From positions 1,143,863 through 1,198,938 of the forward strand of contig NZ_DS022295.1 in assembly GCF_000153765.1 (NCBI RefSeq): a DNA stretch of 55,076 nucleotides. Direction: 5' to 3'. The position numbers and the translations under genes are program-made. The DNA comes from Mariprofundus ferrooxydans PV-1 (GTDB lineage: Bacteria; Pseudomonadota; Zetaproteobacteria; Mariprofundales; Mariprofundaceae). The notes under the pieces are model-generated. The model was given only the letters and a program-made list of their open reading frames with translations. It was not told the origin of the DNA and made no database searches. Within the stretch, counting starts at the first letter, position 1; each line of letters begins with the position of its first letter. Below are positions 1 to 55,076 of this stretch, piece after piece.

Positions 1-228
1 GCTCAGGTAGATATTACCCTGGCTGCTGATCGTGTTCGTGGCACTATACCGCTCATCCGGATTTTCAGCGTTATAAAACAGCGTATCCACGGCCTGGTTA
101 CCTTCAAGGTCAAGAATGCGGAACACCTCCCCTTTTTTGACAACCCGGATAAACGGCTCGCCTGCCGGCACCGTTTCACGGAATACCGCCTGTGCCGGAT
201 CAAACGTACTTTCTGTCAAACCTGTCAT
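1..228 (-). CDS. DUF1989 family protein, UAAP2-type (partial, runs off left edge)
   Basis: The minus-strand frame is open from an ATG at 228 to the window edge, giving the first 76 residues only. The stretch VPAGEPFIRVVKKG followed by RILDLEGNQAVDTLFYNA is the hallmark start of urea-carboxylase-associated protein 2, a DUF1989 protein. Together with the other DUF1989 gene 13 bases upstream, such pairs have been shown to form carboxyguanidine deiminase (CgdAB) acting after guanidine carboxylase. The carboxylase and allophanate hydrolase are expected beyond base 1. Family assignment is firm; the guanidine rather than urea substrate is inferred from published homologues. Confidence 0.85.
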   Translation of the reverse strand, partial: MTGLTESTFDPAQAVFRETVPAGEPFIRVVKKGEVFRILDLEGNQAVDTLFYNAENPDERYSATNTISSQGNIYLS

Positions 229-241
229 CTGAATGCCTCCG

Positions 242-991
242 TCATTTCGCCCGGACTGTAAGTCCGTAGAATCTTTCCGTATTGATAAATGCCCGCTCAT
301 TTTCGGGGCAGGACAGGCGGCAGGCATCATTTGCAGGTGCCGTGCCTGTATACCGTGCAGTCATATCAACAGGTTTAGGGCTATAGGCCGGAGCCGGATC
401 GAGTGGGTGCTGGCAGGTCGACAGCACCACCAGACAATCCATTTCAAAGCGCAGATCAACATAGTCGTCTGCCTGCGAGTTAGCCTCGACAAAATGCATG
501 CTACCGTTGTCATCGACAATCACTTTGCTGAAAAAGTTGATATTGGAAACGATATCGCGTTTACCCATACCGTATTTTCCCAGCTCATTGATCAGGCTGT
601 CATATCCGTTCTTGTAATATTCGTTGAGTCCCTGCTGATAGGCTAACCTGCCATATCTGGCCTCGACCATCGCCGCATCGGAAACGCCGCAAATGGTATC
701 ATGCCAGCCACATGTGTCGGCGGTAATCGAGCAGAGTACGCGTCCCATATCCGAATAGCAGACATCTCCGCTGCTCAGGCATGCCGTATGCTGACCTTTC
801 AGCGTATCGGCCATATTGTAGCGCTCGAGTTTCTCCTCAACATTGTAGAACAGTGCAGAGACATTTGCGCCTCCCTCCAGATCGGTAAGACGCAATGTCG
901 TACCGCGCCGGATTACGCCGGACCAGTGGCTTCCGCCAATCAGCATTTCGCTGAAAATCACTGTCTCCTTGTTTGTCGGGTTGCTGCTCAT
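242..991 (-). CDS. DUF1989 family protein, UAAP1-type (carboxyguanidine deiminase subunit)
   Basis: A 249-residue soluble protein matching urea-carboxylase-associated protein 1: GGSHWSGVIRRGTTLRLTD, GGANVSALFYN, a GWHDTICG segment and a C-terminal FEMDCLVVLSTCQHPLDP block carrying the conserved Cys. Its ATG overlaps the stop of the upstream ABC ATPase (ATGA), and the second DUF1989 gene follows after 13 bases, so transporter and deiminase subunits are translationally linked. In characterised bacteria this pair releases ammonia from carboxyguanidine, yielding allophanate. Older annotations call it urea amidolyase-associated. Substrate is inferred, not visible in the sequence. Confidence 0.87.
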   Translation of the reverse strand: MSSNPTNKETVIFSEMLIGGSHWSGVIRRGTTLRLTDLEGGANVSALFYNVEEKLERYNMADTLKGQHTACLSSGDVCYSDMGRVLCSITADTCGWHDTICGVSDAAMVEARYGRLAYQQGLNEYYKNGYDSLINELGKYGMGKRDIVSNINFFSKVIVDDNGSMHFVEANSQADDYVDLRFEMDCLVVLSTCQHPLDPAPAYSPKPVDMTARYTGTAPANDACRLSCPENERAFINTERFYGLTVRAK

Positions 992-1809
992 GCCGCCTCC
1001 TTTTGTAGTAGTAGCATGGCCGAATTCCGGTCTGCTTTATGTTCGCTGACTGTTACCACCTTTCTGACTTCAGGGTACATGCGCCGGCTGCCCTTTGTTT
1101 CCAGCGGTATGTCATAGGTGATCGAGGCACCGTAGGCGGCCGGCTCCTGCGGGTCGTGACGTACCTTGTCGAATACCAGCAGGCGCGATCCCAGATGGAA
1201 CGCCTCCTTGATATCGTGGGTTACCATAAAGATAGTGATCCCTGTCTGCTTCCAGAGATCAAGGATCAAATCATGCATATCGGCCCTGATGCCCGGATCA
1301 AGGGCGCCGAATGGCTCATCGAGCAGCAGTATGCGCGGCTTCTTGATCAATGCCTGAGCAATAGCCAGACGCTGCTGCATGCCGCCCGAGAGTGCGTCCG
1401 GATAGTGATTACAAACATGCGTCAACCCGACCGATTCGAGCATCGACCTGGCTTCCGCCTCCGCCTGTTTTTTTGCACTACCGCTCAAGCGCCCCCAAAA
1501 CGGGCTCTGCTCAATTTCCATACCCAGCATAACATTCTGCAATACCGTCAGGTGGGGAAATACCGAATAGCGCTGAAACACCACACCGCGGTCGGGTCCG
1601 GGCTCGGCAGGCATCGCTTCACCGTCAATCAGGATTTGGCCGCGTGTAGGCTGCTCCTCGGCCAGCAACATACGTAAAAATGTTGTTTTACCGCAGCCGG
1701 ATGCGCCGACCAGCGTGCAGAACTCACCCTGCTCAACCTTCAGGGAGACCTTTTCGAGAATCACCCGCTGACCATACTCTTTCCATACATTCTTGATTTG
1801 AATACTCAT
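988..1809 (-). CDS. ABC transporter ATP-binding protein (nitrate/sulfonate/taurine-type, urea/guanidine locus)
   Basis: 273 residues with all ABC ATPase motifs: Walker A GASGCGKTT near residue 37, Q-loop, signature LSGGMQQR near 142, Walker B ILLLDEPFGALDP, and the switch His in MVTHD. A C-terminal extension of about 50 residues resembles that of NrtD/SsuB-like subunits. It overlaps the permease stop by 4 bases and the DUF1989 start by 4 bases. It energises uptake through the adjacent permease, fed by the binding protein encoded at 9,765-10,856. The substrate is probably a small nitrogenous compound such as urea or guanidine. Confidence 0.9.
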   Translation of the reverse strand: MSIQIKNVWKEYGQRVILEKVSLKVEQGEFCTLVGASGCGKTTFLRMLLAEEQPTRGQILIDGEAMPAEPGPDRGVVFQRYSVFPHLTVLQNVMLGMEIEQSPFWGRLSGSAKKQAEAEARSMLESVGLTHVCNHYPDALSGGMQQRLAIAQALIKKPRILLLDEPFGALDPGIRADMHDLILDLWKQTGITIFMVTHDIKEAFHLGSRLLVFDKVRHDPQEPAAYGASITYDIPLETKGSRRMYPEVRKVVTVSEHKADRNSAMLLLQKEAA

Positions 1810-2630
1810 GCATCATCCCTCTTGCCTTCAAACCATGGGAAGGCGACCCGGATTGTTTTTTTCAGCCCCAGATCCATAAGATAGGCCAACAGTGTGATCC
1901 AGACGACGTAGGGCAGTATCGTTTCCATGTCGAGATAGCGCCTTACCAAAAAGATCCTGTATCCCAACCCGTCAGTCGAGGCAATCGCTTCGGCTGCAAT
2001 CAGAAACAACCAGGCCGGGCCGAGCGAGAGGCGTACCGCATTTAACAGGCGCGGCATCACCTGAGGAATCACTACCCGGATAATAATCTGCCATGTCGAT
2101 GCACCGAGCGTCTGGGCCTTGATCATCTGTTCGTGAGGCAGCTCTTCGACACGCTGCTGCACATCACGGGCAATAAACGGTGCTATGCCAAGTACGATCA
2201 GCACAACCTTGGAGACTTCACCCAGACCAAAAACGATAAACAGGATAGGCAACAGTGCAATTGGCGGAACCATGGATAACACACGTACAAATGGAGAAAG
2301 GTTCGCCCGGACATAAGGCACCACGCCGCAGGCAACACCAACAAAGAAACCGATAACCGCACTCACGCCCACACCCATTGCCAGCCGGCTTAAACTCGAG
2401 GCCGTATCGACCCAGAGTAATATCTCACCGGTACGTTTGCTCGGCTCGAAAGCAAAGCGCTGAATGGCTTCACCGATTGAAGAGAATGAGGGCAACAGTT
2501 TGTCGCCGGCATTCTCCGCCAGTCGCATGTCCGAGGCGATCATGTAAGCAAGCAGTGCCAGGATAAATGGTAATATGCCGAGCATCAGCTTCACACCGTC
2601 AGATGGGTGTATGTTTATAATTCGCTTCAT
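1806..2630 (-). CDS. ABC transporter permease (SsuC/TauC-like)
   Basis: A 274-residue inner-membrane protein with about six hydrophobic helices and the BPD-transporter EAA loop around EQMIKAQTLGASTWQIIIRVVIPQVMPR, which docks to the ATPase. The first helix begins near residue 14. It belongs to the nitrate/sulfonate/taurine permease family. The gene is followed by its ATPase with a 4-base overlap. A gap of 135 bases with a hairpin separates it from the porin gene upstream, so it is either read through from that gene or served by a promoter I could not place. Confidence 0.9.
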   Translation of the reverse strand: MKRIINIHPSDGVKLMLGILPFILALLAYMIASDMRLAENAGDKLLPSFSSIGEAIQRFAFEPSKRTGEILLWVDTASSLSRLAMGVGVSAVIGFFVGVACGVVPYVRANLSPFVRVLSMVPPIALLPILFIVFGLGEVSKVVLIVLGIAPFIARDVQQRVEELPHEQMIKAQTLGASTWQIIIRVVIPQVMPRLLNAVRLSLGPAWLFLIAAEAIASTDGLGYRIFLVRRYLDMETILPYVVWITLLAYLMDLGLKKTIRVAFPWFEGKRDDA

Positions 2631-2682
2631 ATCTTATGGCCCTGTTGATCCGGTATCGAAATATCAGGCACCTTGTTCAGGC

Positions 2683-2706
2683 CCCCTGTTTCGCAGCAAA
2701 CAGGGG
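2683..2706 (-). terminator. Inverted repeat after the porin gene
   Basis: Nine-base perfect arms CCCCTGTTT / AAACAGGGG with a 6-base loop lie 60 bases past the porin stop. There is no strong T run, so this may be a partial terminator or an mRNA 3'-end stabiliser that lowers expression of the downstream ABC genes. Confidence 0.5.
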
Positions 2707-2765
2707 ACCGGAGGGGTGAAAAGAGCCACCCCCCGATCCACTATCTGAGCGCGCAAAGTATCTGT

Positions 2766-3551
2766 TTAGTAGCTAAGGCTCAGGCCGGCCACGACTTCAG
2801 GCTTGACCGCCACGCCGTAGATGTAGCGCTCGCCGTCCGTCTGCTTCTTGCCAACCGGCATCGTACCGGTCAGTGAGGCGGTCAGGGTTGCGTCGCCGAC
2901 GGTGACATCCTTGCTCATGCCAAGCGTGACCAGATTAAAGCCATCCTTGTACATGTTCACGGTTCCGGCCAATGGACGGTTGATCGAATCTTTTTTCCAG
3001 CGTGCGTAGGAAACCGAGCCGGAGAAGTCCAGGCCGGCATAGGATGTCGACAGGCCAAGATCCACCCAGGTATCACCCGACAGGAAAGCCTTGTTCTGGG
3101 ACTGACCGATTGTGTAGTAAACCTTTGCCGACGGAGAAACGATCGCGTCATAGGAGAGTGATGCATAGCCTTCGGCATAGTTCGAGGCCGAGTCATACAG
3201 GTAGGTGTACTGCACCGCACCCAGTGAGTAACCGACATCACCAACGGAACCCGAGTAATCCAGACCGAAGTCAAATTCTACCGTATCGCGACCGGCAAAC
3301 TGCGGAGCAGGCGACGGATAGGCGTTCGAGAACCAGGTCGATACGGTAAAACCGCCATAACCAAGGTTAAGGTCACCCTGCACCGCCGGTTTACCCGTCG
3401 TCTGTGTTACACCACGGAATACATACTGGCTCATGACACCGATATCTCCCGAGAAACTTGGACCGGTAGACTCCTCTGCCTGAGCAGATACAGAACCCGT
3501 TACCAGCGCCATCAATCCTGCAACAAGTATACCCTTATTCATTCTTTTCAT
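2766..3551 (-). CDS. TorF family putative porin
   Basis: A 261-residue protein with a clear signal peptide (MKRMNKGILVAGLMALVTGS, cleavage after VSAQA) followed by alternating beta-strand sequence ending in an aromatic-terminated strand (GLSLSY), as expected for an outer-membrane barrel. The start VMSQYVFRGVTQT is typical of the TorF/Gcw_chp porin family. Sitting between glnT and the ABC permease genes, it probably lets the transported nitrogen compound cross the outer membrane. The substrate is an inference from context. Confidence 0.85.
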   Translation of the reverse strand: MKRMNKGILVAGLMALVTGSVSAQAEESTGPSFSGDIGVMSQYVFRGVTQTTGKPAVQGDLNLGYGGFTVSTWFSNAYPSPAPQFAGRDTVEFDFGLDYSGSVGDVGYSLGAVQYTYLYDSASNYAEGYASLSYDAIVSPSAKVYYTIGQSQNKAFLSGDTWVDLGLSTSYAGLDFSGSVSYARWKKDSINRPLAGTVNMYKDGFNLVTLGMSKDVTVGDATLTASLTGTMPVGKKQTDGERYIYGVAVKPEVVAGLSLSY

Positions 3552-3601
3552 ATTATGATCTCCTATCCTGGTGTCGGCTTTGGCCGCTCATACAACTTAC
3601 C

Positions 3602-3617
3602 AAACAAGGGCCATGCC
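3602..3617 (-). promoter_or_regulatory. Possible weak sigma54 promoter upstream of the porin
   Basis: On the minus strand the sequence TGGCATGGCCCTTGTT has the -24 GG and TTG of a sigma54 promoter at the right spacing, but the -12 GC is GT. It sits about 50 bases from the porin ATG. Two better matches elsewhere in this locus make it worth listing, but one invariant base is wrong. Confidence 0.3.
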
Positions 3618-3762
3618 ACACCTGTATTTATTGTATTTAAACGATTTACAGATAAATCTGAAAATATAATGCCTATTATTAAGGCACTACTGCACAGTCA
3701 ATACACATCAACTCACTGCTTCCGCCACCCCGGCTGCACACCGGAGTACAGGAACTTACTGA

Positions 3763-5124
3763 TCAAAACAGGTGGCTGTATCGCTCAATTTCCCAGCTGG
3801 TGACGTTCTGGTGGTATGTATTCCATTCCCGGCGCTTGTAGGTAATGAACTCATCACGCAGCTCCTGCCCCAGAGTTTCTGTAACAAACGGATCGGCCTC
3901 AAAGGCATCGACGGCCTCCTGGAGGTTTTTGGGCAGGAACTCAATACCTCGCGCCTCACGCTCGCCTTCAGAAAGCTCATAGAGGTTGTCCTCCTGAGGT
4001 TTGCCCGGATCAATGCCCTCGCGAATACCCTCCAGACCGGCTGCAAGCGCCAGCGCTGCAGCAAAATAGGGGTTCACGGCACCATCCGCATTGCGTGATT
4101 CGCAACGTCCGCCGCCCATCGGCACGCGTATCGAGTTAGTGCGGTTATTCGAACCGAATGAATTGAACACAGGAGCCCAGGTGAAATACGGCATATCACC
4201 CTGGCGCACCAGACGCTTGTAACTGTTTACCGTTGGCGCAAATGCAGCGCACAATGCCTTACCGTGTTTGATAATCCCGCCGATAAACTGATAACCCAAT
4301 TCGGTAAGACCAAGACCGCGCGGATCATCTTTCGGATCACAGGCAAACAGGTTCTTACCGGTTTCCAGATCATAAAGCGACATATTGAAATGGGCGGCAT
4401 TACCCGTTTTATCGGCAAACGGTTTGGGCATGAAGGTGGCGATCAACCCCTCCTGTTTGGCGTACTCCTTGGCCATCAGGCGCAGAAAGGTATAGCGATC
4501 ACAGCTTGTCAGCCCGTCTGCATACATAAAATCAAATTCGTACTGGCCATTGGCATCCTCATGATCAAGGGAGTAAAGATCCCAGCCGAGGTCATTGATC
4601 GTCGTCGCCATCTTGTCCAGCCAGCTGAACTGGCCGAGGAAAGCACGCGCGTCGTAGCAGGGCTTCACCAGTTTGTCGTCGGGATCAGGCACCTCAAGGG
4701 AGCCATCGGCATGTTGCTTCAACAGATAGACTTCGGCCTCGATCCCGAGATTAAAACCGAAACCCATCTCGGCCGCCTTCGCCAACTGCTTCTTTAGTGC
4801 CACACGCGTACTAAGCGGGTACGGCTCGCCATACAGGGTATTGTCCGCAGGCATCCAGGCCACTTCGGGCTGCCATGGCAGTTGAATAATATGGTCCAGA
4901 TCCGGTACCGAAGCGATTTCATCATCATTGGGTTTCTGTCCCAGCCCGTCGAGCGCATAACCGGTGTAGAGCTCGGAGCCATGCGCCATATGCTCAAGGT
5001 GCTCGATCGGGACCACCTTGCCCTTCGGAATGCCGTGGATATCGACATAGGCGCCTATACAGTATTTCACGCCCTTATCCTTGAGTTCCTGTTTGATCTT
5101 CCTGATCTCTGATTCACTTTTCAT
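3763..5124 (-). CDS. glnT: Glutamine synthetase family protein, GlnT-type
   Basis: 453 residues, the length of GlnT-type glutamine synthetases rather than the 470 of GlnA. The N-terminal beta-grasp part contains [13 protein letters not shown]. The catalytic part has [10 protein letters not shown], the metal-site run [24 protein letters not shown], the loop VNSYKRLV and NRTNSIRVP ahead of [12 protein letters not shown]. Members of this group make glutamine or gamma-glutamylamides such as gamma-glutamylmethylamide. The ATG overlaps the creatininase gene by 11 bases, so it shares the sigma54-driven transcript and likely captures ammonia or amines released by this locus. The exact amine acceptor cannot be read from sequence. 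Confidence 0.85.
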
Positions 5125-5932
5125 TGCTTGTTAACTCCATGTTTTTTATTTCGACTCTGGTAAAATAGGAATGCGGCAGTGGCGGCGATTCCGCCATACC
5201 TTTGCGTATCAGTTCACTTAAATCCTCCACCATCCAGGCAAACAGCTCCTCCCCTCGCTCCCGGCTTGCCAGGCTCGGCGTGCCGGTCACCCCGTTTAGG
5301 CTGGTTCTGTTCACCGGATGCGAAAAGACACAGTCACCGGTGCGATCCTCGTCATCACTGTCGGCAAGACGCTCCGGCCTCACCATCTGCGGACTCACCG
5401 CAAGCATCAGCGAGGTCTCCGCTTCATTGGCATGCCAGTCCTCGGCATCCTGAAAATGCCTTTCACGCACTCGGGCGCTCAGGGTGCCGGTATTGATCAG
5501 GGCGACCATCAGATCGTCGTAGTCGGCACGCAGCATTTCGAGCGCACAACGCAGCGGTGCCAGATTGGTCACATGACTGTTGACGATAAACAGCCGCTTG
5601 AATCCCGCGGCATGAACCCAGTCACCAATCTGCTTCACCACATCGATCAGGGTTTTTGGCTGCAGGGCCAGCGTTCCCGGCCAGCGTTTGGAGTGACCGA
5701 TTGAGCAGCCATAGGGCAGCAGTGGCAGCAGAGCGATATCGGTTGCAGCCGCCACCTGATCGCACAACTTCCCGGCGATTTCGGCATCCATGCCGCATCC
5801 GAGATGCGGCCCGTGCTGTTCGGTTGCGCCGACGGGCAGCATTGCAGCATCCATACCTCTCCGGGGCAGCTCACCGATCTCTTCCCATGTCATCTGATAC
5901 CAGTTATTCAACGGGCTACTCCTGTTCATCAT
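5114..5932 (-). CDS. Creatininase family amidohydrolase
   Basis: 272 residues of the creatininase superfamily, Zn/Mn-dependent hydrolases of cyclic amides and amidines. Recognisable metal-site blocks are [20 protein letters not shown], and [11 protein letters not shown]. The usual VNGHGGN block reads [11 protein letters not shown], keeping the His but losing the glycines, and the usual EH before the PGT block reads GHSK, so the substrate is probably not creatinine itself. First gene of a sigma54-driven operon with glnT. The start is the first of two consecutive ATGs. The substrate is unknown; a guanidino or cyclic ureido compound fits the context. Confidence 0.8.
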
Positions 5933-5987
5933 ATATTTTCACTGTTCTTCATCATTCGAATTGTGGAGCGTCTGTCTGACAATAGAG

Positions 5988-6003
5988 AGCAACCGGTGTG
6001 CCA
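5988..6003 (-). promoter_or_regulatory. Sigma54 promoter for creatininase-glnT
   Basis: The minus strand reads TGGCACACCGGTTGCT, an exact match to the sigma54 consensus TGGCAC-N5-TTGCT with the invariant GG and GC ten bases apart. It lies 56 bases upstream of the creatininase ATG, giving a short leader. It implies RpoN plus an NtrC-like activator. The rest of the gap 5,933-6,158 shows no gene. Confidence 0.85.
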
Positions 6004-6158
6004 TGACTTTTTTTTGCTCTGTTGAGGCTTTTTTCCTGTTCCTGCAACAGGTGAACCGGATAATACCGGGCTGCAGGCGGTTACTATTTAGCCAAACAGA
6101 ATCTGGCGTGCGTAAATATTAAGCATCTGGATCACACGCGCTGCGGCACCACTGATCA

Positions 6159-6920
6159 TCAAATCAATACCTTCGGGCAACCCGGTGCGCGTTTACCCAG
6201 GATATATTCGTCGATCAATTCAATCATCCTGGCCCGTCCGAAACTGCCAAAGTGGCCGGCATGAACGATACGCACCGGTAATGCCCTTAATCGCTCCATA
6301 CTGGTGATATAGTCATCAACAACCGAATGATAGAAATCATCGATCAGCGGCCCGTCATACAACACATCGCCGGAGAACAGTACCCCGCTCGCCTGCTCCC
6401 ACAGTGCAATCGAGCCGGGAGAATGTCCGGGCAGGTGCAGGACCTCGAAGACCCGGTCTCCCAGGTTGATCTTGTCACCGTCGGCCAGCTGCATGGCGGC
6501 TTCGACACCTCTGACCGAATAGGACGCTGACGAAAACCCGTGCGGTATCGCACCCTCAAACATCCGGTCCGTCAGATAGACATCGGCGATGGTATTATGG
6601 CGATCCGGCTGTTGCAGGATCGCAGCTTCCGCCGCATGTACGGCGCAATGCTCAAATTCGTGGTGACATCCAATATGATCAACATGCGTATGGCTCGCCA
6701 CGGCAATCAGTGCTCTTTCGTTGAGCAGTGGCAGATGCTTTCTGAGGCTGACAATACCCATACCGCTGTCTACGAGCATATCCCGGTCGCTTCCCCGCAC
6801 ATGCCAGATATTGCAACGATAAAACGGCTTGATCGCCAGCTCCCGAATCAGTGTTATGTCACCACCGACACCGGTGCTGTCATACCAGCCGTTGTCACCC
6901 CCGGATATTGTAGCCCTCAC
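6159..6920 (-). CDS. MBL-fold metallohydrolase
   Basis: 253 residues with the metallo-beta-lactamase signature SHTHVDHIG near residue 77 (HxHxDH), a downstream metal His in LPGHSPGSIALW, the bridging Asp in LFSGDVLYDGP and a C-terminal HAGH. It is a cytosolic Zn or Fe hydrolase of the glyoxalase II-like class. The start is GTG, overlapping the stop of the dioxygenase gene (GTGTGA), so the two are co-translated. The substrate is unknown; it may act on the ester or lactone product of the upstream dioxygenase. Confidence 0.85.
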   Translation of the reverse strand: MRATISGGDNGWYDSTGVGGDITLIRELAIKPFYRCNIWHVRGSDRDMLVDSGMGIVSLRKHLPLLNERALIAVASHTHVDHIGCHHEFEHCAVHAAEAAILQQPDRHNTIADVYLTDRMFEGAIPHGFSSASYSVRGVEAAMQLADGDKINLGDRVFEVLHLPGHSPGSIALWEQASGVLFSGDVLYDGPLIDDFYHSVVDDYITSMERLRALPVRIVHAGHFGSFGRARMIELIDEYILGKRAPGCPKVLI

Positions 6921-7975
6921 ACGCGCCCAGCCTTGCGTGAACGCCCGAACTGCGGCTCTTCGCGGACGCTTTCATCCAGGATCAGCTCCCCGCTCTCCAG
7001 CCTGTCGCGCAGATAACGGAATGTACGTGCTGTCTCGGCAAACAGGTGCTCGCCAGCTCTGACCGGGCCATATCGTGGCGAGTGATTTTCATCTACACAG
7101 TGTGCAACAGGCTCAACTACTACATCGTAGTCGACGGCACAAAACAACGGGAATGAAAAGCGCTCCACGCCATGGCTTATCACCCGGTGCGAGGTTGAAA
7201 CAAAACGCCCGTTAGACAACACCTCGAGCATGTCGCCGATATTGATAACAAACGAGCCGGGAATCAGCGGCACATCCACCCACGCCCCCGCATCACTGAG
7301 CACCTGCAGACCGGGTCGCGTCGGATAAAGCAGTGTGAAACATTCGTAATCGGTATGGCTGCCGATCCCCAGTTGTTCCTCTTCGGCAGTTGTCGCCGGG
7401 CCTGCCGGGTAGTGAATCAGACGCAACTGCGACGTCGGCCTGGTGAGCATGGGGCCAAAGGCATGTTCATCCAGTCCCAGAGCCAGGGCAAATGCCCGAA
7501 ACAGCGCATCGCCGACCCTCATCGCCTCATCATAGTAACCGGTCACCGCATCCCTGAAACCGGGCATACCGTATGGCCAGACATTCGGTCCCAGCAGCGG
7601 ATTTCCGGCCAGATAATCCTTATCCTCAACAGGCAGGTCGCGGGCGGTATCAAATGCTTCTTTCAGGTCAGATTTGCCGTAATCACCGAAGACCTCCTCG
7701 CCGACAGGCACGTAACCACGATGGTTAGTCGACAGGCCGATGTAATAGCGCATTTTTTCCCGCTCAGGCAGAGCAAAGAAACGCTTTGACTGCTCAACCA
7801 GCCGCTCAACAAGAGCGGGGTTTATGCCGTGATTAATCACATAAAAATAACCATGGCGACAACAGGCTGTAGCGACCGCCTCACCGACCCGTTTCCGGTC
7901 ATCACCCTCTCCGCTCAACATCGGAGCGATATCGATGACGGGCAGAGCTTGCCCGTCGATATTCATCTCATGCAT
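6917..7975 (-). CDS. Isopenicillin N synthase-like 2-oxoglutarate/Fe(II) dioxygenase
   Basis: 352 residues from the ATG at 7,975, which overlaps the upstream gene by 8 bases; a longer frame upstream is only a shadow. DIOX_N begins at LPVIDIAPML with GYFYVINHGI. The 2OG-FeII domain has the iron triad HTD (in GSHTDYECFTLLY) and the His of STSHRV, then RFSFPLF supplying the RxS that binds 2-oxoglutarate. Relatives include plant and bacterial enzymes that hydroxylate homoarginine or arginine and release guanidine. The neighbourhood of carboxyguanidine deiminase genes makes such a reaction attractive, but the substrate is inferred. Confidence 0.85.
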   Translation of the reverse strand: MHEMNIDGQALPVIDIAPMLSGEGDDRKRVGEAVATACCRHGYFYVINHGINPALVERLVEQSKRFFALPEREKMRYYIGLSTNHRGYVPVGEEVFGDYGKSDLKEAFDTARDLPVEDKDYLAGNPLLGPNVWPYGMPGFRDAVTGYYDEAMRVGDALFRAFALALGLDEHAFGPMLTRPTSQLRLIHYPAGPATTAEEEQLGIGSHTDYECFTLLYPTRPGLQVLSDAGAWVDVPLIPGSFVINIGDMLEVLSNGRFVSTSHRVISHGVERFSFPLFCAVDYDVVVEPVAHCVDENHSPRYGPVRAGEHLFAETARTFRYLRDRLESGELILDESVREEPQFGRSRKAGRV

Positions 7976-8759
7976 CGTAAGCCTCCCGGTCAAAAACAGA
8001 GATACCTGAATCCGTAGATTCACATCTAAGCCAGAGCCGCTCTCCTGTTTCGGCCAGCGGCTCAACCAGCTGCTCTCGCCCCTGCCAGTCAGGAGCGCCA
8101 GCGGCAAAGAGCTTGTCTCCCTCCAGCCAGGGCAGCGTCGAATGCGTGATCCGCCATGAGCGTGGAGCGCCGTCACAACGACCAAAGGAGATCTCACAAT
8201 CCAGTAAGTTCGCCAGTTGTTGCCTGTTGCCTGCCGCCTGCTCGATCAGATATTCCAGCGCCATACCCTGCGGAAGTGCCTGAGCCCGTCCGATGGCACG
8301 CATGAAATAGCCACCTGCAATCAGCAACATACCGCTGCATTCACCCTGTAGGCGAAATGCGGCATAGTGACCACTGGCATCCTCCTCATACCACCAGTGT
8401 TCGATATACGGCGCATGAACGCCGTATTCGACCAGCATACGACCGTTAAATTCCAGCCGCCCTTCATCGGGAACAAGTGCCGGCGGCTGAAAATCCAGCC
8501 AGCGCTGCCAGAGGCACAGCTCACCTGCGGCAACAGTTTCACCGGCAAATCCCTGCTGCCGGGCCAGTGCCCGCAACAGATCATTGGATAGCTCTATCTC
8601 CCCCTCTGCTACCGCAGGCCTGTCAGCGGGAATGCGAATGTCCGCGTAATAGCTGCCGGCCTGCAACCAGAACACCTGCGTTGAGGTATCGCCGGATCCA
8701 TCCGGGTTCTCGATAGCCAGGCGGCGCCATAGTCCGCTTGCGACCAGCGGCTGCGTCAT
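7968..8759 (-). CDS. HRI1-like conserved protein of unknown function
   Basis: 263 residues, soluble, tryptophan-rich. GLWRR, FWLQAGSYYADIRIPADRP and LARQQGFAGETV resemble the HRI1 family, a lipocalin-like double-barrel fold named after a yeast protein of unknown function. There is no signal peptide or membrane segment. It is wedged between the DMT exporter (4-base overlap) and the dioxygenase (8-base overlap), so it probably works on or senses the same small molecule. The family match is from memory of motifs, not a search. Confidence 0.55.
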   Translation of the reverse strand: MTQPLVASGLWRRLAIENPDGSGDTSTQVFWLQAGSYYADIRIPADRPAVAEGEIELSNDLLRALARQQGFAGETVAAGELCLWQRWLDFQPPALVPDEGRLEFNGRMLVEYGVHAPYIEHWWYEEDASGHYAAFRLQGECSGMLLIAGGYFMRAIGRAQALPQGMALEYLIEQAAGNRQQLANLLDCEISFGRCDGAPRSWRITHSTLPWLEGDKLFAAGAPDWQGREQLVEPLAETGERLWLRCESTDSGISVFDREAYDA

Positions 8760-9637
8760 AACTCGCCACCCAGATAACCGAGCACGGCAACGCCTGAAAA
8801 AACCATCGCGATACCGGATGCGCAGGCAATCGAAATACGCTCACGCAGAAAAAACCAGCCCAGCAGAACAGCCACAACCATGAAGCCGGATGCCGTTACC
8901 GAAGCAATCGCCGCCCCTTCACCCTGATTGGCCATAAAAAACAGCAAATATGCCGTCGCCTCTCCGATACCCTGCACGAGGATAAGCGGCCAGACAGCGA
9001 TCGGAATCAGCACTCCCTGTCCGCCCCGCCTGACCAACAGAATGGCCAGCAGTGTCGTAAAACCAATAAATCGTCCCAACCACAACATCTGAACATTACC
9101 CAGGGTGTCAGCCACATCCTTGCCGACAAGCAGGGCAACAGCGAAAAAGCTTCCTGCGGCAACAGCCGCGATAATCGCCCGCCGACGGTTTTTCAGGTCG
9201 GATGCAATCGTCTCATCCGGGTCCTCATCGGCATTGCGGGCAACGATCACAGCCCCGGCTACGGTCACGATCATTGCCAACCACTCCGGCAGCTCCGGGC
9301 GAGCCCCCATCAATAGTGAAGCAGGCACCACCAGAGCCGGATAGGCAGCGGCAATCGGCGCCGCCAGCGACATCGGCCCGTATGTCAGGCTGTAATAAAG
9401 CATTAATGGTGCAATCAAGGCAGCCACAGAGGCTACCAGCAGTGTCAGCAGGTTGATTCTATGCCACGGGATCGTCACATCCTGATATAACAACCAGCCT
9501 CCCAGAATTGCGCAACCGACCCCCATCAAGCCCAACATGGCACGCGGAGGCCCCAGTGAACGGCCGGTAAAACGGGCGATAAAATCAGATACTCCCCAGG
9601 CAAGTGCCGCCACAGCACCCCAAAGCGCTGAGTTCAT
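8756..9637 (-). CDS. EamA/DMT family transporter
   Basis: 293 residues with about ten hydrophobic helices in two similar halves, the EamA (drug/metabolite transporter) layout. It begins WGAVAALAWGVSDFIARFTGR and each half ends with a LLxGxRPExPEW or FFLRERIS loop. It is an inner-membrane exporter or importer of a small metabolite. It starts the EamA-HRI1-dioxygenase-MBL operon, whose genes all overlap by 4 to 8 bases. Transcription may enter by leakage past the terminator at 9,704-9,734. The substrate is not predictable. Confidence 0.85.
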   Translation of the reverse strand: MNSALWGAVAALAWGVSDFIARFTGRSLGPPRAMLGLMGVGCAILGGWLLYQDVTIPWHRINLLTLLVASVAALIAPLMLYYSLTYGPMSLAAPIAAAYPALVVPASLLMGARPELPEWLAMIVTVAGAVIVARNADEDPDETIASDLKNRRRAIIAAVAAGSFFAVALLVGKDVADTLGNVQMLWLGRFIGFTTLLAILLVRRGGQGVLIPIAVWPLILVQGIGEATAYLLFFMANQGEGAAIASVTASGFMVVAVLLGWFFLRERISIACASGIAMVFSGVAVLGYLGGEL

Positions 9638-9703
9638 TCAAACCTCCAGTCATTTGTATGCTTATCAATCAGAAACAGGGCAACCATTTCATCCGCAAAA
9701 AAA

Positions 9704-9734
9704 GATACCGGCACAGCATGGCTGTGCCGGTATC
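9704..9734 (-). terminator. Strong intrinsic terminator after the binding-protein gene
   Basis: A perfect 14-base inverted repeat (GATACCGGCACAGC / GCTGTGCCGGTATC) with a 3-base loop is followed on the minus strand by seven T. It lies 30 bases past the binding-protein stop and explains high, separate expression of that gene. Confidence 0.92.
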
Positions 9735-9764
9735 CTTATCGGCTGCTATTTGCAGCAGCTCATC

Positions 9765-10856
9765 TCAGAGCTTTCCGTCAGCAGCCATGCCGACATAAGA
9801 AGCATCGAAACGCAGCTTCACATTGCCTTTATCACCCATCACCTTACCGCTTGGGAAAGAAATACCAATCGCATCAACCGACCGCGCACTCTCGCCAAGC
9901 AGTCCATGATCAAACGAGAACTTACGAACCAGATCCATGGTCTCCGGCAGCTTTTCACTGTTGGCAAACTCAAAACTACTCTTGGGGGTATAGTACATCA
10001 TCGTGGACTTCAGCTGACTCTCATAACCGGCCAGATCCGTACCGGAATCCTTGCCCATCGCCGCTCTGGCCGCTGTACCCTTCTCGTCGGCCGCGCTCAT
10101 CAGTGCCATCGTTTCATACCATGCACCAACCATCGCTTTGGCAAAGTTAGGGTTCTCCCTGATGGTTTTGGTATTGGCGACCAGCATATCAATGATTTCG
10201 CCCGGAATTTGCGAGGAGTTGAATACCTCGTGTGCTTCCGGTGCCTTGAGCACTTCGCTCAACTGCGGGTTCCAGGTGACTTCAGCCGTGACATCCGGTG
10301 ATGCAAATGCAGCAACAATATCCGCATCGGAAGTGTTGACGACTTTAACATCCTTCTCCGCCATTCCGACAGATTCAAGCGCGCGGGCAAGCAGATAGTG
10401 GGATACCGAAAGCTCCACCAGATTCACATTCTGCCCCTTGATATCGGCCAGTTTGTCCTTGCCTTTGAGTACAATACCATCATTACCGTTGGAGAAATCG
10501 CCGATAATCAGTGCTGTGGAATCCACGCCGCCGGCGGCAGGAATGGTCAGTGCGTCCATATTGGTCATCGTGCACGCATCAAAACCGCCTGCGGTATACT
10601 GGTTGATCGATTCAATATAGTCGTTGATCTGCACAACCTTGATATTGATCCCGTATTTATCAGCCCACTTCTTGATGATGCCGTGATCCTGTGCGTATTT
10701 CCATGGCATCCAGCCTACATAGATACTCCAGGCAACCTTGAAGCTATCTTTTGCATAAGCATCACTTGGTACAACCATTGCCGAAGTCAAAGCAAGTGCG
10801 GTAAAGGCGCCCGCCATAAGCTTCACTATCGATTTCTTTACCTGTTTCAATTCCAT
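9765..10856 (-). CDS. ABC transporter substrate-binding protein, urea/guanidine-carboxylase-associated
   Basis: 363 residues with a signal peptide (hydrophobic stretch AGAFTALALTSAMVV, cleavage near AYA-K). The body starts SFKVAWSIYVGWMPWKYAQ and belongs to the NrtA/TauA-like fold, matching the binding protein typically found in urea carboxylase gene regions. It is a periplasmic receptor for the permease/ATPase at 988-2,630. It is transcribed alone from a sigma54 promoter 39 bases upstream and closed by a strong terminator, a common way to overproduce the binding protein. Confidence 0.88.
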   Translation of the reverse strand: MELKQVKKSIVKLMAGAFTALALTSAMVVPSDAYAKDSFKVAWSIYVGWMPWKYAQDHGIIKKWADKYGINIKVVQINDYIESINQYTAGGFDACTMTNMDALTIPAAGGVDSTALIIGDFSNGNDGIVLKGKDKLADIKGQNVNLVELSVSHYLLARALESVGMAEKDVKVVNTSDADIVAAFASPDVTAEVTWNPQLSEVLKAPEAHEVFNSSQIPGEIIDMLVANTKTIRENPNFAKAMVGAWYETMALMSAADEKGTAARAAMGKDSGTDLAGYESQLKSTMMYYTPKSSFEFANSEKLPETMDLVRKFSFDHGLLGESARSVDAIGISFPSGKVMGDKGNVKLRFDASYVGMAADGKL

Positions 10857-10894
10857 GCATATCTCCTTGATGTTTGGCTTGAGTGACTACACTC

Positions 10895-10910
10895 AGCAAT
10901 AAGGGCGCCA
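10895..10910 (-). promoter_or_regulatory. Sigma54 promoter for the binding-protein gene
   Basis: The minus strand reads TGGCGCCCTTATTGCT: GG and GC ten bases apart, one mismatch from TGGCAC-N5-TTGCT. The start of transcription would fall near 10,883, within a small inverted repeat (GAGTG-tagt-CACTC, 10,881-10,894), leaving a leader of about 27 bases before the ATG. The AT-rich DNA at 10,911-11,150 has no gene I would support and may hold activator or IHF sites. Confidence 0.85.
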
Positions 10911-11153
10911 GATCATGAGACTGCCTGATGTGTACTTTTTATATTGAATTTATCCTTTATTATTAAATACATATAGGTTTTCTTGATTACAACACGATAT
11001 CTACACCCTGTTTTCAGGCAGATTATCTGATTAATTCTTAATCCACTATGCCTATTAATAAGGCAGTTAGTGTTTCTGCAGCCAACGCATAGATATTTCA
11101 TCAACGGCTACCAGGCAGTTGCCCGGGCCATGTATCGCATCAGTTCCCGGCAA

Positions 11154-11199
11154 CAATCGAAAGGCCCGGGAAACCTTGATTTTCCGGGCCTTTCGATTG
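11154..11199 (-). terminator. Terminator hairpin of the glucosylglycerate operon
   Basis: Twenty-base arms (CAATCGAAAGGCCCGG... pairing with its complement) and a 6-base loop stand 18 bases past the last gene of the operon. One mismatch is present and the T run is weak, but the stem is very stable. Confidence 0.75.
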
Positions 11200-11216
11200 G
11201 CTTCACGACTACCCTA

Positions 11217-12965
11217 TCAGGCAGCGGTCTGATCGGTCGCGTTGGATATCCAGACCGTCTGGTACGGAGCCAGCACCAGATCACCATAGTGCTCATCGTA
11301 ATGCCGGCCACTGATCAGATCCCGCCACTCGTCGGTGACGATCAGGTTCAGCGCCGAGAGCGGAATCACCTGTTCGCGATCTGTGATGTTGTTGATACAA
11401 AAAATACTCTGTTCCCGATCCATGCTCTGGCGCCAGAACGCGAACAACGCCTGCCCGAGATGCATGGTGAACTGCGTGGCATTGGGGTGAAATGCATTTT
11501 GTTCAGCGCGCAGGGCAATCAGACGCTGCAGCGCAACAAATACCCGCGCGTGATGGGACTGCTTATCCTGTAATGCGGCCTCCAGCATCTCAAGATCCCA
11601 GCTATGGCGGTTGATGGCGCGATTGCTACCGGTCTGCTCTACCCGTTCGGTATCATTACAGGTGGCAAACAGGCTGTGCACATAGAACGACGGCACACCT
11701 TCGAGCGCGAGCATGATCGCATGAGCACAGATAAAGCGTTCAAACTGATACCCGTCTTCACCACTGAGCGTCCCTTTCATCGCATCATAGAAGGCAATAT
11801 TAATCTCGTAGGGGCGACTCTGCTGCTGGTTCACCGTTCGCGATGAGACCAGACCGCCGAAACTGCGCATGGCAGCTGCCACCTGATCGATCTCCTCATC
11901 GCTGAGCAGGCCTTCTGCCGGACGCAGGCCAATACCGTCGTGGGAGGCAATAAAATTCAGGTAGGTCGTGCCGTTGCGCGCAGGCGGCATACTCATCATC
12001 CAGTGCTGCAGATAACAGCAGTTGCCGGTAAGCATCGCATGCAAGAGCAACGGCGGAAAAGAAAAATTGTAGATCAGGTGCGCTTCATTGGCATTGCCGA
12101 AATAGCTCAGATTCTCACGATTGGGAATATTTGTTTCAGTGATGATGACCGCATCAGGGTGACGATACTCCGCAAGCAATCTGAGCAGGCGTATGATTGC
12201 ATGCGTCTGCGGCAGGTTGATGCAGTTGCTGTCGGCCTCTTTCCATAAAAAAGCGATGGCATCCAGGCGGAAGATCGTTGCCCCGTGCTGCATATAGAGC
12301 TTCAGAATACGCGCCACCTCGACCAGCACCTCCGGGTTGGCAAAATTCAGGTCAACCTGATCATGACTGAATGTGCACCAGACATGCTTCAGCCCCTCAG
12401 GCGTATTCACCGCCTGCAGCAGCGGACTGGTTCGCGGCCTGACCACCTGACTCAGATCATCATAGGGTGAGGCCTGCACAAAATAGTTATCGTATGGCGG
12501 CTGATTGCGACTAAATGCCTCAAACCAGTGATGCGAGCTCGAGCAGTGGTTGATCACCATATCGACCATCAGCCGGAAATCGGCTGAGATGGCCTCAATA
12601 TCATGCCAGTCACCATGCTCGGGATTGACTGCATCGTAATCACTGACGGCAAAGCCATCATCCGAGGTGTAGGGGTAAAACGGCAGGATATGCAGCCAGC
12701 TAATGCAGTCCCCCAGATGATCACTACAAAACTGCCGTAGTGTGCGCAGCGGTTTTTCTCCCCTACGCCGAATACTGTCGGCGTAGGTAATCATCATCAC
12801 ATCACCCTGATCCCACTTGTTTTGGCGCTGCAGGGGCTCAACCAGATCAGGTGCGAAATCCATCACCGCGATCAGTTGATCGGCCAGATCTGCTGCCCTT
12901 GCCTCGCCATAGAGCAGACTTAGCTGCTCCTGCAGACGCAGTTGCAAGCCTGCCAGCGGCGTCAC
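11217..12965 (-). CDS. GH13 subfamily 18 sugar phosphorylase, probably glucosylglycerate phosphorylase
   Basis: 582 residues of the sucrose-phosphorylase clan. LHILPFYPYTSDDGFAVSDY is the substrate-entry block, VINH ends beta-4 region I, IFRLDAIAFLWKE holds the nucleophile Asp, and IITETN the acid/base Glu. It is longer than sucrose phosphorylases (about 500) and similar to glucosylglycerate phosphorylases. It begins with GTG overlapping the stop of the synthase gene (GTGA), preceded by AGGAG. In context it would release D-glycerate and glucose-1-phosphate from glucosylglycerate. Sucrose or glucosylglycerol are alternative substrates. Confidence 0.8.
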   Translation of the reverse strand: MTPLAGLQLRLQEQLSLLYGEARAADLADQLIAVMDFAPDLVEPLQRQNKWDQGDVMMITYADSIRRRGEKPLRTLRQFCSDHLGDCISWLHILPFYPYTSDDGFAVSDYDAVNPEHGDWHDIEAISADFRLMVDMVINHCSSSHHWFEAFSRNQPPYDNYFVQASPYDDLSQVVRPRTSPLLQAVNTPEGLKHVWCTFSHDQVDLNFANPEVLVEVARILKLYMQHGATIFRLDAIAFLWKEADSNCINLPQTHAIIRLLRLLAEYRHPDAVIITETNIPNRENLSYFGNANEAHLIYNFSFPPLLLHAMLTGNCCYLQHWMMSMPPARNGTTYLNFIASHDGIGLRPAEGLLSDEEIDQVAAAMRSFGGLVSSRTVNQQQSRPYEINIAFYDAMKGTLSGEDGYQFERFICAHAIMLALEGVPSFYVHSLFATCNDTERVEQTGSNRAINRHSWDLEMLEAALQDKQSHHARVFVALQRLIALRAEQNAFHPNATQFTMHLGQALFAFWRQSMDREQSIFCINNITDREQVIPLSALNLIVTDEWRDLISGRHYDEHYGDLVLAPYQTVWISNATDQTAA

Positions 12966-14185
12966 TGACCAAACTCCTGATAGTCAGCCTCGACAGCCGC
13001 CTCAAAGCGTTCAAGCACATCAGGCATGGCACTGATCACCCGATTCCAGTTGGGAATAAACGGCGCCTCCATAGGATATTCAAGGAAATGGGAGCCGGCG
13101 TTGATAATATTACGGGCAAACAGCTCTACCTGCTTCTCCTCCTCGTGCACATCCAGTATCAGTCCGTTGATGATTGCATCGTTGCGATAGGTCTCCACCA
13201 GATCCAGTGCAATGCGGAAGTAGGCCGCCTTGATCGTGCGGAAGGTCTCCTCACTAAACACGACACCATGCGTGGCCAGCTTGCGAAACAGCGCCTTGGC
13301 AATATCGATCGACATCTTGGAGAGTCCACCGTCCTCACTGTCGAACGAGACATCCTGATGCTTATGATCATAGCTATCGGCAATATCAACCTGACAGAGA
13401 TGATTGGTGGCATAATTGCGATGCATCTCCGAGAGCGAACCGATCTCCAGTCCCCAGTCGCTGGGAATACGGATATCACTGATCACATCGGTACGCATCG
13501 AGAATTCACCTGACAGCGGATAACGGAAGCTGTCCATAAAATCGAGGTAATCATTCGTGCCAACCACCTTTTTCAGGGCCCTGATCAGCGGCGTTACCAG
13601 CAGACGGGTCACCCTGCCGTTAAGGCGACCGCCGGCAAAACGGGCGTAATAACCTTTGCAGAACTCATAGTTGAAATTCGGGTTGGCAACCGGATAGATC
13701 AGCCGGGCGAGCAATTCCCGGTCATAGGTGACGATATCGCAATCATGCAGCGCTACCGATGTTGCACGTCCCGAAGCCAGTACATAACCGAGGCAGTACC
13801 AGACGTTGCGCCCCTTGCCCAGTTCAGTCGGAGCAAGCCCTATGGCAGCTATCTCCTGATGCAGCGCCATCAGGCGCGGCCCGTCGTTCCACAGGATGCG
13901 ATGATGTTGCGGCAGACGCGAAAAGAACTCCAGTGCATGACGATAGTCATCCTCGCTGGCCCGATCCAGACCGATGACAATTTCATTCAGATAGGGGACG
14001 CTGGCAAGATGATCCACGATCGTGGAGAGCGCCGATCCCTGCAACTCCGAGTAGAGTGACGGCAACACCAGCGACATGGGTCTGACCTTCGCATAGCGCA
14101 ACAACTCAGCCTCCAGATCCTCTACCGTCCGGTTGGTTAAGTTATGCAGCGTTGTAACGATGCCGTTTTGATAAAAGTCACTCAT
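12962..14185 (-). CDS. gpgS: Glucosyl-3-phosphoglycerate synthase (GT81)
   Basis: 407 residues from the ATG at 14,185, chosen over an upstream GTG because AGGAGAG stands 5 bases before it. The GT-A fold shows MSLVLPSLYSEL, EIVIGLDRASEDD, and the metal-binding DCDIV in HDCDIVTYDRELL. The C-terminal part contains FDSEDGGLSKMS, typical of GpgS/MpgS-like bacterial enzymes. It transfers glucose from a nucleotide-glucose to 3-phosphoglycerate. It overlaps the phosphatase gene by 8 bases. The operon's own GalU would supply UDP-glucose, though some GpgS enzymes also use ADP- or GDP-glucose. Confidence 0.85.
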   Translation of the reverse strand: MSDFYQNGIVTTLHNLTNRTVEDLEAELLRYAKVRPMSLVLPSLYSELQGSALSTIVDHLASVPYLNEIVIGLDRASEDDYRHALEFFSRLPQHHRILWNDGPRLMALHQEIAAIGLAPTELGKGRNVWYCLGYVLASGRATSVALHDCDIVTYDRELLARLIYPVANPNFNYEFCKGYYARFAGGRLNGRVTRLLVTPLIRALKKVVGTNDYLDFMDSFRYPLSGEFSMRTDVISDIRIPSDWGLEIGSLSEMHRNYATNHLCQVDIADSYDHKHQDVSFDSEDGGLSKMSIDIAKALFRKLATHGVVFSEETFRTIKAAYFRIALDLVETYRNDAIINGLILDVHEEEKQVELFARNIINAGSHFLEYPMEAPFIPNWNRVISAMPDVLERFEAAVEADYQEFGQ

Positions 14186-15029
14186 TGTTCTCTCCTGCAC
14201 GATCTCGGGTATATTTGTTAAGAATCTCCAGCACCGCCCTGTTCCACCCTGCCGGCCCCGTCGCTTCGGTCAGCATCAGATGCGGATGATCCGGCAGTTG
14301 TGGCGGCGCATGTACCGGCGAGCGCACGATGACGGCAATATCCGCCCGCTCCAGCATGGCCAGATCATTGTGGCTGTCACCGAGTGCAACACTCATCAAG
14401 CCCACCCCGGCATGGCTGTAGCCGGCCAGCAACCACTGCATGGCCCTGCCCTTGTCTGCTCCGCCCATAATATGAATAAAGCGACCGCCGCGTAGCACGC
14501 TCAGACCGCAAGCCTCAACCTGGCACACAAACGCATCATAAGCCTGCTCGCTATCCTGCCAGAGGATCGGCTCCGAAAAGTGGCGCTGCATGGCCTTCAC
14601 AGCACCGCCAACAGGCAGGCCGGTCAGCTCGCACAGCGTTGCCGTCGTCATATCGGCAAACCCCGTATAGCGGTAGTGCGCTTTCAGCGGTTGTAACAGC
14701 TGCAGAATCTCATCCCGGGAGCGGCCGGTTTTTTTCAACAGGAAACCATCCTGTTCATGCAGATCACCATCGGGCAGCTGCCATAAGCGGTGTCGATAAT
14801 CGCAGGGGATGGCAATGCCTGCGCCGTTTTCCACAATCACCGGATCAACCTGACCAAGTTCGGCACGCAATTCGCAAAGCTCCGCCAGTGTTTTGCTGGA
14901 GTTGAGAATCCAGGCAATCCCCGCCTGCTTTAGTGCTGCAATCGCCTCTTTAGCCGGCGCAAAACTATAATTGTGATGATCCAGCAGCGTGCCATCCAGA
15001 TCGGTAAACAGAATGATATCCCGCGTCAT
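14178..15029 (-). CDS. HAD-IIB phosphatase, glucosyl/mannosyl-3-phosphoglycerate phosphatase
   Basis: 283 residues with HAD motif I FTDLDGTLLDHHNY, motif II in LNSSKTLAEL, the IIB cap (IVENGAGIAIP), and motif IV VALGDSHNDLAML. This arrangement is that of mannosyl-3-phosphoglycerate phosphatase. The preceding and following genes make it the enzyme that dephosphorylates glucosyl-3-phosphoglycerate to glucosylglycerate. Start and stop overlap both neighbours (ATGA with the kinase; 8 bases with the synthase). The sugar (glucose not mannose) is inferred from the partner synthase. Confidence 0.85.
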   Translation of the reverse strand: MTRDIILFTDLDGTLLDHHNYSFAPAKEAIAALKQAGIAWILNSSKTLAELCELRAELGQVDPVIVENGAGIAIPCDYRHRLWQLPDGDLHEQDGFLLKKTGRSRDEILQLLQPLKAHYRYTGFADMTTATLCELTGLPVGGAVKAMQRHFSEPILWQDSEQAYDAFVCQVEACGLSVLRGGRFIHIMGGADKGRAMQWLLAGYSHAGVGLMSVALGDSHNDLAMLERADIAVIVRSPVHAPPQLPDHPHLMLTEATGPAGWNRAVLEILNKYTRDRAGENNE

Positions 15030-15940
15030 GACACCCCCTCACGATAACGGGCCCGCCTGATACAGTGTCGCTTATCCAGGCTGAACACCACATCCGCCAT
15101 CTGCGGCAACGTGGCCAGATTGTGACGCGTCAGCCGCTCATAATGCTGGATAAATCGCGTGAGTGCGCTCTGATCCATCAGGTGAGTGCCATCAGGCATG
15201 GATGCACGCAACTTCTCCTCCTGCAATCCGCGCCATGCATAGACCGTTTCAAAGTCCGGCGCCTGCAGCAACACCAGAAAATCAATCATCGCATTAAGCT
15301 GGCTATATTCCCCGGCGAGCGATGCATTCACATGGCTGCGCCAGATCCCCTGAGCATCTTCATCGGCTTCCAGCCGGTTGATCGGCTGCTTCAGCTGCGT
15401 GGCAGGCTCTGCGGTTGTGCCGACACACCAGCCTTCAAACAGGATGATATCCACCCTGCCATGGTGATGATGCCACGCAGCTTCAGGGCGCCTGTCATCC
15501 ACCGCCTTGTCAAAGCGCGGAATGGCAATATCACTTTCGCTGCCCGCAGCTTTCAGCGCACGGATCAACGCCATAGCCAACCGTAGATCATGCGTACCGG
15601 GTACGCCGCGAGTCTGAAACATCGGATGCAGCACGCGCGCCATCTCACTGCGCTCCGCTCTTGTCAGGTAGAGATCATCAATGGATATCACGACCGTTTT
15701 CAAGTCGTGCAGGTTGCCGAGAAACATGGCGAGCGCCGCTGCCATCGTCGATTTTCCGGTACCCTGTGCACCGTTGATGCCGACTACCAGAGTATGGCCG
15801 TCAAACATCGATGCCAGCCTGTTCGACAGCGGCAACCAGTATTCGGCAGCGAGCTGCCGGTACTCATCCGGCAAACGGTGATCGCGAACAAACTGCGTCA
15901 GCAGATCATCCGCTTCCCGACAGGTCGCAGGACTGCTCAT
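15026..15940 (-). CDS. Plant-type D-glycerate 3-kinase
   Basis: 304 residues from the ATG at 15,940; a longer frame would need a TTG inside galU. P-loop GINGAQGTGKST near residue 55, ISIDDLYLTRAER, HPMFQTRGVPGTHD and ILFEGWCVG are signatures of the GLYK/phosphoribulokinase-like family of glycerate kinases. It converts D-glycerate to 3-phosphoglycerate, the acceptor for the synthase and a glycolytic entry point, so glycerate freed by the phosphorylase is recovered. It overlaps galU and the phosphatase gene by ATGA junctions. Confidence 0.85.
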   Translation of the reverse strand: MSSPATCREADDLLTQFVRDHRLPDEYRQLAAEYWLPLSNRLASMFDGHTLVVGINGAQGTGKSTMAAALAMFLGNLHDLKTVVISIDDLYLTRAERSEMARVLHPMFQTRGVPGTHDLRLAMALIRALKAAGSESDIAIPRFDKAVDDRRPEAAWHHHHGRVDIILFEGWCVGTTAEPATQLKQPINRLEADEDAQGIWRSHVNASLAGEYSQLNAMIDFLVLLQAPDFETVYAWRGLQEEKLRASMPDGTHLMDQSALTRFIQHYERLTRHNLATLPQMADVVFSLDKRHCIRRARYREGVS

Positions 15941-16776
15941 CAGGCGCTCTTCTCCGCCTCTTTCATCTTCGCATAAAAGTAATTGGTCGCCTCTACAAAG
16001 CCATCGATACTGCCGCAATCAAAACGCCGGCCCTCAAAGCGATACGCCACCACCATCTCCTCTTTTGCCAGCGTTTGCAGCGCATCGGTCAGCTGTACTT
16101 CGCCATTCACACCCGGAGGTGTACGGGAAATCGTATCGAAAATAGCCGGTGTCAGGATATAGCGCCCGATAATGGCCAGATTCGAAGGCGCCTCCTCGGG
16201 AGTCGGTTTCTCAACCATTGTCTCCACGATGGTATGCCGGTCATCAATTGTCTGACCGCTGATCACGCCGTATTTACTCACCTCTTCGATGGGCACTTCC
16301 TCAACAGCAACTACGCAGCATTTATACTTTTCGTACACCTTCAGCATTTGCGACATGATGCCCTCCTCTCCCACACAGAGGTCATCCGCCAGAATCACGC
16401 CAAAGGGTTCATCATCACCAATCAGTATCTTACCGGTAAGTATCGCATCGCCCAGTCCGCGCATCTGGTTCTGGCGCGTATAGGAGTAGCTGCACTCCTC
16501 AATCAGCCCCCGGATACATGCCAACCGATCCTCGCGACTGGTTCCCTTGATCTGGTCTTCCAGCTCGTAGACGGTATCAAAATGATCTGCAATGGCCCGC
16601 TTGTTGCGGCCGGTCACAAAACACGCCTGTGTCAGGCCGGCTTCAGCCGCCTCTTCAACACCATATTGAATCAATGGTTTGGTTAATATCGGTAACATCT
16701 CTTTCGGTTGCGCCTTGGTTGCGGGCAAAAAACGTGTGCCATAACCTGCAACGGGAAAAAGGCATTTGACTATCAT
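15940..16776 (-). CDS. galU: UTP-glucose-1-phosphate uridylyltransferase
   Basis: 278 residues from the ATG at 16,776, preceded by GGGAG. The N-terminal nucleotide-binding signature PVAGYGTRFLPATKAQPKEMLPI, the LADD motif (VILADDLCV), MVEKPTPEEAPSN and GRYIL with GEVQLTDAL identify GalU. It is slightly short for the family (about 290-300) but complete. It makes UDP-glucose, the donor for the synthase downstream and for envelope glycans. It is the first gene of the glucosylglycerate operon. Confidence 0.92.
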   Translation of the reverse strand: MIVKCLFPVAGYGTRFLPATKAQPKEMLPILTKPLIQYGVEEAAEAGLTQACFVTGRNKRAIADHFDTVYELEDQIKGTSREDRLACIRGLIEECSYSYTRQNQMRGLGDAILTGKILIGDDEPFGVILADDLCVGEEGIMSQMLKVYEKYKCCVVAVEEVPIEEVSKYGVISGQTIDDRHTIVETMVEKPTPEEAPSNLAIIGRYILTPAIFDTISRTPPGVNGEVQLTDALQTLAKEEMVVAYRFEGRRFDCGSIDGFVEATNYFYAKMKEAEKSA

Positions 16777-16863
16777 ATTAGACTCCCTTGGTTTCCTGAT
16801 GAATAAAGGAATTGTATTTGGCCACGGTTGCAGTCCATTGCGTGCCAACCCCTATAAACTAGC

Positions 16864-16892
16864 AGTATACATGCCAGCCGCACATATCACAA
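16864..16892 (-). promoter_or_regulatory. Sigma70-type promoter for the galU-glucosylglycerate operon
   Basis: On the minus strand TTGTGA and TATACT are separated by 17 bases, placing transcription start near 16,857 and a leader of about 80 bases before galU. Hexamers match at four and five of six positions. Confidence 0.55.
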
Positions 16893-17001
16893 AAAAACTT
16901 ACTATCAGCAGGCATACAGAGAATCCGGCAAGCTGTCGCAGATACTTTGCCCATTATTCAGGCAGAGGTGCCCATATCTTCCGCGCAAGCAGCCATTCGA
17001 C

Positions 17002-17037
17002 TTGTAAGAAAATGTGTTGCTCACTTTTTTGTAAGAA
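17002..17037 (+). promoter_or_regulatory. Direct repeat TTGTAAGAA ahead of bufA
   Basis: TTGTAAGAA occurs at 17,002-17,010 and 17,029-17,037, 27 bases apart, about 70-105 bases before bufA. Bufferin operons are often run by ECF sigma factors or metal-responsive regulators with GTAA-type -35 elements, so this may be a promoter or tandem operator. A small GGGG-AGAAA-CCCC hairpin follows at 17,077-17,090. No ECF factor gene is visible nearby. Confidence 0.35.
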
Positions 17038-17107
17038 TCTGTTCCGACGAGAGACCAAGGCCTGTGCGGGGAGAAACCCCGACACTATTTTTCGGAGGTT
17101 CAATATC

Positions 17108-17368
17108 ATGAAAACAAACATCATTGTCAGCACCGCCCTGCTTGGCGCATTAGCGATGGCCGGCACCACCACCGTAGCCAATGCCAAATCGGGCATGGCT
17201 ATGGAAAAATGCTATGGCATCAATGCAGCCTATAAAAACGACTGCAGGTCGCCGGGTCACTCCTGCGCCGGTCAGGATGCCACAGCCAGAGACCCGCAAG
17301 CATTTATCGCAGTGCCAGCCGGTCTGTGCGCCAAAATTGATGGCGGCAGCACATCAGCCGGCAAGTAA
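17108..17368 (+). CDS. bufA: Bufferin precursor (BufA, DUF2282)
   Basis: 86 residues: a cleavable signal peptide (hydrophobic core VSTALLGALAMAG, cleavage after VANA-K) and a core with four cysteines at 35, 46, 53 and 74 in the pattern EKCYG, KNDCRS, HSCAG and GLCAKI. This is the DUF2282 bufferin pattern. The cysteines are modified by BufBC before export, and the mature peptide binds copper in the periplasm. RBS GGAGG lies 8 bases before the ATG. bufB starts one base after the stop. Confidence 0.9.
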   Translation: MKTNIIVSTALLGALAMAGTTTVANAKSGMAMEKCYGINAAYKNDCRSPGHSCAGQDATARDPQAFIAVPAGLCAKIDGGSTSAGK

Positions 17369-17369
17369 T

Positions 17370-18239
17370 ATGTCTGCAATGGAACCGACGTTGTCGGGGC
17401 CTGTGTCGATCCCGGTACGTGCCGGGATCGGCTTGCGCCCCCCGCATATGGCACTGGTAATGGACGAAAAACCGGACGCGCACTGGTTTGAGGTCCATAG
17501 CGAAAACTTTTTCGGCGGCATCGAAATGATCGGTCTGCTTGAGCGCGTCCGCCGCGATTACCCCGTCAGCCTGCACGGTGTCGGCCTCTCACTGGGCTCA
17601 GCCGATGGTCTGCGCATGGCACACCTGGAAAAACTCAGCCGGCTGATCGAGCGTATTGAACCGGGTCTGGTGTCGGAACATATCTGCTGGGGTGCCATCG
17701 GCAATGTCCATCTCAACGAGCTGCTGCCACTGCCCTACACCGAAGAAGCACTCGATACTATGGTTGAACGCGTGCTTGTTGTGCAGGAATTTCTGGGACG
17801 CCGCATCCTGCTTGAAAATCTCTCCAGCTATCTAGAATTCAGTCACTCCACCATCCCCGAGTGGGAATTTGTGGCAGCCCTGAGTAGGCGCTCGGGCTGC
17901 GGCCTGCTGCTTGATGTGAACAATGTCTATGTCAACAGCATCAATCACGGTTTTGATGCGGAGGCCTACATCCGGGCTATGCCCGCCGATGCGGTAGCCG
18001 AGATACATCTGGCCGGACATACACGCAAGGAGCATCTGAATGTACCGCTCCTGATCGATACCCATGACCGGCGCGTCTCTCCCGAGGTGTGGGCCCTATT
18101 CGACCTTGCTGTGCGCCTGCTCGGGCCAAAGCCGACGCTGATCGAATGGGATCAGCAGATTCCGGATTTTTCTGTACTACAAGCGGAGGCCGCTCTGGCC
18201 GAGGAGTTGATGCATGCCCCAATCGCCATCACTGCTTGA
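17370..18239 (+). CDS. bufB: MNIO enzyme BufB (DUF692)
   Basis: 289 residues from the ATG one base after bufA, keeping a large out-of-frame overlap with bufA from being used. PVRAGIGLRPPHM, HWFEVHSENFFGG, GVGLSLGSADG, SEHICWGA, ENLSSYLEF, LLDVNNVYVN, EIHLAGH and LIEWDQQIP are the His/Asp/Glu iron-ligand blocks of multinuclear non-heme iron oxidases. With BufC it converts core Cys residues of BufA, in known systems to thiooxazoles. It overlaps bufC by 26 bases. Confidence 0.92.
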   Translation: MSAMEPTLSGPVSIPVRAGIGLRPPHMALVMDEKPDAHWFEVHSENFFGGIEMIGLLERVRRDYPVSLHGVGLSLGSADGLRMAHLEKLSRLIERIEPGLVSEHICWGAIGNVHLNELLPLPYTEEALDTMVERVLVVQEFLGRRILLENLSSYLEFSHSTIPEWEFVAALSRRSGCGLLLDVNNVYVNSINHGFDAEAYIRAMPADAVAEIHLAGHTRKEHLNVPLLIDTHDRRVSPEVWALFDLAVRLLGPKPTLIEWDQQIPDFSVLQAEAALAEELMHAPIAITA

Positions 18240-18984
18240 GTTGCAGCGTGCCTTCGCTGATTCAATGCTGGGGGAGCACTATCCTCTGGCGGCATGTGTG
18301 CGCCCGCATGGGCTTAAAGCCGAACAGCGATTACAGGTCTACCGTAATATAGTAATGATCACCGCTACGGATGTTCTGCGTACAAGCTACCCGGCCGTGC
18401 TCGCTCTGGTCGGCGAGGAGTTCTTTAGCGTGGCCGCCACCCGCTATCTGCGCACCTATCCGTCACAAAGCGGTAACCTGCAGGATTACGGCGCGCACTT
18501 TGCGGATTTTCTTGCCGTCATGCCCGAGGCGCTTTCGCTCGACTATCTGGCTGATGTGGCCCGGCTGGAGTGGGCCAGACAGCAAGCCTATCTGGCCGGT
18601 GAGAGTGCGCCGCTTGATAGCAGCCGGGCGGGTGCTGTTGTAAACAGTGGTTTGCACCTGTTACTGAGGCCGGACGTGCACCTGATCAGCTCCCTGCACC
18701 CTGTTCTCGATATCTGGCGCTTCAGCCAGGCCCCCTCCCCTGAAGGCCTGAGCCTGGGCACCGGCGGCCAGCACATACTGGTATGGCGCGACAAAGATCA
18801 GGTCGCCATGCAGGCCATCGATCAACCCGCAAGCCGCTTTATCGCGGCACTCATTGAGGGCGCCAGCATGGACAAGGCTTACGCCAAAGCCACAGAGGAT
18901 GAGACGGAGTTCGACCTGCAGGGACTGATCACCCTGCTATTGCATCATCAACTGATCTGCGCGATTGAGGAGCACACAACATGA
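18214..18984 (+). CDS. bufC: BufC partner protein (DUF2063)
   Basis: 256 residues. The N-terminal DUF2063 half shows LLELQRAFADSML, RLQVYRNIVMITATDVLRTSYPAVLALVGEEFF and YPSQSGNLQDYGAHFADFL. The C-terminal half is winged-helix-like and forms the precursor-binding domain in characterised homologues. It recruits BufA to BufB. RBS GAGGAG lies inside bufB; the stop overlaps the DoxX start (ATGA), so the four genes are translationally chained. Confidence 0.9.
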   Translation: MPQSPSLLELQRAFADSMLGEHYPLAACVRPHGLKAEQRLQVYRNIVMITATDVLRTSYPAVLALVGEEFFSVAATRYLRTYPSQSGNLQDYGAHFADFLAVMPEALSLDYLADVARLEWARQQAYLAGESAPLDSSRAGAVVNSGLHLLLRPDVHLISSLHPVLDIWRFSQAPSPEGLSLGTGGQHILVWRDKDQVAMQAIDQPASRFIAALIEGASMDKAYAKATEDETEFDLQGLITLLLHHQLICAIEEHTT

Positions 18985-19478
18985 AAAACATGATGATATC
19001 AATCCATGCAGCCTACATGCATGTGGCACTACTACTTGAGCGAACCGGTCCGCTTAGCCTGCTGCTGTTTCGCCTGTGGGTGGCGCTGGCCTTCTGGCGA
19101 GCCGGTGTGGTTAAATTAAACGATCCCGGCGGCACGGCCTATCTGTTCAACTATGAATATCATGTGCCATTGCTCTCACCCGATCTCGCCGCCCAGCTGG
19201 GTACCGGCATCGAACTTGTTTTTCCCTGGTTGCTGGCTCTGGGCCTGATGGGGCGAATGTCGGCGGCATTTCTGTTCGTCTACAATATTGTCGCCGTCAT
19301 CTCCTATCCCGATCTGTGGCCGCACGGCTTCTGGGTCGGTCTGTGGGGCAACGACTTTATCGATCATAAGGCCTGGGGACTGATGCTGCTGGCACTGACG
19401 CTCTACGGACCGGGAAAACTATCGCTTGATGCAGTGATCGCCCGCTGGCTCTCGCCGCGCATCTCAGCTTGCCGGTAG
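18981..19478 (+). CDS. DoxX family membrane protein (bufferin cluster)
   Basis: 165 residues with four hydrophobic helices and the DoxX features LLFRLWVALAFWRAGVVKL, YHVPLLSPDLAAQLGT and GNDFIDHKAWGLML. DoxX proteins often close bufferin operons; their role is likely membrane redox or export support and is not established. It is co-translated with bufC. No terminator was seen immediately after it; the next hairpins are at 19,663 and 19,707. Confidence 0.85.
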   Translation: MKNMMISIHAAYMHVALLLERTGPLSLLLFRLWVALAFWRAGVVKLNDPGGTAYLFNYEYHVPLLSPDLAAQLGTGIELVFPWLLALGLMGRMSAAFLFVYNIVAVISYPDLWPHGFWVGLWGNDFIDHKAWGLMLLALTLYGPGKLSLDAVIARWLSPRISACR

Positions 19479-19582
19479 TTAAAGCCAATCAGTTATAGAC
19501 TTGTTCGGATACCGGCATTTATCCGGTCAGATTAATATTGATTTCAAACCTAGCCTTCTTAGAAAACCCTGGTGAAACGCAC

Positions 19583-19611
19583 TTGACACCGATATGTCCG
19601 GCCAATAATTT
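19583..19611 (+). promoter_or_regulatory. Sigma70 promoter of the 19.6-kb leader RNA
   Basis: TTGACA and TAATTT are separated by exactly 17 bases. Transcription would start near 19,618, running into the structured leader and terminator described next. Confidence 0.65.
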
Positions 19612-19617
19612 ATGGCG

Positions 19618-19731
19618 CATGAAATTGAAAGTTGCGCATTCTTCTTGCCTAATTATTACCATCATTCCATAGGAATGGTGGGTTTTTGATGCGCTTATAA
19701 TTTATCAAACCCGCCGAAGAGGCGGGTTTTC
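19618..19731 (+). ncRNA. Candidate small RNA or attenuator leader
   Basis: A promoter-to-terminator unit of about 114 bases. It holds a closing stem GCGCAT (19,634-39) / ATGCGC (19,689-94), an inner hairpin CATTCC / GGAATG (19,663-77), and a classic terminator AAACCCGCC-gaaga-GGCGGGTTT (19,707-29) with T run. GGTGGGT at 19,677-83 could pair with ACCCGCC of the terminator, an antiterminator option. It could be an attenuator for the kinase 43 bases further on or a free sRNA. No known family was recognised. Confidence 0.45.
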
Positions 19732-19773
19732 TATTTCTGCCTCATGGGATTTGTCTCAGATAATGGAGGTAGT

Positions 19774-20307
19774 ATGAAAAAAATAACAGTTTTCGGTAAG
19801 CCCGGAAGTGGTAAGTCCACTTTAAGTAAAAATCTGGCATCAGCTACAGGTATACAATTGCATCCATTAGATTCAATTGTGTATAAAAAAGATGGCGAAT
19901 TGGTAGACCGAAAGACGTACGACAGCGCGCATGAAAATATACTATCCTCTGATAGTTGGATCATTGATGGCCTTGGGCCAATTGAGTCATTTAATAAGCG
20001 CCTGGATGTAGCTGATACATTGATCTATATAGATCTACCTTATAGGGACAGCTATTGGCTAGTGACAAAGCGACTTCTAAAAGGGTTGGTTGTTAAGCCC
20101 GAGGGTTGGCCTGATGGTAGTTCAATATTAAAAGGAACTTTGGCAAGTTATAGAACGTTAAAACTGTGTCCCAAGTTTTGGAATGATGATTTTATGAAAA
20201 AATTAGAAGCAATATCGACAAACAAATCGTTATATGTAATTCGGTCAATGTCTGAATTAAATGCCTTTGTTGAGAATCATGTGGAATTCAAGACAACCAA
20301 CAAGTAG
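19774..20307 (+). CDS. Small P-loop kinase, adenylate-kinase/topology-modulation-like
   Basis: 177 residues from the ATG preceded by GGAGG. Walker A is FGKPGSGKST; a DSIVYK substrate block, WIIDGLGPIESFNKRL and IYIDLPYRDSYWLVTKRLLKG resemble the small FlaR/topology-modulation nucleoside kinase group. It is cytosolic; its substrate is unknown. The gene is distinctly AT-richer than both neighbours and sits alone between a leader/terminator and 200 bases of non-coding DNA, suggesting recent acquisition. From 20,308 to 20,515 I see no gene. Confidence 0.7.
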   Translation: MKKITVFGKPGSGKSTLSKNLASATGIQLHPLDSIVYKKDGELVDRKTYDSAHENILSSDSWIIDGLGPIESFNKRLDVADTLIYIDLPYRDSYWLVTKRLLKGLVVKPEGWPDGSSILKGTLASYRTLKLCPKFWNDDFMKKLEAISTNKSLYVIRSMSELNAFVENHVEFKTTNK

Positions 20308-20515
20308 CAGCATCGGAAAATACTGGCTACGCTCACATTTTCTGGCGAGGCAGGCATTCGCGAGTTGCGCTGCGACGTTAGCTCACAAGTTCTGGGGTGC
20401 CCCTTCAGTCCCTCAAACGAATGTCCGCACTTGGCCGGTTTAAGTCATTCAAGCCATGCAACCACCAGCACCATGTAACAGCCCTCGGGCTGCGCTTTGG
20501 TTTATCAAACGGCGG

Positions 20516-20707
20516 TTAATCATCCTCGCTGGTGACGTCGATACGAATGCCATCTTCGTCCACACACACGGCAACCACCATCGGCCGGCAACAAACGGAG
20601 CAATCCTCGGTATAGGCTTGCGAACCGGCGGCGGATGCATCTACCTGCAGCCGGATCTCTTCGCCGCAATAGGGGCAACGGGTATTGACGGATTCAAGGG
20701 CGTTCAT
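20516..20707 (-). CDS. CPXCG-motif zinc-ribbon protein
   Basis: 63 residues. CPYCGEEI near residue 11 and CSVCCRPM near 36 form a zinc ribbon, and the acidic tail [11 protein letters not shown] is typical of the CPXCG-containing cysteine-rich protein family common in gamma- and zetaproteobacteria. The function is unknown. It is a stand-alone gene on the minus strand. Confidence 0.85.
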
Positions 20708-20801
20708 AAGCGCATTATAGCAGTGATTCGGCCGGGTTGATTGTGTCAGCTGTAGACATGGACAGAAATACGCTGACCAGGGGCTTAAGCACCCTGTCTA
20801 T

Positions 20802-21596
20802 TCAGCTACGCTTTGCATTCAGACGCCAGTCGTAGTCCTGATATTCGATGTCGATGTGGCCGGCCAGCAGGCGTTTGGTATCGGCAGCCGAGAGACCGAG
20901 AGCTGCGGCATGGCGGGCAAAGAACGACGGTAGCGCGTGCAGTCCCCGCCACCCCTTTTCGAAATCCTCCCGGTACCATTTGAAGATCGATGAAACCCTG
21001 AGTATGCCGTCCTCTAAGCGGTTGCGGCTGTGATCGCTGAGAAACAAACGCGTCTGCTCATCCAGCTGGGTATCGAGCCGGTCGCCGCTATAGGCCTCGG
21101 GACGCAGGGCCGGGCAGCCGATGCTGGCGCAGTTGACGGCGAAATGGATACGCGGGTCGTTATAGCGGCCCGATCCGCGGATCAGGTAATGTTCGATATC
21201 ATCGAGTGAGCGGGTTTTACCCAGCAGCGGAATGAACGCCTTGTGCCAGGGGGAGGAGAAAAGAGAGCCAGTATCCTTGATCGATTTGATATCGGGATAA
21301 GCGGTCAGCACCAGAGCCACCGTCCAGGCGTTATATGCATTGATCAGAAAGGCCAGCTGCTCTTTATTGTCCCATTGGTCGAATTCATCCGGCTTCACGC
21401 CGGAGAGTCGATCCTGATACGCCTTAAGACGTGTTTGTGCCGCGGCAAAGCCTGCATAATCGACAACCGTGGTCGCGCCCTGCGGCTGCACATACGCTTT
21501 AAGCAACGCATCCCACTCACCGTGATCGAACGGCTCGGCACCGGCTGCAGGCACCAGAAACCAGCTGCATAGCAGCAGCAGAGATGCGCGCAACAT
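20802..21596 (-). CDS. DUF547 family exported protein
   Basis: 264 residues with a signal peptide (LRASLLLLCSWFLVPAAGA) and the DUF547 core: VDYAGFA, NKEQLAFLINAYNAWTVALVL, HFAVNCASIGCPALRPEAY, and FKWYREDF. DUF547 proteins have a papain-like fold, but only the Cys and His neighbourhood is visible here and the activity is unproven. It is likely periplasmic. It begins 4 bases after the oxidoreductase stop and is probably co-transcribed with it. Confidence 0.85.
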   Translation of the reverse strand: MLRASLLLLCSWFLVPAAGAEPFDHGEWDALLKAYVQPQGATTVVDYAGFAAAQTRLKAYQDRLSGVKPDEFDQWDNKEQLAFLINAYNAWTVALVLTAYPDIKSIKDTGSLFSSPWHKAFIPLLGKTRSLDDIEHYLIRGSGRYNDPRIHFAVNCASIGCPALRPEAYSGDRLDTQLDEQTRLFLSDHSRNRLEDGILRVSSIFKWYREDFEKGWRGLHALPSFFARHAAALGLSAADTKRLLAGHIDIEYQDYDWRLNAKRS

Positions 21597-21600
21597 TGCC

Positions 21601-23754
21601 CTACCCCCTGCGCCAGGTGTGATAGCGAGCCAGCCAGCTTAAAACCCGCTTCGGCGCATGCGCGCGCTTCCACTCACCGGCTGCATATTTATTGGCCTCA
21701 GCCCACGTAGGATAGGTATGAATGGTGCCGAGAATCTTGTTCAGGCCCAGCCCGTGCTTCATCGCCAGTACAAACTCGGCCAGCAGATCGCCCGCATGCT
21801 CGCCGGCAATGGTGACGCCGAGCATACGGTCCTTACCCGGCAGAGTTAATATCTTCACAAAGCCGTGAGCCGCACCATCGGCAATGGCACGATCCAGATC
21901 ATCCAGCCCGTAGCGCGTCACCTCATAAGCAATACCCTGCGCTTTCGCCTCCTGCTCATTGAGCCCTACTCTTGCCACTTCCGGATCGATAAATGTAGTC
22001 CACGGAATGACCCGATAATCGACCCTGAACCGTTTCAGATGACCGAACAGCGCATTGACCGACGCATACCATGCCTGATGCGCGGCGGTGTGGGTAAACT
22101 GATAGGGACCGACCACATCACCGGCGGCATAAATATTGGGATAGATGGTTTCCAGATATTCATTGGTATTGATCGTGCGCCCGGTTTCGATGCCCAGCTC
22201 TTCCAGCCCGTAACCCTCAAGCCGTGCAACCCGGCCGACCGCGCACAGCAGCTCATCAAACTCAATGGCCAGCTCCTCTCCGTCATGCTCAACGACAATA
22301 AGCTTGCGCCCCTCTTTAACCTCACAGCGCAACGCCTTGTAACCGGTCAACACGCGCACGCCATCGCGCTCCAGCGCAGCGCGCGCCAGCGCCGACACCT
22401 CCTCATCTTCACGAGCCATGATGCGCGGTGCCATCTCGATCTGGGTAACGTGTGATCCCAGCCTGGCCATGCTCTGGGCCAGCTCACAGCCGATCGGGCC
22501 CCCACCCAATACCACCAGCCGTGCAGGCGCGGTATCGAGTCTGGCGAATGCATCCCACAACGTATCGCTGGTCAGATAACCGACCTCATCAATGCCCGGC
22601 AGCGGCGGCACAAATGGCCGGGCACCGGTGGCAATCACAATCGTGCGCGTGGTCAGCCGCTGCACCTCACCGCCGTTCAGTGTCACCTCCACCGTCCACG
22701 GATCGACAATGCGGGCATAGCCCTGCAACACCTCGACACCGAGATCGGTGTAGCGCTCCACGCTGTCGTGCGGCGCCACCTTGCCGATCACCTCATGCAC
22801 CCGCTCCATCACCTGTTTAAAGGAGAAGCGCGGCTCATCCCCGGTTAGGCCGTAGTGATCGGCATGTCGCATCTGGTGGGCCAGTTTCGCACTGCGGATC
22901 AGGGCCTTACTCGGCACACAACCATAATTGAGGCAATCGCCCCCCATCTTGCCGGCCTCAATCAACGTAACTTTGGCCTTCACCGCCGCCGCGATATAGG
23001 CCGAGACCAGGCCGCCGGCACCTGCGCCAATCACAATCATGTTACGATCGAAACCGGCCGGCTTCTGCCAGCGTGCATAAATGCGACGCCGTTTAATCAG
23101 CGCCACGGCTTTTTTGGCCAGCAGCGGGAAGAGTCCGAGCAGGGCAAACGAGAAGAGCAGCGCCGGCGAGAGAATGCCGGATAACGAATCGAGCTGTGCC
23201 AGCTGCGTACCGGCATTCACATAGACAATGGTGCCGGCCAGCATACCGAGCTGGCTGACCCAGTAGAATGTCACCGCCCGGATCGCGGTCAGCCCCATCA
23301 GCAGATTGATCAGAAAGAACGGGAATGCCGGAATCAGCCGCAGGGTGAAGAGGTAAAAGGCGCCGTCACGTCTGATGCCCGCATTGATCGCGCGCAAACG
23401 CTCACCATCAAATTTTGCATGCACCGTATCGCGCAACACATAGCGGGAAACCAGAAAAGCGAGCAAGGCGCCCACGCTTGAGGCGAAGGAGATGATGATA
23501 GTACCGGTAAGCAGGCCGAACAGCGCGCCGCCGGCCAGCGTCATGATCGCCGCCCCCGGCAGGGAGAGTGCCGTCACCAGCACATAGATCAGGAAATAGA
23601 GGCCTGCCGCCAATAGCGGGCTGGATGCCCGCCAGGCTTCAAAGGTGGAGAGGCTGGCCTTCATCCCGTCAAGCGTAAGCAGCTTATTGAGATCAAAGTA
23701 AAAGAACAGGCTCACCGCCAGCACCATCAGCAGAACCAGAAACAGTTTTTTCAT
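21601..23754 (-). CDS. TVP38/TMEM64 membrane domain fused to mercuric-reductase-like FAD oxidoreductase
   Basis: 717 residues; the third ATG (MKKLF) has AGGAGA at good spacing and is preferred. Residues 1-230 are a DedA-like TVP38 domain with several helices (VTALSLPGAAIMTLAGGALFG and FRLIPAFPFFLINLLMG). Residues 235-700 are a pyridine-nucleotide disulfide oxidoreductase: FAD motif IVIGAGAGG, redox pair GGDCLNYGCVPSKAL, NAD motif VVLGGGPIGCELA, and dimerisation tail with HTYPTWAEA. The terminal CC pair of true MerA is absent. This fusion is widespread; its substrate is unknown. Confidence 0.9.
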   Translation of the reverse strand: MKKLFLVLLMVLAVSLFFYFDLNKLLTLDGMKASLSTFEAWRASSPLLAAGLYFLIYVLVTALSLPGAAIMTLAGGALFGLLTGTIIISFASSVGALLAFLVSRYVLRDTVHAKFDGERLRAINAGIRRDGAFYLFTLRLIPAFPFFLINLLMGLTAIRAVTFYWVSQLGMLAGTIVYVNAGTQLAQLDSLSGILSPALLFSFALLGLFPLLAKKAVALIKRRRIYARWQKPAGFDRNMIVIGAGAGGLVSAYIAAAVKAKVTLIEAGKMGGDCLNYGCVPSKALIRSAKLAHQMRHADHYGLTGDEPRFSFKQVMERVHEVIGKVAPHDSVERYTDLGVEVLQGYARIVDPWTVEVTLNGGEVQRLTTRTIVIATGARPFVPPLPGIDEVGYLTSDTLWDAFARLDTAPARLVVLGGGPIGCELAQSMARLGSHVTQIEMAPRIMAREDEEVSALARAALERDGVRVLTGYKALRCEVKEGRKLIVVEHDGEELAIEFDELLCAVGRVARLEGYGLEELGIETGRTINTNEYLETIYPNIYAAGDVVGPYQFTHTAAHQAWYASVNALFGHLKRFRVDYRVIPWTTFIDPEVARVGLNEQEAKAQGIAYEVTRYGLDDLDRAIADGAAHGFVKILTLPGKDRMLGVTIAGEHAGDLLAEFVLAMKHGLGLNKILGTIHTYPTWAEANKYAAGEWKRAHAPKRVLSWLARYHTWRRG

Positions 23755-23963
23755 CAACATTCTCCTCATGGTGCGCTGCAGGCAACAGATGCAAATATGA
23801 CGCTTTTAGCCCAAATAGTCAGCACACAGCCATTAGACGGCGTTTTAAGCAGATGCTTACAAGGAGATTCAGGTGAACGGAAGGATTGTCGGATGCTGAT
23901 CTAAAGCTGCTTTGCCTTGTGCAGGTTTAGCCCACTGAAAGCAGCTGTCTGAGGCTGAAACAG

Positions 23964-23999
23964 AAAAAGGGCCCGGCATTTCTGCCGGACCCTTGTTTT
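23964..23999 (-). terminator. Terminator of the former tRNA-Arg gene
   Basis: A GC-rich hairpin (AAGGGCCCGGCA / TGCCGGACCCTT) with a T-rich run on each side sits immediately downstream of the tRNA 3' end, as tRNA terminators do. It shows that the tRNA was read on the minus strand. Confidence 0.7.
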
Positions 24000-24002
24000 A
24001 TA

Positions 24003-24052
24003 TGGTGCTCCCTGAGCGATTCGAACGCCCGGCCTTCTGATTCGTAGTCAGG
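24003..24052 (-). pseudogene. tRNA-Arg(ACG) 3' half: left attachment site of the element
   Basis: Read on the minus strand: anticodon arm with loop CTACGAA (anticodon ACG), variable loop, T arm GGGCG-TTCGAAT-CGCTC, acceptor strand AGGGAGC, discriminator A and encoded CCA. The D arm and the 5' acceptor strand GCTCCCT are missing upstream. This is exactly the segment tyrosine integrases duplicate when inserting into a tRNA 3' end. An intact copy should stand at the far end of the element, beyond 55,076. Confidence 0.85.
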
Positions 24053-24215
24053 TGGTCACTGAACAGTATGAAACACCATGACAATAATGAAACATGATTA
24101 TTTGACTATTTAATAACAATTTACATAATGATGGCTATTCATGGTGTTGCACGATACGGCACCTTGTTACGCTATAAAGGGAACCCCAAGGGGAACCCAT
24201 ATATTTCGAGGCAAC

Positions 24216-25391
24216 ATGAAATTTACCGATAGAAGTATCAAGTCTATTAGACCAACAGGAAAACGCTTTGAGGTTCGTGAGACAGGGAGAACGGGGTTCG
24301 CAGTTCGTGTCTCGACAACTGGAACCAAGACATTTGTTTTTATTTACAAAATCAATGGACAAAAAAAACGGCTTAGTTTTGGAACATACCCAGCGATGTC
24401 GCTCAATGAAGCACACCTCCTATATGAAGAAGCAAAATTAGAGTTGGAAAAAGGAAATGACCCAGCTCTAATCAAGGCCAAAAAATCTCAACTTGAAAAG
24501 AATGAAGTGACCATTCCTGAGCTAATCAAGCTGTACATCAACCAATATGCCAAGGTACGAAAAACGTCATGGGAAGAAGATGAGCGACAACTCAACAAAG
24601 ACATTTTACCGAGGTGGAAGAACAGGAAAGCAATTGAGATTAATAAGTCGGATGTACATGCTGTACTTGATACCCTAATCGAGCGAGGTGCTCCTATTGG
24701 GGCAAATAGACTTCTGGCGGTACTAAAAAAGGTGTTCAATTATGCAAAAGAAAAGGGATATGTTACGAATAACCCTTGTGATGAGATTACCCCTCCTGCA
24801 ACCGAAACATCAAGAGACAGGGTGCTAACGGCGAATGAGATTAAGACTTTCTGGCATCAACTTGATTGCACCAATATGCATTCAAGCACAAAAAACGCAC
24901 TTAAATTTCAGCTTATTACACTTCAGCGAAGAAAGGAAGTAGCCCTTGCTCGCTGGAATGATATCCATGGTGATACTTGGGTTATTCCTGCTGGAACCGC
25001 CAAGAACAAAAAACGACATGACGTTCATTTATCTCAGTTCGCTAAAAAACTATTAATCGAGGCTAAGTCATACTCTAAGGATTCACCATTCCTATTTCCT
25101 TCGCCTTGTGGTGCTGGAAGCAAGCATATACGTCCAGATGCATTGTCCAAAGCGGTGAAAAGAAATATGGAGACACTAATGGTTCAGGACTTTTCACCCC
25201 ATGATTTGAGGAGAACCGCAGCCACTTTTTTAACCAAATCAAAAATTGCAAATAGACTTGTTCTGTCTCTAATGTTAAATCACTCACAGGGCAAGAGTGT
25301 CACAGCGGTGTATGATAAATATGAGTATTTCACTGAACAGCAAAAAGCTTGGGAGGCTTGGGGTGTTAAACTGGAAGAAATTATTGCTTAA
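24216..25391 (+). CDS. int: Tyrosine integrase with DUF4102 arm-binding domain
   Basis: 391 residues from the ATG at 24,216, with cGAGGc as a weak RBS; an upstream in-frame ATG gives an unlikely extension. The N-terminal DUF4102 arm-DNA-binding domain reads EVRETGRTGFAVRV through KRLSFGTYPAMSLNEA. SAM-like core-binding follows, then the catalytic domain with Arg in LQRRKEVALARW, HDLRRTAATFL and the nucleophile Tyr in VTAVYDKYEY. It is a P4/ICE-type integrase, 160 bases from the tRNA remnant it presumably created. Short inverted motifs AACACCAT / ATGGTGTT (24,071 and 24,138) may be arm sites. Confidence 0.93.
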   Translation: MKFTDRSIKSIRPTGKRFEVRETGRTGFAVRVSTTGTKTFVFIYKINGQKKRLSFGTYPAMSLNEAHLLYEEAKLELEKGNDPALIKAKKSQLEKNEVTIPELIKLYINQYAKVRKTSWEEDERQLNKDILPRWKNRKAIEINKSDVHAVLDTLIERGAPIGANRLLAVLKKVFNYAKEKGYVTNNPCDEITPPATETSRDRVLTANEIKTFWHQLDCTNMHSSTKNALKFQLITLQRRKEVALARWNDIHGDTWVIPAGTAKNKKRHDVHLSQFAKKLLIEAKSYSKDSPFLFPSPCGAGSKHIRPDALSKAVKRNMETLMVQDFSPHDLRRTAATFLTKSKIANRLVLSLMLNHSQGKSVTAVYDKYEYFTEQQKAWEAWGVKLEEIIA

Positions 25392-25404
25392 TTAACTCGG
25401 TTCG

Positions 25405-25443
25405 CAGCACCCCACCCACCTCACCAACAAGGTGCTGATTTTT
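25405..25443 (+). terminator. Terminator of the integrase gene
   Basis: CAGCACC and GGTGCTG arms with a 19-base loop are followed by ATTTTT, 13 bases past the integrase stop. A second GC-rich hairpin (25,471-25,505) lies within the end of the convergent relaxase gene. Confidence 0.5.
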
Positions 25444-25450
25444 CGGATTT

Positions 25451-26404
25451 TCATTGTAACGCCGCAGCAGCAAAAGACGGAATGGCAGTTTCATTCCGCC
25501 TTTTGTTGTCTGCAAAGTAACACTGAAAAGCGGAAAAATGCGAACCGCTCCTAAATTCCGGCACCACTCCCTCATGATACCTCCCCATACTGCACATCAA
25601 TTTCTCCCTGAAACAGGCAAGCCTCTCCTTCAGTTCATAAACATCCTCATCTCGTTCCTCATCAGCATATCCCAGAGCCTTCCGAGTAAACTGGATACGC
25701 ACATTCCGCTTCATTGCCGACGTAGTAACTGAAAACCCTGACGTGGTAGTTCGTGCAATCTCAAACCCTTCTTCATGAATCAACGGCTCTAATTCATTCA
25801 GCAACTCATGTGCTGTAATTTCACCATCAGCACCATCGAACACATATCTCCCTTCATCATTCAGCAGCCACAGAAGATTCTTAATATCCTCGGCAACATG
25901 CTTAGCAGATAATCGAAACAATGTCCCTGACTTACAAGGCGCATCCAGCCCATACGTGGCATTCACAACATCCTTCCACGCGTTGAACCTCTGCGTATCG
26001 CCCCTCGCAGTCACAAACGGCTGATACACTTTCCCACTACCCAAGTCGTAACGTAATGTCACAACATGATAATGGTCCCCATGACTTACAGCCATATAGG
26101 GCATCCTCCCCTTATCACATAACCCTGCTGCAAGCTCATCGATATACGAATCCAGAATCTGAAGGCGCTGGGCTTCTGTTGTGCGTTCCATATCAGAGTC
26201 CGAGAATGATAAAACTGAATGCGTGTATGGAGTCTTGCTGGGGATATCGAGAGACATGAGAGAGAGTAGCTCGGGCATTGTGCCAGTGACTTGTTTTACG
26301 ACTGGGCGGGGTTTGCCGTCAGCGTCCTTCTCTTGGAAAACGTAGGCGAGAACAGCATCTATGCTTGTTCCCGACTTTTTTGTTGGTATAAATTTAACCA
26401 ACAT
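25451..26404 (-). CDS. Relaxase / mobilization nuclease
   Basis: 317 residues from the ATG at 26,404, which overlaps the MobC-like stop by one base (TAATG). It opens MLVKFIPTKKSGTS, has AVLAYVFQ, and carries the metal-binding histidines in MAVSHGDHYHVVTLRYDL (HxDHxH-like) followed by FNAWKDVVNATYGLD. These features fit MobA/MOBP-like relaxases of integrative mobilizable elements. It would nick an oriT near the 26,773-27,138 gap. No type IV secretion genes occur in the window, so transfer would rely on a helper unless they lie further right. Confidence 0.75.
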   Translation of the reverse strand: MLVKFIPTKKSGTSIDAVLAYVFQEKDADGKPRPVVKQVTGTMPELLSLMSLDIPSKTPYTHSVLSFSDSDMERTTEAQRLQILDSYIDELAAGLCDKGRMPYMAVSHGDHYHVVTLRYDLGSGKVYQPFVTARGDTQRFNAWKDVVNATYGLDAPCKSGTLFRLSAKHVAEDIKNLLWLLNDEGRYVFDGADGEITAHELLNELEPLIHEEGFEIARTTTSGFSVTTSAMKRNVRIQFTRKALGYADEERDEDVYELKERLACFREKLMCSMGRYHEGVVPEFRSGSHFSAFQCYFADNKRRNETAIPSFAAAALQ

Positions 26405-26772
26405 TAGCTGCTCATGTACTTCGATTTCATTTCCTGAATTGTCGCATGGAATACCTGCATCGTAAGGTCGTAATGTGCACACATCTTCTTGATGTCTTCA
26501 TGTACGACTAACTCATCATTGGCTGAATCAAGTGAAGCGAAGAAGTAACTCAGTTCACGTAGTCCAATGCCCACATCAATCATAGCCTGATTCATTTCGT
26601 GTCCAAAATTAACTCGGTGCATTACTTGTACAGCGCCATCTTTTGCAAGGCTTTTTGCCTTGATTAGTTCTTTGGGGCTAATATCCAATGCCCGCGCCTC
26701 TTCGGCTATTTGCTCTACCTCCCTTTGATTGAAATATATGCTCTCGCTCTTTCCTGCTTTTTTCTGTTCCAT
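26404..26772 (-). CDS. MobC-like mobilization accessory protein
   Basis: 122 residues from the ATG at 26,772 (GGAG eight bases upstream). The N-terminal part KSESIYFNQREVEQIAEEARALDISPKELIKAKSL resembles the ribbon-helix-helix head of MobC proteins, followed by a helical tail. It is directly upstream of and translationally coupled to the relaxase. It probably binds oriT and assists nicking. Assignment rests on context plus the N-terminal pattern. Confidence 0.6.
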   Translation of the reverse strand: MEQKKAGKSESIYFNQREVEQIAEEARALDISPKELIKAKSLAKDGAVQVMHRVNFGHEMNQAMIDVGIGLRELSYFFASLDSANDELVVHEDIKKMCAHYDLTMQVFHATIQEMKSKYMSS

Positions 26773-27138
26773 GATATTGTCTCCATTCATAATATAAATT
26801 TGCATCCAATTTCTGTATGCGTCTTTAGATTATACCGGATACGGAAAATTAAAACAACCCTAACTTATTGTTTTTATTACAATATATTGACTTTTACTTT
26901 CTAATTAATATATTGAAAAAGCTCCCCAACGCCGTGATGCAATGGATAGGCGGACCTTCTAAAGACCTTGGTAAAGAACGATAATCAATTTAGCCGGTTT
27001 TCGCATAGGCTGGTGACAGGCTTAGTTAGACCTCTTCTTGTCTATTGCGAAGGGCAATGACGGGCGCATCCAGTTTTTTTAGCCATTCGAGAGTTGATTG
27101 GAAAGACGGCAAACCACCTTGGAAGCATCTTAATAAAT
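26773..27138 (-). other. Non-coding stretch, candidate oriT region
   Basis: 366 bases with no convincing gene. It is AT-rich near the MobC start, with a repeat of AATATATTGA (about 26,880 and 26,908). Position upstream of the mob genes makes it the natural place for oriT, but no diagnostic nick site was recognised. Confidence 0.25.
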
Positions 27139-28086
27139 TTACTTAAATGAAGGAATTGTGTCAGGGATACTCATCTCAATAACAGGAGCATCATAGTCAA
27201 ATTCACTCAGCAATAAGGCCGATTGGATTACAAAATCAAAACAAAATTGTACTTCTTCGAATGAAAATGACCTCTGGCGTTGAGTCCAAACAATTTGATA
27301 ATTGCCAGCCGCTGCTCTATTCACCTGTGGAACATAATATTTAAACCGGCCATATCGACGATAATCAATCCCTAATGCAAATATTTTCATTGCACTTTGC
27401 ATGTCCCCCAAAGTATCGGTAAGCACTTTCATATAACGTCGAAGCCCTTCAAATTCTTCTTTATCAGTTATTGGGAAGTCATGGTCTAAAAAGGTGAGGT
27501 CATGTCCAAATTCAAATGGTGAAGAATAAAATGGGGCGCTTTTGCTGTTTTCATAATCCCTGATTATCACATCAAACGATAAAGCCACTTGTTCTAATGC
27601 TTCCTTGTATCGCTTCTCCTCTATATGAGTTTCAGCCAATTTTAAGTGATGCTTAGCCTCAGCAGAAGCAACCAACTCAATTAATGAAATAGTGGAAAAT
27701 GGTATGCCAAAAACTAAAGGCGTGTTGTCTTCGAAGAAACTCGTTGCACTTGCCCTGAATGATTCAATATCAATCTTTGATGGTAATGTTCCATGATGCT
27801 TTAGCATCACCCTGCTCTTATTCAACCTTCGCATAGATTCTTTTTGTTGGAGTTCTGTTTCAGAAAGTTTTTTTGAAATTATTTCCCAGTAGTCAAGAAA
27901 ATTAGCATTGGATGCATTTGCGCCTAAATACTCAGAACCCAGTTGAAGAAACAATTCGATGGCATCGTGAAATGAAAGTAGCGACATACAATTTAGTGGC
28001 TCTGGTGATAGTGATTGATTAACCGCAGAAGAATAAACTGCCTTGATGAAGGCCAACCTCTGTATCGTTGTCTCATATAAGCTCAT
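27139..28086 (-). CDS. Unknown protein with a HEPN-like RxxxxH motif
   Basis: 315 residues, soluble and mostly helical. The segment RRLNKSRVMLKHHG contains R92-x4-H97 with a preceding N, the catalytic pattern of HEPN ribonucleases, in an early helix pair (LLSFHDAIELFLQLG then this one). The later part (residues 150-200) is helical, AEAKHHLKLAETHIEEKRYKEALEQVALSFD, TPR-like. It is a single gene in the element's defence-rich zone and may be a stand-alone RNase effector. No family name is certain. Confidence 0.5.
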   Translation of the reverse strand: MSLYETTIQRLAFIKAVYSSAVNQSLSPEPLNCMSLLSFHDAIELFLQLGSEYLGANASNANFLDYWEIISKKLSETELQQKESMRRLNKSRVMLKHHGTLPSKIDIESFRASATSFFEDNTPLVFGIPFSTISLIELVASAEAKHHLKLAETHIEEKRYKEALEQVALSFDVIIRDYENSKSAPFYSSPFEFGHDLTFLDHDFPITDKEEFEGLRRYMKVLTDTLGDMQSAMKIFALGIDYRRYGRFKYYVPQVNRAAAGNYQIVWTQRQRSFSFEEVQFCFDFVIQSALLLSEFDYDAPVIEMSIPDTIPSFK

Positions 28087-28258
28087 ATTTACCTCTTACT
28101 ATATAGCAAGTTTGAATAAAAAGGATGCTACCCTTTATCTAGCCGCAGAACAGCAGCAGATATATTCTGACATGGAAATAGTTCATGTAGGATTATGGAT
28201 TTATAGCGACCATCTTCAAAATAATTGGAGGGTCTCGGGAGGCGGAGCCTCATGAGCA

Positions 28259-28291
28259 AGCAACACGCCTACAGGCGGGTTTTGCTTGTAC
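28259..28291. repeat. Hairpin with CAAGCA / TGCTTG ends
   Basis: CAAGCA-aca-CGCC-taca-GGCG-ggtt-TTGCTTG forms an interrupted stem. It lies in the 560-base non-coding stretch 28,087-28,649, which otherwise holds only the repeats listed separately. Confidence 0.4.
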
Positions 28292-28386
28292 ATTTCTATT
28301 ATTGCGTCTGTAGACGATGATGCCAGATTCCTGAGGGTTGCCTAATCCGCCTCATCAGGATGCCCATTCCTCTCCTTTCCAGAGGG

Positions 28387-28429
28387 TGTTACCTCATTCA
28401 GTAAACAGTTACACGGGAGACTGTTACCT
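28387..28429 (+). repeat. 43-bp composite motif, copy 1
   Basis: TGTTACCT-N6-GTAAACAGT-N12-TGTTACCT. The same words with identical spacing recur at 31,372-31,414 while the spacer bases differ, so selection or recombination has kept the words. GTAAACAGT and ACTGTTAC also face each other as an imperfect inverted repeat. A 16-base word CCTCATCAGGATGCCC stands nearby at 28,350-28,365. Confidence 0.6.
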
Positions 28430-28437
28430 ACAGTATT

Positions 28438-28460
28438 GAGTATCCGAATTCCGGATACTC
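28438..28460. repeat. 9-bp inverted repeat GAGTATCCG / CGGATACTC
   Basis: Perfect arms with a 5-base AATTC centre, 8 bases from the 43-bp motif. It could be an operator or hairpin. Confidence 0.5.
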
Positions 28461-28560
28461 GGAGTGTTCGAGAACGGAACTTAGAAGTGCCTGAGAACAG
28501 ACTCTTGAGAGGCTGATTCTGGCATTTTATAGGCTTGCCTGTTGTCGATTCATTCGGAGG

Positions 28561-28605
28561 AATTCCACTTTTCCTTGATAGGCTCTATCAAGGAAAAGTG
28601 GAATT
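28561..28605. repeat. Perfect 21-bp inverted repeat with 3-base loop
   Basis: Arms at 28,561-28,581 and 28,585-28,605 pair without a mismatch. It stands 45 bases beyond the AlbA_2 stop. It may be the terminator for that gene, although a T run is short on either strand, or a cruciform-forming recombination site. Confidence 0.7.
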
Positions 28606-28649
28606 TTGGATGCTGGTATCAATGCTGAATTGGCACTTCACAAGCAAAG

Positions 28650-30797
28650 CTAAAATCTATCTGCAATGTACGCGTGCAACTCACTTAATGGCACTTCTTG
28701 CGAAGAGTTTCCACTTCTAACATAAAACTTTTCAGACTTAACGCCGTTCTTATCAGTTACTTTTAAATACAACGGCCTAGTTCCGCGCTTAATATCTATT
28801 CGACAAATTTCATTTTCGGCTACAACTGGAAATGTAATTCTGAGGTTTCTAGTGGCGAATGATACTCCAAATTCTTTATTAACCAGATTCCTTAAGTGTA
28901 ACTCAAACTCATCCTTTGCCCCCCCTAATGACGAGTAGTCCTTTTCAAGACCGAGCGATACTCCCCCATCATCAACACCAATCAATAAAGTACCACCATC
29001 ACCATTATTGAATGCAGCAATAGATTTAAGAATCACTTCTTCAAGCTTCTTATTAATTTTACCTTCTTTATAACTCCACCGAAGTGATGACTTAAACTCT
29101 AATTTATTATTTTCACCTTCGTTAATCATATCTTCAACTCTATGAGGGTGAATCTGACTTATTAATTTAAGACTTCTATCACCACGCATAGAAACCCTAC
29201 ATTTATCTTTAATCTGACAAAGCCTCATGCGTAATAAGGTATTTGTGTTTGCTGGATATAATTTTTCATACGTATCTAATAAGTTCCATACAAACTTTGA
29301 AAACTCTTCATTTGAGTCATTAATCACATTGACTATTGCATTGGCAGTTTCTTTCCAAGGCTCCAGAGCCACCCCTTCTGACAAGCTTCTGTATAACATT
29401 ATGAGAATAATAGACTCTGCTATATCAAAGTCACATCTTTCTAAAGCTGTTTGGGCAAATTTTGCATAAAATTTATTGTTAAAATACCAAGAATGGTTTT
29501 TAGTATCTGTGTCCATATGCAAATCACAGCCATATGAATCAAAGCATATACTTGCTAATTGCAATTCGAAGTTAAAAACTTCCTTTATCATATCTTCTGG
29601 CGTTTTATGATGTACCCATGCCCAATAATAATCTATTGGGAGGAAGAATGGTTTACCCTCTTCTACTACTGAATAATTATTTAATTTTTCTATAGCCTTG
29701 TTAAACCGAAGCCAGTCATTATCGCTTAAATACCAAGCAATATCATAGCCATAGTCCCCCAAAAGAATATCTGGTAAACTTACTGCTGCCTCAATATATA
29801 TCCTATTTTCAACAGGGTTATCCGATAATCTTTCAATATATGAAATAACCATAGGAATAAACATGTTTTCTTCAAATAAGCCCCCCCCCGCAGTAAGCTC
29901 ATTAGAGATTTTAGTTATTCCAACATGTTTTGACACTAGTGCTAGTTCTCTACTTGTTACTATAATAAATCTTATAATATTATTTATTATATGTTCTTTA
30001 CTAGTAACATCCGATTCATGAGCCTCTATAGCAAGCAGTGACCACGACGCTAACGCAAGCTCAGACAAAGTCTTAATATTATCGAACTTGTTGCGCCCCC
30101 CAAGATTTAGCAATGCCCATAGTGATGAAATTAATGAAATATGCCTAGCAGTACAACCACCCCATAAAGTAACTGACTCTTTTGTCATAAGTCTTGCAGA
30201 TATATATTTCACTACTTCATAATAAAAAACCTGAGCTGCTGGAACATCACCAGCATTATTGTCTTCTGACTTGATTGAGAGGGGGTTCTTAGCTCCATGA
30301 AAATGACTCCCAATATAAACATCAATTGTTTTAAGCGGAGATTTGCTGTATCGTGAATTCTTGTCGCTGCTAACCTTCCAGTCTGAGGATTCAGCGACAA
30401 ATTCAAAAGAAAAGAAGCTTCCAAAGCCTCCGTTCGAATCAAACTCATCTCGATACCTATCAAGTACTTGCCGGACTCCACTAAAAGGTTCTAAATCCAC
30501 CTGACTATCACTTTTCTCAGAGTTTCCCATTTCAGGAATATTTTGATTTCCATTAGTCGCCCATCGCTCCTTATAAAAATCAACGATTTTCAGCAGATAT
30601 AAAGATACATGATATATATCGGCACGTTCAACCAATTCTAAACTTTCTATCTCTTGCAATAAATCTGAATCAACACTTCTTTGTTCAATGCAAGCTGAGC
30701 ACCAGAGTAATAAATTTTCCCATTGTTTTTGTTTGAAATAGTTGCCTTTATTACTTACATTGCTAACAGGTATACTTATAATGTTGTTTTTTTTCAT
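28650..30797 (-). CDS. Large protein with C-terminal Schlafen AlbA_2 domain
   Basis: 715 residues. The first 570 are helical and unrecognised. The C-terminal part is an AlbA_2 (Schlafen-type) nucleic-acid-binding domain: NNKLEFKSSLRWSY near 575, KSIAAFNNGDGGTLLIGVDDGG, then FYVRSGNSSQEVPLSELHAYI. AlbA_2 domains occur in several prokaryotic defence proteins. Codon use is AT-rich. The coding strand holds nine consecutive G (29,881-29,889, around residue 304), in frame as read here, which could slip and switch the gene off. It is flanked by paired 43-bp motifs and IS debris, so it behaves as a cassette. Confidence 0.75.
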   Translation of the reverse strand: MKKNNIISIPVSNVSNKGNYFKQKQWENLLLWCSACIEQRSVDSDLLQEIESLELVERADIYHVSLYLLKIVDFYKERWATNGNQNIPEMGNSEKSDSQVDLEPFSGVRQVLDRYRDEFDSNGGFGSFFSFEFVAESSDWKVSSDKNSRYSKSPLKTIDVYIGSHFHGAKNPLSIKSEDNNAGDVPAAQVFYYEVVKYISARLMTKESVTLWGGCTARHISLISSLWALLNLGGRNKFDNIKTLSELALASWSLLAIEAHESDVTSKEHIINNIIRFIIVTSRELALVSKHVGITKISNELTAGGGLFEENMFIPMVISYIERLSDNPVENRIYIEAAVSLPDILLGDYGYDIAWYLSDNDWLRFNKAIEKLNNYSVVEEGKPFFLPIDYYWAWVHHKTPEDMIKEVFNFELQLASICFDSYGCDLHMDTDTKNHSWYFNNKFYAKFAQTALERCDFDIAESIILIMLYRSLSEGVALEPWKETANAIVNVINDSNEEFSKFVWNLLDTYEKLYPANTNTLLRMRLCQIKDKCRVSMRGDRSLKLISQIHPHRVEDMINEGENNKLEFKSSLRWSYKEGKINKKLEEVILKSIAAFNNGDGGTLLIGVDDGGVSLGLEKDYSSLGGAKDEFELHLRNLVNKEFGVSFATRNLRITFPVVAENEICRIDIKRGTRPLYLKVTDKNGVKSEKFYVRSGNSSQEVPLSELHAYIADRF

Positions 30798-30909
30798 ACT
30801 TCCTCTGTTCTAGTGAATTCACAATTCAATCAAACAAAAATGGGCTGAATATATGGAAAGCACGGATTCAACTGCTAAGTGCAACTCAAGTGAGTTTCGT
30901 TTTGGTATT

Positions 30910-30935
30910 AAAGAACACCTCATGAGGTGTTCTTT
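30910..30935. terminator. 26-bp perfect palindrome
   Basis: AAAGAACACCTCA and its complement meet without a loop, overlapping the stop codon of the IS30 fragment. It could act as a terminator for the fragment or protect the AlbA_2 gene from outside transcription. Confidence 0.6.
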
Positions 30936-31110
30936 ATCCCAGCGTTTTTCGATATCGATAATTGAGTCTATGCATGATGAAGTCAATCTCTTGGTGTGAA
31001 ACAGTGTTGAATTTACGATTTCTGGGAATGTATTGCCGCACCAAGCCATTGCTGTTTTCGTTAAGCTCTTTTTCCCATGATGCATAAGGATTGGCAAAAA
31101 AGGTATTTGC
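30934..31110 (-). pseudogene. IS30-family transposase C-terminal fragment
   Basis: Read in frame, 58 codons give FFANPYASWEKELNENSNG, LVRQYIPRN and IDFIMHRLNYRYRKTLG followed by a stop: the DDE Glu region and end of an IS30 transposase. Everything upstream is missing; the fragment begins exactly where the DUF262 remnant ends. It is a relic of an insertion followed by deletion. Confidence 0.85.
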
Positions 31111-31278
31111 CTACAAACCAGCAAAGTAAGTGCCGTAGATAAGGTCTTTAGCATGCTCTCTCCAAATATATTCACGCTGAAAAGCGGGGACAAACAACTG
31201 TTTATCATCAATTTTATCAAAAATTTGCCCAATTTTCACAGAAGCCCCCCCTCGTGTTTCATGGATTGTGGTCATCAT
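31111..31278 (-). pseudogene. DUF262 protein N-terminal fragment
   Basis: 55 codons from an ATG at 31,278 or 31,275: GGASVKIGQIFDKIDDKQL then FVPAFQREYIWREHAKDLIYG. This is the start of a DUF262 (ParB-like nuclease, GmrS-type) domain with its IPxFQRxYxW motif. A stop follows at the junction with IS30 sequence, so the gene is destroyed. It is not a piece of the intact DUF262 gene at 39,381, whose motif differs. A run of seven G lies in codons for RGG. Confidence 0.8.
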
Positions 31279-31371
31279 GATAGGATGTTTCGAACATGCT
31301 CGCTGTCAAGATAATGTGCGCTCTTTGGTTCTACAATCACAAATTATATTGAATAGGTACCCAAATCCACC

Positions 31372-31414
31372 TGTTACCTGATGCTGTAAACAGTCTCCCA
31401 TCCAACTGTTACCT
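31372..31414 (+). repeat. 43-bp composite motif, copy 2
   Basis: TGTTACCT-N6-GTAAACAGT-N12-TGTTACCT with the same spacing as copy 1 (28,387-28,429). The word CCTCATCAGGATGCCC recurs at 31,429-31,444. The two copies bracket the AlbA_2 gene and the DUF262/IS30 relics. Confidence 0.6.
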
Positions 31415-31480
31415 ATTCCCGATAACAGCCTCATCAGGATGCCCTTTGTCTGAATCCTAATTCCGCATAGCATACAAACC

Positions 31481-32020
31481 ATGTCAGATATTCTTGTTCT
31501 CGATACCGAAACCACCGGCTTAGGTGATGACGCTGAAATCATTGAAATAGGCATTATCAATGGCAGTGGTGAGACAGTCATGAATACTCTTGTGAAACCC
31601 ACCATATCGATTCCAGAAGAGGCTACTGCCATTCATGGCATCACTGATAATGACCTGCTCAACGCTCCTGTCTTTGCTGATGTTGTTGAGGAATTAGAGG
31701 GGCTGATTCAGGGCAAGATATTGCTGATATATAATGCCGACTATGATTTAAGACTACTCCGCCAGAGCGCCAGAAAATCCAAAGTACAAATAAATTTGGA
31801 ACCAGCAGAAGTCAGGTGTGTCATGCTTGAATATGCCAAATTCTTTGGCGAGTGGAACCCCAAATATGAGAACTGGAAATGGCAGTCACTTGCTAATGCA
31901 GCAAGGCGCACTGGCTATGTTCCTGCTGAAGGAATGTTGCCGCATAGAGCCATTGCCGACTGCGTTGCGGCACTGCATGTATACCGGCATATGCATCCGG
32001 AAAACGATGCCGAGTTGTAA
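31481..32020 (+). CDS. DEDDh 3'-5' exonuclease (DNA polymerase III epsilon-like)
   Basis: 179 residues. Exo I DTETTGLGDDAEIIEIG, HGITDNDLL, Exo II YNADYDLRLLRQSA and Exo III HRAIADCVAALHVY give the four acidic residues and His of the DEDDh family. It is a stand-alone proofreading-type exonuclease, as frequently carried by plasmids and integrative elements. It precedes the SOS polymerase pair on the same strand, with a convergent gene in between. Role in DNA processing or defence is unproven. Confidence 0.87.
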   Translation: MSDILVLDTETTGLGDDAEIIEIGIINGSGETVMNTLVKPTISIPEEATAIHGITDNDLLNAPVFADVVEELEGLIQGKILLIYNADYDLRLLRQSARKSKVQINLEPAEVRCVMLEYAKFFGEWNPKYENWKWQSLANAARRTGYVPAEGMLPHRAIADCVAALHVYRHMHPENDAEL

Positions 32021-32033
32021 CCGGCAACCTGCT

Positions 32034-32960
32034 TCAATGGATAGTCGGAGGCGCTCCACAGCACTTCTTATATTTCTTTCCCGAACCACATGGGCAAGGG
32101 TCATTCCTGCCAACCTTCTGCTCACGCCGTACCGGCATTGATGTAAGCCCAGCAGCAGGATTGGTTCGATGTTCAAGCCAGTATGCGTGAATAGAAACCA
32201 CCGCATCCGGCACCGCATTCATCCACTTTTCGGCATCGCCTTCTTTCTTGGTAATCTCTATTCCAAAATCATCACCAAGCCTCTTCAGTGGCGTCACAAG
32301 CTTGGGGTTATCAGCCCAAAGCGTTACCCATGCCTCGCCAAACAAGCGGGAGCCAAGCAGAAAGCCTTCACACCATTCAGCAGCTCCCCATTCGGCTGAG
32401 CGGAAATAGGCTGGTTCAAATGCTGAAGGATTAGTCGCAAAGGTTTCGGCAATTTCATTCCAGACCTCCATGAACAAACCCATCGTCTCCTGCATCTGTT
32501 CCATACTATCATAAACAATTTGTTCCTTGCCGTAGTACATGTCCCAAATCCAAGGCATGTAGCCTGATGGAGGAATCAATTCAGGGCCAATTACCAATGC
32601 TGTTAAGAACCCTTCCAGCGTAGATGCATCCATCGCCGTCTCAGGCACATTGTCGGAACATAGAATGTCATCAAGGGCCTGAAGCTTACTATCAATAGGA
32701 AGCCCTGTGTCAGAGTTAGACGGCGAACCAATCAATGACTGGATACCCTCATCCTCAATCGTTTTAAGAGCCTCTTTGAATGCCTCGTTATCTGTGTCGA
32801 ACAGGTCGTTCCAGACCGAGGAATTGCCATATTTATCCACGACCTCAAGAACCCAGCCCTTGTCGTCAACACCACGGTATATTTCAACCCTAACGGTTTC
32901 TCCATCGGCAGAAACATCTTGGCATAATGGTGACGACATCAGTTCGTAGTCTTCGCTCAT
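32034..32960 (-). CDS. UPF0149 (YecA/YgfB-like) protein with C-terminal SEC-C motif
   Basis: 308 residues. An N-terminal region of about 75 residues is unassigned. Residues 85-255 match UPF0149: [37 protein letters not shown], and [20 protein letters not shown]. The C-terminus [19 protein letters not shown] is a canonical SEC-C zinc motif. It is a cytosolic protein of unknown function, possibly RNA or SecA related. It is a single gene, convergent with the exonuclease (13 bases between stops). Confidence 0.85.
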
Positions 32961-33060
32961 ATAGGCTCCTCTCGCATCGGACGATAACAGCTACCATTAT
33001 TATAAGTGATGGCAATAACAAGAATACATACAGAGCTTGAATCAACTCCCTACCTTTATA

Positions 33061-33076
33061 GGCGTACAAATGTACG
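33061..33076. promoter_or_regulatory. Palindromic operator GCGTAC-AAAT-GTACGC
   Basis: A perfect 6-bp inverted repeat 13 bases before the ATG of the LexA-like gene. The position suggests an autoregulatory SOS-type box bound by the adjacent repressor. Confidence 0.6.
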
Positions 33077-33089
33077 CTATCCTTCGCCC

Positions 33090-33674
33090 ATGCGAATCAA
33101 CCGAGATAATGAGCACCTCAACACGCTGAAAGACTACTATGCAGAGCATAAGGTATTACCATCCTATGCAGGCATTGCTGAGTTGTTGGGCATGAAATCC
33201 AGAGCTTCCGTACAACAATTAGTCTCCCGCCTGAAGGAAAATGGATATCTCGACAACAAGGTACCACGCCGCCTTGTACCAACCTCCAAGTTCCTTGAAC
33301 GCCCCCTTGTAGGCTCCGCCCCAGCAGGCTTCCCTTCGCCTGCTGAAGAGGCTCTGGGTGATGCTATCAGCATTGATGATTATCTGGTGGAACATCCATC
33401 AGCTACTGTGTTAGTGCAGGTTGATGGCGATTCAATGATAGGTGCAGGCATTAACAGCGGCGACATCATGATTGTACGCAGAGAATCAAGACCACGAGTG
33501 GACCGGATTATTGTCGCTATTGTCGATGGTGATTTTACAATCAAATATTTACGCAAAGATAAGCAAGGCTACTTCTTAGAGCCTGCCAACCCTGCGTATC
33601 CCATCATCCGACCAGATAATGATTTGCAAATGTATGGAGTCGTTGTTGGACAATTCCGCAAATATGATGAGTAA
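33090..33674 (+). CDS. LexA-like self-cleaving repressor / UmuD-like protein
   Basis: 194 residues from the ATG at 33,090. The N-terminal winged helix is LexA-like (LKDYYAEHKVLPSYAGIAELLG, then ASVQQLVSRLKENGYL). The cleavage site is the Ala-Gly of SAPAGFPSPAEE. The S24 peptidase part has the Ser in VDGDSMIGAGI and the Lys in DFTIKYLRK. Because it keeps the DNA-binding domain, it should both repress this operon and, after RecA-stimulated cleavage, provide the UmuD-like fragment. It overlaps the polymerase gene by 11 bases. Confidence 0.87.
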   Translation: MRINRDNEHLNTLKDYYAEHKVLPSYAGIAELLGMKSRASVQQLVSRLKENGYLDNKVPRRLVPTSKFLERPLVGSAPAGFPSPAEEALGDAISIDDYLVEHPSATVLVQVDGDSMIGAGINSGDIMIVRRESRPRVDRIIVAIVDGDFTIKYLRKDKQGYFLEPANPAYPIIRPDNDLQMYGVVVGQFRKYDE

Positions 33675-34893
33675 CTGGCCCAACGCCATTGCCCATGTTG
33701 ATGCTGATTGCTTCTATGCTTCCTGTGAACTGGTTCGCCGACCAGAACTAAGAGGCAAACCACTCTGCGTCCTATCCAGCCAGGATGCATGCATCGTAGC
33801 CAAGACCTATGATGCGAAGGCGGCAGGCATTAAAACTGGCATGCCGGTGTGGGAAGCCAAAAAACTAATGCCCCATGCCTCTTACTTGTCTGCTGATTTT
33901 CGCTTTTATGGCTTACTATCTGAAAAGATGTTTTCAATTTTGAGCCGATTTTCCCCTGATATTGAAGTCTATTCCATTGATGAAGGTTTCCTTGATTTAA
34001 ATGGTACTCAGGCGCTTTGGAAAAAGGATTATCAAGGTATTGCTCATGACATCCGGAGAACCGTTCATCGAGAAGTAGGCATTACTGTTTCGGTCGGCAT
34101 TTCTGTTACACGGATTCTGGCTAAAATGGCATCGGAATATAATAAACCCAACGGCGTAGCCATTGTTCCACAGCATATGATTAAGATGTTTTTGGAACGC
34201 TCTGAGCTATCTGACATATGCGGCATTGGACGAAACAGGCTGGCGACATTGAACAAGTTCAACATTCAAACGCCGGTAGATTTTGTGAATACGGATGTAT
34301 CCATCATCAAACGTCTGCTGGGCAAATCTGGAACTGACCTCTGGCATGAGCTTCAGGGCATCTCAATCATGGGCTTAGAAACACACCCCCAACTTCCCAA
34401 GAGCATATCCAGAACCGCAAGCATGGGAGAGGTCACATCCGACCGGCAAACTATTGCTGCCCATCTGACTCGTCATGCCTTCCGTCTGGCAACGGAACTG
34501 GTATTGAAGAAGTACCTCACAAAGCGAATCACTGTTTTCCTCAAACAAAAGGACTTCAATGCTGTATCCGCTAAGGCTGACTTTAGCTACCCAACAAACA
34601 ATTATTTCCAACTCAGCCGCGCCGTCCGCAACATGCTTAACGACCTCTACCAGACCGGCGAGCTATACCGTGCCTGCGGTATTACCGCTCAACAAATCAC
34701 CCGCTCTGAAGATGCTGTTCCTGACTTGTTTGGTAAGGTGAAACGGGATGAGAAACAGGCTGACCTGTTTCTTACTGTTGATAGGATTAATAAGCGCTAT
34801 GGGGCTGGGGCTGTGAAGATGGCTGGGGCTTTTGATAAGACTGGGTTGGGCGGACGGGTTAGGTTTATGTATCCGTTGCTTGTGGCGAGGTGA
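33664..34893 (+). CDS. umuC: Y-family DNA polymerase (UmuC-like)
   Basis: 409 residues from the first of two ATGs at 33,664. The palm residues are in IAHVDADCFYASCELVRRPEL and VYSIDEGFLDL, with SVGISVTRILAKMASEYNKPNG and the HhH block LSDICGIGRNRLATLNKF. The little finger region follows, and the end carries DLF (AVPDLFGK, ADLFLTVD), a likely clamp-binding motif. It is an error-prone polymerase for translesion synthesis, carried here with its own repressor as an SOS cassette. It overlaps the end of the convergent protease gene by 29 bases. Confidence 0.9.
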   Translation: MMSNWPNAIAHVDADCFYASCELVRRPELRGKPLCVLSSQDACIVAKTYDAKAAGIKTGMPVWEAKKLMPHASYLSADFRFYGLLSEKMFSILSRFSPDIEVYSIDEGFLDLNGTQALWKKDYQGIAHDIRRTVHREVGITVSVGISVTRILAKMASEYNKPNGVAIVPQHMIKMFLERSELSDICGIGRNRLATLNKFNIQTPVDFVNTDVSIIKRLLGKSGTDLWHELQGISIMGLETHPQLPKSISRTASMGEVTSDRQTIAAHLTRHAFRLATELVLKKYLTKRITVFLKQKDFNAVSAKADFSYPTNNYFQLSRAVRNMLNDLYQTGELYRACGITAQQITRSEDAVPDLFGKVKRDEKQADLFLTVDRINKRYGAGAVKMAGAFDKTGLGGRVRFMYPLLVAR

Positions 34894-35719
34894 TATTGTT
34901 TTCTTGTAGATACTTCAAGACTACAGAAAGCTTAGTAAACAACAGAACTTTTTCATTTTTATGATATTCGATTAATATGCCTAATAACTTACCATTGCAT
35001 TTTGCATTAGGTTTATAACTCTCTGGATTTGCCATGCCCTCTATAAGAAAAAGTCCACCTCCACTAACCCCTTTTGGTGATACTGAATTTACAGTATTAT
35101 TTTCTTCATCCTTAGAATGATTACTACAATAATCCAATAAGTAATGATAGGCAGGATTAGCTGATAAACTTCTATATAAGAAGTCATCAGTTTTTAAAAC
35201 TGAAGTATAAACAAATGGCTCTTGTTTCACTTTCATATTCGTGTTGTTACACCTTTTATTCCTCGAATTTGGAAACCCTAAGGCCAAACAACATCGCTCA
35301 TTTGGAGGTAAATCAGTTACCTGAAATTGATGTTCATCAAGATATTCAACTTGCCCCATTTTTTGGATAGTTTCATCTGAAAGAAGCAATAATGCAAAGT
35401 CAAGCTTGTCCATTCGCCTATTACCATTAGGAGCCACAGTCAAACTACAATGACCAGTTAAGCTCACTAGGCTTCTTTCACCACTAATATATAAGGTTGT
35501 TAATTCATTATGGTCCATCACATGAGCAGCCGTCAGTAGTATTTTATTACTTCCATAACTTATTAGAACCCCTGAGCCAATATGAGAAGGCTTGCCATAC
35601 TTAGTACTTCCATAAATTGAACGAACAGACTTCAAGAACTGCTTGGCTAATTCCTTACTACATTCGTTCATCCTATCAAAAGTAGCCTCAGCAACAGTTT
35701 TAATTTTTCCGGTACTCAA
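34865..35719 (-). CDS. Trypsin-like serine protease at the end of the restriction island
   Basis: 284 residues starting with TTG that overlaps the upstream stop (TTGA). The catalytic triad is visible: His in LLTAAHVMDH near 66, Asp in RMDKLDFALLLL near 109, and Ser in PKGVSGGGLFLIEG near 235. There is no signal peptide, so it is cytosolic. Such proteases appear in phage-defence loci, where they may cleave a sensor or effector. It is last in the eleven-gene type I operon and co-translated with the metallopeptidase. Confidence 0.75.
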   Translation of the reverse strand: MSTGKIKTVAEATFDRMNECSKELAKQFLKSVRSIYGSTKYGKPSHIGSGVLISYGSNKILLTAAHVMDHNELTTLYISGERSLVSLTGHCSLTVAPNGNRRMDKLDFALLLLSDETIQKMGQVEYLDEHQFQVTDLPPNERCCLALGFPNSRNKRCNNTNMKVKQEPFVYTSVLKTDDFLYRSLSANPAYHYLLDYCSNHSKDEENNTVNSVSPKGVSGGGLFLIEGMANPESYKPNAKCNGKLLGILIEYHKNEKVLLFTKLSVVLKYLQENNITSPQATDT

Positions 35720-36423
35720 AAAAATAACACCTTAGAATTCTCTTTCAACCAGCCCTTAGCCTCTCCATAATCCGGAACCACCTTCCCAACTTCTCTCCAA
35801 AACTCCGGCGAATGATTATGGTGAATCAAATGACACAGCTCATGCACAACCACATAATCCACAATCCGATTCGGAGCCATAATGATTCGCCAGTTATACT
35901 GGATATGCCCATCACTGGAACAACTCCCCCAGCGTGACTTAAAGCTCTTAATCCCGACCGAGGCAAAATGCACTCCCATCTGCTTAGCAAAGCGATTGCT
36001 CTTCTCTTTCAGCTTCTTCTCGGCATGTTCACGATACCACCCTTCAAGAAGCTTCTTAGTCCTTATTGGATTCAGCGGCTCAGGGGTTACTACCATCAAG
36101 TAGCCCTGTACAAGCTTCACAGAAACAGGCGAACCTTTAATAACCTTCAGACGGTAATTCTTGCCAAGGTATGAGAATGATTCTCCGCTGACGTATTCCT
36201 TCGGCTTAACAGCCATGACTTGGCTATGTAAAAGAAGCTTTTCTTTTATCCAGCGGTTCTTCTTGGCTATGACCTCTTCGATGCGGGATGTTGACAGTCC
36301 AGCAGGGGCAACCACCGAGACCTTTCCTGCCTCCACTTTTATGGTTGCAGTCTTACGGCGGTTAGCTCTAATCACCTCAGCGAGAAAGCCATTACCCTGA
36401 ATGAATTCAGCAACTGCACTCAT
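35716..36423 (-). CDS. YgjP-like (DUF45/M48-type) metallopeptidase
   Basis: 235 residues. The zinc site is VVVHELCHLIHHNHSPEFW (HExxH with a distal Glu/His region), preceded by RWGSCSSDGHIQYNWRIIMAP, the signature of YgjP-like proteins. It overlaps hsdR and the serine protease genes by 4 bases. YgjP homologues are frequent immediate neighbours of hsdR in type I restriction loci, but their target is unknown. Confidence 0.87.
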   Translation of the reverse strand: MSAVAEFIQGNGFLAEVIRANRRKTATIKVEAGKVSVVAPAGLSTSRIEEVIAKKNRWIKEKLLLHSQVMAVKPKEYVSGESFSYLGKNYRLKVIKGSPVSVKLVQGYLMVVTPEPLNPIRTKKLLEGWYREHAEKKLKEKSNRFAKQMGVHFASVGIKSFKSRWGSCSSDGHIQYNWRIIMAPNRIVDYVVVHELCHLIHHNHSPEFWREVGKVVPDYGEAKGWLKENSKVLFF

Positions 36424-39380
36424 TTTCCGAACTTCACCTTAGCCAGCTCCATAAACCTATCCATCACAGCTTTCCGAAGCTCAGCATCATCAAATGAAGT
36501 CTCAATAACCCGTCGTTTGATTTTCTTTTTCACAGAACTTATTTCATTCTGCTTATTAAAGAAATCCACAATGGCAGTCGCCTCATCAAGCATTACCACT
36601 AAATCTTTCGTTACCTGAATCACCTCATCATGAGTAGCTTCATCAATGGACTCATTGCCGGTTACACGAGCCACTTCTGATACCAGTATATTATGGAAGG
36701 CATATTCAGTCTGAGATAACCCAATATCCTCAGCCTCTTTCTTGTGATTAATCTCAATCGAATCTCTGAACTCAAGAAGCAACTGAACCAACTCATCCCA
36801 ATGCTCTTTATGTTGCTCAACAATTGCCTTCAACCGTTCACTGAGTTTCTTATAATATTCAGCATCCTCTTCAAGGTTCACATTGATATGGTGTTTGATG
36901 GCATTCTCAATCTCTGATGCCTTGGCTCGAGATGATTTATGTTCTTGAAGCTTCTCTTTGAAATTTGCTGCCAACAAATCAATCGGAGGAATCTTAACAT
37001 CAACGCCAACAGCTCGAAGATGCTCATCGATGAGTTTCCTGACCTTCTCTCCGCACCCCGAAATATCGAGTTGCTCATCACGATATAGGTTCCGTGCTCC
37101 CTGATTGACCTTACCAAGGAACACCAAGTCCTTCAGGAACGGTTTTGCTGCTGCATCCGGCATGATGATATCCATTTCCTTAGCAAACTTCTTAAAATCG
37201 ATTTCAAACTGCTGCCGCCGTGTTTCATCTTCTAAATGCAAAATGCATTCATCGATATCGGCTTTATCCACACCTTTGAAGTGTCCCATCACACGGGTAT
37301 GCATCTGCTTCAGTTTTGGTATCTCGTCCTTGAGGTCTTTCAACGCCCCTTCAATATCTTCAGAGGAAAACATTTCAAGTGCTTCGGTCAAATAATCACT
37401 CAATCCATAATAATCCACGATGAAACCACGAGACTTGCCAGCATAGGTTCGATTCACTCTGGCGATAGCCTGCAACAAGTTATGCTCAGTCAGCTTCCTG
37501 TCCAGATACATCACCTGACAGATAGGTGCATCAAATCCTGTCAGAAGCATATCCTTCACTACCAATATTGAGATGGCGCTCTCAGCCAGTGGTTTCTTAA
37601 ATGCCTCAATCACCGTTTTTTGTTTATTCGAATCTGTATGTTTACTGAAGAACTCAGGGTCATTGTGATTGCCTGAGATAATTACTTCAGTCTGAGGTCC
37701 ATCGAGTTCATCAAGCGTCTGCTTGTACAACACTGCTGCACGGCGGGAACTGGTAACAATCATCGCCTTAAAGCCATTGGGTTGAATATGTTCTCTGTAA
37801 TGTTCAAGGATATCGATACAAATCCATCTGATACGCTGAGGAGCCTCCAGCACTGCCGATAGCGTGCCGAACTTCTTCTTGATTGCAAATTTCTCATCAT
37901 CGGTTTTATCGTGAAAATAAGCATCAAAGAGCTTATCCAAAGAGTCGCCTGTTACCTTGGTTCTTGCTTCCCGTCCTTCGTAAAGAATCTGAACCGTTGC
38001 ACCGTCAGCAACAGCCTGCTCAATGGTATAGGTGTCGATATAGCTACCGAATTCGTTGTTGGTCTTCTGGGAGGCAATCAACGGTGTGCCAGTAAATGCA
38101 ATCTTCGCTGCCTTGGGAAGAGCAGCATTCAGAGCTACACCCAATGCGCCGTATTGCGTCCTATGAGCCTCATCTGCCAATACCACAATCTTCTCTGACG
38201 CATTCAGCTCAGGAAAGTTGAAATCATCCTCTTCCTGTAATTTTTGCATCATTGCGGTTATCAGGTCAGAGCTGTCTTTCTGTAACAACTCCTTGAGATG
38301 TGCCACGCTCTTAGCTCGATACACGGTTTCACCCTGAACACGTTCAAAGGTTGCAGTAAGCTGACTATCAAGCTGCGTCCGGTCGGTCATAAACACCAGC
38401 TTATAATCCTTCAGTTCAGCATCTCTGCGCATCTTTACCGCAAGGAAAACCATCGTCAGAGACTTGCCAGAACCTTGGGTATGCCAGACCACACCTCCAC
38501 GTTCTTTCTTCGTCTTCCCTGTCTTAATGCGTTCAATCGTTTTATGCACAGCACGGAACTGCTGGTACCGAGCAATCTTCTTGATGACTTTGCCATCGGT
38601 TGGCTCAAATACGGTGAAGTTCTGGATGATATCGAGGAAGTTTTTCTTATTAAAAAGTCCACTAATCAGGACTTCCTGAGACGATAGGGAATCATCTACC
38701 TTCAGTGGATAGGCATCTTTCCATTCCAGATAATGTTCCATGCGGGAACTGATGGTTCCAACACGGGCTTTATCTCTATGAGTGGAGACCATCATCTGAT
38801 TATACCAGAATAGCTTCTCAGCACCTTCATCCTCATGTGGCATACGGCGATTGGCATAACGCAGAAGCTGATTGATGCCTGCTTCCATTGGATTGGTGAT
38901 GTATGGTGACTTGCACTCAATTACTGTCAGCGGAAGCCCATTCACGAATAGAATGATGTCTGGAATGATGTTCTGGTTGATGCCTTCAACCTTGAACTGA
39001 TTCGAGCAAATAAATTCATTGTTTTCGATATTATCAAAATCGATGATTTTAACCGTCTGCCCACGGCGACCTTTCCCCAAATCCTGCTCGACTGACTGGT
39101 ACTGAACCATGGCTTCCCAGATGGACTGATTAGCTTCCATCAGCGTGGCTGCCTGAGGCAAAATGATGTCCCGCATCACCTTGCGAAGGTTATCGTCGCT
39201 TATCCAAGGGTTGATGCGCTTCAGTGAGGTTTCGAGCTGGTTCTTGAGAACCACTTCACGCATGGAATCACGTTCATCGGATTCGTCGGTAAGCATCCGG
39301 CCATCAATGTAGCGCCAGCCGAGGGACTGGAGTTGTTCAATTGCAGGGAGTTCTACTTTTTCGTATTCGAGCGAATTCAT
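36420..39380 (-). CDS. hsdR: Type I restriction enzyme R subunit
   Basis: 986 residues. The nuclease domain (residues 100-160) has PDIILFVNGLPLTVIECKSP, the PD-(D/E)xK core. The SF2 motor follows: Walker A HTQGSGKSLTMVF near 305, DEAHRTQYG near 410, AFTGTPL, and motif VI QAIARVNRTY near 650. A helical C-terminal domain contacts HsdM. It translocates and cuts DNA lacking the HsdM mark. Its start directly abuts the DUF262 stop (TAA-ATG) and its stop overlaps the YgjP gene, so it is translated as part of the long operon. Confidence 0.95.
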   Translation of the reverse strand: MNSLEYEKVELPAIEQLQSLGWRYIDGRMLTDESDERDSMREVVLKNQLETSLKRINPWISDDNLRKVMRDIILPQAATLMEANQSIWEAMVQYQSVEQDLGKGRRGQTVKIIDFDNIENNEFICSNQFKVEGINQNIIPDIILFVNGLPLTVIECKSPYITNPMEAGINQLLRYANRRMPHEDEGAEKLFWYNQMMVSTHRDKARVGTISSRMEHYLEWKDAYPLKVDDSLSSQEVLISGLFNKKNFLDIIQNFTVFEPTDGKVIKKIARYQQFRAVHKTIERIKTGKTKKERGGVVWHTQGSGKSLTMVFLAVKMRRDAELKDYKLVFMTDRTQLDSQLTATFERVQGETVYRAKSVAHLKELLQKDSSDLITAMMQKLQEEDDFNFPELNASEKIVVLADEAHRTQYGALGVALNAALPKAAKIAFTGTPLIASQKTNNEFGSYIDTYTIEQAVADGATVQILYEGREARTKVTGDSLDKLFDAYFHDKTDDEKFAIKKKFGTLSAVLEAPQRIRWICIDILEHYREHIQPNGFKAMIVTSSRRAAVLYKQTLDELDGPQTEVIISGNHNDPEFFSKHTDSNKQKTVIEAFKKPLAESAISILVVKDMLLTGFDAPICQVMYLDRKLTEHNLLQAIARVNRTYAGKSRGFIVDYYGLSDYLTEALEMFSSEDIEGALKDLKDEIPKLKQMHTRVMGHFKGVDKADIDECILHLEDETRRQQFEIDFKKFAKEMDIIMPDAAAKPFLKDLVFLGKVNQGARNLYRDEQLDISGCGEKVRKLIDEHLRAVGVDVKIPPIDLLAANFKEKLQEHKSSRAKASEIENAIKHHINVNLEEDAEYYKKLSERLKAIVEQHKEHWDELVQLLLEFRDSIEINHKKEAEDIGLSQTEYAFHNILVSEVARVTGNESIDEATHDEVIQVTKDLVVMLDEATAIVDFFNKQNEISSVKKKIKRRVIETSFDDAELRKAVMDRFMELAKVKFGK

Positions 39381-41465
39381 TTATTCTGACTCAACTTGGA
39401 TATCGAATGCTTGCTGAATCAATTCCATTACATAGTCCATGTCAGTGCTTGTCTCCAGAGCGACCTCAACATCTCCATTTCCCCAACGGCCAAGATTAGA
39501 GATGTCCCGACAAATTCCTTCAGGGTCAATTATACTTTCGAAGTCGATATTTAATGACAGCCTTAGTTTTGATTTCTGGGGAACAACATCCACAAAGTTT
39601 GTTTGGGATTTGAACGCAATATATAACTTCTTAAATTCTACTCTTACGCTTGGGTCAATATTTAGCACACGCTTCTCAAGGTGCTCATATAGAGCAAGCA
39701 TATCTCCCTTCAAATGCTCATATTGTTCCAAGGTATAGGTTTGAGTTTCTCTACCCGTCTTAACTTCTTTAAACCTTGCAAGCGATTGCTCATCAATGTC
39801 TGGATAAGTCCAAATACTTGCAGCCATTGCCGCTAAACTTGAAGCTCTTCGTGTTATGGCATCCTTATTCCATACATCCTCTTTTCTTACTGAGTCATTG
39901 AGGGTCAAAGGGCTGTGGTTAAATCCACCTTTAATCGTTCGCTTCTCACTAAATGGGCGGTCACTCAATTCTGAGTTGTATCCAGTAAGTGTTAAATTTC
40001 CGATGGTGTGAAGATATTTTTCATGGACTGAACGCCAATCTTCTCCCAATTCTTGTTGCCACTGTGGCGATACGTTTTCATTTTGAGGCATTATGTGTTC
40101 AATCGTGTAGTTATCCGCCTGAACAAGCTCTTTACGTTTATAGTTCTCTAATGATTCAAGCAAATAGTTCCTTAACCTGAAGTTATAAACATCCTTGAGC
40201 ATAAACTCTTCTTCAAACTCAGAGTCTGTCGGGAATCTTCTATAGCTGTCCATTAATACGAATGCAGCTTTGATGGATTCAAGATAGTTTTCGACTTTCA
40301 CCTTCTTATACAGAGAAGCAAATGTCTTGTTCAGGCTATTCGTTGGGATTCCACATATTGCCCTTCTAAACACGTAGTTTTTCACTATTTGCAATATCTC
40401 AATAAGTTCAGATTTCTCTATATGCCCATTTTTATAGTCGTGGTAACAAGCAATTAGGAATGGGTAGGCAACATCCATTTTTAATTTTGATATTTCTTTA
40501 AATAGAGCCAGTAACTCTTGGTCCTTTTCAGTATGTAAGACCATCTGAGTGTAATATTGAGAGAATGTATATAAGTCACGCACTGCATCAGAAATTGATG
40601 CTGGACCATTTTCGCCCTTTAAGAAATCCTTGTACGCTTCGTATATATGTTCGATTTTTGGTATCTCGTTCTTCTTCATGGTTAGGTAATCCCTGAAAAA
40701 CCATTTCAACCAGTCAATTTTATCTCCAAATAGTTTCTCCATTGGATACCAATATTTTTCATACAGCTCTGTTTGCACAGATACTGGTTGACCCATCAAG
40801 ATATAGTTTCTTATCAAATCTGCTTGAGACAAATCTAACCCAGTGGAATTCAAGCTCTCAAAAATTAACTGCGGGTCATCCTTGTCTCTTTCAAGTATTA
40901 CATCGACAATGATAAGTTTCTTTATGCCATGATATACTTGTTCTATATTCTCTTTTGTTAGCTTCTTTTTAAAGAACTCGTAATTCTCAACTACCCTTGA
41001 AGAATCATCAGAGGAGACTTCCATTTCATTCACAATAGCTGAATAAGTTTCTTTATCCCTTCTGGTTAACAGGAGCTTATATTTGCTGTCATCTTTCTTA
41101 TGCCTATTTACGAGGTAAGACTCTTGAATTTCTTCCCATGACTCCTCTTCAATCAGGTCATCATCGTGTTTTTTCAAGAAGTGAATGAGAGCCAACAGAA
41201 GTAGTGAAACTGTTGTCAAACGTTGTTGACCATCAATAACCAAATATTCTGGAACACTGGTAGTCGGTGCAACACTTGGTTGAAAATAAACAACAGAACC
41301 GATGAAGTGGGACTTTTGTTCAGCATTCCCACCAACCATCAATATATCATCAAATAGTTGCTGGCATTGTTTCAACTTCCATGAATAAGTTCTTTGGTAA
41401 ATTGGTATATTGAATTGTTTTTTTCCATCCAACAGCGATAAGAAAGCCGCTTGATTAGCAATCAT
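39381..41465 (-). CDS. DUF262/DUF1524 protein (RloF/GmrSD-like)
   Basis: 694 residues. The N-terminal DUF262 ParB-like domain has FNIPIYQRTYSWKLKQCQQLFDD and VIDGQQRLTTVSLLLLALI; the C-terminal DUF1524 HNH-like domain has YTIEHIMPQNENVSPQW and HTIGNLTLTGYNSELSDRPF. GmrSD and BrxU enzymes of this architecture cleave modified phage DNA using nucleotide hydrolysis. In type I loci similar genes are called rloF. Placed between the zinc-ribbon gene and hsdR, it may add a type IV activity against phages with modified bases. It has an extra tail of about 130 residues after the HNH. Confidence 0.88.
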   Translation of the reverse strand: MIANQAAFLSLLDGKKQFNIPIYQRTYSWKLKQCQQLFDDILMVGGNAEQKSHFIGSVVYFQPSVAPTTSVPEYLVIDGQQRLTTVSLLLLALIHFLKKHDDDLIEEESWEEIQESYLVNRHKKDDSKYKLLLTRRDKETYSAIVNEMEVSSDDSSRVVENYEFFKKKLTKENIEQVYHGIKKLIIVDVILERDKDDPQLIFESLNSTGLDLSQADLIRNYILMGQPVSVQTELYEKYWYPMEKLFGDKIDWLKWFFRDYLTMKKNEIPKIEHIYEAYKDFLKGENGPASISDAVRDLYTFSQYYTQMVLHTEKDQELLALFKEISKLKMDVAYPFLIACYHDYKNGHIEKSELIEILQIVKNYVFRRAICGIPTNSLNKTFASLYKKVKVENYLESIKAAFVLMDSYRRFPTDSEFEEEFMLKDVYNFRLRNYLLESLENYKRKELVQADNYTIEHIMPQNENVSPQWQQELGEDWRSVHEKYLHTIGNLTLTGYNSELSDRPFSEKRTIKGGFNHSPLTLNDSVRKEDVWNKDAITRRASSLAAMAASIWTYPDIDEQSLARFKEVKTGRETQTYTLEQYEHLKGDMLALYEHLEKRVLNIDPSVRVEFKKLYIAFKSQTNFVDVVPQKSKLRLSLNIDFESIIDPEGICRDISNLGRWGNGDVEVALETSTDMDYVMELIQQAFDIQVESE

Positions 41466-41480
41466 CTAACTCCCTCCAGT

Positions 41481-41879
41481 TCAATCCCATAACATTTCTG
41501 CTCCTCTCTCCAGCTCCCTCTTACCACATGACTTGCAGGCATATCTTTCAAGCACCAGCACATTCTCATCGACAACTTCAAGAGGAGTCCTACATTTACC
41601 GCACCGAAAAGCCACCTCAAAAGCCTTTCCGTCATCATATTCTAGATGCACATAAAAGCGTTCATGCAGCGTATTACAATTCGGACATGCGTAGAGCCGG
41701 TGCTCAAACTCACCGTCCATAACATGGTGGTTTTCCAAGATATCTACAACCTTATTTCTGGCCGCTCCCTTCAGACATGAAATCACATTCATAAGAGAGT
41801 TATACTGCATACCAACACCAAGCATAAAGCTCTCACCATAATCACAGTTCTTGCACTCAACACAAAGCCCATGTCCCAT
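41481..41879 (-). CDS. Four-CxxC zinc-ribbon protein
   Basis: 132 residues from the ATG two bases after the abi stop (a TTG 18 bases earlier is possible). Four CxxC knuckles appear: CVECKNCDYG, YACPNCNT, FRCGKCRT and YACKSCGK, suggesting two rubredoxin-like zinc sites. There is no enzyme motif. Position between abi and the DUF262 gene makes it a likely accessory or adaptor of one of these. The family is not recognised. Confidence 0.65.
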   Translation of the reverse strand: MGHGLCVECKNCDYGESFMLGVGMQYNSLMNVISCLKGAARNKVVDILENHHVMDGEFEHRLYACPNCNTLHERFYVHLEYDDGKAFEVAFRCGKCRTPLEVVDENVLVLERYACKSCGKRELERGAEMLWD

Positions 41880-41881
41880 AG

Positions 41882-42808
41882 CTATTTCATGCCCCAAAAC
41901 TCATCATCGCTCCAACCCTCCGGAAACCCCATATATTGAATCGGAATGTCCGGATGGTTACCCAGCAACTCAATTAATCGCTTGCTCCAGCTTGAGTGTG
42001 GATTAATGCGCTTCATCAACGCTTCCACCATGCACAAGTATGCATATACCTTCTGCCTGTCTCCCACGTCATGACTAACCCATGGAATATTCGGGTTCCG
42101 AGGTATATCGAATCGGTAAATCAGTTTTCGGTTCCACAACCTTCCGTGATGGGCGCAAATATTTCTAAGCAGGCAAATAGGTTTGAACCATGAGAGCAAC
42201 AACCTGACCGGAATACCCAAGCTATTGGCAATGCGGTATCGGGCATCTTTAACTGTTTTGTTGTTGGCATCCATGTTAAAAAAGATGCGTTCGATTTCAC
42301 CAACAGTCATTGCTTCAACCAGTTTCCAGCTTGGCGGTAATGAATCATAGGTTTCCCTATGGTGCTTCATAAATACTTCGTGAGACTTGTTACAGAGCTT
42401 TTCGATGCGTGACATCTCTTTGGCATGGTTAAATCGATAGGAGTCTTTAAACAAGGAAGGGTCGGCATACCAGTTTGGTCCGGCACCAATGGAGAACTCA
42501 TATGCTATTGTGCCACGTAGCGCCACTTCAATCCGCTCAATGGCATCCATAACCAGCAGGCGGAGTTCTCTGTCGAAAGTGTACAGCTTGAGTACATCAT
42601 CGAAAGTTGTGCCATCTTGAAACTGATGCTCTGTGGATTCTGAAACTTGTAGGGTTCGAGCGTAAATGCTTAGTCGATAATAACTGATGTAACGAAGGTA
42701 ATGAGCTGCCCGTTCTCTGTCAGGAACGGATAAACCACGGTTAATTAGCAGGTCAATCTGCTCATCAATGGTAAGAGCTGGCTTATCGTAGGCTTGTTTT
42801 TCAGGCAT
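41882..42808 (-). CDS. Abi_2 family abortive infection protein (AbiD/AbiF-like)
   Basis: 308 residues. Typical Abi_2 blocks are LTIDEQIDLLINRGLSV, HYLRYISYYRLSIYA, FDRELRLLVMDAIERIEVALR, and the HEPN ribonuclease motif RNICAHHGRLWNR (R-x4-H). The start codon is the ATG immediately after the U run of a terminator, so a longer frame reading into the hairpin is rejected. In characterised AbiF-like systems the protein is a HEPN RNase toxin held by a small RNA encoded just upstream, and the same arrangement is seen here. It is nested between the TIR-membrane pair and the zinc-ribbon gene. Confidence 0.87.
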   Translation of the reverse strand: MPEKQAYDKPALTIDEQIDLLINRGLSVPDRERAAHYLRYISYYRLSIYARTLQVSESTEHQFQDGTTFDDVLKLYTFDRELRLLVMDAIERIEVALRGTIAYEFSIGAGPNWYADPSLFKDSYRFNHAKEMSRIEKLCNKSHEVFMKHHRETYDSLPPSWKLVEAMTVGEIERIFFNMDANNKTVKDARYRIANSLGIPVRLLLSWFKPICLLRNICAHHGRLWNRKLIYRFDIPRNPNIPWVSHDVGDRQKVYAYLCMVEALMKRINPHSSWSKRLIELLGNHPDIPIQYMGFPEGWSDDEFWGMK

Positions 42809-42860
42809 AAAAAAACCCGCCAAAAATGCGCTTCAGGGAGAGGCGAGGCGGGTGTTGATG
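42809..42860 (-). ncRNA. Candidate small RNA with terminator preceding abi
   Basis: About 52 bases from a predicted start near 42,860 to the end of a seven-U run at 42,809. The stem ACCCGCC (42,847-42,853) / GGCGGGT (42,815-42,821) encloses a 25-base loop that may itself fold. The U run touches the abi ATG. A dedicated promoter in front and a terminator behind leave no room for a protein, so the unit looks like an RNA antitoxin or attenuator. The size is unusually small. Confidence 0.6.
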
Positions 42861-42866
42861 CCCCGC

Positions 42867-42895
42867 ATTATAGTTGACTGGTGTTAACATTTCAA
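42867..42895 (-). promoter_or_regulatory. Sigma70 promoter of the abi-linked RNA
   Basis: TTGAAA and TATAAT separated by exactly 17 bases on the minus strand, in the 102-base gap between the membrane-protein gene and abi. This is one of the best promoter matches in the window. Confidence 0.8.
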
Positions 42896-42910
42896 TATCT
42901 ATATTGTCCA

Positions 42911-44113
42911 TCATTTACTTTCTTTTTGCTTTTCAAGTGCCTTAAGGCGCTCTTCAAGCTGTTTGATAATCTTTTCCAGAGCTGCATTCGATTTTGTTAA
43001 GTTTGAAATTTCATCTCGTTGGTGATTAATTAACGCAACTGTTTCAGATTGAGTCATGGCAGAATAGTCGATACTTTTTCCTAATAACTCTATTTCTTTA
43101 GCAGCTTGAGACTCTCTTCGACTCAATCCTGAATTAATGCCAACCAATTTTTCTGAAATTTCTTCAGAATACTTTTTCAAAAGTTCTTGCTGAATATTTC
43201 CAGCCTGAATATCACTCCAGATTGTATATATTGAAAGTGAAATCACTACTACAGTAAAAAAGATACTCCACTTTGAAAACTTTGATGCACTATCTCCAGA
43301 TGATTTTATCTCATTTGCAATCTGCACCTGATTGCTATTTGCCTCTGCCATAAATTCAGCCGACTGCGTAGAAGTATCAATTAGCAAATCAAGTCGTTCG
43401 GCTAAGTCTTTGAAGGGTTTAGCTCTTTTCTCTTCTTCCAGTTGATATAACTCTTGCTGTCGCAGTATTAATTCATTGCTTAAATCTTTAGGTTGGACTG
43501 CAATTTTTGGCAACTGCGAGGCTCTTCTAATTCGCTCAACCGATGCCTTTAAAGAGTCTCCCATGTGAAGTGTTTCAGATAAGGTTTCAGTTAATTTTGA
43601 AGAAAAGTTTGAAGCTCCAGAAAACTTTTTCCATATCGCCTCGATTTGTTTATTACGTTTCTCATGGTCGATTACTGATAAGCGGTAAAGGTAAGACACG
43701 TTGCTTTCATTATCTTCTTTAGGATGCTCAACATTGCCGAACACACGCATACCTGTTTCTGCATCAGTTTCTTCTTTTTTGTATAGACGTTCATTATGCT
43801 TGAGATAAACAGAAGCTATTTCTTCCAATTCTTCAACAGATAACATATCAATATCTGATTTTGTAAGCGTTGGTTTATTTGGTTTTGATTTATCATTATC
43901 AAGAGAGTTTTCTCTATGGCATAAATACCTGAACAAAACCCTCACATAAGCTTCCGACTCAATATTTTCAATCCCATCAGCAAGGTCCTCGCTAATGCCT
44001 GTTAAGTCACTCACTGACACATCTGGAAATAAAAATACTTTTCCTATTGCAGTATCGATACTACCAATAGGCTTTTGCCTTATAAGCTTAATTAACGACT
44101 TCTTTTTACTCAT
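42911..44113 (-). CDS. Membrane-anchored coiled-coil protein paired with the TIR gene
   Basis: 400 residues without a known domain. Residues 1-275 are hydrophilic, with LSVEELEEIASVYLKHNERLY and a helical run ending at the membrane. One transmembrane helix spans about 281-300 (WSIFFTVVVISLSIYTIW). Residues 305-400 are a long coiled coil ending in heptads (LEKIIKQLEERLKALEKQ). It starts 5 bases after the TIR stop. It resembles a membrane effector or scaffold fed by the TIR enzyme, but that is inference. Codon use and AT content match its neighbours. Confidence 0.6.
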   Translation of the reverse strand: MSKKKSLIKLIRQKPIGSIDTAIGKVFLFPDVSVSDLTGISEDLADGIENIESEAYVRVLFRYLCHRENSLDNDKSKPNKPTLTKSDIDMLSVEELEEIASVYLKHNERLYKKEETDAETGMRVFGNVEHPKEDNESNVSYLYRLSVIDHEKRNKQIEAIWKKFSGASNFSSKLTETLSETLHMGDSLKASVERIRRASQLPKIAVQPKDLSNELILRQQELYQLEEEKRAKPFKDLAERLDLLIDTSTQSAEFMAEANSNQVQIANEIKSSGDSASKFSKWSIFFTVVVISLSIYTIWSDIQAGNIQQELLKKYSEEISEKLVGINSGLSRRESQAAKEIELLGKSIDYSAMTQSETVALINHQRDEISNLTKSNAALEKIIKQLEERLKALEKQKESK

Positions 44114-44118
44114 GCAAA

Positions 44119-45030
44119 CTATGTCCCCATGGGAGTAGCAATTATCTTCATAAGCCTTTGCTGCTCGTCGGGTGTTAACTTCTTAGAGATAGTGTGCATG
44201 TACTCTCTAATATCTTTAAGGTAATTACTTATATTAATCACTTGGTCTTTACCATTATCTTCACCAAGCCTACGACAAGTTACAACAACATCATACACAG
44301 CTCCACGCGTGATATCACCTATCGCCCCCTCAAACTTTTTAGGTAAAGTACTATCGAGAACCAAATGGAAATTTTCCTTATCTCCAAAATCAAAAAGAGC
44401 TTCAGCTATTATATTCCGACCTACCCAATCAAGTCCTGCATTCTGAAATTGTTTTTGCCTGGCTGTTAACACTTCATTACAAATGACATTAATTTCTATT
44501 AGAAAAGTCATTTTCAAATTCGTAGCTACGTTTGCATTGATAATTGTAAACCTAAGAAAAAAAAGACCGTCAACATCTCCCCAGTCAACAGCCCAATCCA
44601 CATACCCTTCGTCACCAGAAAATCTGCTTTGGTTTGGATTTGAGACCTTTGCTACTGCTTCCAAAATTGAGTGCAGACCTGCATCAAAATCGACCCTCAA
44701 ATCTGCATACATTTTATCACGAAGAAATAATGGGATTTCACAATCTTCTAAAAGCACAGGTAGAACAACTACTCGTTTCTCTTCAAGCTCTCTAATTAGA
44801 CCTACACTTAGCTCTTTTTTACACCACTCAGACTCTACTGATGCTTTTGACAGAACAATTAGAAGCGCATCGGATTCTGTTATGGCTTCTTGGACTCTCT
44901 GAATTAATGAGTCACCAACACTCAGCTCCCATCTATCCACCCATACCTGAGCATTTCTTTTAACCATATTTCCTGCAAGTAAATCAACTCTATCTTTATC
45001 TGCATGCGAATAGCTAATAAATATGGTCAT
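44119..45030 (-). CDS. TIR domain protein
   Basis: 303 residues. Residues 1-130 are a TIR domain: MTIFISYSHADKDRVD, VWVDRWELSVGD, the catalytic Glu73 in SEWCKKELSVG, and VVVLPVLLEDCEIPLFL. Residues 140-303 are an unassigned, partly beta-rich domain (YVDWAVDWGDVDGLFFLRF). TIR proteins in bacterial defence cleave NAD or make cyclic ADP-ribose signals when infection is sensed. The gene begins 3 bases after hsdS, so its output is tied to the specificity subunit. Whether the C-terminal domain is a sensor is unknown. Confidence 0.87.
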   Translation of the reverse strand: MTIFISYSHADKDRVDLLAGNMVKRNAQVWVDRWELSVGDSLIQRVQEAITESDALLIVLSKASVESEWCKKELSVGLIRELEEKRVVVLPVLLEDCEIPLFLRDKMYADLRVDFDAGLHSILEAVAKVSNPNQSRFSGDEGYVDWAVDWGDVDGLFFLRFTIINANVATNLKMTFLIEINVICNEVLTARQKQFQNAGLDWVGRNIIAEALFDFGDKENFHLVLDSTLPKKFEGAIGDITRGAVYDVVVTCRRLGEDNGKDQVINISNYLKDIREYMHTISKKLTPDEQQRLMKIIATPMGT

Positions 45031-45033
45031 CTG

Positions 45034-46251
45034 TTAAACCATAACCCTTACTTTACCTGTTAACAGGTCTTGCATCAGGGATTTTTTTAAAGACTTGATA
45101 TGCATTAATTTCAATTGTTTTGCACCTACTGCATTATCAATTGAGTCCAATATGGACGAAATATTTTTTTGCTCATCCAATGGTGGAAATGCAATTTCCA
45201 CCCCCTCAATCTGTCCACCACTGATATTAGGTTGTGCTCCTCCAATCGCATCTATCAAGAGCTTCTCAGTAAAAGATGAAGAGCTTACGACGTGATGGAT
45301 ATAACTCATCTCAACCATTCCTTTTGATACAAACTTACCAACACGTTGATTGAGGTATGCTTTTTCCCTGAAGTTATATCTCCCAACTTTGCCTGTTGTC
45401 GCTCCAGACATTGCTATTAGACTATCTGAATGACTGACCTCAAAAGCTTCCGAAATATTTATTTCATCATGAAATGCAGCATTAGACAAATCTACATCGC
45501 CTGACTTAGAAATATTTGATATCCGAACTACTGGTACACCTTTATCTGTAAAGTTTTCACTCTTAAATGCATACCCACCTTGAAGCTTTACATATTTGCC
45601 AAGCCTAACCACCTCCCACCCCTTCGGAATCATCCCAACAGGGCTGTCCTTGAACTCAGTATGCCCGATTCCTTTGGTAAGCAGCTCCTGCATCATGGCT
45701 TTCTTCAGGTCTTGGAGCTTGGATATTTGGGCTTCCTGTTTCTCTATTACTTCGTCTACGGAGGTTAGGATGGAAGCGATTTTCTTTTGTTCGGGGAGAG
45801 GGGGGAGTAGAAGTTTTATTGCTTTTACGTTAGTACTTGAAATTTCTTGGAACGTACTACCAGCAGACATCTTCTCTAATTCAGGCCTAACAAACAATAT
45901 TAATTGATAAAGATACTCGTTATAGACTTTTTCCCTGCACTTCAAAGATTGAAACCCTTGGTTTGTTGTCATAGGTACAGAATTTATTGCAGGGTATCCG
46001 ATACTTGCCCTGCTGGTCATTAAAACTGTCCCGACAGGGAGTAATTTAGCGGAACTCCTTGCCAACCCTTCATCCGAGATATATTCCTTTGTTTTTTCGA
46101 TATATCGACCAGAAAGGGATGTTACTTCTGTTGGAGAGACCCAAGGAATGCAACCATTCCAAAAGTCCGACCTTGACCGTTCGGGGGTTCCTCCACCAAC
46201 GACATCGCAAATATCTTCAATTCGATATTTTTTCCACCCTTCAGGAATCAT
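45034..46251 (-). CDS. hsdS: Type I restriction enzyme specificity subunit
   Basis: 405 residues with two target-recognition domains, each followed by a helical spacer: LPPLPEQKKIASILTSVDEVIEKQEAQISKLQDLKKAMMQELLT (central) and FPPLDEQKNISSILDSIDNAVGAKQLKLMHIKSLKKSLMQDLLTGKVRV (end). Residues 195-215 restart with GMIPKGWEVVRLGKYV, mirroring MIPEGWKKYRIEDI at the start. It determines the DNA target for methylation and restriction. It overlaps the small upstream gene by 11 bases. Confidence 0.95.
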   Translation of the reverse strand: MIPEGWKKYRIEDICDVVGGGTPERSRSDFWNGCIPWVSPTEVTSLSGRYIEKTKEYISDEGLARSSAKLLPVGTVLMTSRASIGYPAINSVPMTTNQGFQSLKCREKVYNEYLYQLILFVRPELEKMSAGSTFQEISSTNVKAIKLLLPPLPEQKKIASILTSVDEVIEKQEAQISKLQDLKKAMMQELLTKGIGHTEFKDSPVGMIPKGWEVVRLGKYVKLQGGYAFKSENFTDKGVPVVRISNISKSGDVDLSNAAFHDEINISEAFEVSHSDSLIAMSGATTGKVGRYNFREKAYLNQRVGKFVSKGMVEMSYIHHVVSSSSFTEKLLIDAIGGAQPNISGGQIEGVEIAFPPLDEQKNISSILDSIDNAVGAKQLKLMHIKSLKKSLMQDLLTGKVRVMV

Positions 46252-46651
46252 TACTGAACTCCTCTAACAGGGAAGCTGCTAAGGCCTCCACTTCGGACAA
46301 CTTCATCTCAGCCCGTTCTAATGTTTTAGAGTCAATTGTCTTAGGGTCCGCCCAATATTTTCCTTTAAGCATACATTTCCTTGCCAAGTCCTTTAATCCC
46401 AAGTCTTCGAGCTTAAATGATAGCCTTGTCCACTCCATAGATAAGCCTTCTTCACGTTCATAGGACTTACCTTCCTGCTCTGCCTGTCGTAAATACAATG
46501 TTGTTTTTCGGATAGCAGTAATTACAGCCCGAATAGCCTCCTTGGACTCTTCCTTTCTGCTTTCCTTCGCTCTCCTCAGGTTGGTAAGCCACTTTTTTGC
46601 ATGGCTGATAATTGATAACCATTCACTGGCGCTTAGCTCTAATACAGGCAT
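46241..46651 (-). CDS. Small helical protein between hsdM and hsdS
   Basis: 136 residues, strongly helical and rich in Lys, Arg and Glu (LRRAKESRKEESKEAIRAVITAIRKTTLYLRQAEQEG, then LGLKDLARKCMLKGKYW). It overlaps hsdM by an ATGA junction and hsdS by 11 bases, so it is translated in strict proportion to both. No family was recognised. It may chaperone the M2S complex or regulate restriction. Similar helical inserts occur in some type I loci, but I cannot name one. Confidence 0.7.
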   Translation of the reverse strand: MPVLELSASEWLSIISHAKKWLTNLRRAKESRKEESKEAIRAVITAIRKTTLYLRQAEQEGKSYEREEGLSMEWTRLSFKLEDLGLKDLARKCMLKGKYWADPKTIDSKTLERAEMKLSEVEALAASLLEEFSNDS

Positions 46652-48369
46652 CAGTACCCAAGCTCCTGCAAATACCCCTTCATCACGCTTTCAGCCTCAT
46701 CCACCTCAGCATCCAGTTCCTTCAAACTCACCTTGTACTTATCCCACCAGCGCTCAATCTGAGCGATAACCTTCTGGTCATCCAGTCCAACAAACTCCCG
46801 AATAGATTCTTTGCTCTCAATCTCAGGCTTAAACTCGTAGTAGTCATCATCTCTTCGATTAAATACCACAGATACATCAAACCCATCCAGTATCTCTTCC
46901 TGAATATATTCATCCTCAACTTCACGAACGGGAATACCGCCATGCAGGATGGCTCTAACATCGTAGATTTCTGGTGGCGGTGACGTATCAGCATAGCGAC
47001 GGATATTCAGGTTAAAATCATTCTCCTCAATCTCTGACAGAGTAGCGATATGAGAATAACGCTTAATCTCTTCATAGTTCTCAAACGTCGCAGTAATTTT
47101 GGCAATATCCTCATCTCTGAGCTTGTTCTGGTTCTTGCCCTCTTCATACTCCAGCTCAGCATTGATGAATAACACCTTGCCCTTACGCTCATCTGCCTTT
47201 TGTTTGTTAATTATCAACAGACACGCTGGAATTCCTGTGCCATAGAACAAGCCTGAAGGCAGTCCAATCACAGCTTCCAGCAAATCATCTTGGAGGATGC
47301 CCTTGCGAATAGCCTTCTCACTGGAGCCACGGAATAACACGCCATGAGGCATGACCACACCCATCTTTCCCTCTGCATTCAGAGAGGCAATCATGTGTTG
47401 AACGAATGCAAGGTCTCCAGCGTCCTTAGGCGGTGTGCCATATGGAAAACGACCATAGGCATCATTATCGGCTTCATCCTTACCCCATTTCTTCAGAGAG
47501 AAAGGAGGATTGGCTATTACTCTGTCGAAATGCATCAGTTCGCCATGCTGAATATGTGCAGGGTCTCTAAGCGTATCTCCCTTGCGTATGTCCGCATTGA
47601 ATACGCCATGCAGGAACATATTCATCTTGCAGATTGCCCATGTGTTCAGGTTCATTTCCTGACCATATAGGGCAAGGTCACGGGGGTTCTCACCATGAGA
47701 TGCCAGATAGTTGCGTGTCTGAATCAGCATGCCACCTGAACCAACGGTCGGGTCATAGACTCTCATGCCAGCTTCCGGCTTCAGGAGTGACACCAAGAGA
47801 CGCACGACCTCGCTCGGTGTATAGAACTCTCCTCCTTTCTTACCCGCTGAATCGGCAAACATTTTGATAAGGTATTCGTATGCGGTTCCGAGCAGGTCCG
47901 GCTTTTCAAAGTCTTCATTTCGGAGGCGGTATTTGCTGTAGTGGGAAATCAGGTCACGTAGCTTTTTATCGGAAAGCTTGTTCTTAATATTGAAGTCGAT
48001 GGAGACCAGCACGCCTTCCAAGGTGGTGTTCGCTTCTTCAATCGCCTCAGTAGCTTTGTTTAATTCTGCACCAATATCGTGATGTAGGTCCTTCAGATAG
48101 CTCCAGCGTGCCCGCTCCGGCACAAAGAAGGTGTTGTCATACTCATCCTCGTCCTGAGCCAATTCCTCAGCCTGAGCTTGTGTTTTGCCAACGCTAAGAT
48201 AGTGAGCAACAACCTTTTCCTGTTCTTCTTCAAATGCATCAGAAAGGCGCTTCAGGAACAGCATACCAAAGATATAATCCTTGAACTCACTGGCATCCAT
48301 ATTGCCACGAAGAATATCTGCTGTTTCCCACAGGAATGATTCAAGCTGTTGAAGTGTAATCTTACTCAA
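46651..48369 (-). CDS. hsdM: Type I restriction enzyme methyltransferase subunit
   Basis: 572 residues from a TTG at 48,369, preceded by GGGAGG six bases upstream; a TTG five codons earlier overlaps that RBS. HsdM_N is [39 protein letters not shown] motif I is [19 protein letters not shown] near 220 and catalytic motif IV is [10 protein letters not shown] near 290, typical of gamma-class N6-adenine methyltransferases. First gene of the eleven-gene island. Confidence 0.95.
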
Positions 48370-48384
48370 TGGATGACCTCCCAA

Positions 48385-48619
48385 TCGTCCGCAACAGGTT
48401 ACCCTTTATTTTTTATTCGGGAAGAATTTTGATTTAAATTTGAAGCAAGGGTGTGTTCATTATGGCATTTGTCAGCATCAATGAAGATGGATTGCATCAA
48501 ATATAAATCATTCAGGCAGTCCTGAGGCGAAGCTCTTCGTTCCGAATGATAAAGAAAAATGGAATCCGCCGGATATTTGCATAACCTTCCTCTCACACTT
48601 CAGGGAGGAGCGTTGGCTT
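48385..48619. promoter_or_regulatory. Divergent intergenic region of the restriction island
   Basis: 235 AT-rich bases between hsdM and the divergent unknown gene. They must hold the promoters of both; a CATAAT box reads toward hsdM near 48,455 but its -35 is poor. The plus-strand gene has a strong GGGAGGAG ribosome binding site at 48,603-48,611. No operator palindrome stood out. Confidence 0.4.
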
Positions 48620-49330
48620 ATGAATAGTGAAGAGTTATTTGGTTTCAAATTTAATTGGTTAGAGCCAAAAATTTCTACCTCATATCCATATAATGAATCG
48701 CATCCTCTTTTCGCCGCAGCCCAACAAGTAGCAAGACTGTCAGTAAAACATCTCCCAAAAGGTTTTACCTATAAGGATGTGCTTCGCACGAATGAAGCAA
48801 CGGCCAATATAGTAAATGGCCTAACATCAAACAAAGATAATGAATATTGGAAAAGTAAGAGTAAGGAACTTCCTTTTGACATAGCTCTTGTATGTGAAGC
48901 AATAAAAAGAATCGAAAAATCTATTCTTCTTTTTGACCGAATGGCCATTAGTTTTGCATGGCAGGAAATGTCTCAGGCAAATCTAATAATTGGCAAGGTT
49001 ATTGGTTTTCATGATAAAGAGCTTCCTGATAAATTCAGTTTGGAATTCTATCAGGAGAACGGCTCAATAGGTGGCAAGATTTCAAAGGGTAATCGGTCTC
49101 CATTTAGAGACAAAGCATGCAAAGAAATCCAAGCCATTATAGAAAAAAGACACCTGTGGAATGATGGACATAGCGCATCGAGTCTTACTCGCCTTTTTTG
49201 GCCTGAATTACATGAAGTAAAAAAACAACAGAGTGGGTCTTGGCTTGGTATATCGTATGCAGATATTGTATATGCTCAAATTGGACGAAGAACCATCTAT
49301 GATTGCATCAGTGAGACAAATCCAAATTAG
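48620..49330 (+). CDS. Unknown protein upstream of the AcrVA2-like operon
   Basis: 236 residues, soluble; no recognised domain. Notable segments are SHPLFAAAQQVARLSVKHLPKGFTYK, the glycine run NGSIGGKISKGNRSP and WPELHEVKKQQ. The last 35 codons are copied almost exactly at 51,189-51,294 as part of the 288-bp duplication. It begins with a strong RBS. It could be a regulator of the downstream genes or independent cargo. Confidence 0.6.
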   Translation: MNSEELFGFKFNWLEPKISTSYPYNESHPLFAAAQQVARLSVKHLPKGFTYKDVLRTNEATANIVNGLTSNKDNEYWKSKSKELPFDIALVCEAIKRIEKSILLFDRMAISFAWQEMSQANLIIGKVIGFHDKELPDKFSLEFYQENGSIGGKISKGNRSPFRDKACKEIQAIIEKRHLWNDGHSASSLTRLFWPELHEVKKQQSGSWLGISYADIVYAQIGRRTIYDCISETNPN

Positions 49331-49510
49331 CAGCAGGACATTAAGCAAACGACCTCTATTTCATTGTTTGTAGCATAGGGGGTACGCTACAAAATCCTGA
49401 CTCAAGGCTCCTCCAGCCCATAATTGCTCCTATCAATCGCAGTTAATCTGCTTATAGGAGCAAAAGTTATGACCCCATTAATAATTGCAAATAATGGCGT
49501 AAATATCTCA
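49223..49510 (+). repeat. 288-bp duplicated segment, copy A
   Basis: It contains the last 35 codons of the 236-residue gene, the intergenic region and the first 14 codons of the next gene. Copy B (51,187-51,474) is the same length and differs at only about two dozen positions, with no gaps. The offset of 1,964 bases encloses the two genes between them. Confidence 0.92.
49426..49461 (+). promoter_or_regulatory. Hairpin/operator overlapping the ribosome binding site, copy A
   Basis: GCTCCTAT pairs with ATAGGAGC and, inside, GCAG pairs with CTGC. The right arm contains the AGGAG ribosome binding site 7 bases before the ATG at 49,469, so folding would hide it. In copy B the single change in the stem (GCAG to GTAG) still pairs as G-U in RNA. 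It may alternatively be a dyad operator. Confidence 0.65.
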
Positions 49511-49927
49511 TACACGAATTATTTTGACATTGAGCAAGGAAAGGCAGTATATGTCTATTTAAGTTGTAATGCAGGAGCTATCAGACTACTTCTTCCTGAT
49601 TTACAAATGAATTTGCTGAATAAAATTCAGTCAACAGAGCATGTAGTCATTTCGAGAGGGGCATACCCATCAATAGGTAAACATGACTTTATAGAGATAA
49701 TGTTTGAAGACTATACAGGTTCTCCTTATGCAATACATACTGAGGTTTCTCAATGTGATTTCTTGCCTGCAAATAGAGACTCTGGACGAGAATTTGAATT
49801 TAGTATTTGGACAGCCTCAGGAAAGCAAAGAACGCTTCCATGTTTTTTACGCTTAGTAAAAAAACTCCCTTGCTTAAAGCCATTTCCTATACATAAAAGG
49901 AAAAAACATTATACAGATAACATCTGA
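49469..49927 (+). CDS. Unknown beta-rich protein, first gene of the AcrVA2-like operon
   Basis: 152 residues from the ATG with AGGAG at 49,457-49,461. The sequence alternates hydrophobic strands (GKAVYVYLSCNAGAIRLLL, HDFIEIMFEDYTG, FEFSIWTASGKQ) and ends in a basic tail KPFPIHKRKKHY. No known motif. A gap of 60 bases precedes the AcrVA2-like gene on the same strand. Its start is duplicated as a leader peptide at 51,433. It may be another counter-defence gene or a regulator. Confidence 0.6.
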   Translation: MTPLIIANNGVNISYTNYFDIEQGKAVYVYLSCNAGAIRLLLPDLQMNLLNKIQSTEHVVISRGAYPSIGKHDFIEIMFEDYTGSPYAIHTEVSQCDFLPANRDSGREFEFSIWTASGKQRTLPCFLRLVKKLPCLKPFPIHKRKKHYTDNI

Positions 49928-49987
49928 ATGTTTTCACCCCGAATCTCAAAGTTATAACACTTTTTCACTACTAATTGGAGGCATATA

Positions 49988-51004
49988 ATGAAACAGACAC
50001 GTCAACAAAAACATTTACTTGAGATTTCTCAAAAATATCCTAATGCATGGAAACACATGGATATGTTCAGAAACAGCCAAGGTAAAGATGGTATCCCAAC
50101 GTGGCCCAATTGGTGTTTTGCCCCAATGGCTGCATCGGCTGCAATTGTTACGAAAGGCTCAATGTTATCTAGTTTATTTGCCGTACAAGATTATAGTATA
50201 TTGAGTGCTTTATCTGCATGGCGCTCAACGCAAGGTATTTATAGATTTGACCCAGACACATATCAATCTATAAAGAATTCCAAGATTGATGAAATACCGG
50301 TTGATATATTTTACCAGTTACCAGAATGGTGTGTATATATTGAAACACCTGATTCTCAATGGATGGGAAAGAAAATGTATGGCTTTTACGCTCATTTAGA
50401 ATGGGATGTAAATAGTAATGGTGCAAGACATGAACTAAGGTTACTTATCGATACCGATGATGAGCTTCTTTCTGTGCCGCTCCATCTTATAAAAGGAACA
50501 ATAAATAATTCATTGAATTCAGTTAAATCTGAAGCCATAAAACAAGGAGATGCTCATGGATTAGGAATGATAAATAAATTCATACCAACAAACTTCTATG
50601 ATTTCATGGCGATGAATGTTGAACCTTTGTTATCTCTAATTATGTACATTTGTTCCAGTGATGCAGATATTATTAACCCTAGAAACCCAACGATGAAACC
50701 GCAGAACCCTTCTCCTAAGAAGACACGCAGAAAAGGTAAAAAAACTTTCGCTGCAAAAAAAACCACCATTTGGGAAACAGGGTTCAACCTAGGAAAAGTA
50801 ATTAGAAATTACAATAAACAGTCCTCAAAAATAAAGGGTACGAAAAGACCACATGTGAGACGTGCACACTGGCACCATTACTGGCAAATTGAAAATTCAA
50901 AAACGGGTCGAAAGAAGCTAATAGCAAAATGGCTACCCCCAACTCTTGTTGCATTCAAGCAATCTGAAGAGTTAAAACCTACTATAAGAAAGGTAGCAAC
51001 ATGA
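49988..51004 (+). CDS. AcrVA2-like anti-CRISPR family protein
   Basis: 338 residues, close to the 322 of AcrVA2 from Moraxella bovoculi. Shared blocks in order are ILSALSAWRSTQGIYRFD near 71-88, DIFYQLPEWCVYIET near 106-120, LLIDTDDELLSVPLHL, IMYICSSDADI near 218, and KRPHVRRAHWHHYWQ at 286-300 before KWLPP. AcrVA2 binds the nascent N-terminus of Cas12a and triggers loss of its mRNA; homologues are widespread on plasmids of hosts lacking Cas12a. RBS GGAGG. A lysine-rich linker (residues 240-262) is an insertion. Activity against a specific Cas protein cannot be inferred. Confidence 0.82.
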   Translation: MKQTRQQKHLLEISQKYPNAWKHMDMFRNSQGKDGIPTWPNWCFAPMAASAAIVTKGSMLSSLFAVQDYSILSALSAWRSTQGIYRFDPDTYQSIKNSKIDEIPVDIFYQLPEWCVYIETPDSQWMGKKMYGFYAHLEWDVNSNGARHELRLLIDTDDELLSVPLHLIKGTINNSLNSVKSEAIKQGDAHGLGMINKFIPTNFYDFMAMNVEPLLSLIMYICSSDADIINPRNPTMKPQNPSPKKTRRKGKKTFAAKKTTIWETGFNLGKVIRNYNKQSSKIKGTKRPHVRRAHWHHYWQIENSKTGRKKLIAKWLPPTLVAFKQSEELKPTIRKVAT

Positions 51005-51188
51005 AATTTTAGAAACTTGAAATCGAAGTTTCGTTGAAAATAGGCCGGGAGAAAACCTCCCAGCCTCCATTTATCTACACCCCCTTATTAAAATACAAAA
51101 AATTTCAGCTTTGCTTCTAATACAGCTACTGCCGCACTTCAGACCAGTCACGTCGCGCCAGATTCAGTTCGACTAGCTTGACGGAAAA

Positions 51189-51294
51189 CAACAAGAGTGG
51201 CTCTTGGTTTGATATATCGTATGCAGATATTGTATATGCTCAAATTGGACAAAGAACCACCTATGATTGCATCAATGAGACAAGTCCAAATTAG
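51189..51294 (+). pseudogene. C-terminal relic of the 236-residue gene
   Basis: In-frame codons give SWFDISYADIVYAQIGQ, then TTYDCINETSPN and a stop, nearly identical to the end of the gene at 48,620-49,330. It has no start or upstream part and was carried along by the duplication. Confidence 0.9.
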
Positions 51295-51389
51295 CAGCAG
51301 GACATCAAGCAAACGACCTCTGTCTCATTGTTTGCAGCATAGGGGGTACGCTACAAAATCCTGACCCAAGGCTCCTCCAGCCCATAATT

Positions 51390-51425
51390 GCTCCTATCAA
51401 TCGTAGTTAATCTGCTTATAGGAGC
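51390..51425 (+). promoter_or_regulatory. Hairpin/operator, copy B
   Basis: GCTCCTAT / ATAGGAGC outer arms are intact; the inner pair is GTAG / CTGC, still pairable through G-U. It stands 8 bases before the leader-peptide ATG. Confidence 0.6.
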
Positions 51426-51432
51426 AAAAGTT

Positions 51433-51498
51433 ATGACCCCATTAATAATTGAAAATGATTGCGTAAATATCTCAAAAAAGGAGGAGTTTCAGTCATGA
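51433..51498 (+). CDS. 21-codon leader peptide from the duplicated gene start
   Basis: It begins MTPLIIENDCVNIS like the gene at 49,469, then leaves the duplicated segment and stops in a TGA that overlaps the ATG of the 260-residue gene (ATGA). It carries its own AAAAAGGAGGAG for the next gene. It is likely translated and couples the downstream gene to the duplicated control region. Confidence 0.6.
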   Translation: MTPLIIENDCVNISKKEEFQS

Positions 51499-52277
51499 GC
51501 GTTGAGTTTTCTAACCCCGAATTTCTGCAAGCAACCACACCAGATGGAACTGCCAGAACTTGGTACGCAAGATTCAATGTGAAGTTTGGTAACCAGACAT
51601 TAAAAGCATTAGCTCGCACACCAGAAATGCAGCTTGACGATAAAGGGATTCCTATTCCAGAAGGCGCAAGCTCATCACCATTTAAGGATGATTGGATTCT
51701 CATTGATAGTGATTCGACTGATAATACCATAGATATCTATAATGCACTTTTTAGTAATATTTATGAAAATCAATATGGAGAATTACTACCATATGCAGCA
51801 GATGGTTTTAGTCTTGGCGAATGGCTGGAAAACGAACTTAAAAAAACATGTCTTTATCCAGTTTCCGACACTAAAGATTCGGTTTATGCCACATCACATG
51901 GGAATTGCGATAAAACTCCAGAAGAATCTATACAGAAACGAAGTCAACAAGAAATTGATAGGTCTAACATCTTGTCTGGACTTAGGGGCGTATACAACAA
52001 ACACAAAAAATATCACAATCAACTTCCTGCGGAATTAAATAGTTGGTACTGCTACTTAACAGATTGTGGGCATTCAATACTTGCTATTCTTTCTAGACAT
52101 GAAGATGAGGCATTCTCAGAAAAAGGAAAAGAAGGTGACTTTTTGTGCCCCATGCCTGTAAAAGCAGTTTTGGGATATTATCGAATTAGGAATGGCTATA
52201 TCGTAGTTGATAATCCCAATTTGAGCTATGACCCAATATTGGGATTAATTGGACCAGATGCACTCGATGAGTTCTAA
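51495..52277 (+). CDS. Unknown 260-residue protein behind copy B
   Basis: 260 residues from the ATG at 51,495 with GGAGGAG nine bases upstream. The N-terminal part looks beta-rich (FLQATTPDGTARTWYARFNVKFGNQTLKALAR); the centre is helical (RSNILSGLRGVYNKHKKYHNQLPAEL). No recognised motif, membrane helix or signal. It shares the control region of the AcrVA2-like operon through the duplication, so it may be a related accessory or counter-defence gene. Confidence 0.6.
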   Translation: MSVEFSNPEFLQATTPDGTARTWYARFNVKFGNQTLKALARTPEMQLDDKGIPIPEGASSSPFKDDWILIDSDSTDNTIDIYNALFSNIYENQYGELLPYAADGFSLGEWLENELKKTCLYPVSDTKDSVYATSHGNCDKTPEESIQKRSQQEIDRSNILSGLRGVYNKHKKYHNQLPAELNSWYCYLTDCGHSILAILSRHEDEAFSEKGKEGDFLCPMPVKAVLGYYRIRNGYIVVDNPNLSYDPILGLIGPDALDEF

Positions 52278-52286
52278 CCTGGTACA

Positions 52287-52313
52287 GAAAGGCCGACCAA
52301 AAGTCAGCCTTTC
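52287..52313. terminator. Bidirectional terminator between convergent genes
   Basis: GAAAGGC and GCCTTTC arms with additional GAC/GTC pairing lie 10 bases past the 260-residue gene and overlap the stop of the convergent HAD-like gene. Confidence 0.55.
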
Positions 52314-52888
52314 CTCTTCAATTCATCAATCACGTCAAGAATAGTCTCATCGTCTGGACTATAAGACTCTCCTCCAATGGTGACATTTCCGAAGACCTTG
52401 TGGATTGGTAGAACTGATATCCAGCAGCTATCTGGTATCTCATATACAGGCTCCCAGTGCTTGGGGTTTACGTCGAGAATGATAATCTCATCTTCTGAGT
52501 ATCCTGCATCAATGATTCTGTCGAATGATTTGCATCTTGTACGGTGGACGATGCCTTCAACATTATACCTACCATCAGATGGCGGCACGCATTCATCAAC
52601 ACCCCAGATGAATTCGAACGTGTCTGGGGTCAGCTTATCACCATAGATGCGCTGGAGGGCATCCTGAATGAATTCTGGAGAAGATTCTGACCAGAGGGCG
52701 ACTCGGAAGTTATCATGACAGAAGTTGAGGAATTCATTGAGATGAGGGCGGAGGAATACTGGGTAGGATGTCATGCCGGTGCCAAATCTGTAGCTGGGTT
52801 CATACCATGGCTTCACGCCTCCGAAGGCTCTGCATAATAGGACATCTTCAGGGACGATAACCAATAGCTTCTTGTTTTTATTTTGCAT
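52304..52888 (-). CDS. HAD/NIF-like phosphatase-fold protein lacking the catalytic aspartates
   Basis: 194 residues. The layout matches NLI-interacting-factor (FCP/SCP) HAD domains: LLVIVPEDVLLCRAF at the start, YPVFLRPHLNEFLNFCHDNFRVALWSESSPEFIQDAL in the middle, and IIILDVNPKHW late. The usual DxDxT at the nucleophile reads VPEDV, so phosphatase activity is doubtful. It overlaps the upstream 59-residue membrane gene by 11 bases. It may be a binding protein or a decayed enzyme. Confidence 0.6.
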   Translation of the reverse strand: MQNKNKKLLVIVPEDVLLCRAFGGVKPWYEPSYRFGTGMTSYPVFLRPHLNEFLNFCHDNFRVALWSESSPEFIQDALQRIYGDKLTPDTFEFIWGVDECVPPSDGRYNVEGIVHRTRCKSFDRIIDAGYSEDEIIILDVNPKHWEPVYEIPDSCWISVLPIHKVFGNVTIGGESYSPDDETILDVIDELKRKG

Positions 52889-53057
52889 TGCGTCTCCGAA
52901 ATTCGATTGTGATTAGCAGGCATGCAACCCACAGGATGGAGGTTATTATGCTGGGGAACAACCTGCTGTCTGAGAAGCCGATATCAACTGCAATCTCAGT
53001 TATTGTTGGCTGCATTAATAGTGCTACTGCCATGATGATGTAGTTTATTTTATTCAT
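52878..53057 (-). CDS. 59-residue membrane protein
   Basis: An ATG at 53,057 opens a short frame, MNKINYIIMAVALLMQPTI, a loop, then SIITSILWVACLLITIEF and a basic end RRRNAK. Two hydrophobic helices are predicted. The stop overlaps the start of the HAD-like gene, which supports real translation. The function is unknown. Confidence 0.5.
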   Translation of the reverse strand: MNKINYIIMAVALLMQPTITEIAVDIGFSDSRLFPSIITSILWVACLLITIEFRRRNAK

Positions 53058-53125
53058 TAATCGTTGCCTCTGGGGACCACTATCCTCCCATTGCCCTGAA
53101 TGTTATCTGAGAGGAGAGATTGAGC

Positions 53126-53490
53126 TGCTGCACCTGCTGCACGCATGCTGATTCGATGTGCTGCGGTAAATTTGTTGCTATTTATGAATTTTTTGTCACC
53201 TGCTGCACATGCAGTACGGTTTTACATATGATAAAAATTAGTCAAATAACAATTAGCTAATGCCTTTTCTCTCCCCCTGTTATCACAAGCTCTGCCATCA
53301 GGGGAGATAGTGGTTCATAAGCTCATGCATAAAATAATACACATTTGATGCCATCTCTGTTTTAGCATTCTATATAAATCTACAGAGACCTATAGAAACG
53401 TGCTGCATGTGCTGCATATCGCTTAATCCTATATATCACAACGCATTCAACCGCTGCACGTATAAAAACATATGGTGCTGCGGGTGCTGC
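53126..53490. repeat. Regularly spaced TGCTGC pairs
   Basis: Pairs of TGCTGC nine bases apart start at 53,126/53,135, 53,401/53,410 and 53,476/53,485; a fourth site at 53,201 has a degenerate partner (TGCAGT at 53,210). The sites are 75, 200 and 75 bases apart. An extra single TGCTGC is at 53,159. This non-coding 436-base stretch (53,058-53,493) contains no gene I can support. Confidence 0.6.
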
Positions 53491-53493
53491 ACA

Positions 53494-54219
53494 TCAGATA
53501 TTAATTACCTTCATTCCATCAAAGGCATCATTTTCAGAGCCATTGCAATCAGAATAACCTCTTGGGTTACAAACAACCCTTGTTCCCATAACAGCATAAT
53601 CAAAACTATCATGCGTATGGCCATGCACCCACAAAGCAATGTTATCTCCCATCAACCATTCCAGAGAGGTGACATAGCAATCTTTCTGAGGGTGCTTATC
53701 ATACTTCTGGTGAACACTGCTCAACGAAGGAGCATGGTGGCTAATGACTACGGTTTTACCGCCATATGAGTTGCTTAGTTCCCGCTCGAGCCATTCAACA
53801 TTCTGCGAATGAATACGCTGCAATGAATCAACTGAAAAATAACCATCATCCACATCCCAATCCATCATGATATTCTGGTCACATGGCAATAGCTGGCTCG
53901 CCCCAGTCCATAGCGTTGTGCCCAAAAACCTCACACCACCAATAACAACAGAATTATTATCCAGAACCCTGACATTCGACCCTTCCACCGCTGCCTTCAT
54001 CATCGCCATATGCTCATCCATGGTAAACACAGAATCATGATATTCATGGTTGCCAGCTACATACACTACCGGCAAATCAAAGCTCTCCTTGGCCCACAGA
54101 ATACCTTCAACACCAACACCGATATCTCCCGCCAGAACAACAACATCAGCCTCAACATCAGGCACATCGAAATCCCCATCCTCAAGATGAATATCCGACA
54201 ACACTCGTATCCTAATCAT
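53494..54219 (-). CDS. Calcineurin-like metallophosphoesterase
   Basis: 241 residues with all five blocks: LSDIHLEDGDF, VLAGDIGVGVEG, YVAGNHEYH, VISHHAPS and WVHGHTHDSFDY, giving the two-metal site. It is a cytosolic phosphodiesterase or monoesterase; the substrate is not predictable. Its ATG overlaps the AAA+ gene stop (TGATG), so the two form an operon and may act together. The gene ends at the edge of the TGCTGC repeat region. Confidence 0.88.
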   Translation of the reverse strand: MIRIRVLSDIHLEDGDFDVPDVEADVVVLAGDIGVGVEGILWAKESFDLPVVYVAGNHEYHDSVFTMDEHMAMMKAAVEGSNVRVLDNNSVVIGGVRFLGTTLWTGASQLLPCDQNIMMDWDVDDGYFSVDSLQRIHSQNVEWLERELSNSYGGKTVVISHHAPSLSSVHQKYDKHPQKDCYVTSLEWLMGDNIALWVHGHTHDSFDYAVMGTRVVCNPRGYSDCNGSENDAFDGMKVINI

Positions 54220-55076
54220 CAGATAAACCCCATTCGCTGCTTAACATTTTTCTCACTCTCTTTCGGCAAATCTTCGGTGGTTAGGAATACCTTCTTCCCA
54301 TCCTTCTTAACCCTGACAGCAGCATTCGCAAGGGCGGTCTCAAGAGATGCTTTGATTCGCCTAATTGAGACCGATTCTTGGGTCGATAAAGCTTGAACAA
54401 CATCAGCGTTTATTTCTGTTGTGAACACCTCCTGTAGCTCATGTTGTAACACTGTTTGGCGGAATATATGCGGAATGATTTTCAGCAAATCCTTCTTGCT
54501 GGGTGCATTAACCTGAAGCACCGTAAAACGGTCCAGAATCGCTGTATCCATGCACGCCGTATCATTACTGGTACCAAACCAGTTAATCATGCTTGCATCC
54601 ATCTCAACGCCAACGAACTCATCTGTGAACTTTTTGGCGTTATTTTTCTCAAGTAAGCCAAAAAGAGCACCAGTAAAGCTATGCCTATCATTGTCATCGC
54701 CGGTTTTATCCAGCTCATCCAGCAGCACAAATGGGTTAGGACAACGCTCGTCAGCAAGCACAGCATGTATCTTTCCGGCCTTACCATTCCCCCAACCGGC
54801 GCTTAATCCAGTCAGGTCAAAACCATTCGTGGCCGAGGCGCATGAAACGGATACAAACTTAGTTTCAAAGCTCTCAGCGAGTTCAAGCATGAACGAACTC
54901 TTCCCGCAACCGGCAGGACCATTAAGCAACAAGTTGGCTCCAAAGTTCAGAATAGGATGCTTCTTCAGAGCATTAAGCCGCATCCGATTCCGGAGGAAAT
55001 CAGTAACATTCCCAAAATGCGGATACTTCAGTTCAAGCGCATTCAGGATACCCTCGTAACCATCCGGCTGAGCGAC
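54219..55076 (-). CDS. AAA+ ATPase (partial, runs off right edge)
   Basis: At least 285 residues; the frame is open to base 55,076, including 31 codons before the internal Met. Walker A NGPAGCGKSSFML, Walker B FVLLDELDK, sensor 1 INWFGTSND and the arginine finger in TAILDRFTVLQV are complete. The arrangement resembles Lon/MoxR-like AAA ATPases. No protease Ser-Lys dyad is present in the visible C-terminus. It is coupled to the metallophosphoesterase gene. The N-terminal domain that would name it is outside the window. Confidence 0.82.
   Translation of the reverse strand, partial: VAQPDGYEGILNALELKYPHFGNVTDFLRNRMRLNALKKHPILNFGANLLLNGPAGCGKSSFMLELAESFETKFVSVSCASATNGFDLTGLSAGWGNGKAGKIHAVLADERCPNPFVLLDELDKTGDDNDRHSFTGALFGLLEKNNAKKFTDEFVGVEMDASMINWFGTSNDTACMDTAILDRFTVLQVNAPSKKDLLKIIPHIFRQTVLQHELQEVFTTEINADVVQALSTQESVSIRRIKASLETALANAAVRVKKDGKKVFLTTEDLPKESEKNVKQRMGFI

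Follow-up and report, generated by a model that had tools for sequence, protein, structure and literature searches.

A distant AcrVA2 homologue on a defence-bearing integrative element of Mariprofundus ferrooxydans belongs to one protein family with the plasmid fertility inhibitor FinQ

We analysed a stretch of 55,076 nucleotides of the Mariprofundus ferrooxydans PV-1 genome (hereafter the window), which contains the left part of an integrative element of 48.5 kb (23991-72491 in window coordinates). The element lies in a tRNA-Arg gene and is bounded by 61-bp direct repeats that are 98% identical, with attL at 23991..24051 on the + strand and attR at 72431-72491, where it overlaps the 3' end of the tRNA-Arg(ACG) gene. 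The G+C content is ~40% inside the element versus ~54% outside. Directly beyond the last position of the window, the element's middle part (55077-65986) reads N. Next to attL we found a gene for a tyrosine integrase (24141..25391, + strand; Pfam Phage_integrase and Arm-DNA-bind_3), followed by a weak match to MobA/VirD2-like relaxases (25451..26482, − strand; Pfam E=3e-4, narrowly short of the curated threshold), and this weak match suggests that the element may be mobilizable.

Further into the element, a block of defence genes on the − strand (36420..48384) encodes HsdR, the type IV enzyme GmrSD, AbiD, a TIR protein, HsdS and HsdM. An earlier note on this DNA had spoken of a defence-bearing element, and the type I restriction-modification, GmrSD, AbiD and TIR genes beside the gene studied here bear out that description. 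Two other proteins encoded in or next to the block, one of 400 aa (42911-44113; no PADLOC or Pfam model matches) and one of 236 aa (48620-49330; no PADLOC model, and only DUF1203 below its cut-off), are possible new defence or counter-defence genes. In addition, four short related repeats (CTGCTGCAC..TGCTGCACG), spaced 75 nt apart in pairs, occupy 53125-53493 upstream of the gene region beginning at 53494, and could be regulator binding sites or iterons.

The gene on which we focused (49988..51004, + strand) was delimited by its open reading frame and identified by phmmer, Foldseek and tblastn; it starts with ATG a few bases downstream of GGAGG and encodes a protein of 338 aa. It is likely in the same operon as a small gene immediately upstream (49469..49927, + strand), which encodes 152 aa from the ATG at 49469 in a frame that opens at TTG 49424. 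Homologues of this 152-aa protein, ~39% identical, were found on 1139 plasmid records, mostly from E. coli, Salmonella and Shigella, and on an annotated IncI-type plasmid the homologue adjoins an integrase gene, just before it, and a ParA gene. In Pectobacterium plasmids, too, such a homologue lies directly 5' of a family gene. We rejected the small upstream gene as a required partner, since the two are adjacent only here and in the Pectobacterium plasmids and the small gene mostly occurs without the family gene. Clustering the neighbours of 100 loci recovered only common mobile genes (integrases at 18 loci, ParA at 8) and no conserved partner gene, indicating that the family has no obligate partner.

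Two copies of a 300-nt direct repeat, 91% identical and spaced 1964 nt apart, bracket the family gene. The first copy (49221..49520, + strand) comprises the 3' end of the 236-aa gene, a hairpin and the 5' end of the small upstream gene, and the second (51185..51484, + strand) contains a broken start of that same upstream gene (MTPLIIENDCVNIS...stop). Based on these repeats and the broken start, we consider it probable that recombination added or duplicated the family gene, and it could remove it in the same way. At its 3' end an ATGA stop/start overlap (51001..51012, + strand) opens a frame that reaches TAG after only two codons (M-K-F-stop), which may be the relic of a small downstream gene. 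Small open reading frames overlapping or abutting the stop codon were found in 27/147 relatives as compared with 73/1195 control ORFs (P=2e-6, uncorrected for kinship), and several of the small overlapping genes of relatives looked HTH- or RHH-like by eye. The layout of an acr-aca pair was not seen here, as directly 3' of the family gene there is only the M-K-F-stop frame and no gene for a small DNA-binding regulator. A GC-rich, terminator-like hairpin with a weak T run, recognised by eye, follows at 51043..51066 on the + strand (GGCCGGGAG...CTCCCAGCC).

Comparison of the 338-aa protein with all PDB chains by phmmer gave one real match, AcrVA2 (PDB 7ci1/7ci2; E=1e-23, residues 42-321), and no other chain below 0.1. 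A profile built from 18 family sequences matched AcrVA2 at 3.1e-71, again with no other PDB chain below 0.1. The fold predicted by AlphaFold2 from 56 sequences (mean pLDDT 91.9, pTM 0.89) retrieved AcrVA2 chains from the PDB with Foldseek (3.6e-18, TM 0.62-0.71) and no further neighbour at E<=0.001. None of the Pfam, NCBIfam and PADLOC models covers the protein, which in PHROGs matches phrog_6160 (4e-59), a group listed there with function unknown. These results confirmed that the 338-aa protein is a distant AcrVA2 homologue, with a resemblance far beyond chance, and the AcrVA2-family assignment made in the earlier note holds: the profile search proposed there was significant, and the structural search agreed with it. 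Two marks of the broad AcrVA2-FinQ family were thus present, a significant match to sequences or profile along most of the protein and the AcrVA2 fold.

The C-terminal KRPHVRRAHWHHYWQ block, in which the earlier note had recognised an AcrVA2 motif, was indeed present in the alignments at residues 286-300 (50843..50887, + strand). Its residues H289, R291, R292, H294, W295 and H296 were near-invariant across the family, FinQ included, a conservation that is partly built in for the genome and viral loci, which were gathered by the pattern H.RR.HWH. In an alignment of 18 rows, 17 of them gathered by tblastn without that pattern, H289, R291 and R292 were invariant and H294, W295 and H296 were conserved in at least 90%. 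Near-invariant residues that AcrVA2 and FinQ likewise possess were W78, R79, Y85, P104, P112, G132, L150, G265 and W315 together with the six of the block, and the 338-aa protein has the H.RR.HWH block along with the conserved W78, Y85, P112, G132 and W315. That these residues are common to the family, AcrVA2 and FinQ suggests one shared activity exerted on varying targets.

The kinship with FinQ had not been foreseen in the earlier note. The 338-aa protein and FinQ matched each other by tblastn with E=7e-16 to 1e-16, and FinQ used alone as a query against the PDB returned AcrVA2 (7ci1) at 3.1e-18 over two matched stretches, one of which includes KRPHIRRGHWH, so that FinQ and AcrVA2 are themselves homologous. 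Judged by their sequences, FinQ, AcrVA2 and the 338-aa protein thus constitute one protein family. Among the open-access papers searched we found none that names AcrVA2 together with FinQ, a set to which the preprint on the AcrVA2 mechanism (bioRxiv 10.1101/2022.11.29.518452) does not belong, and none that treats FinQ together with anti-CRISPRs. A 2017 survey placed FinQ in a family apart, unrelated to other fertility inhibitors (PMC5696584). According to a 2022 review that cites Ham and Skurray 1989 (PMC8744291), FinQ terminates transcription of F tra genes in a Rho-independent manner, at multiple positions within the operon. For AcrVA2, a 2026 review (PMC13131331) reports recognition of the LSKT residues at the N-terminus of nascent Cas12a, upon which the cas12a mRNA is destroyed by a machinery given there as unknown.

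Relatives identified by tblastn were distributed over 553 plasmid records and 37 phage records, with a further 118 in species genomes and 104 in viral contigs, and their carriers include plasmids, integrative elements and phages. The plasmid matches came mostly from Escherichia, Salmonella and Shigella, where those among the matches listed were annotated finQ, and the closest plasmid relatives came from Methylotuvimicrobium, Geoalkalibacter, Methylobacter and Methylomonas. In the phylum of the host, 14/248 other genomes (~6%) of an even draw of 249 that included the window genome carried the family. A quick tree of 153 sequences has weak deep branches and a long FinQ branch, and only two of its groupings were used. 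The first is a clade of 6 (SH-aLRT support 100) whose stem is 2.7 changes per site long; it unites the Moraxella AcrVA2s with one copy each from a Moraxella genome and a Shewanella phage, and the 338-aa protein falls outside it. The second pairs the 338-aa protein with a zetaproteobacterial relative (L074) as its sister, with support 94. In Desulfovibrio the family recurs in many genomes and on several branches of the tree (nine loci). Azohydromonas australica (three loci) has several family copies in one genome, one of them with a second homologous copy ~2 kb away, as would be expected if the copies had different targets.

Considering that both studied members of the family, AcrVA2 and FinQ, lower the mRNA of one target or rival system, we lean towards reading the 338-aa protein as a target-specific silencer that acts on a gene of a rival element at the level of translation or mRNA. 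The protein would recognise the product of one particular gene, probably as a nascent peptide during translation in the manner of AcrVA2, and this recognition would lead to loss of the mRNA concerned. The target would most likely lie in a competing mobile element or in the defences directed against the protein's own element, rather than being Cas12a, with conjugation genes as the leading candidates by analogy with FinQ. The observations behind this reading are that the protein is homologous to AcrVA2 and FinQ, has the AcrVA2 fold and the C-terminal block, is encoded in a mobile-element setting and occurs in a host without a detectable cas12a; that its mechanism is shared, and what kind of target it has, we infer from them.

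A more specific form of the silencer reading makes the 338-aa protein a FinQ-like fertility inhibitor, acting on an F-type conjugation cluster of its own host or on related incoming elements. Such a cluster (TraG, TrbC, TraU, TraW, TraC, TraB, TraE) is located on the host chromosome ~340 kb from the family gene, at about 793000-814000 of contig C3 (two loci, G+C ~60%). Close to the C-terminus its TraC match is divided between two frames, possibly through a frameshift. Among 23 genomes of the genus, only the window genome contained the family gene and only the window genome had TraC above the cut-off, although a single co-residence is no proof. F-type TraC was over-represented in carriers collected by the pattern (6/29 versus 9/248, P=0.002), in which other conjugation ATPases were also somewhat enriched (12/29 versus 56/249), but the association was not repeated in the independent even draw, where 0/14 carriers had F-type TraC above the cut-off, the two carrier sets being scored to different depth and unmatched for genome size. 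Homology to FinQ speaks for this form of the reading, yet the identity is just 24-28%. The cluster is thus a suggestive candidate only, named because FinQ shuts off that class of genes, and we regard the fertility-inhibitor form as unlikely. A search for LSKT-like motifs near the N-termini of F Tra proteins was uninformative, with a single case among 33 (TrbB, LTKS), which implies that FinQ, if it reads nascent peptides, recognises something else.

The earlier note had offered two alternatives for the target, a resident type V system or a different protein. Its proposed search for cas12a returned none in the host genome with the NCBIfam Cas12a model, in an assembly in which 10.9 kb of the element (55077-65986) reads N, and none in the genomes of the host genus. 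A Cas1 model that matches 9/14 control genomes likewise found no cas1 in the host genome. The same Cas12a model detected its target in 9/22 Moraxella genomes, indicating that the search method works, and found it in 0/50 other family-carrying genomes and in 1/74 genomes of the host family, the latter belonging to another genus and encoding a full-length Cas12a with LSKT. Together with the position of the protein outside the AcrVA2 clade, these results count against a resident type V system, leaving a different target protein as the better half of that either/or. A working AcrVA2 orthologue might still protect the element upon entry into Cas12a-carrying hosts of the family, in line with AcrVA2 being the only structural neighbour and with the one LSKT-bearing Cas12a of that family. 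This seems improbable, however, given the rarity of cas12a in the host family and its lack among carriers, the position outside a well-supported clade whose stem is long (2.7 changes per site), and the evidence from FinQ that the family is not limited to Cas12a. Very probably, the 338-aa protein does not serve against Cas12a in its own host, and two marks of AcrVA2 in the strict sense, membership of the proven Moraxella clade and Cas12a in the host or its close relatives, were not seen. Because the host apparently lacks Cas12a and FinQ belongs to the same family, a gene of a rival element is a likelier target than Cas12a.

We see little probability in self-regulation, in which the protein would control not a rival but its own element or its host, for instance a neighbouring defence gene: the type I restriction-modification operon is 1.6 kb away and small regulator-like genes often lie 3' of family genes, but no neighbour was conserved across the 100 loci and restriction-modification genes did not recur beside relatives. 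It is just as doubtful that the gene is an idle, intact-looking passenger of an accessory hot spot, as its presence in one genome of the genus, the flanking repeats that could delete it and the downstream frame stopping after two codons might suggest, since the open frame is full-length, nearly all near-invariant residues are retained and the predicted fold is confident.

The reading of the 338-aa protein as a silencer of a rival's gene can be extended, more tentatively, to the family as a whole. AcrVA2 might represent one branch that has specialised within an old family of weapons, used by mobile elements to silence the mRNA of rivals co-translationally; the multi-site shut-off of tra by FinQ would then follow the same mechanism, and the 338-aa protein would be a silencer with a new target. 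As the reported action of FinQ is Rho-independent termination of transcription and not decay of mRNA, a mechanism shared with AcrVA2 is only a proposal. Taken by itself, the gene is a further distant relative of AcrVA2, found where no Cas12a was detected in the host. The part that deserves attention is the link between an anti-CRISPR protein and a plasmid fertility inhibitor that have been studied separately. If this link is mechanistic, the puzzle from the 1980s of how FinQ shuts off tra gains an answer that can be tested, and mobile elements would have a general weapon against each other in co-translational silencing of mRNA. Not every AcrVA2 homologue should be called an anti-CRISPR.

Compared with known systems, the 338-aa protein resembles AcrVA2 from mobile elements of Moraxella bovoculi (PDB 7ci1, 7ci2) in fold, in length and in the C-terminal KRPHxRRxHWHxYW block, and the genes of both sit on mobile elements. 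It differs in its sequence (~24% identity), in lying outside the anti-Cas12a clade and in having a host without detectable cas12a. FinQ, which inhibits the fertility of F and is encoded on IncI plasmids, is of the same family by sequence, has the same C-terminal block and likewise comes from an element in competition with others, at ~24-28% identity to the 338-aa protein. The finQ gene is found on conjugative plasmids between transfer genes, as on an example plasmid of the IncI type where it lies between a hok/gef-like gene and trbA-trbB-trbC, whereas the gene studied here belongs to an integrative element in which no conjugation genes are visible, with no transfer operon in the readable part of the tRNA-Arg element. 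The relatives on Methylotuvimicrobium, Geoalkalibacter, Methylobacter and Methylomonas plasmids, for which no annotated function was found, are 38-40% identical to the 338-aa protein over >90% of its length and differ from it in being plasmid-borne. The zetaproteobacterial sister L074 shares 49% identity over 234 columns and is distinguished by a phage-like neighbourhood, a missing part in the middle of the protein and a small HTH-like gene overlapping its stop codon.
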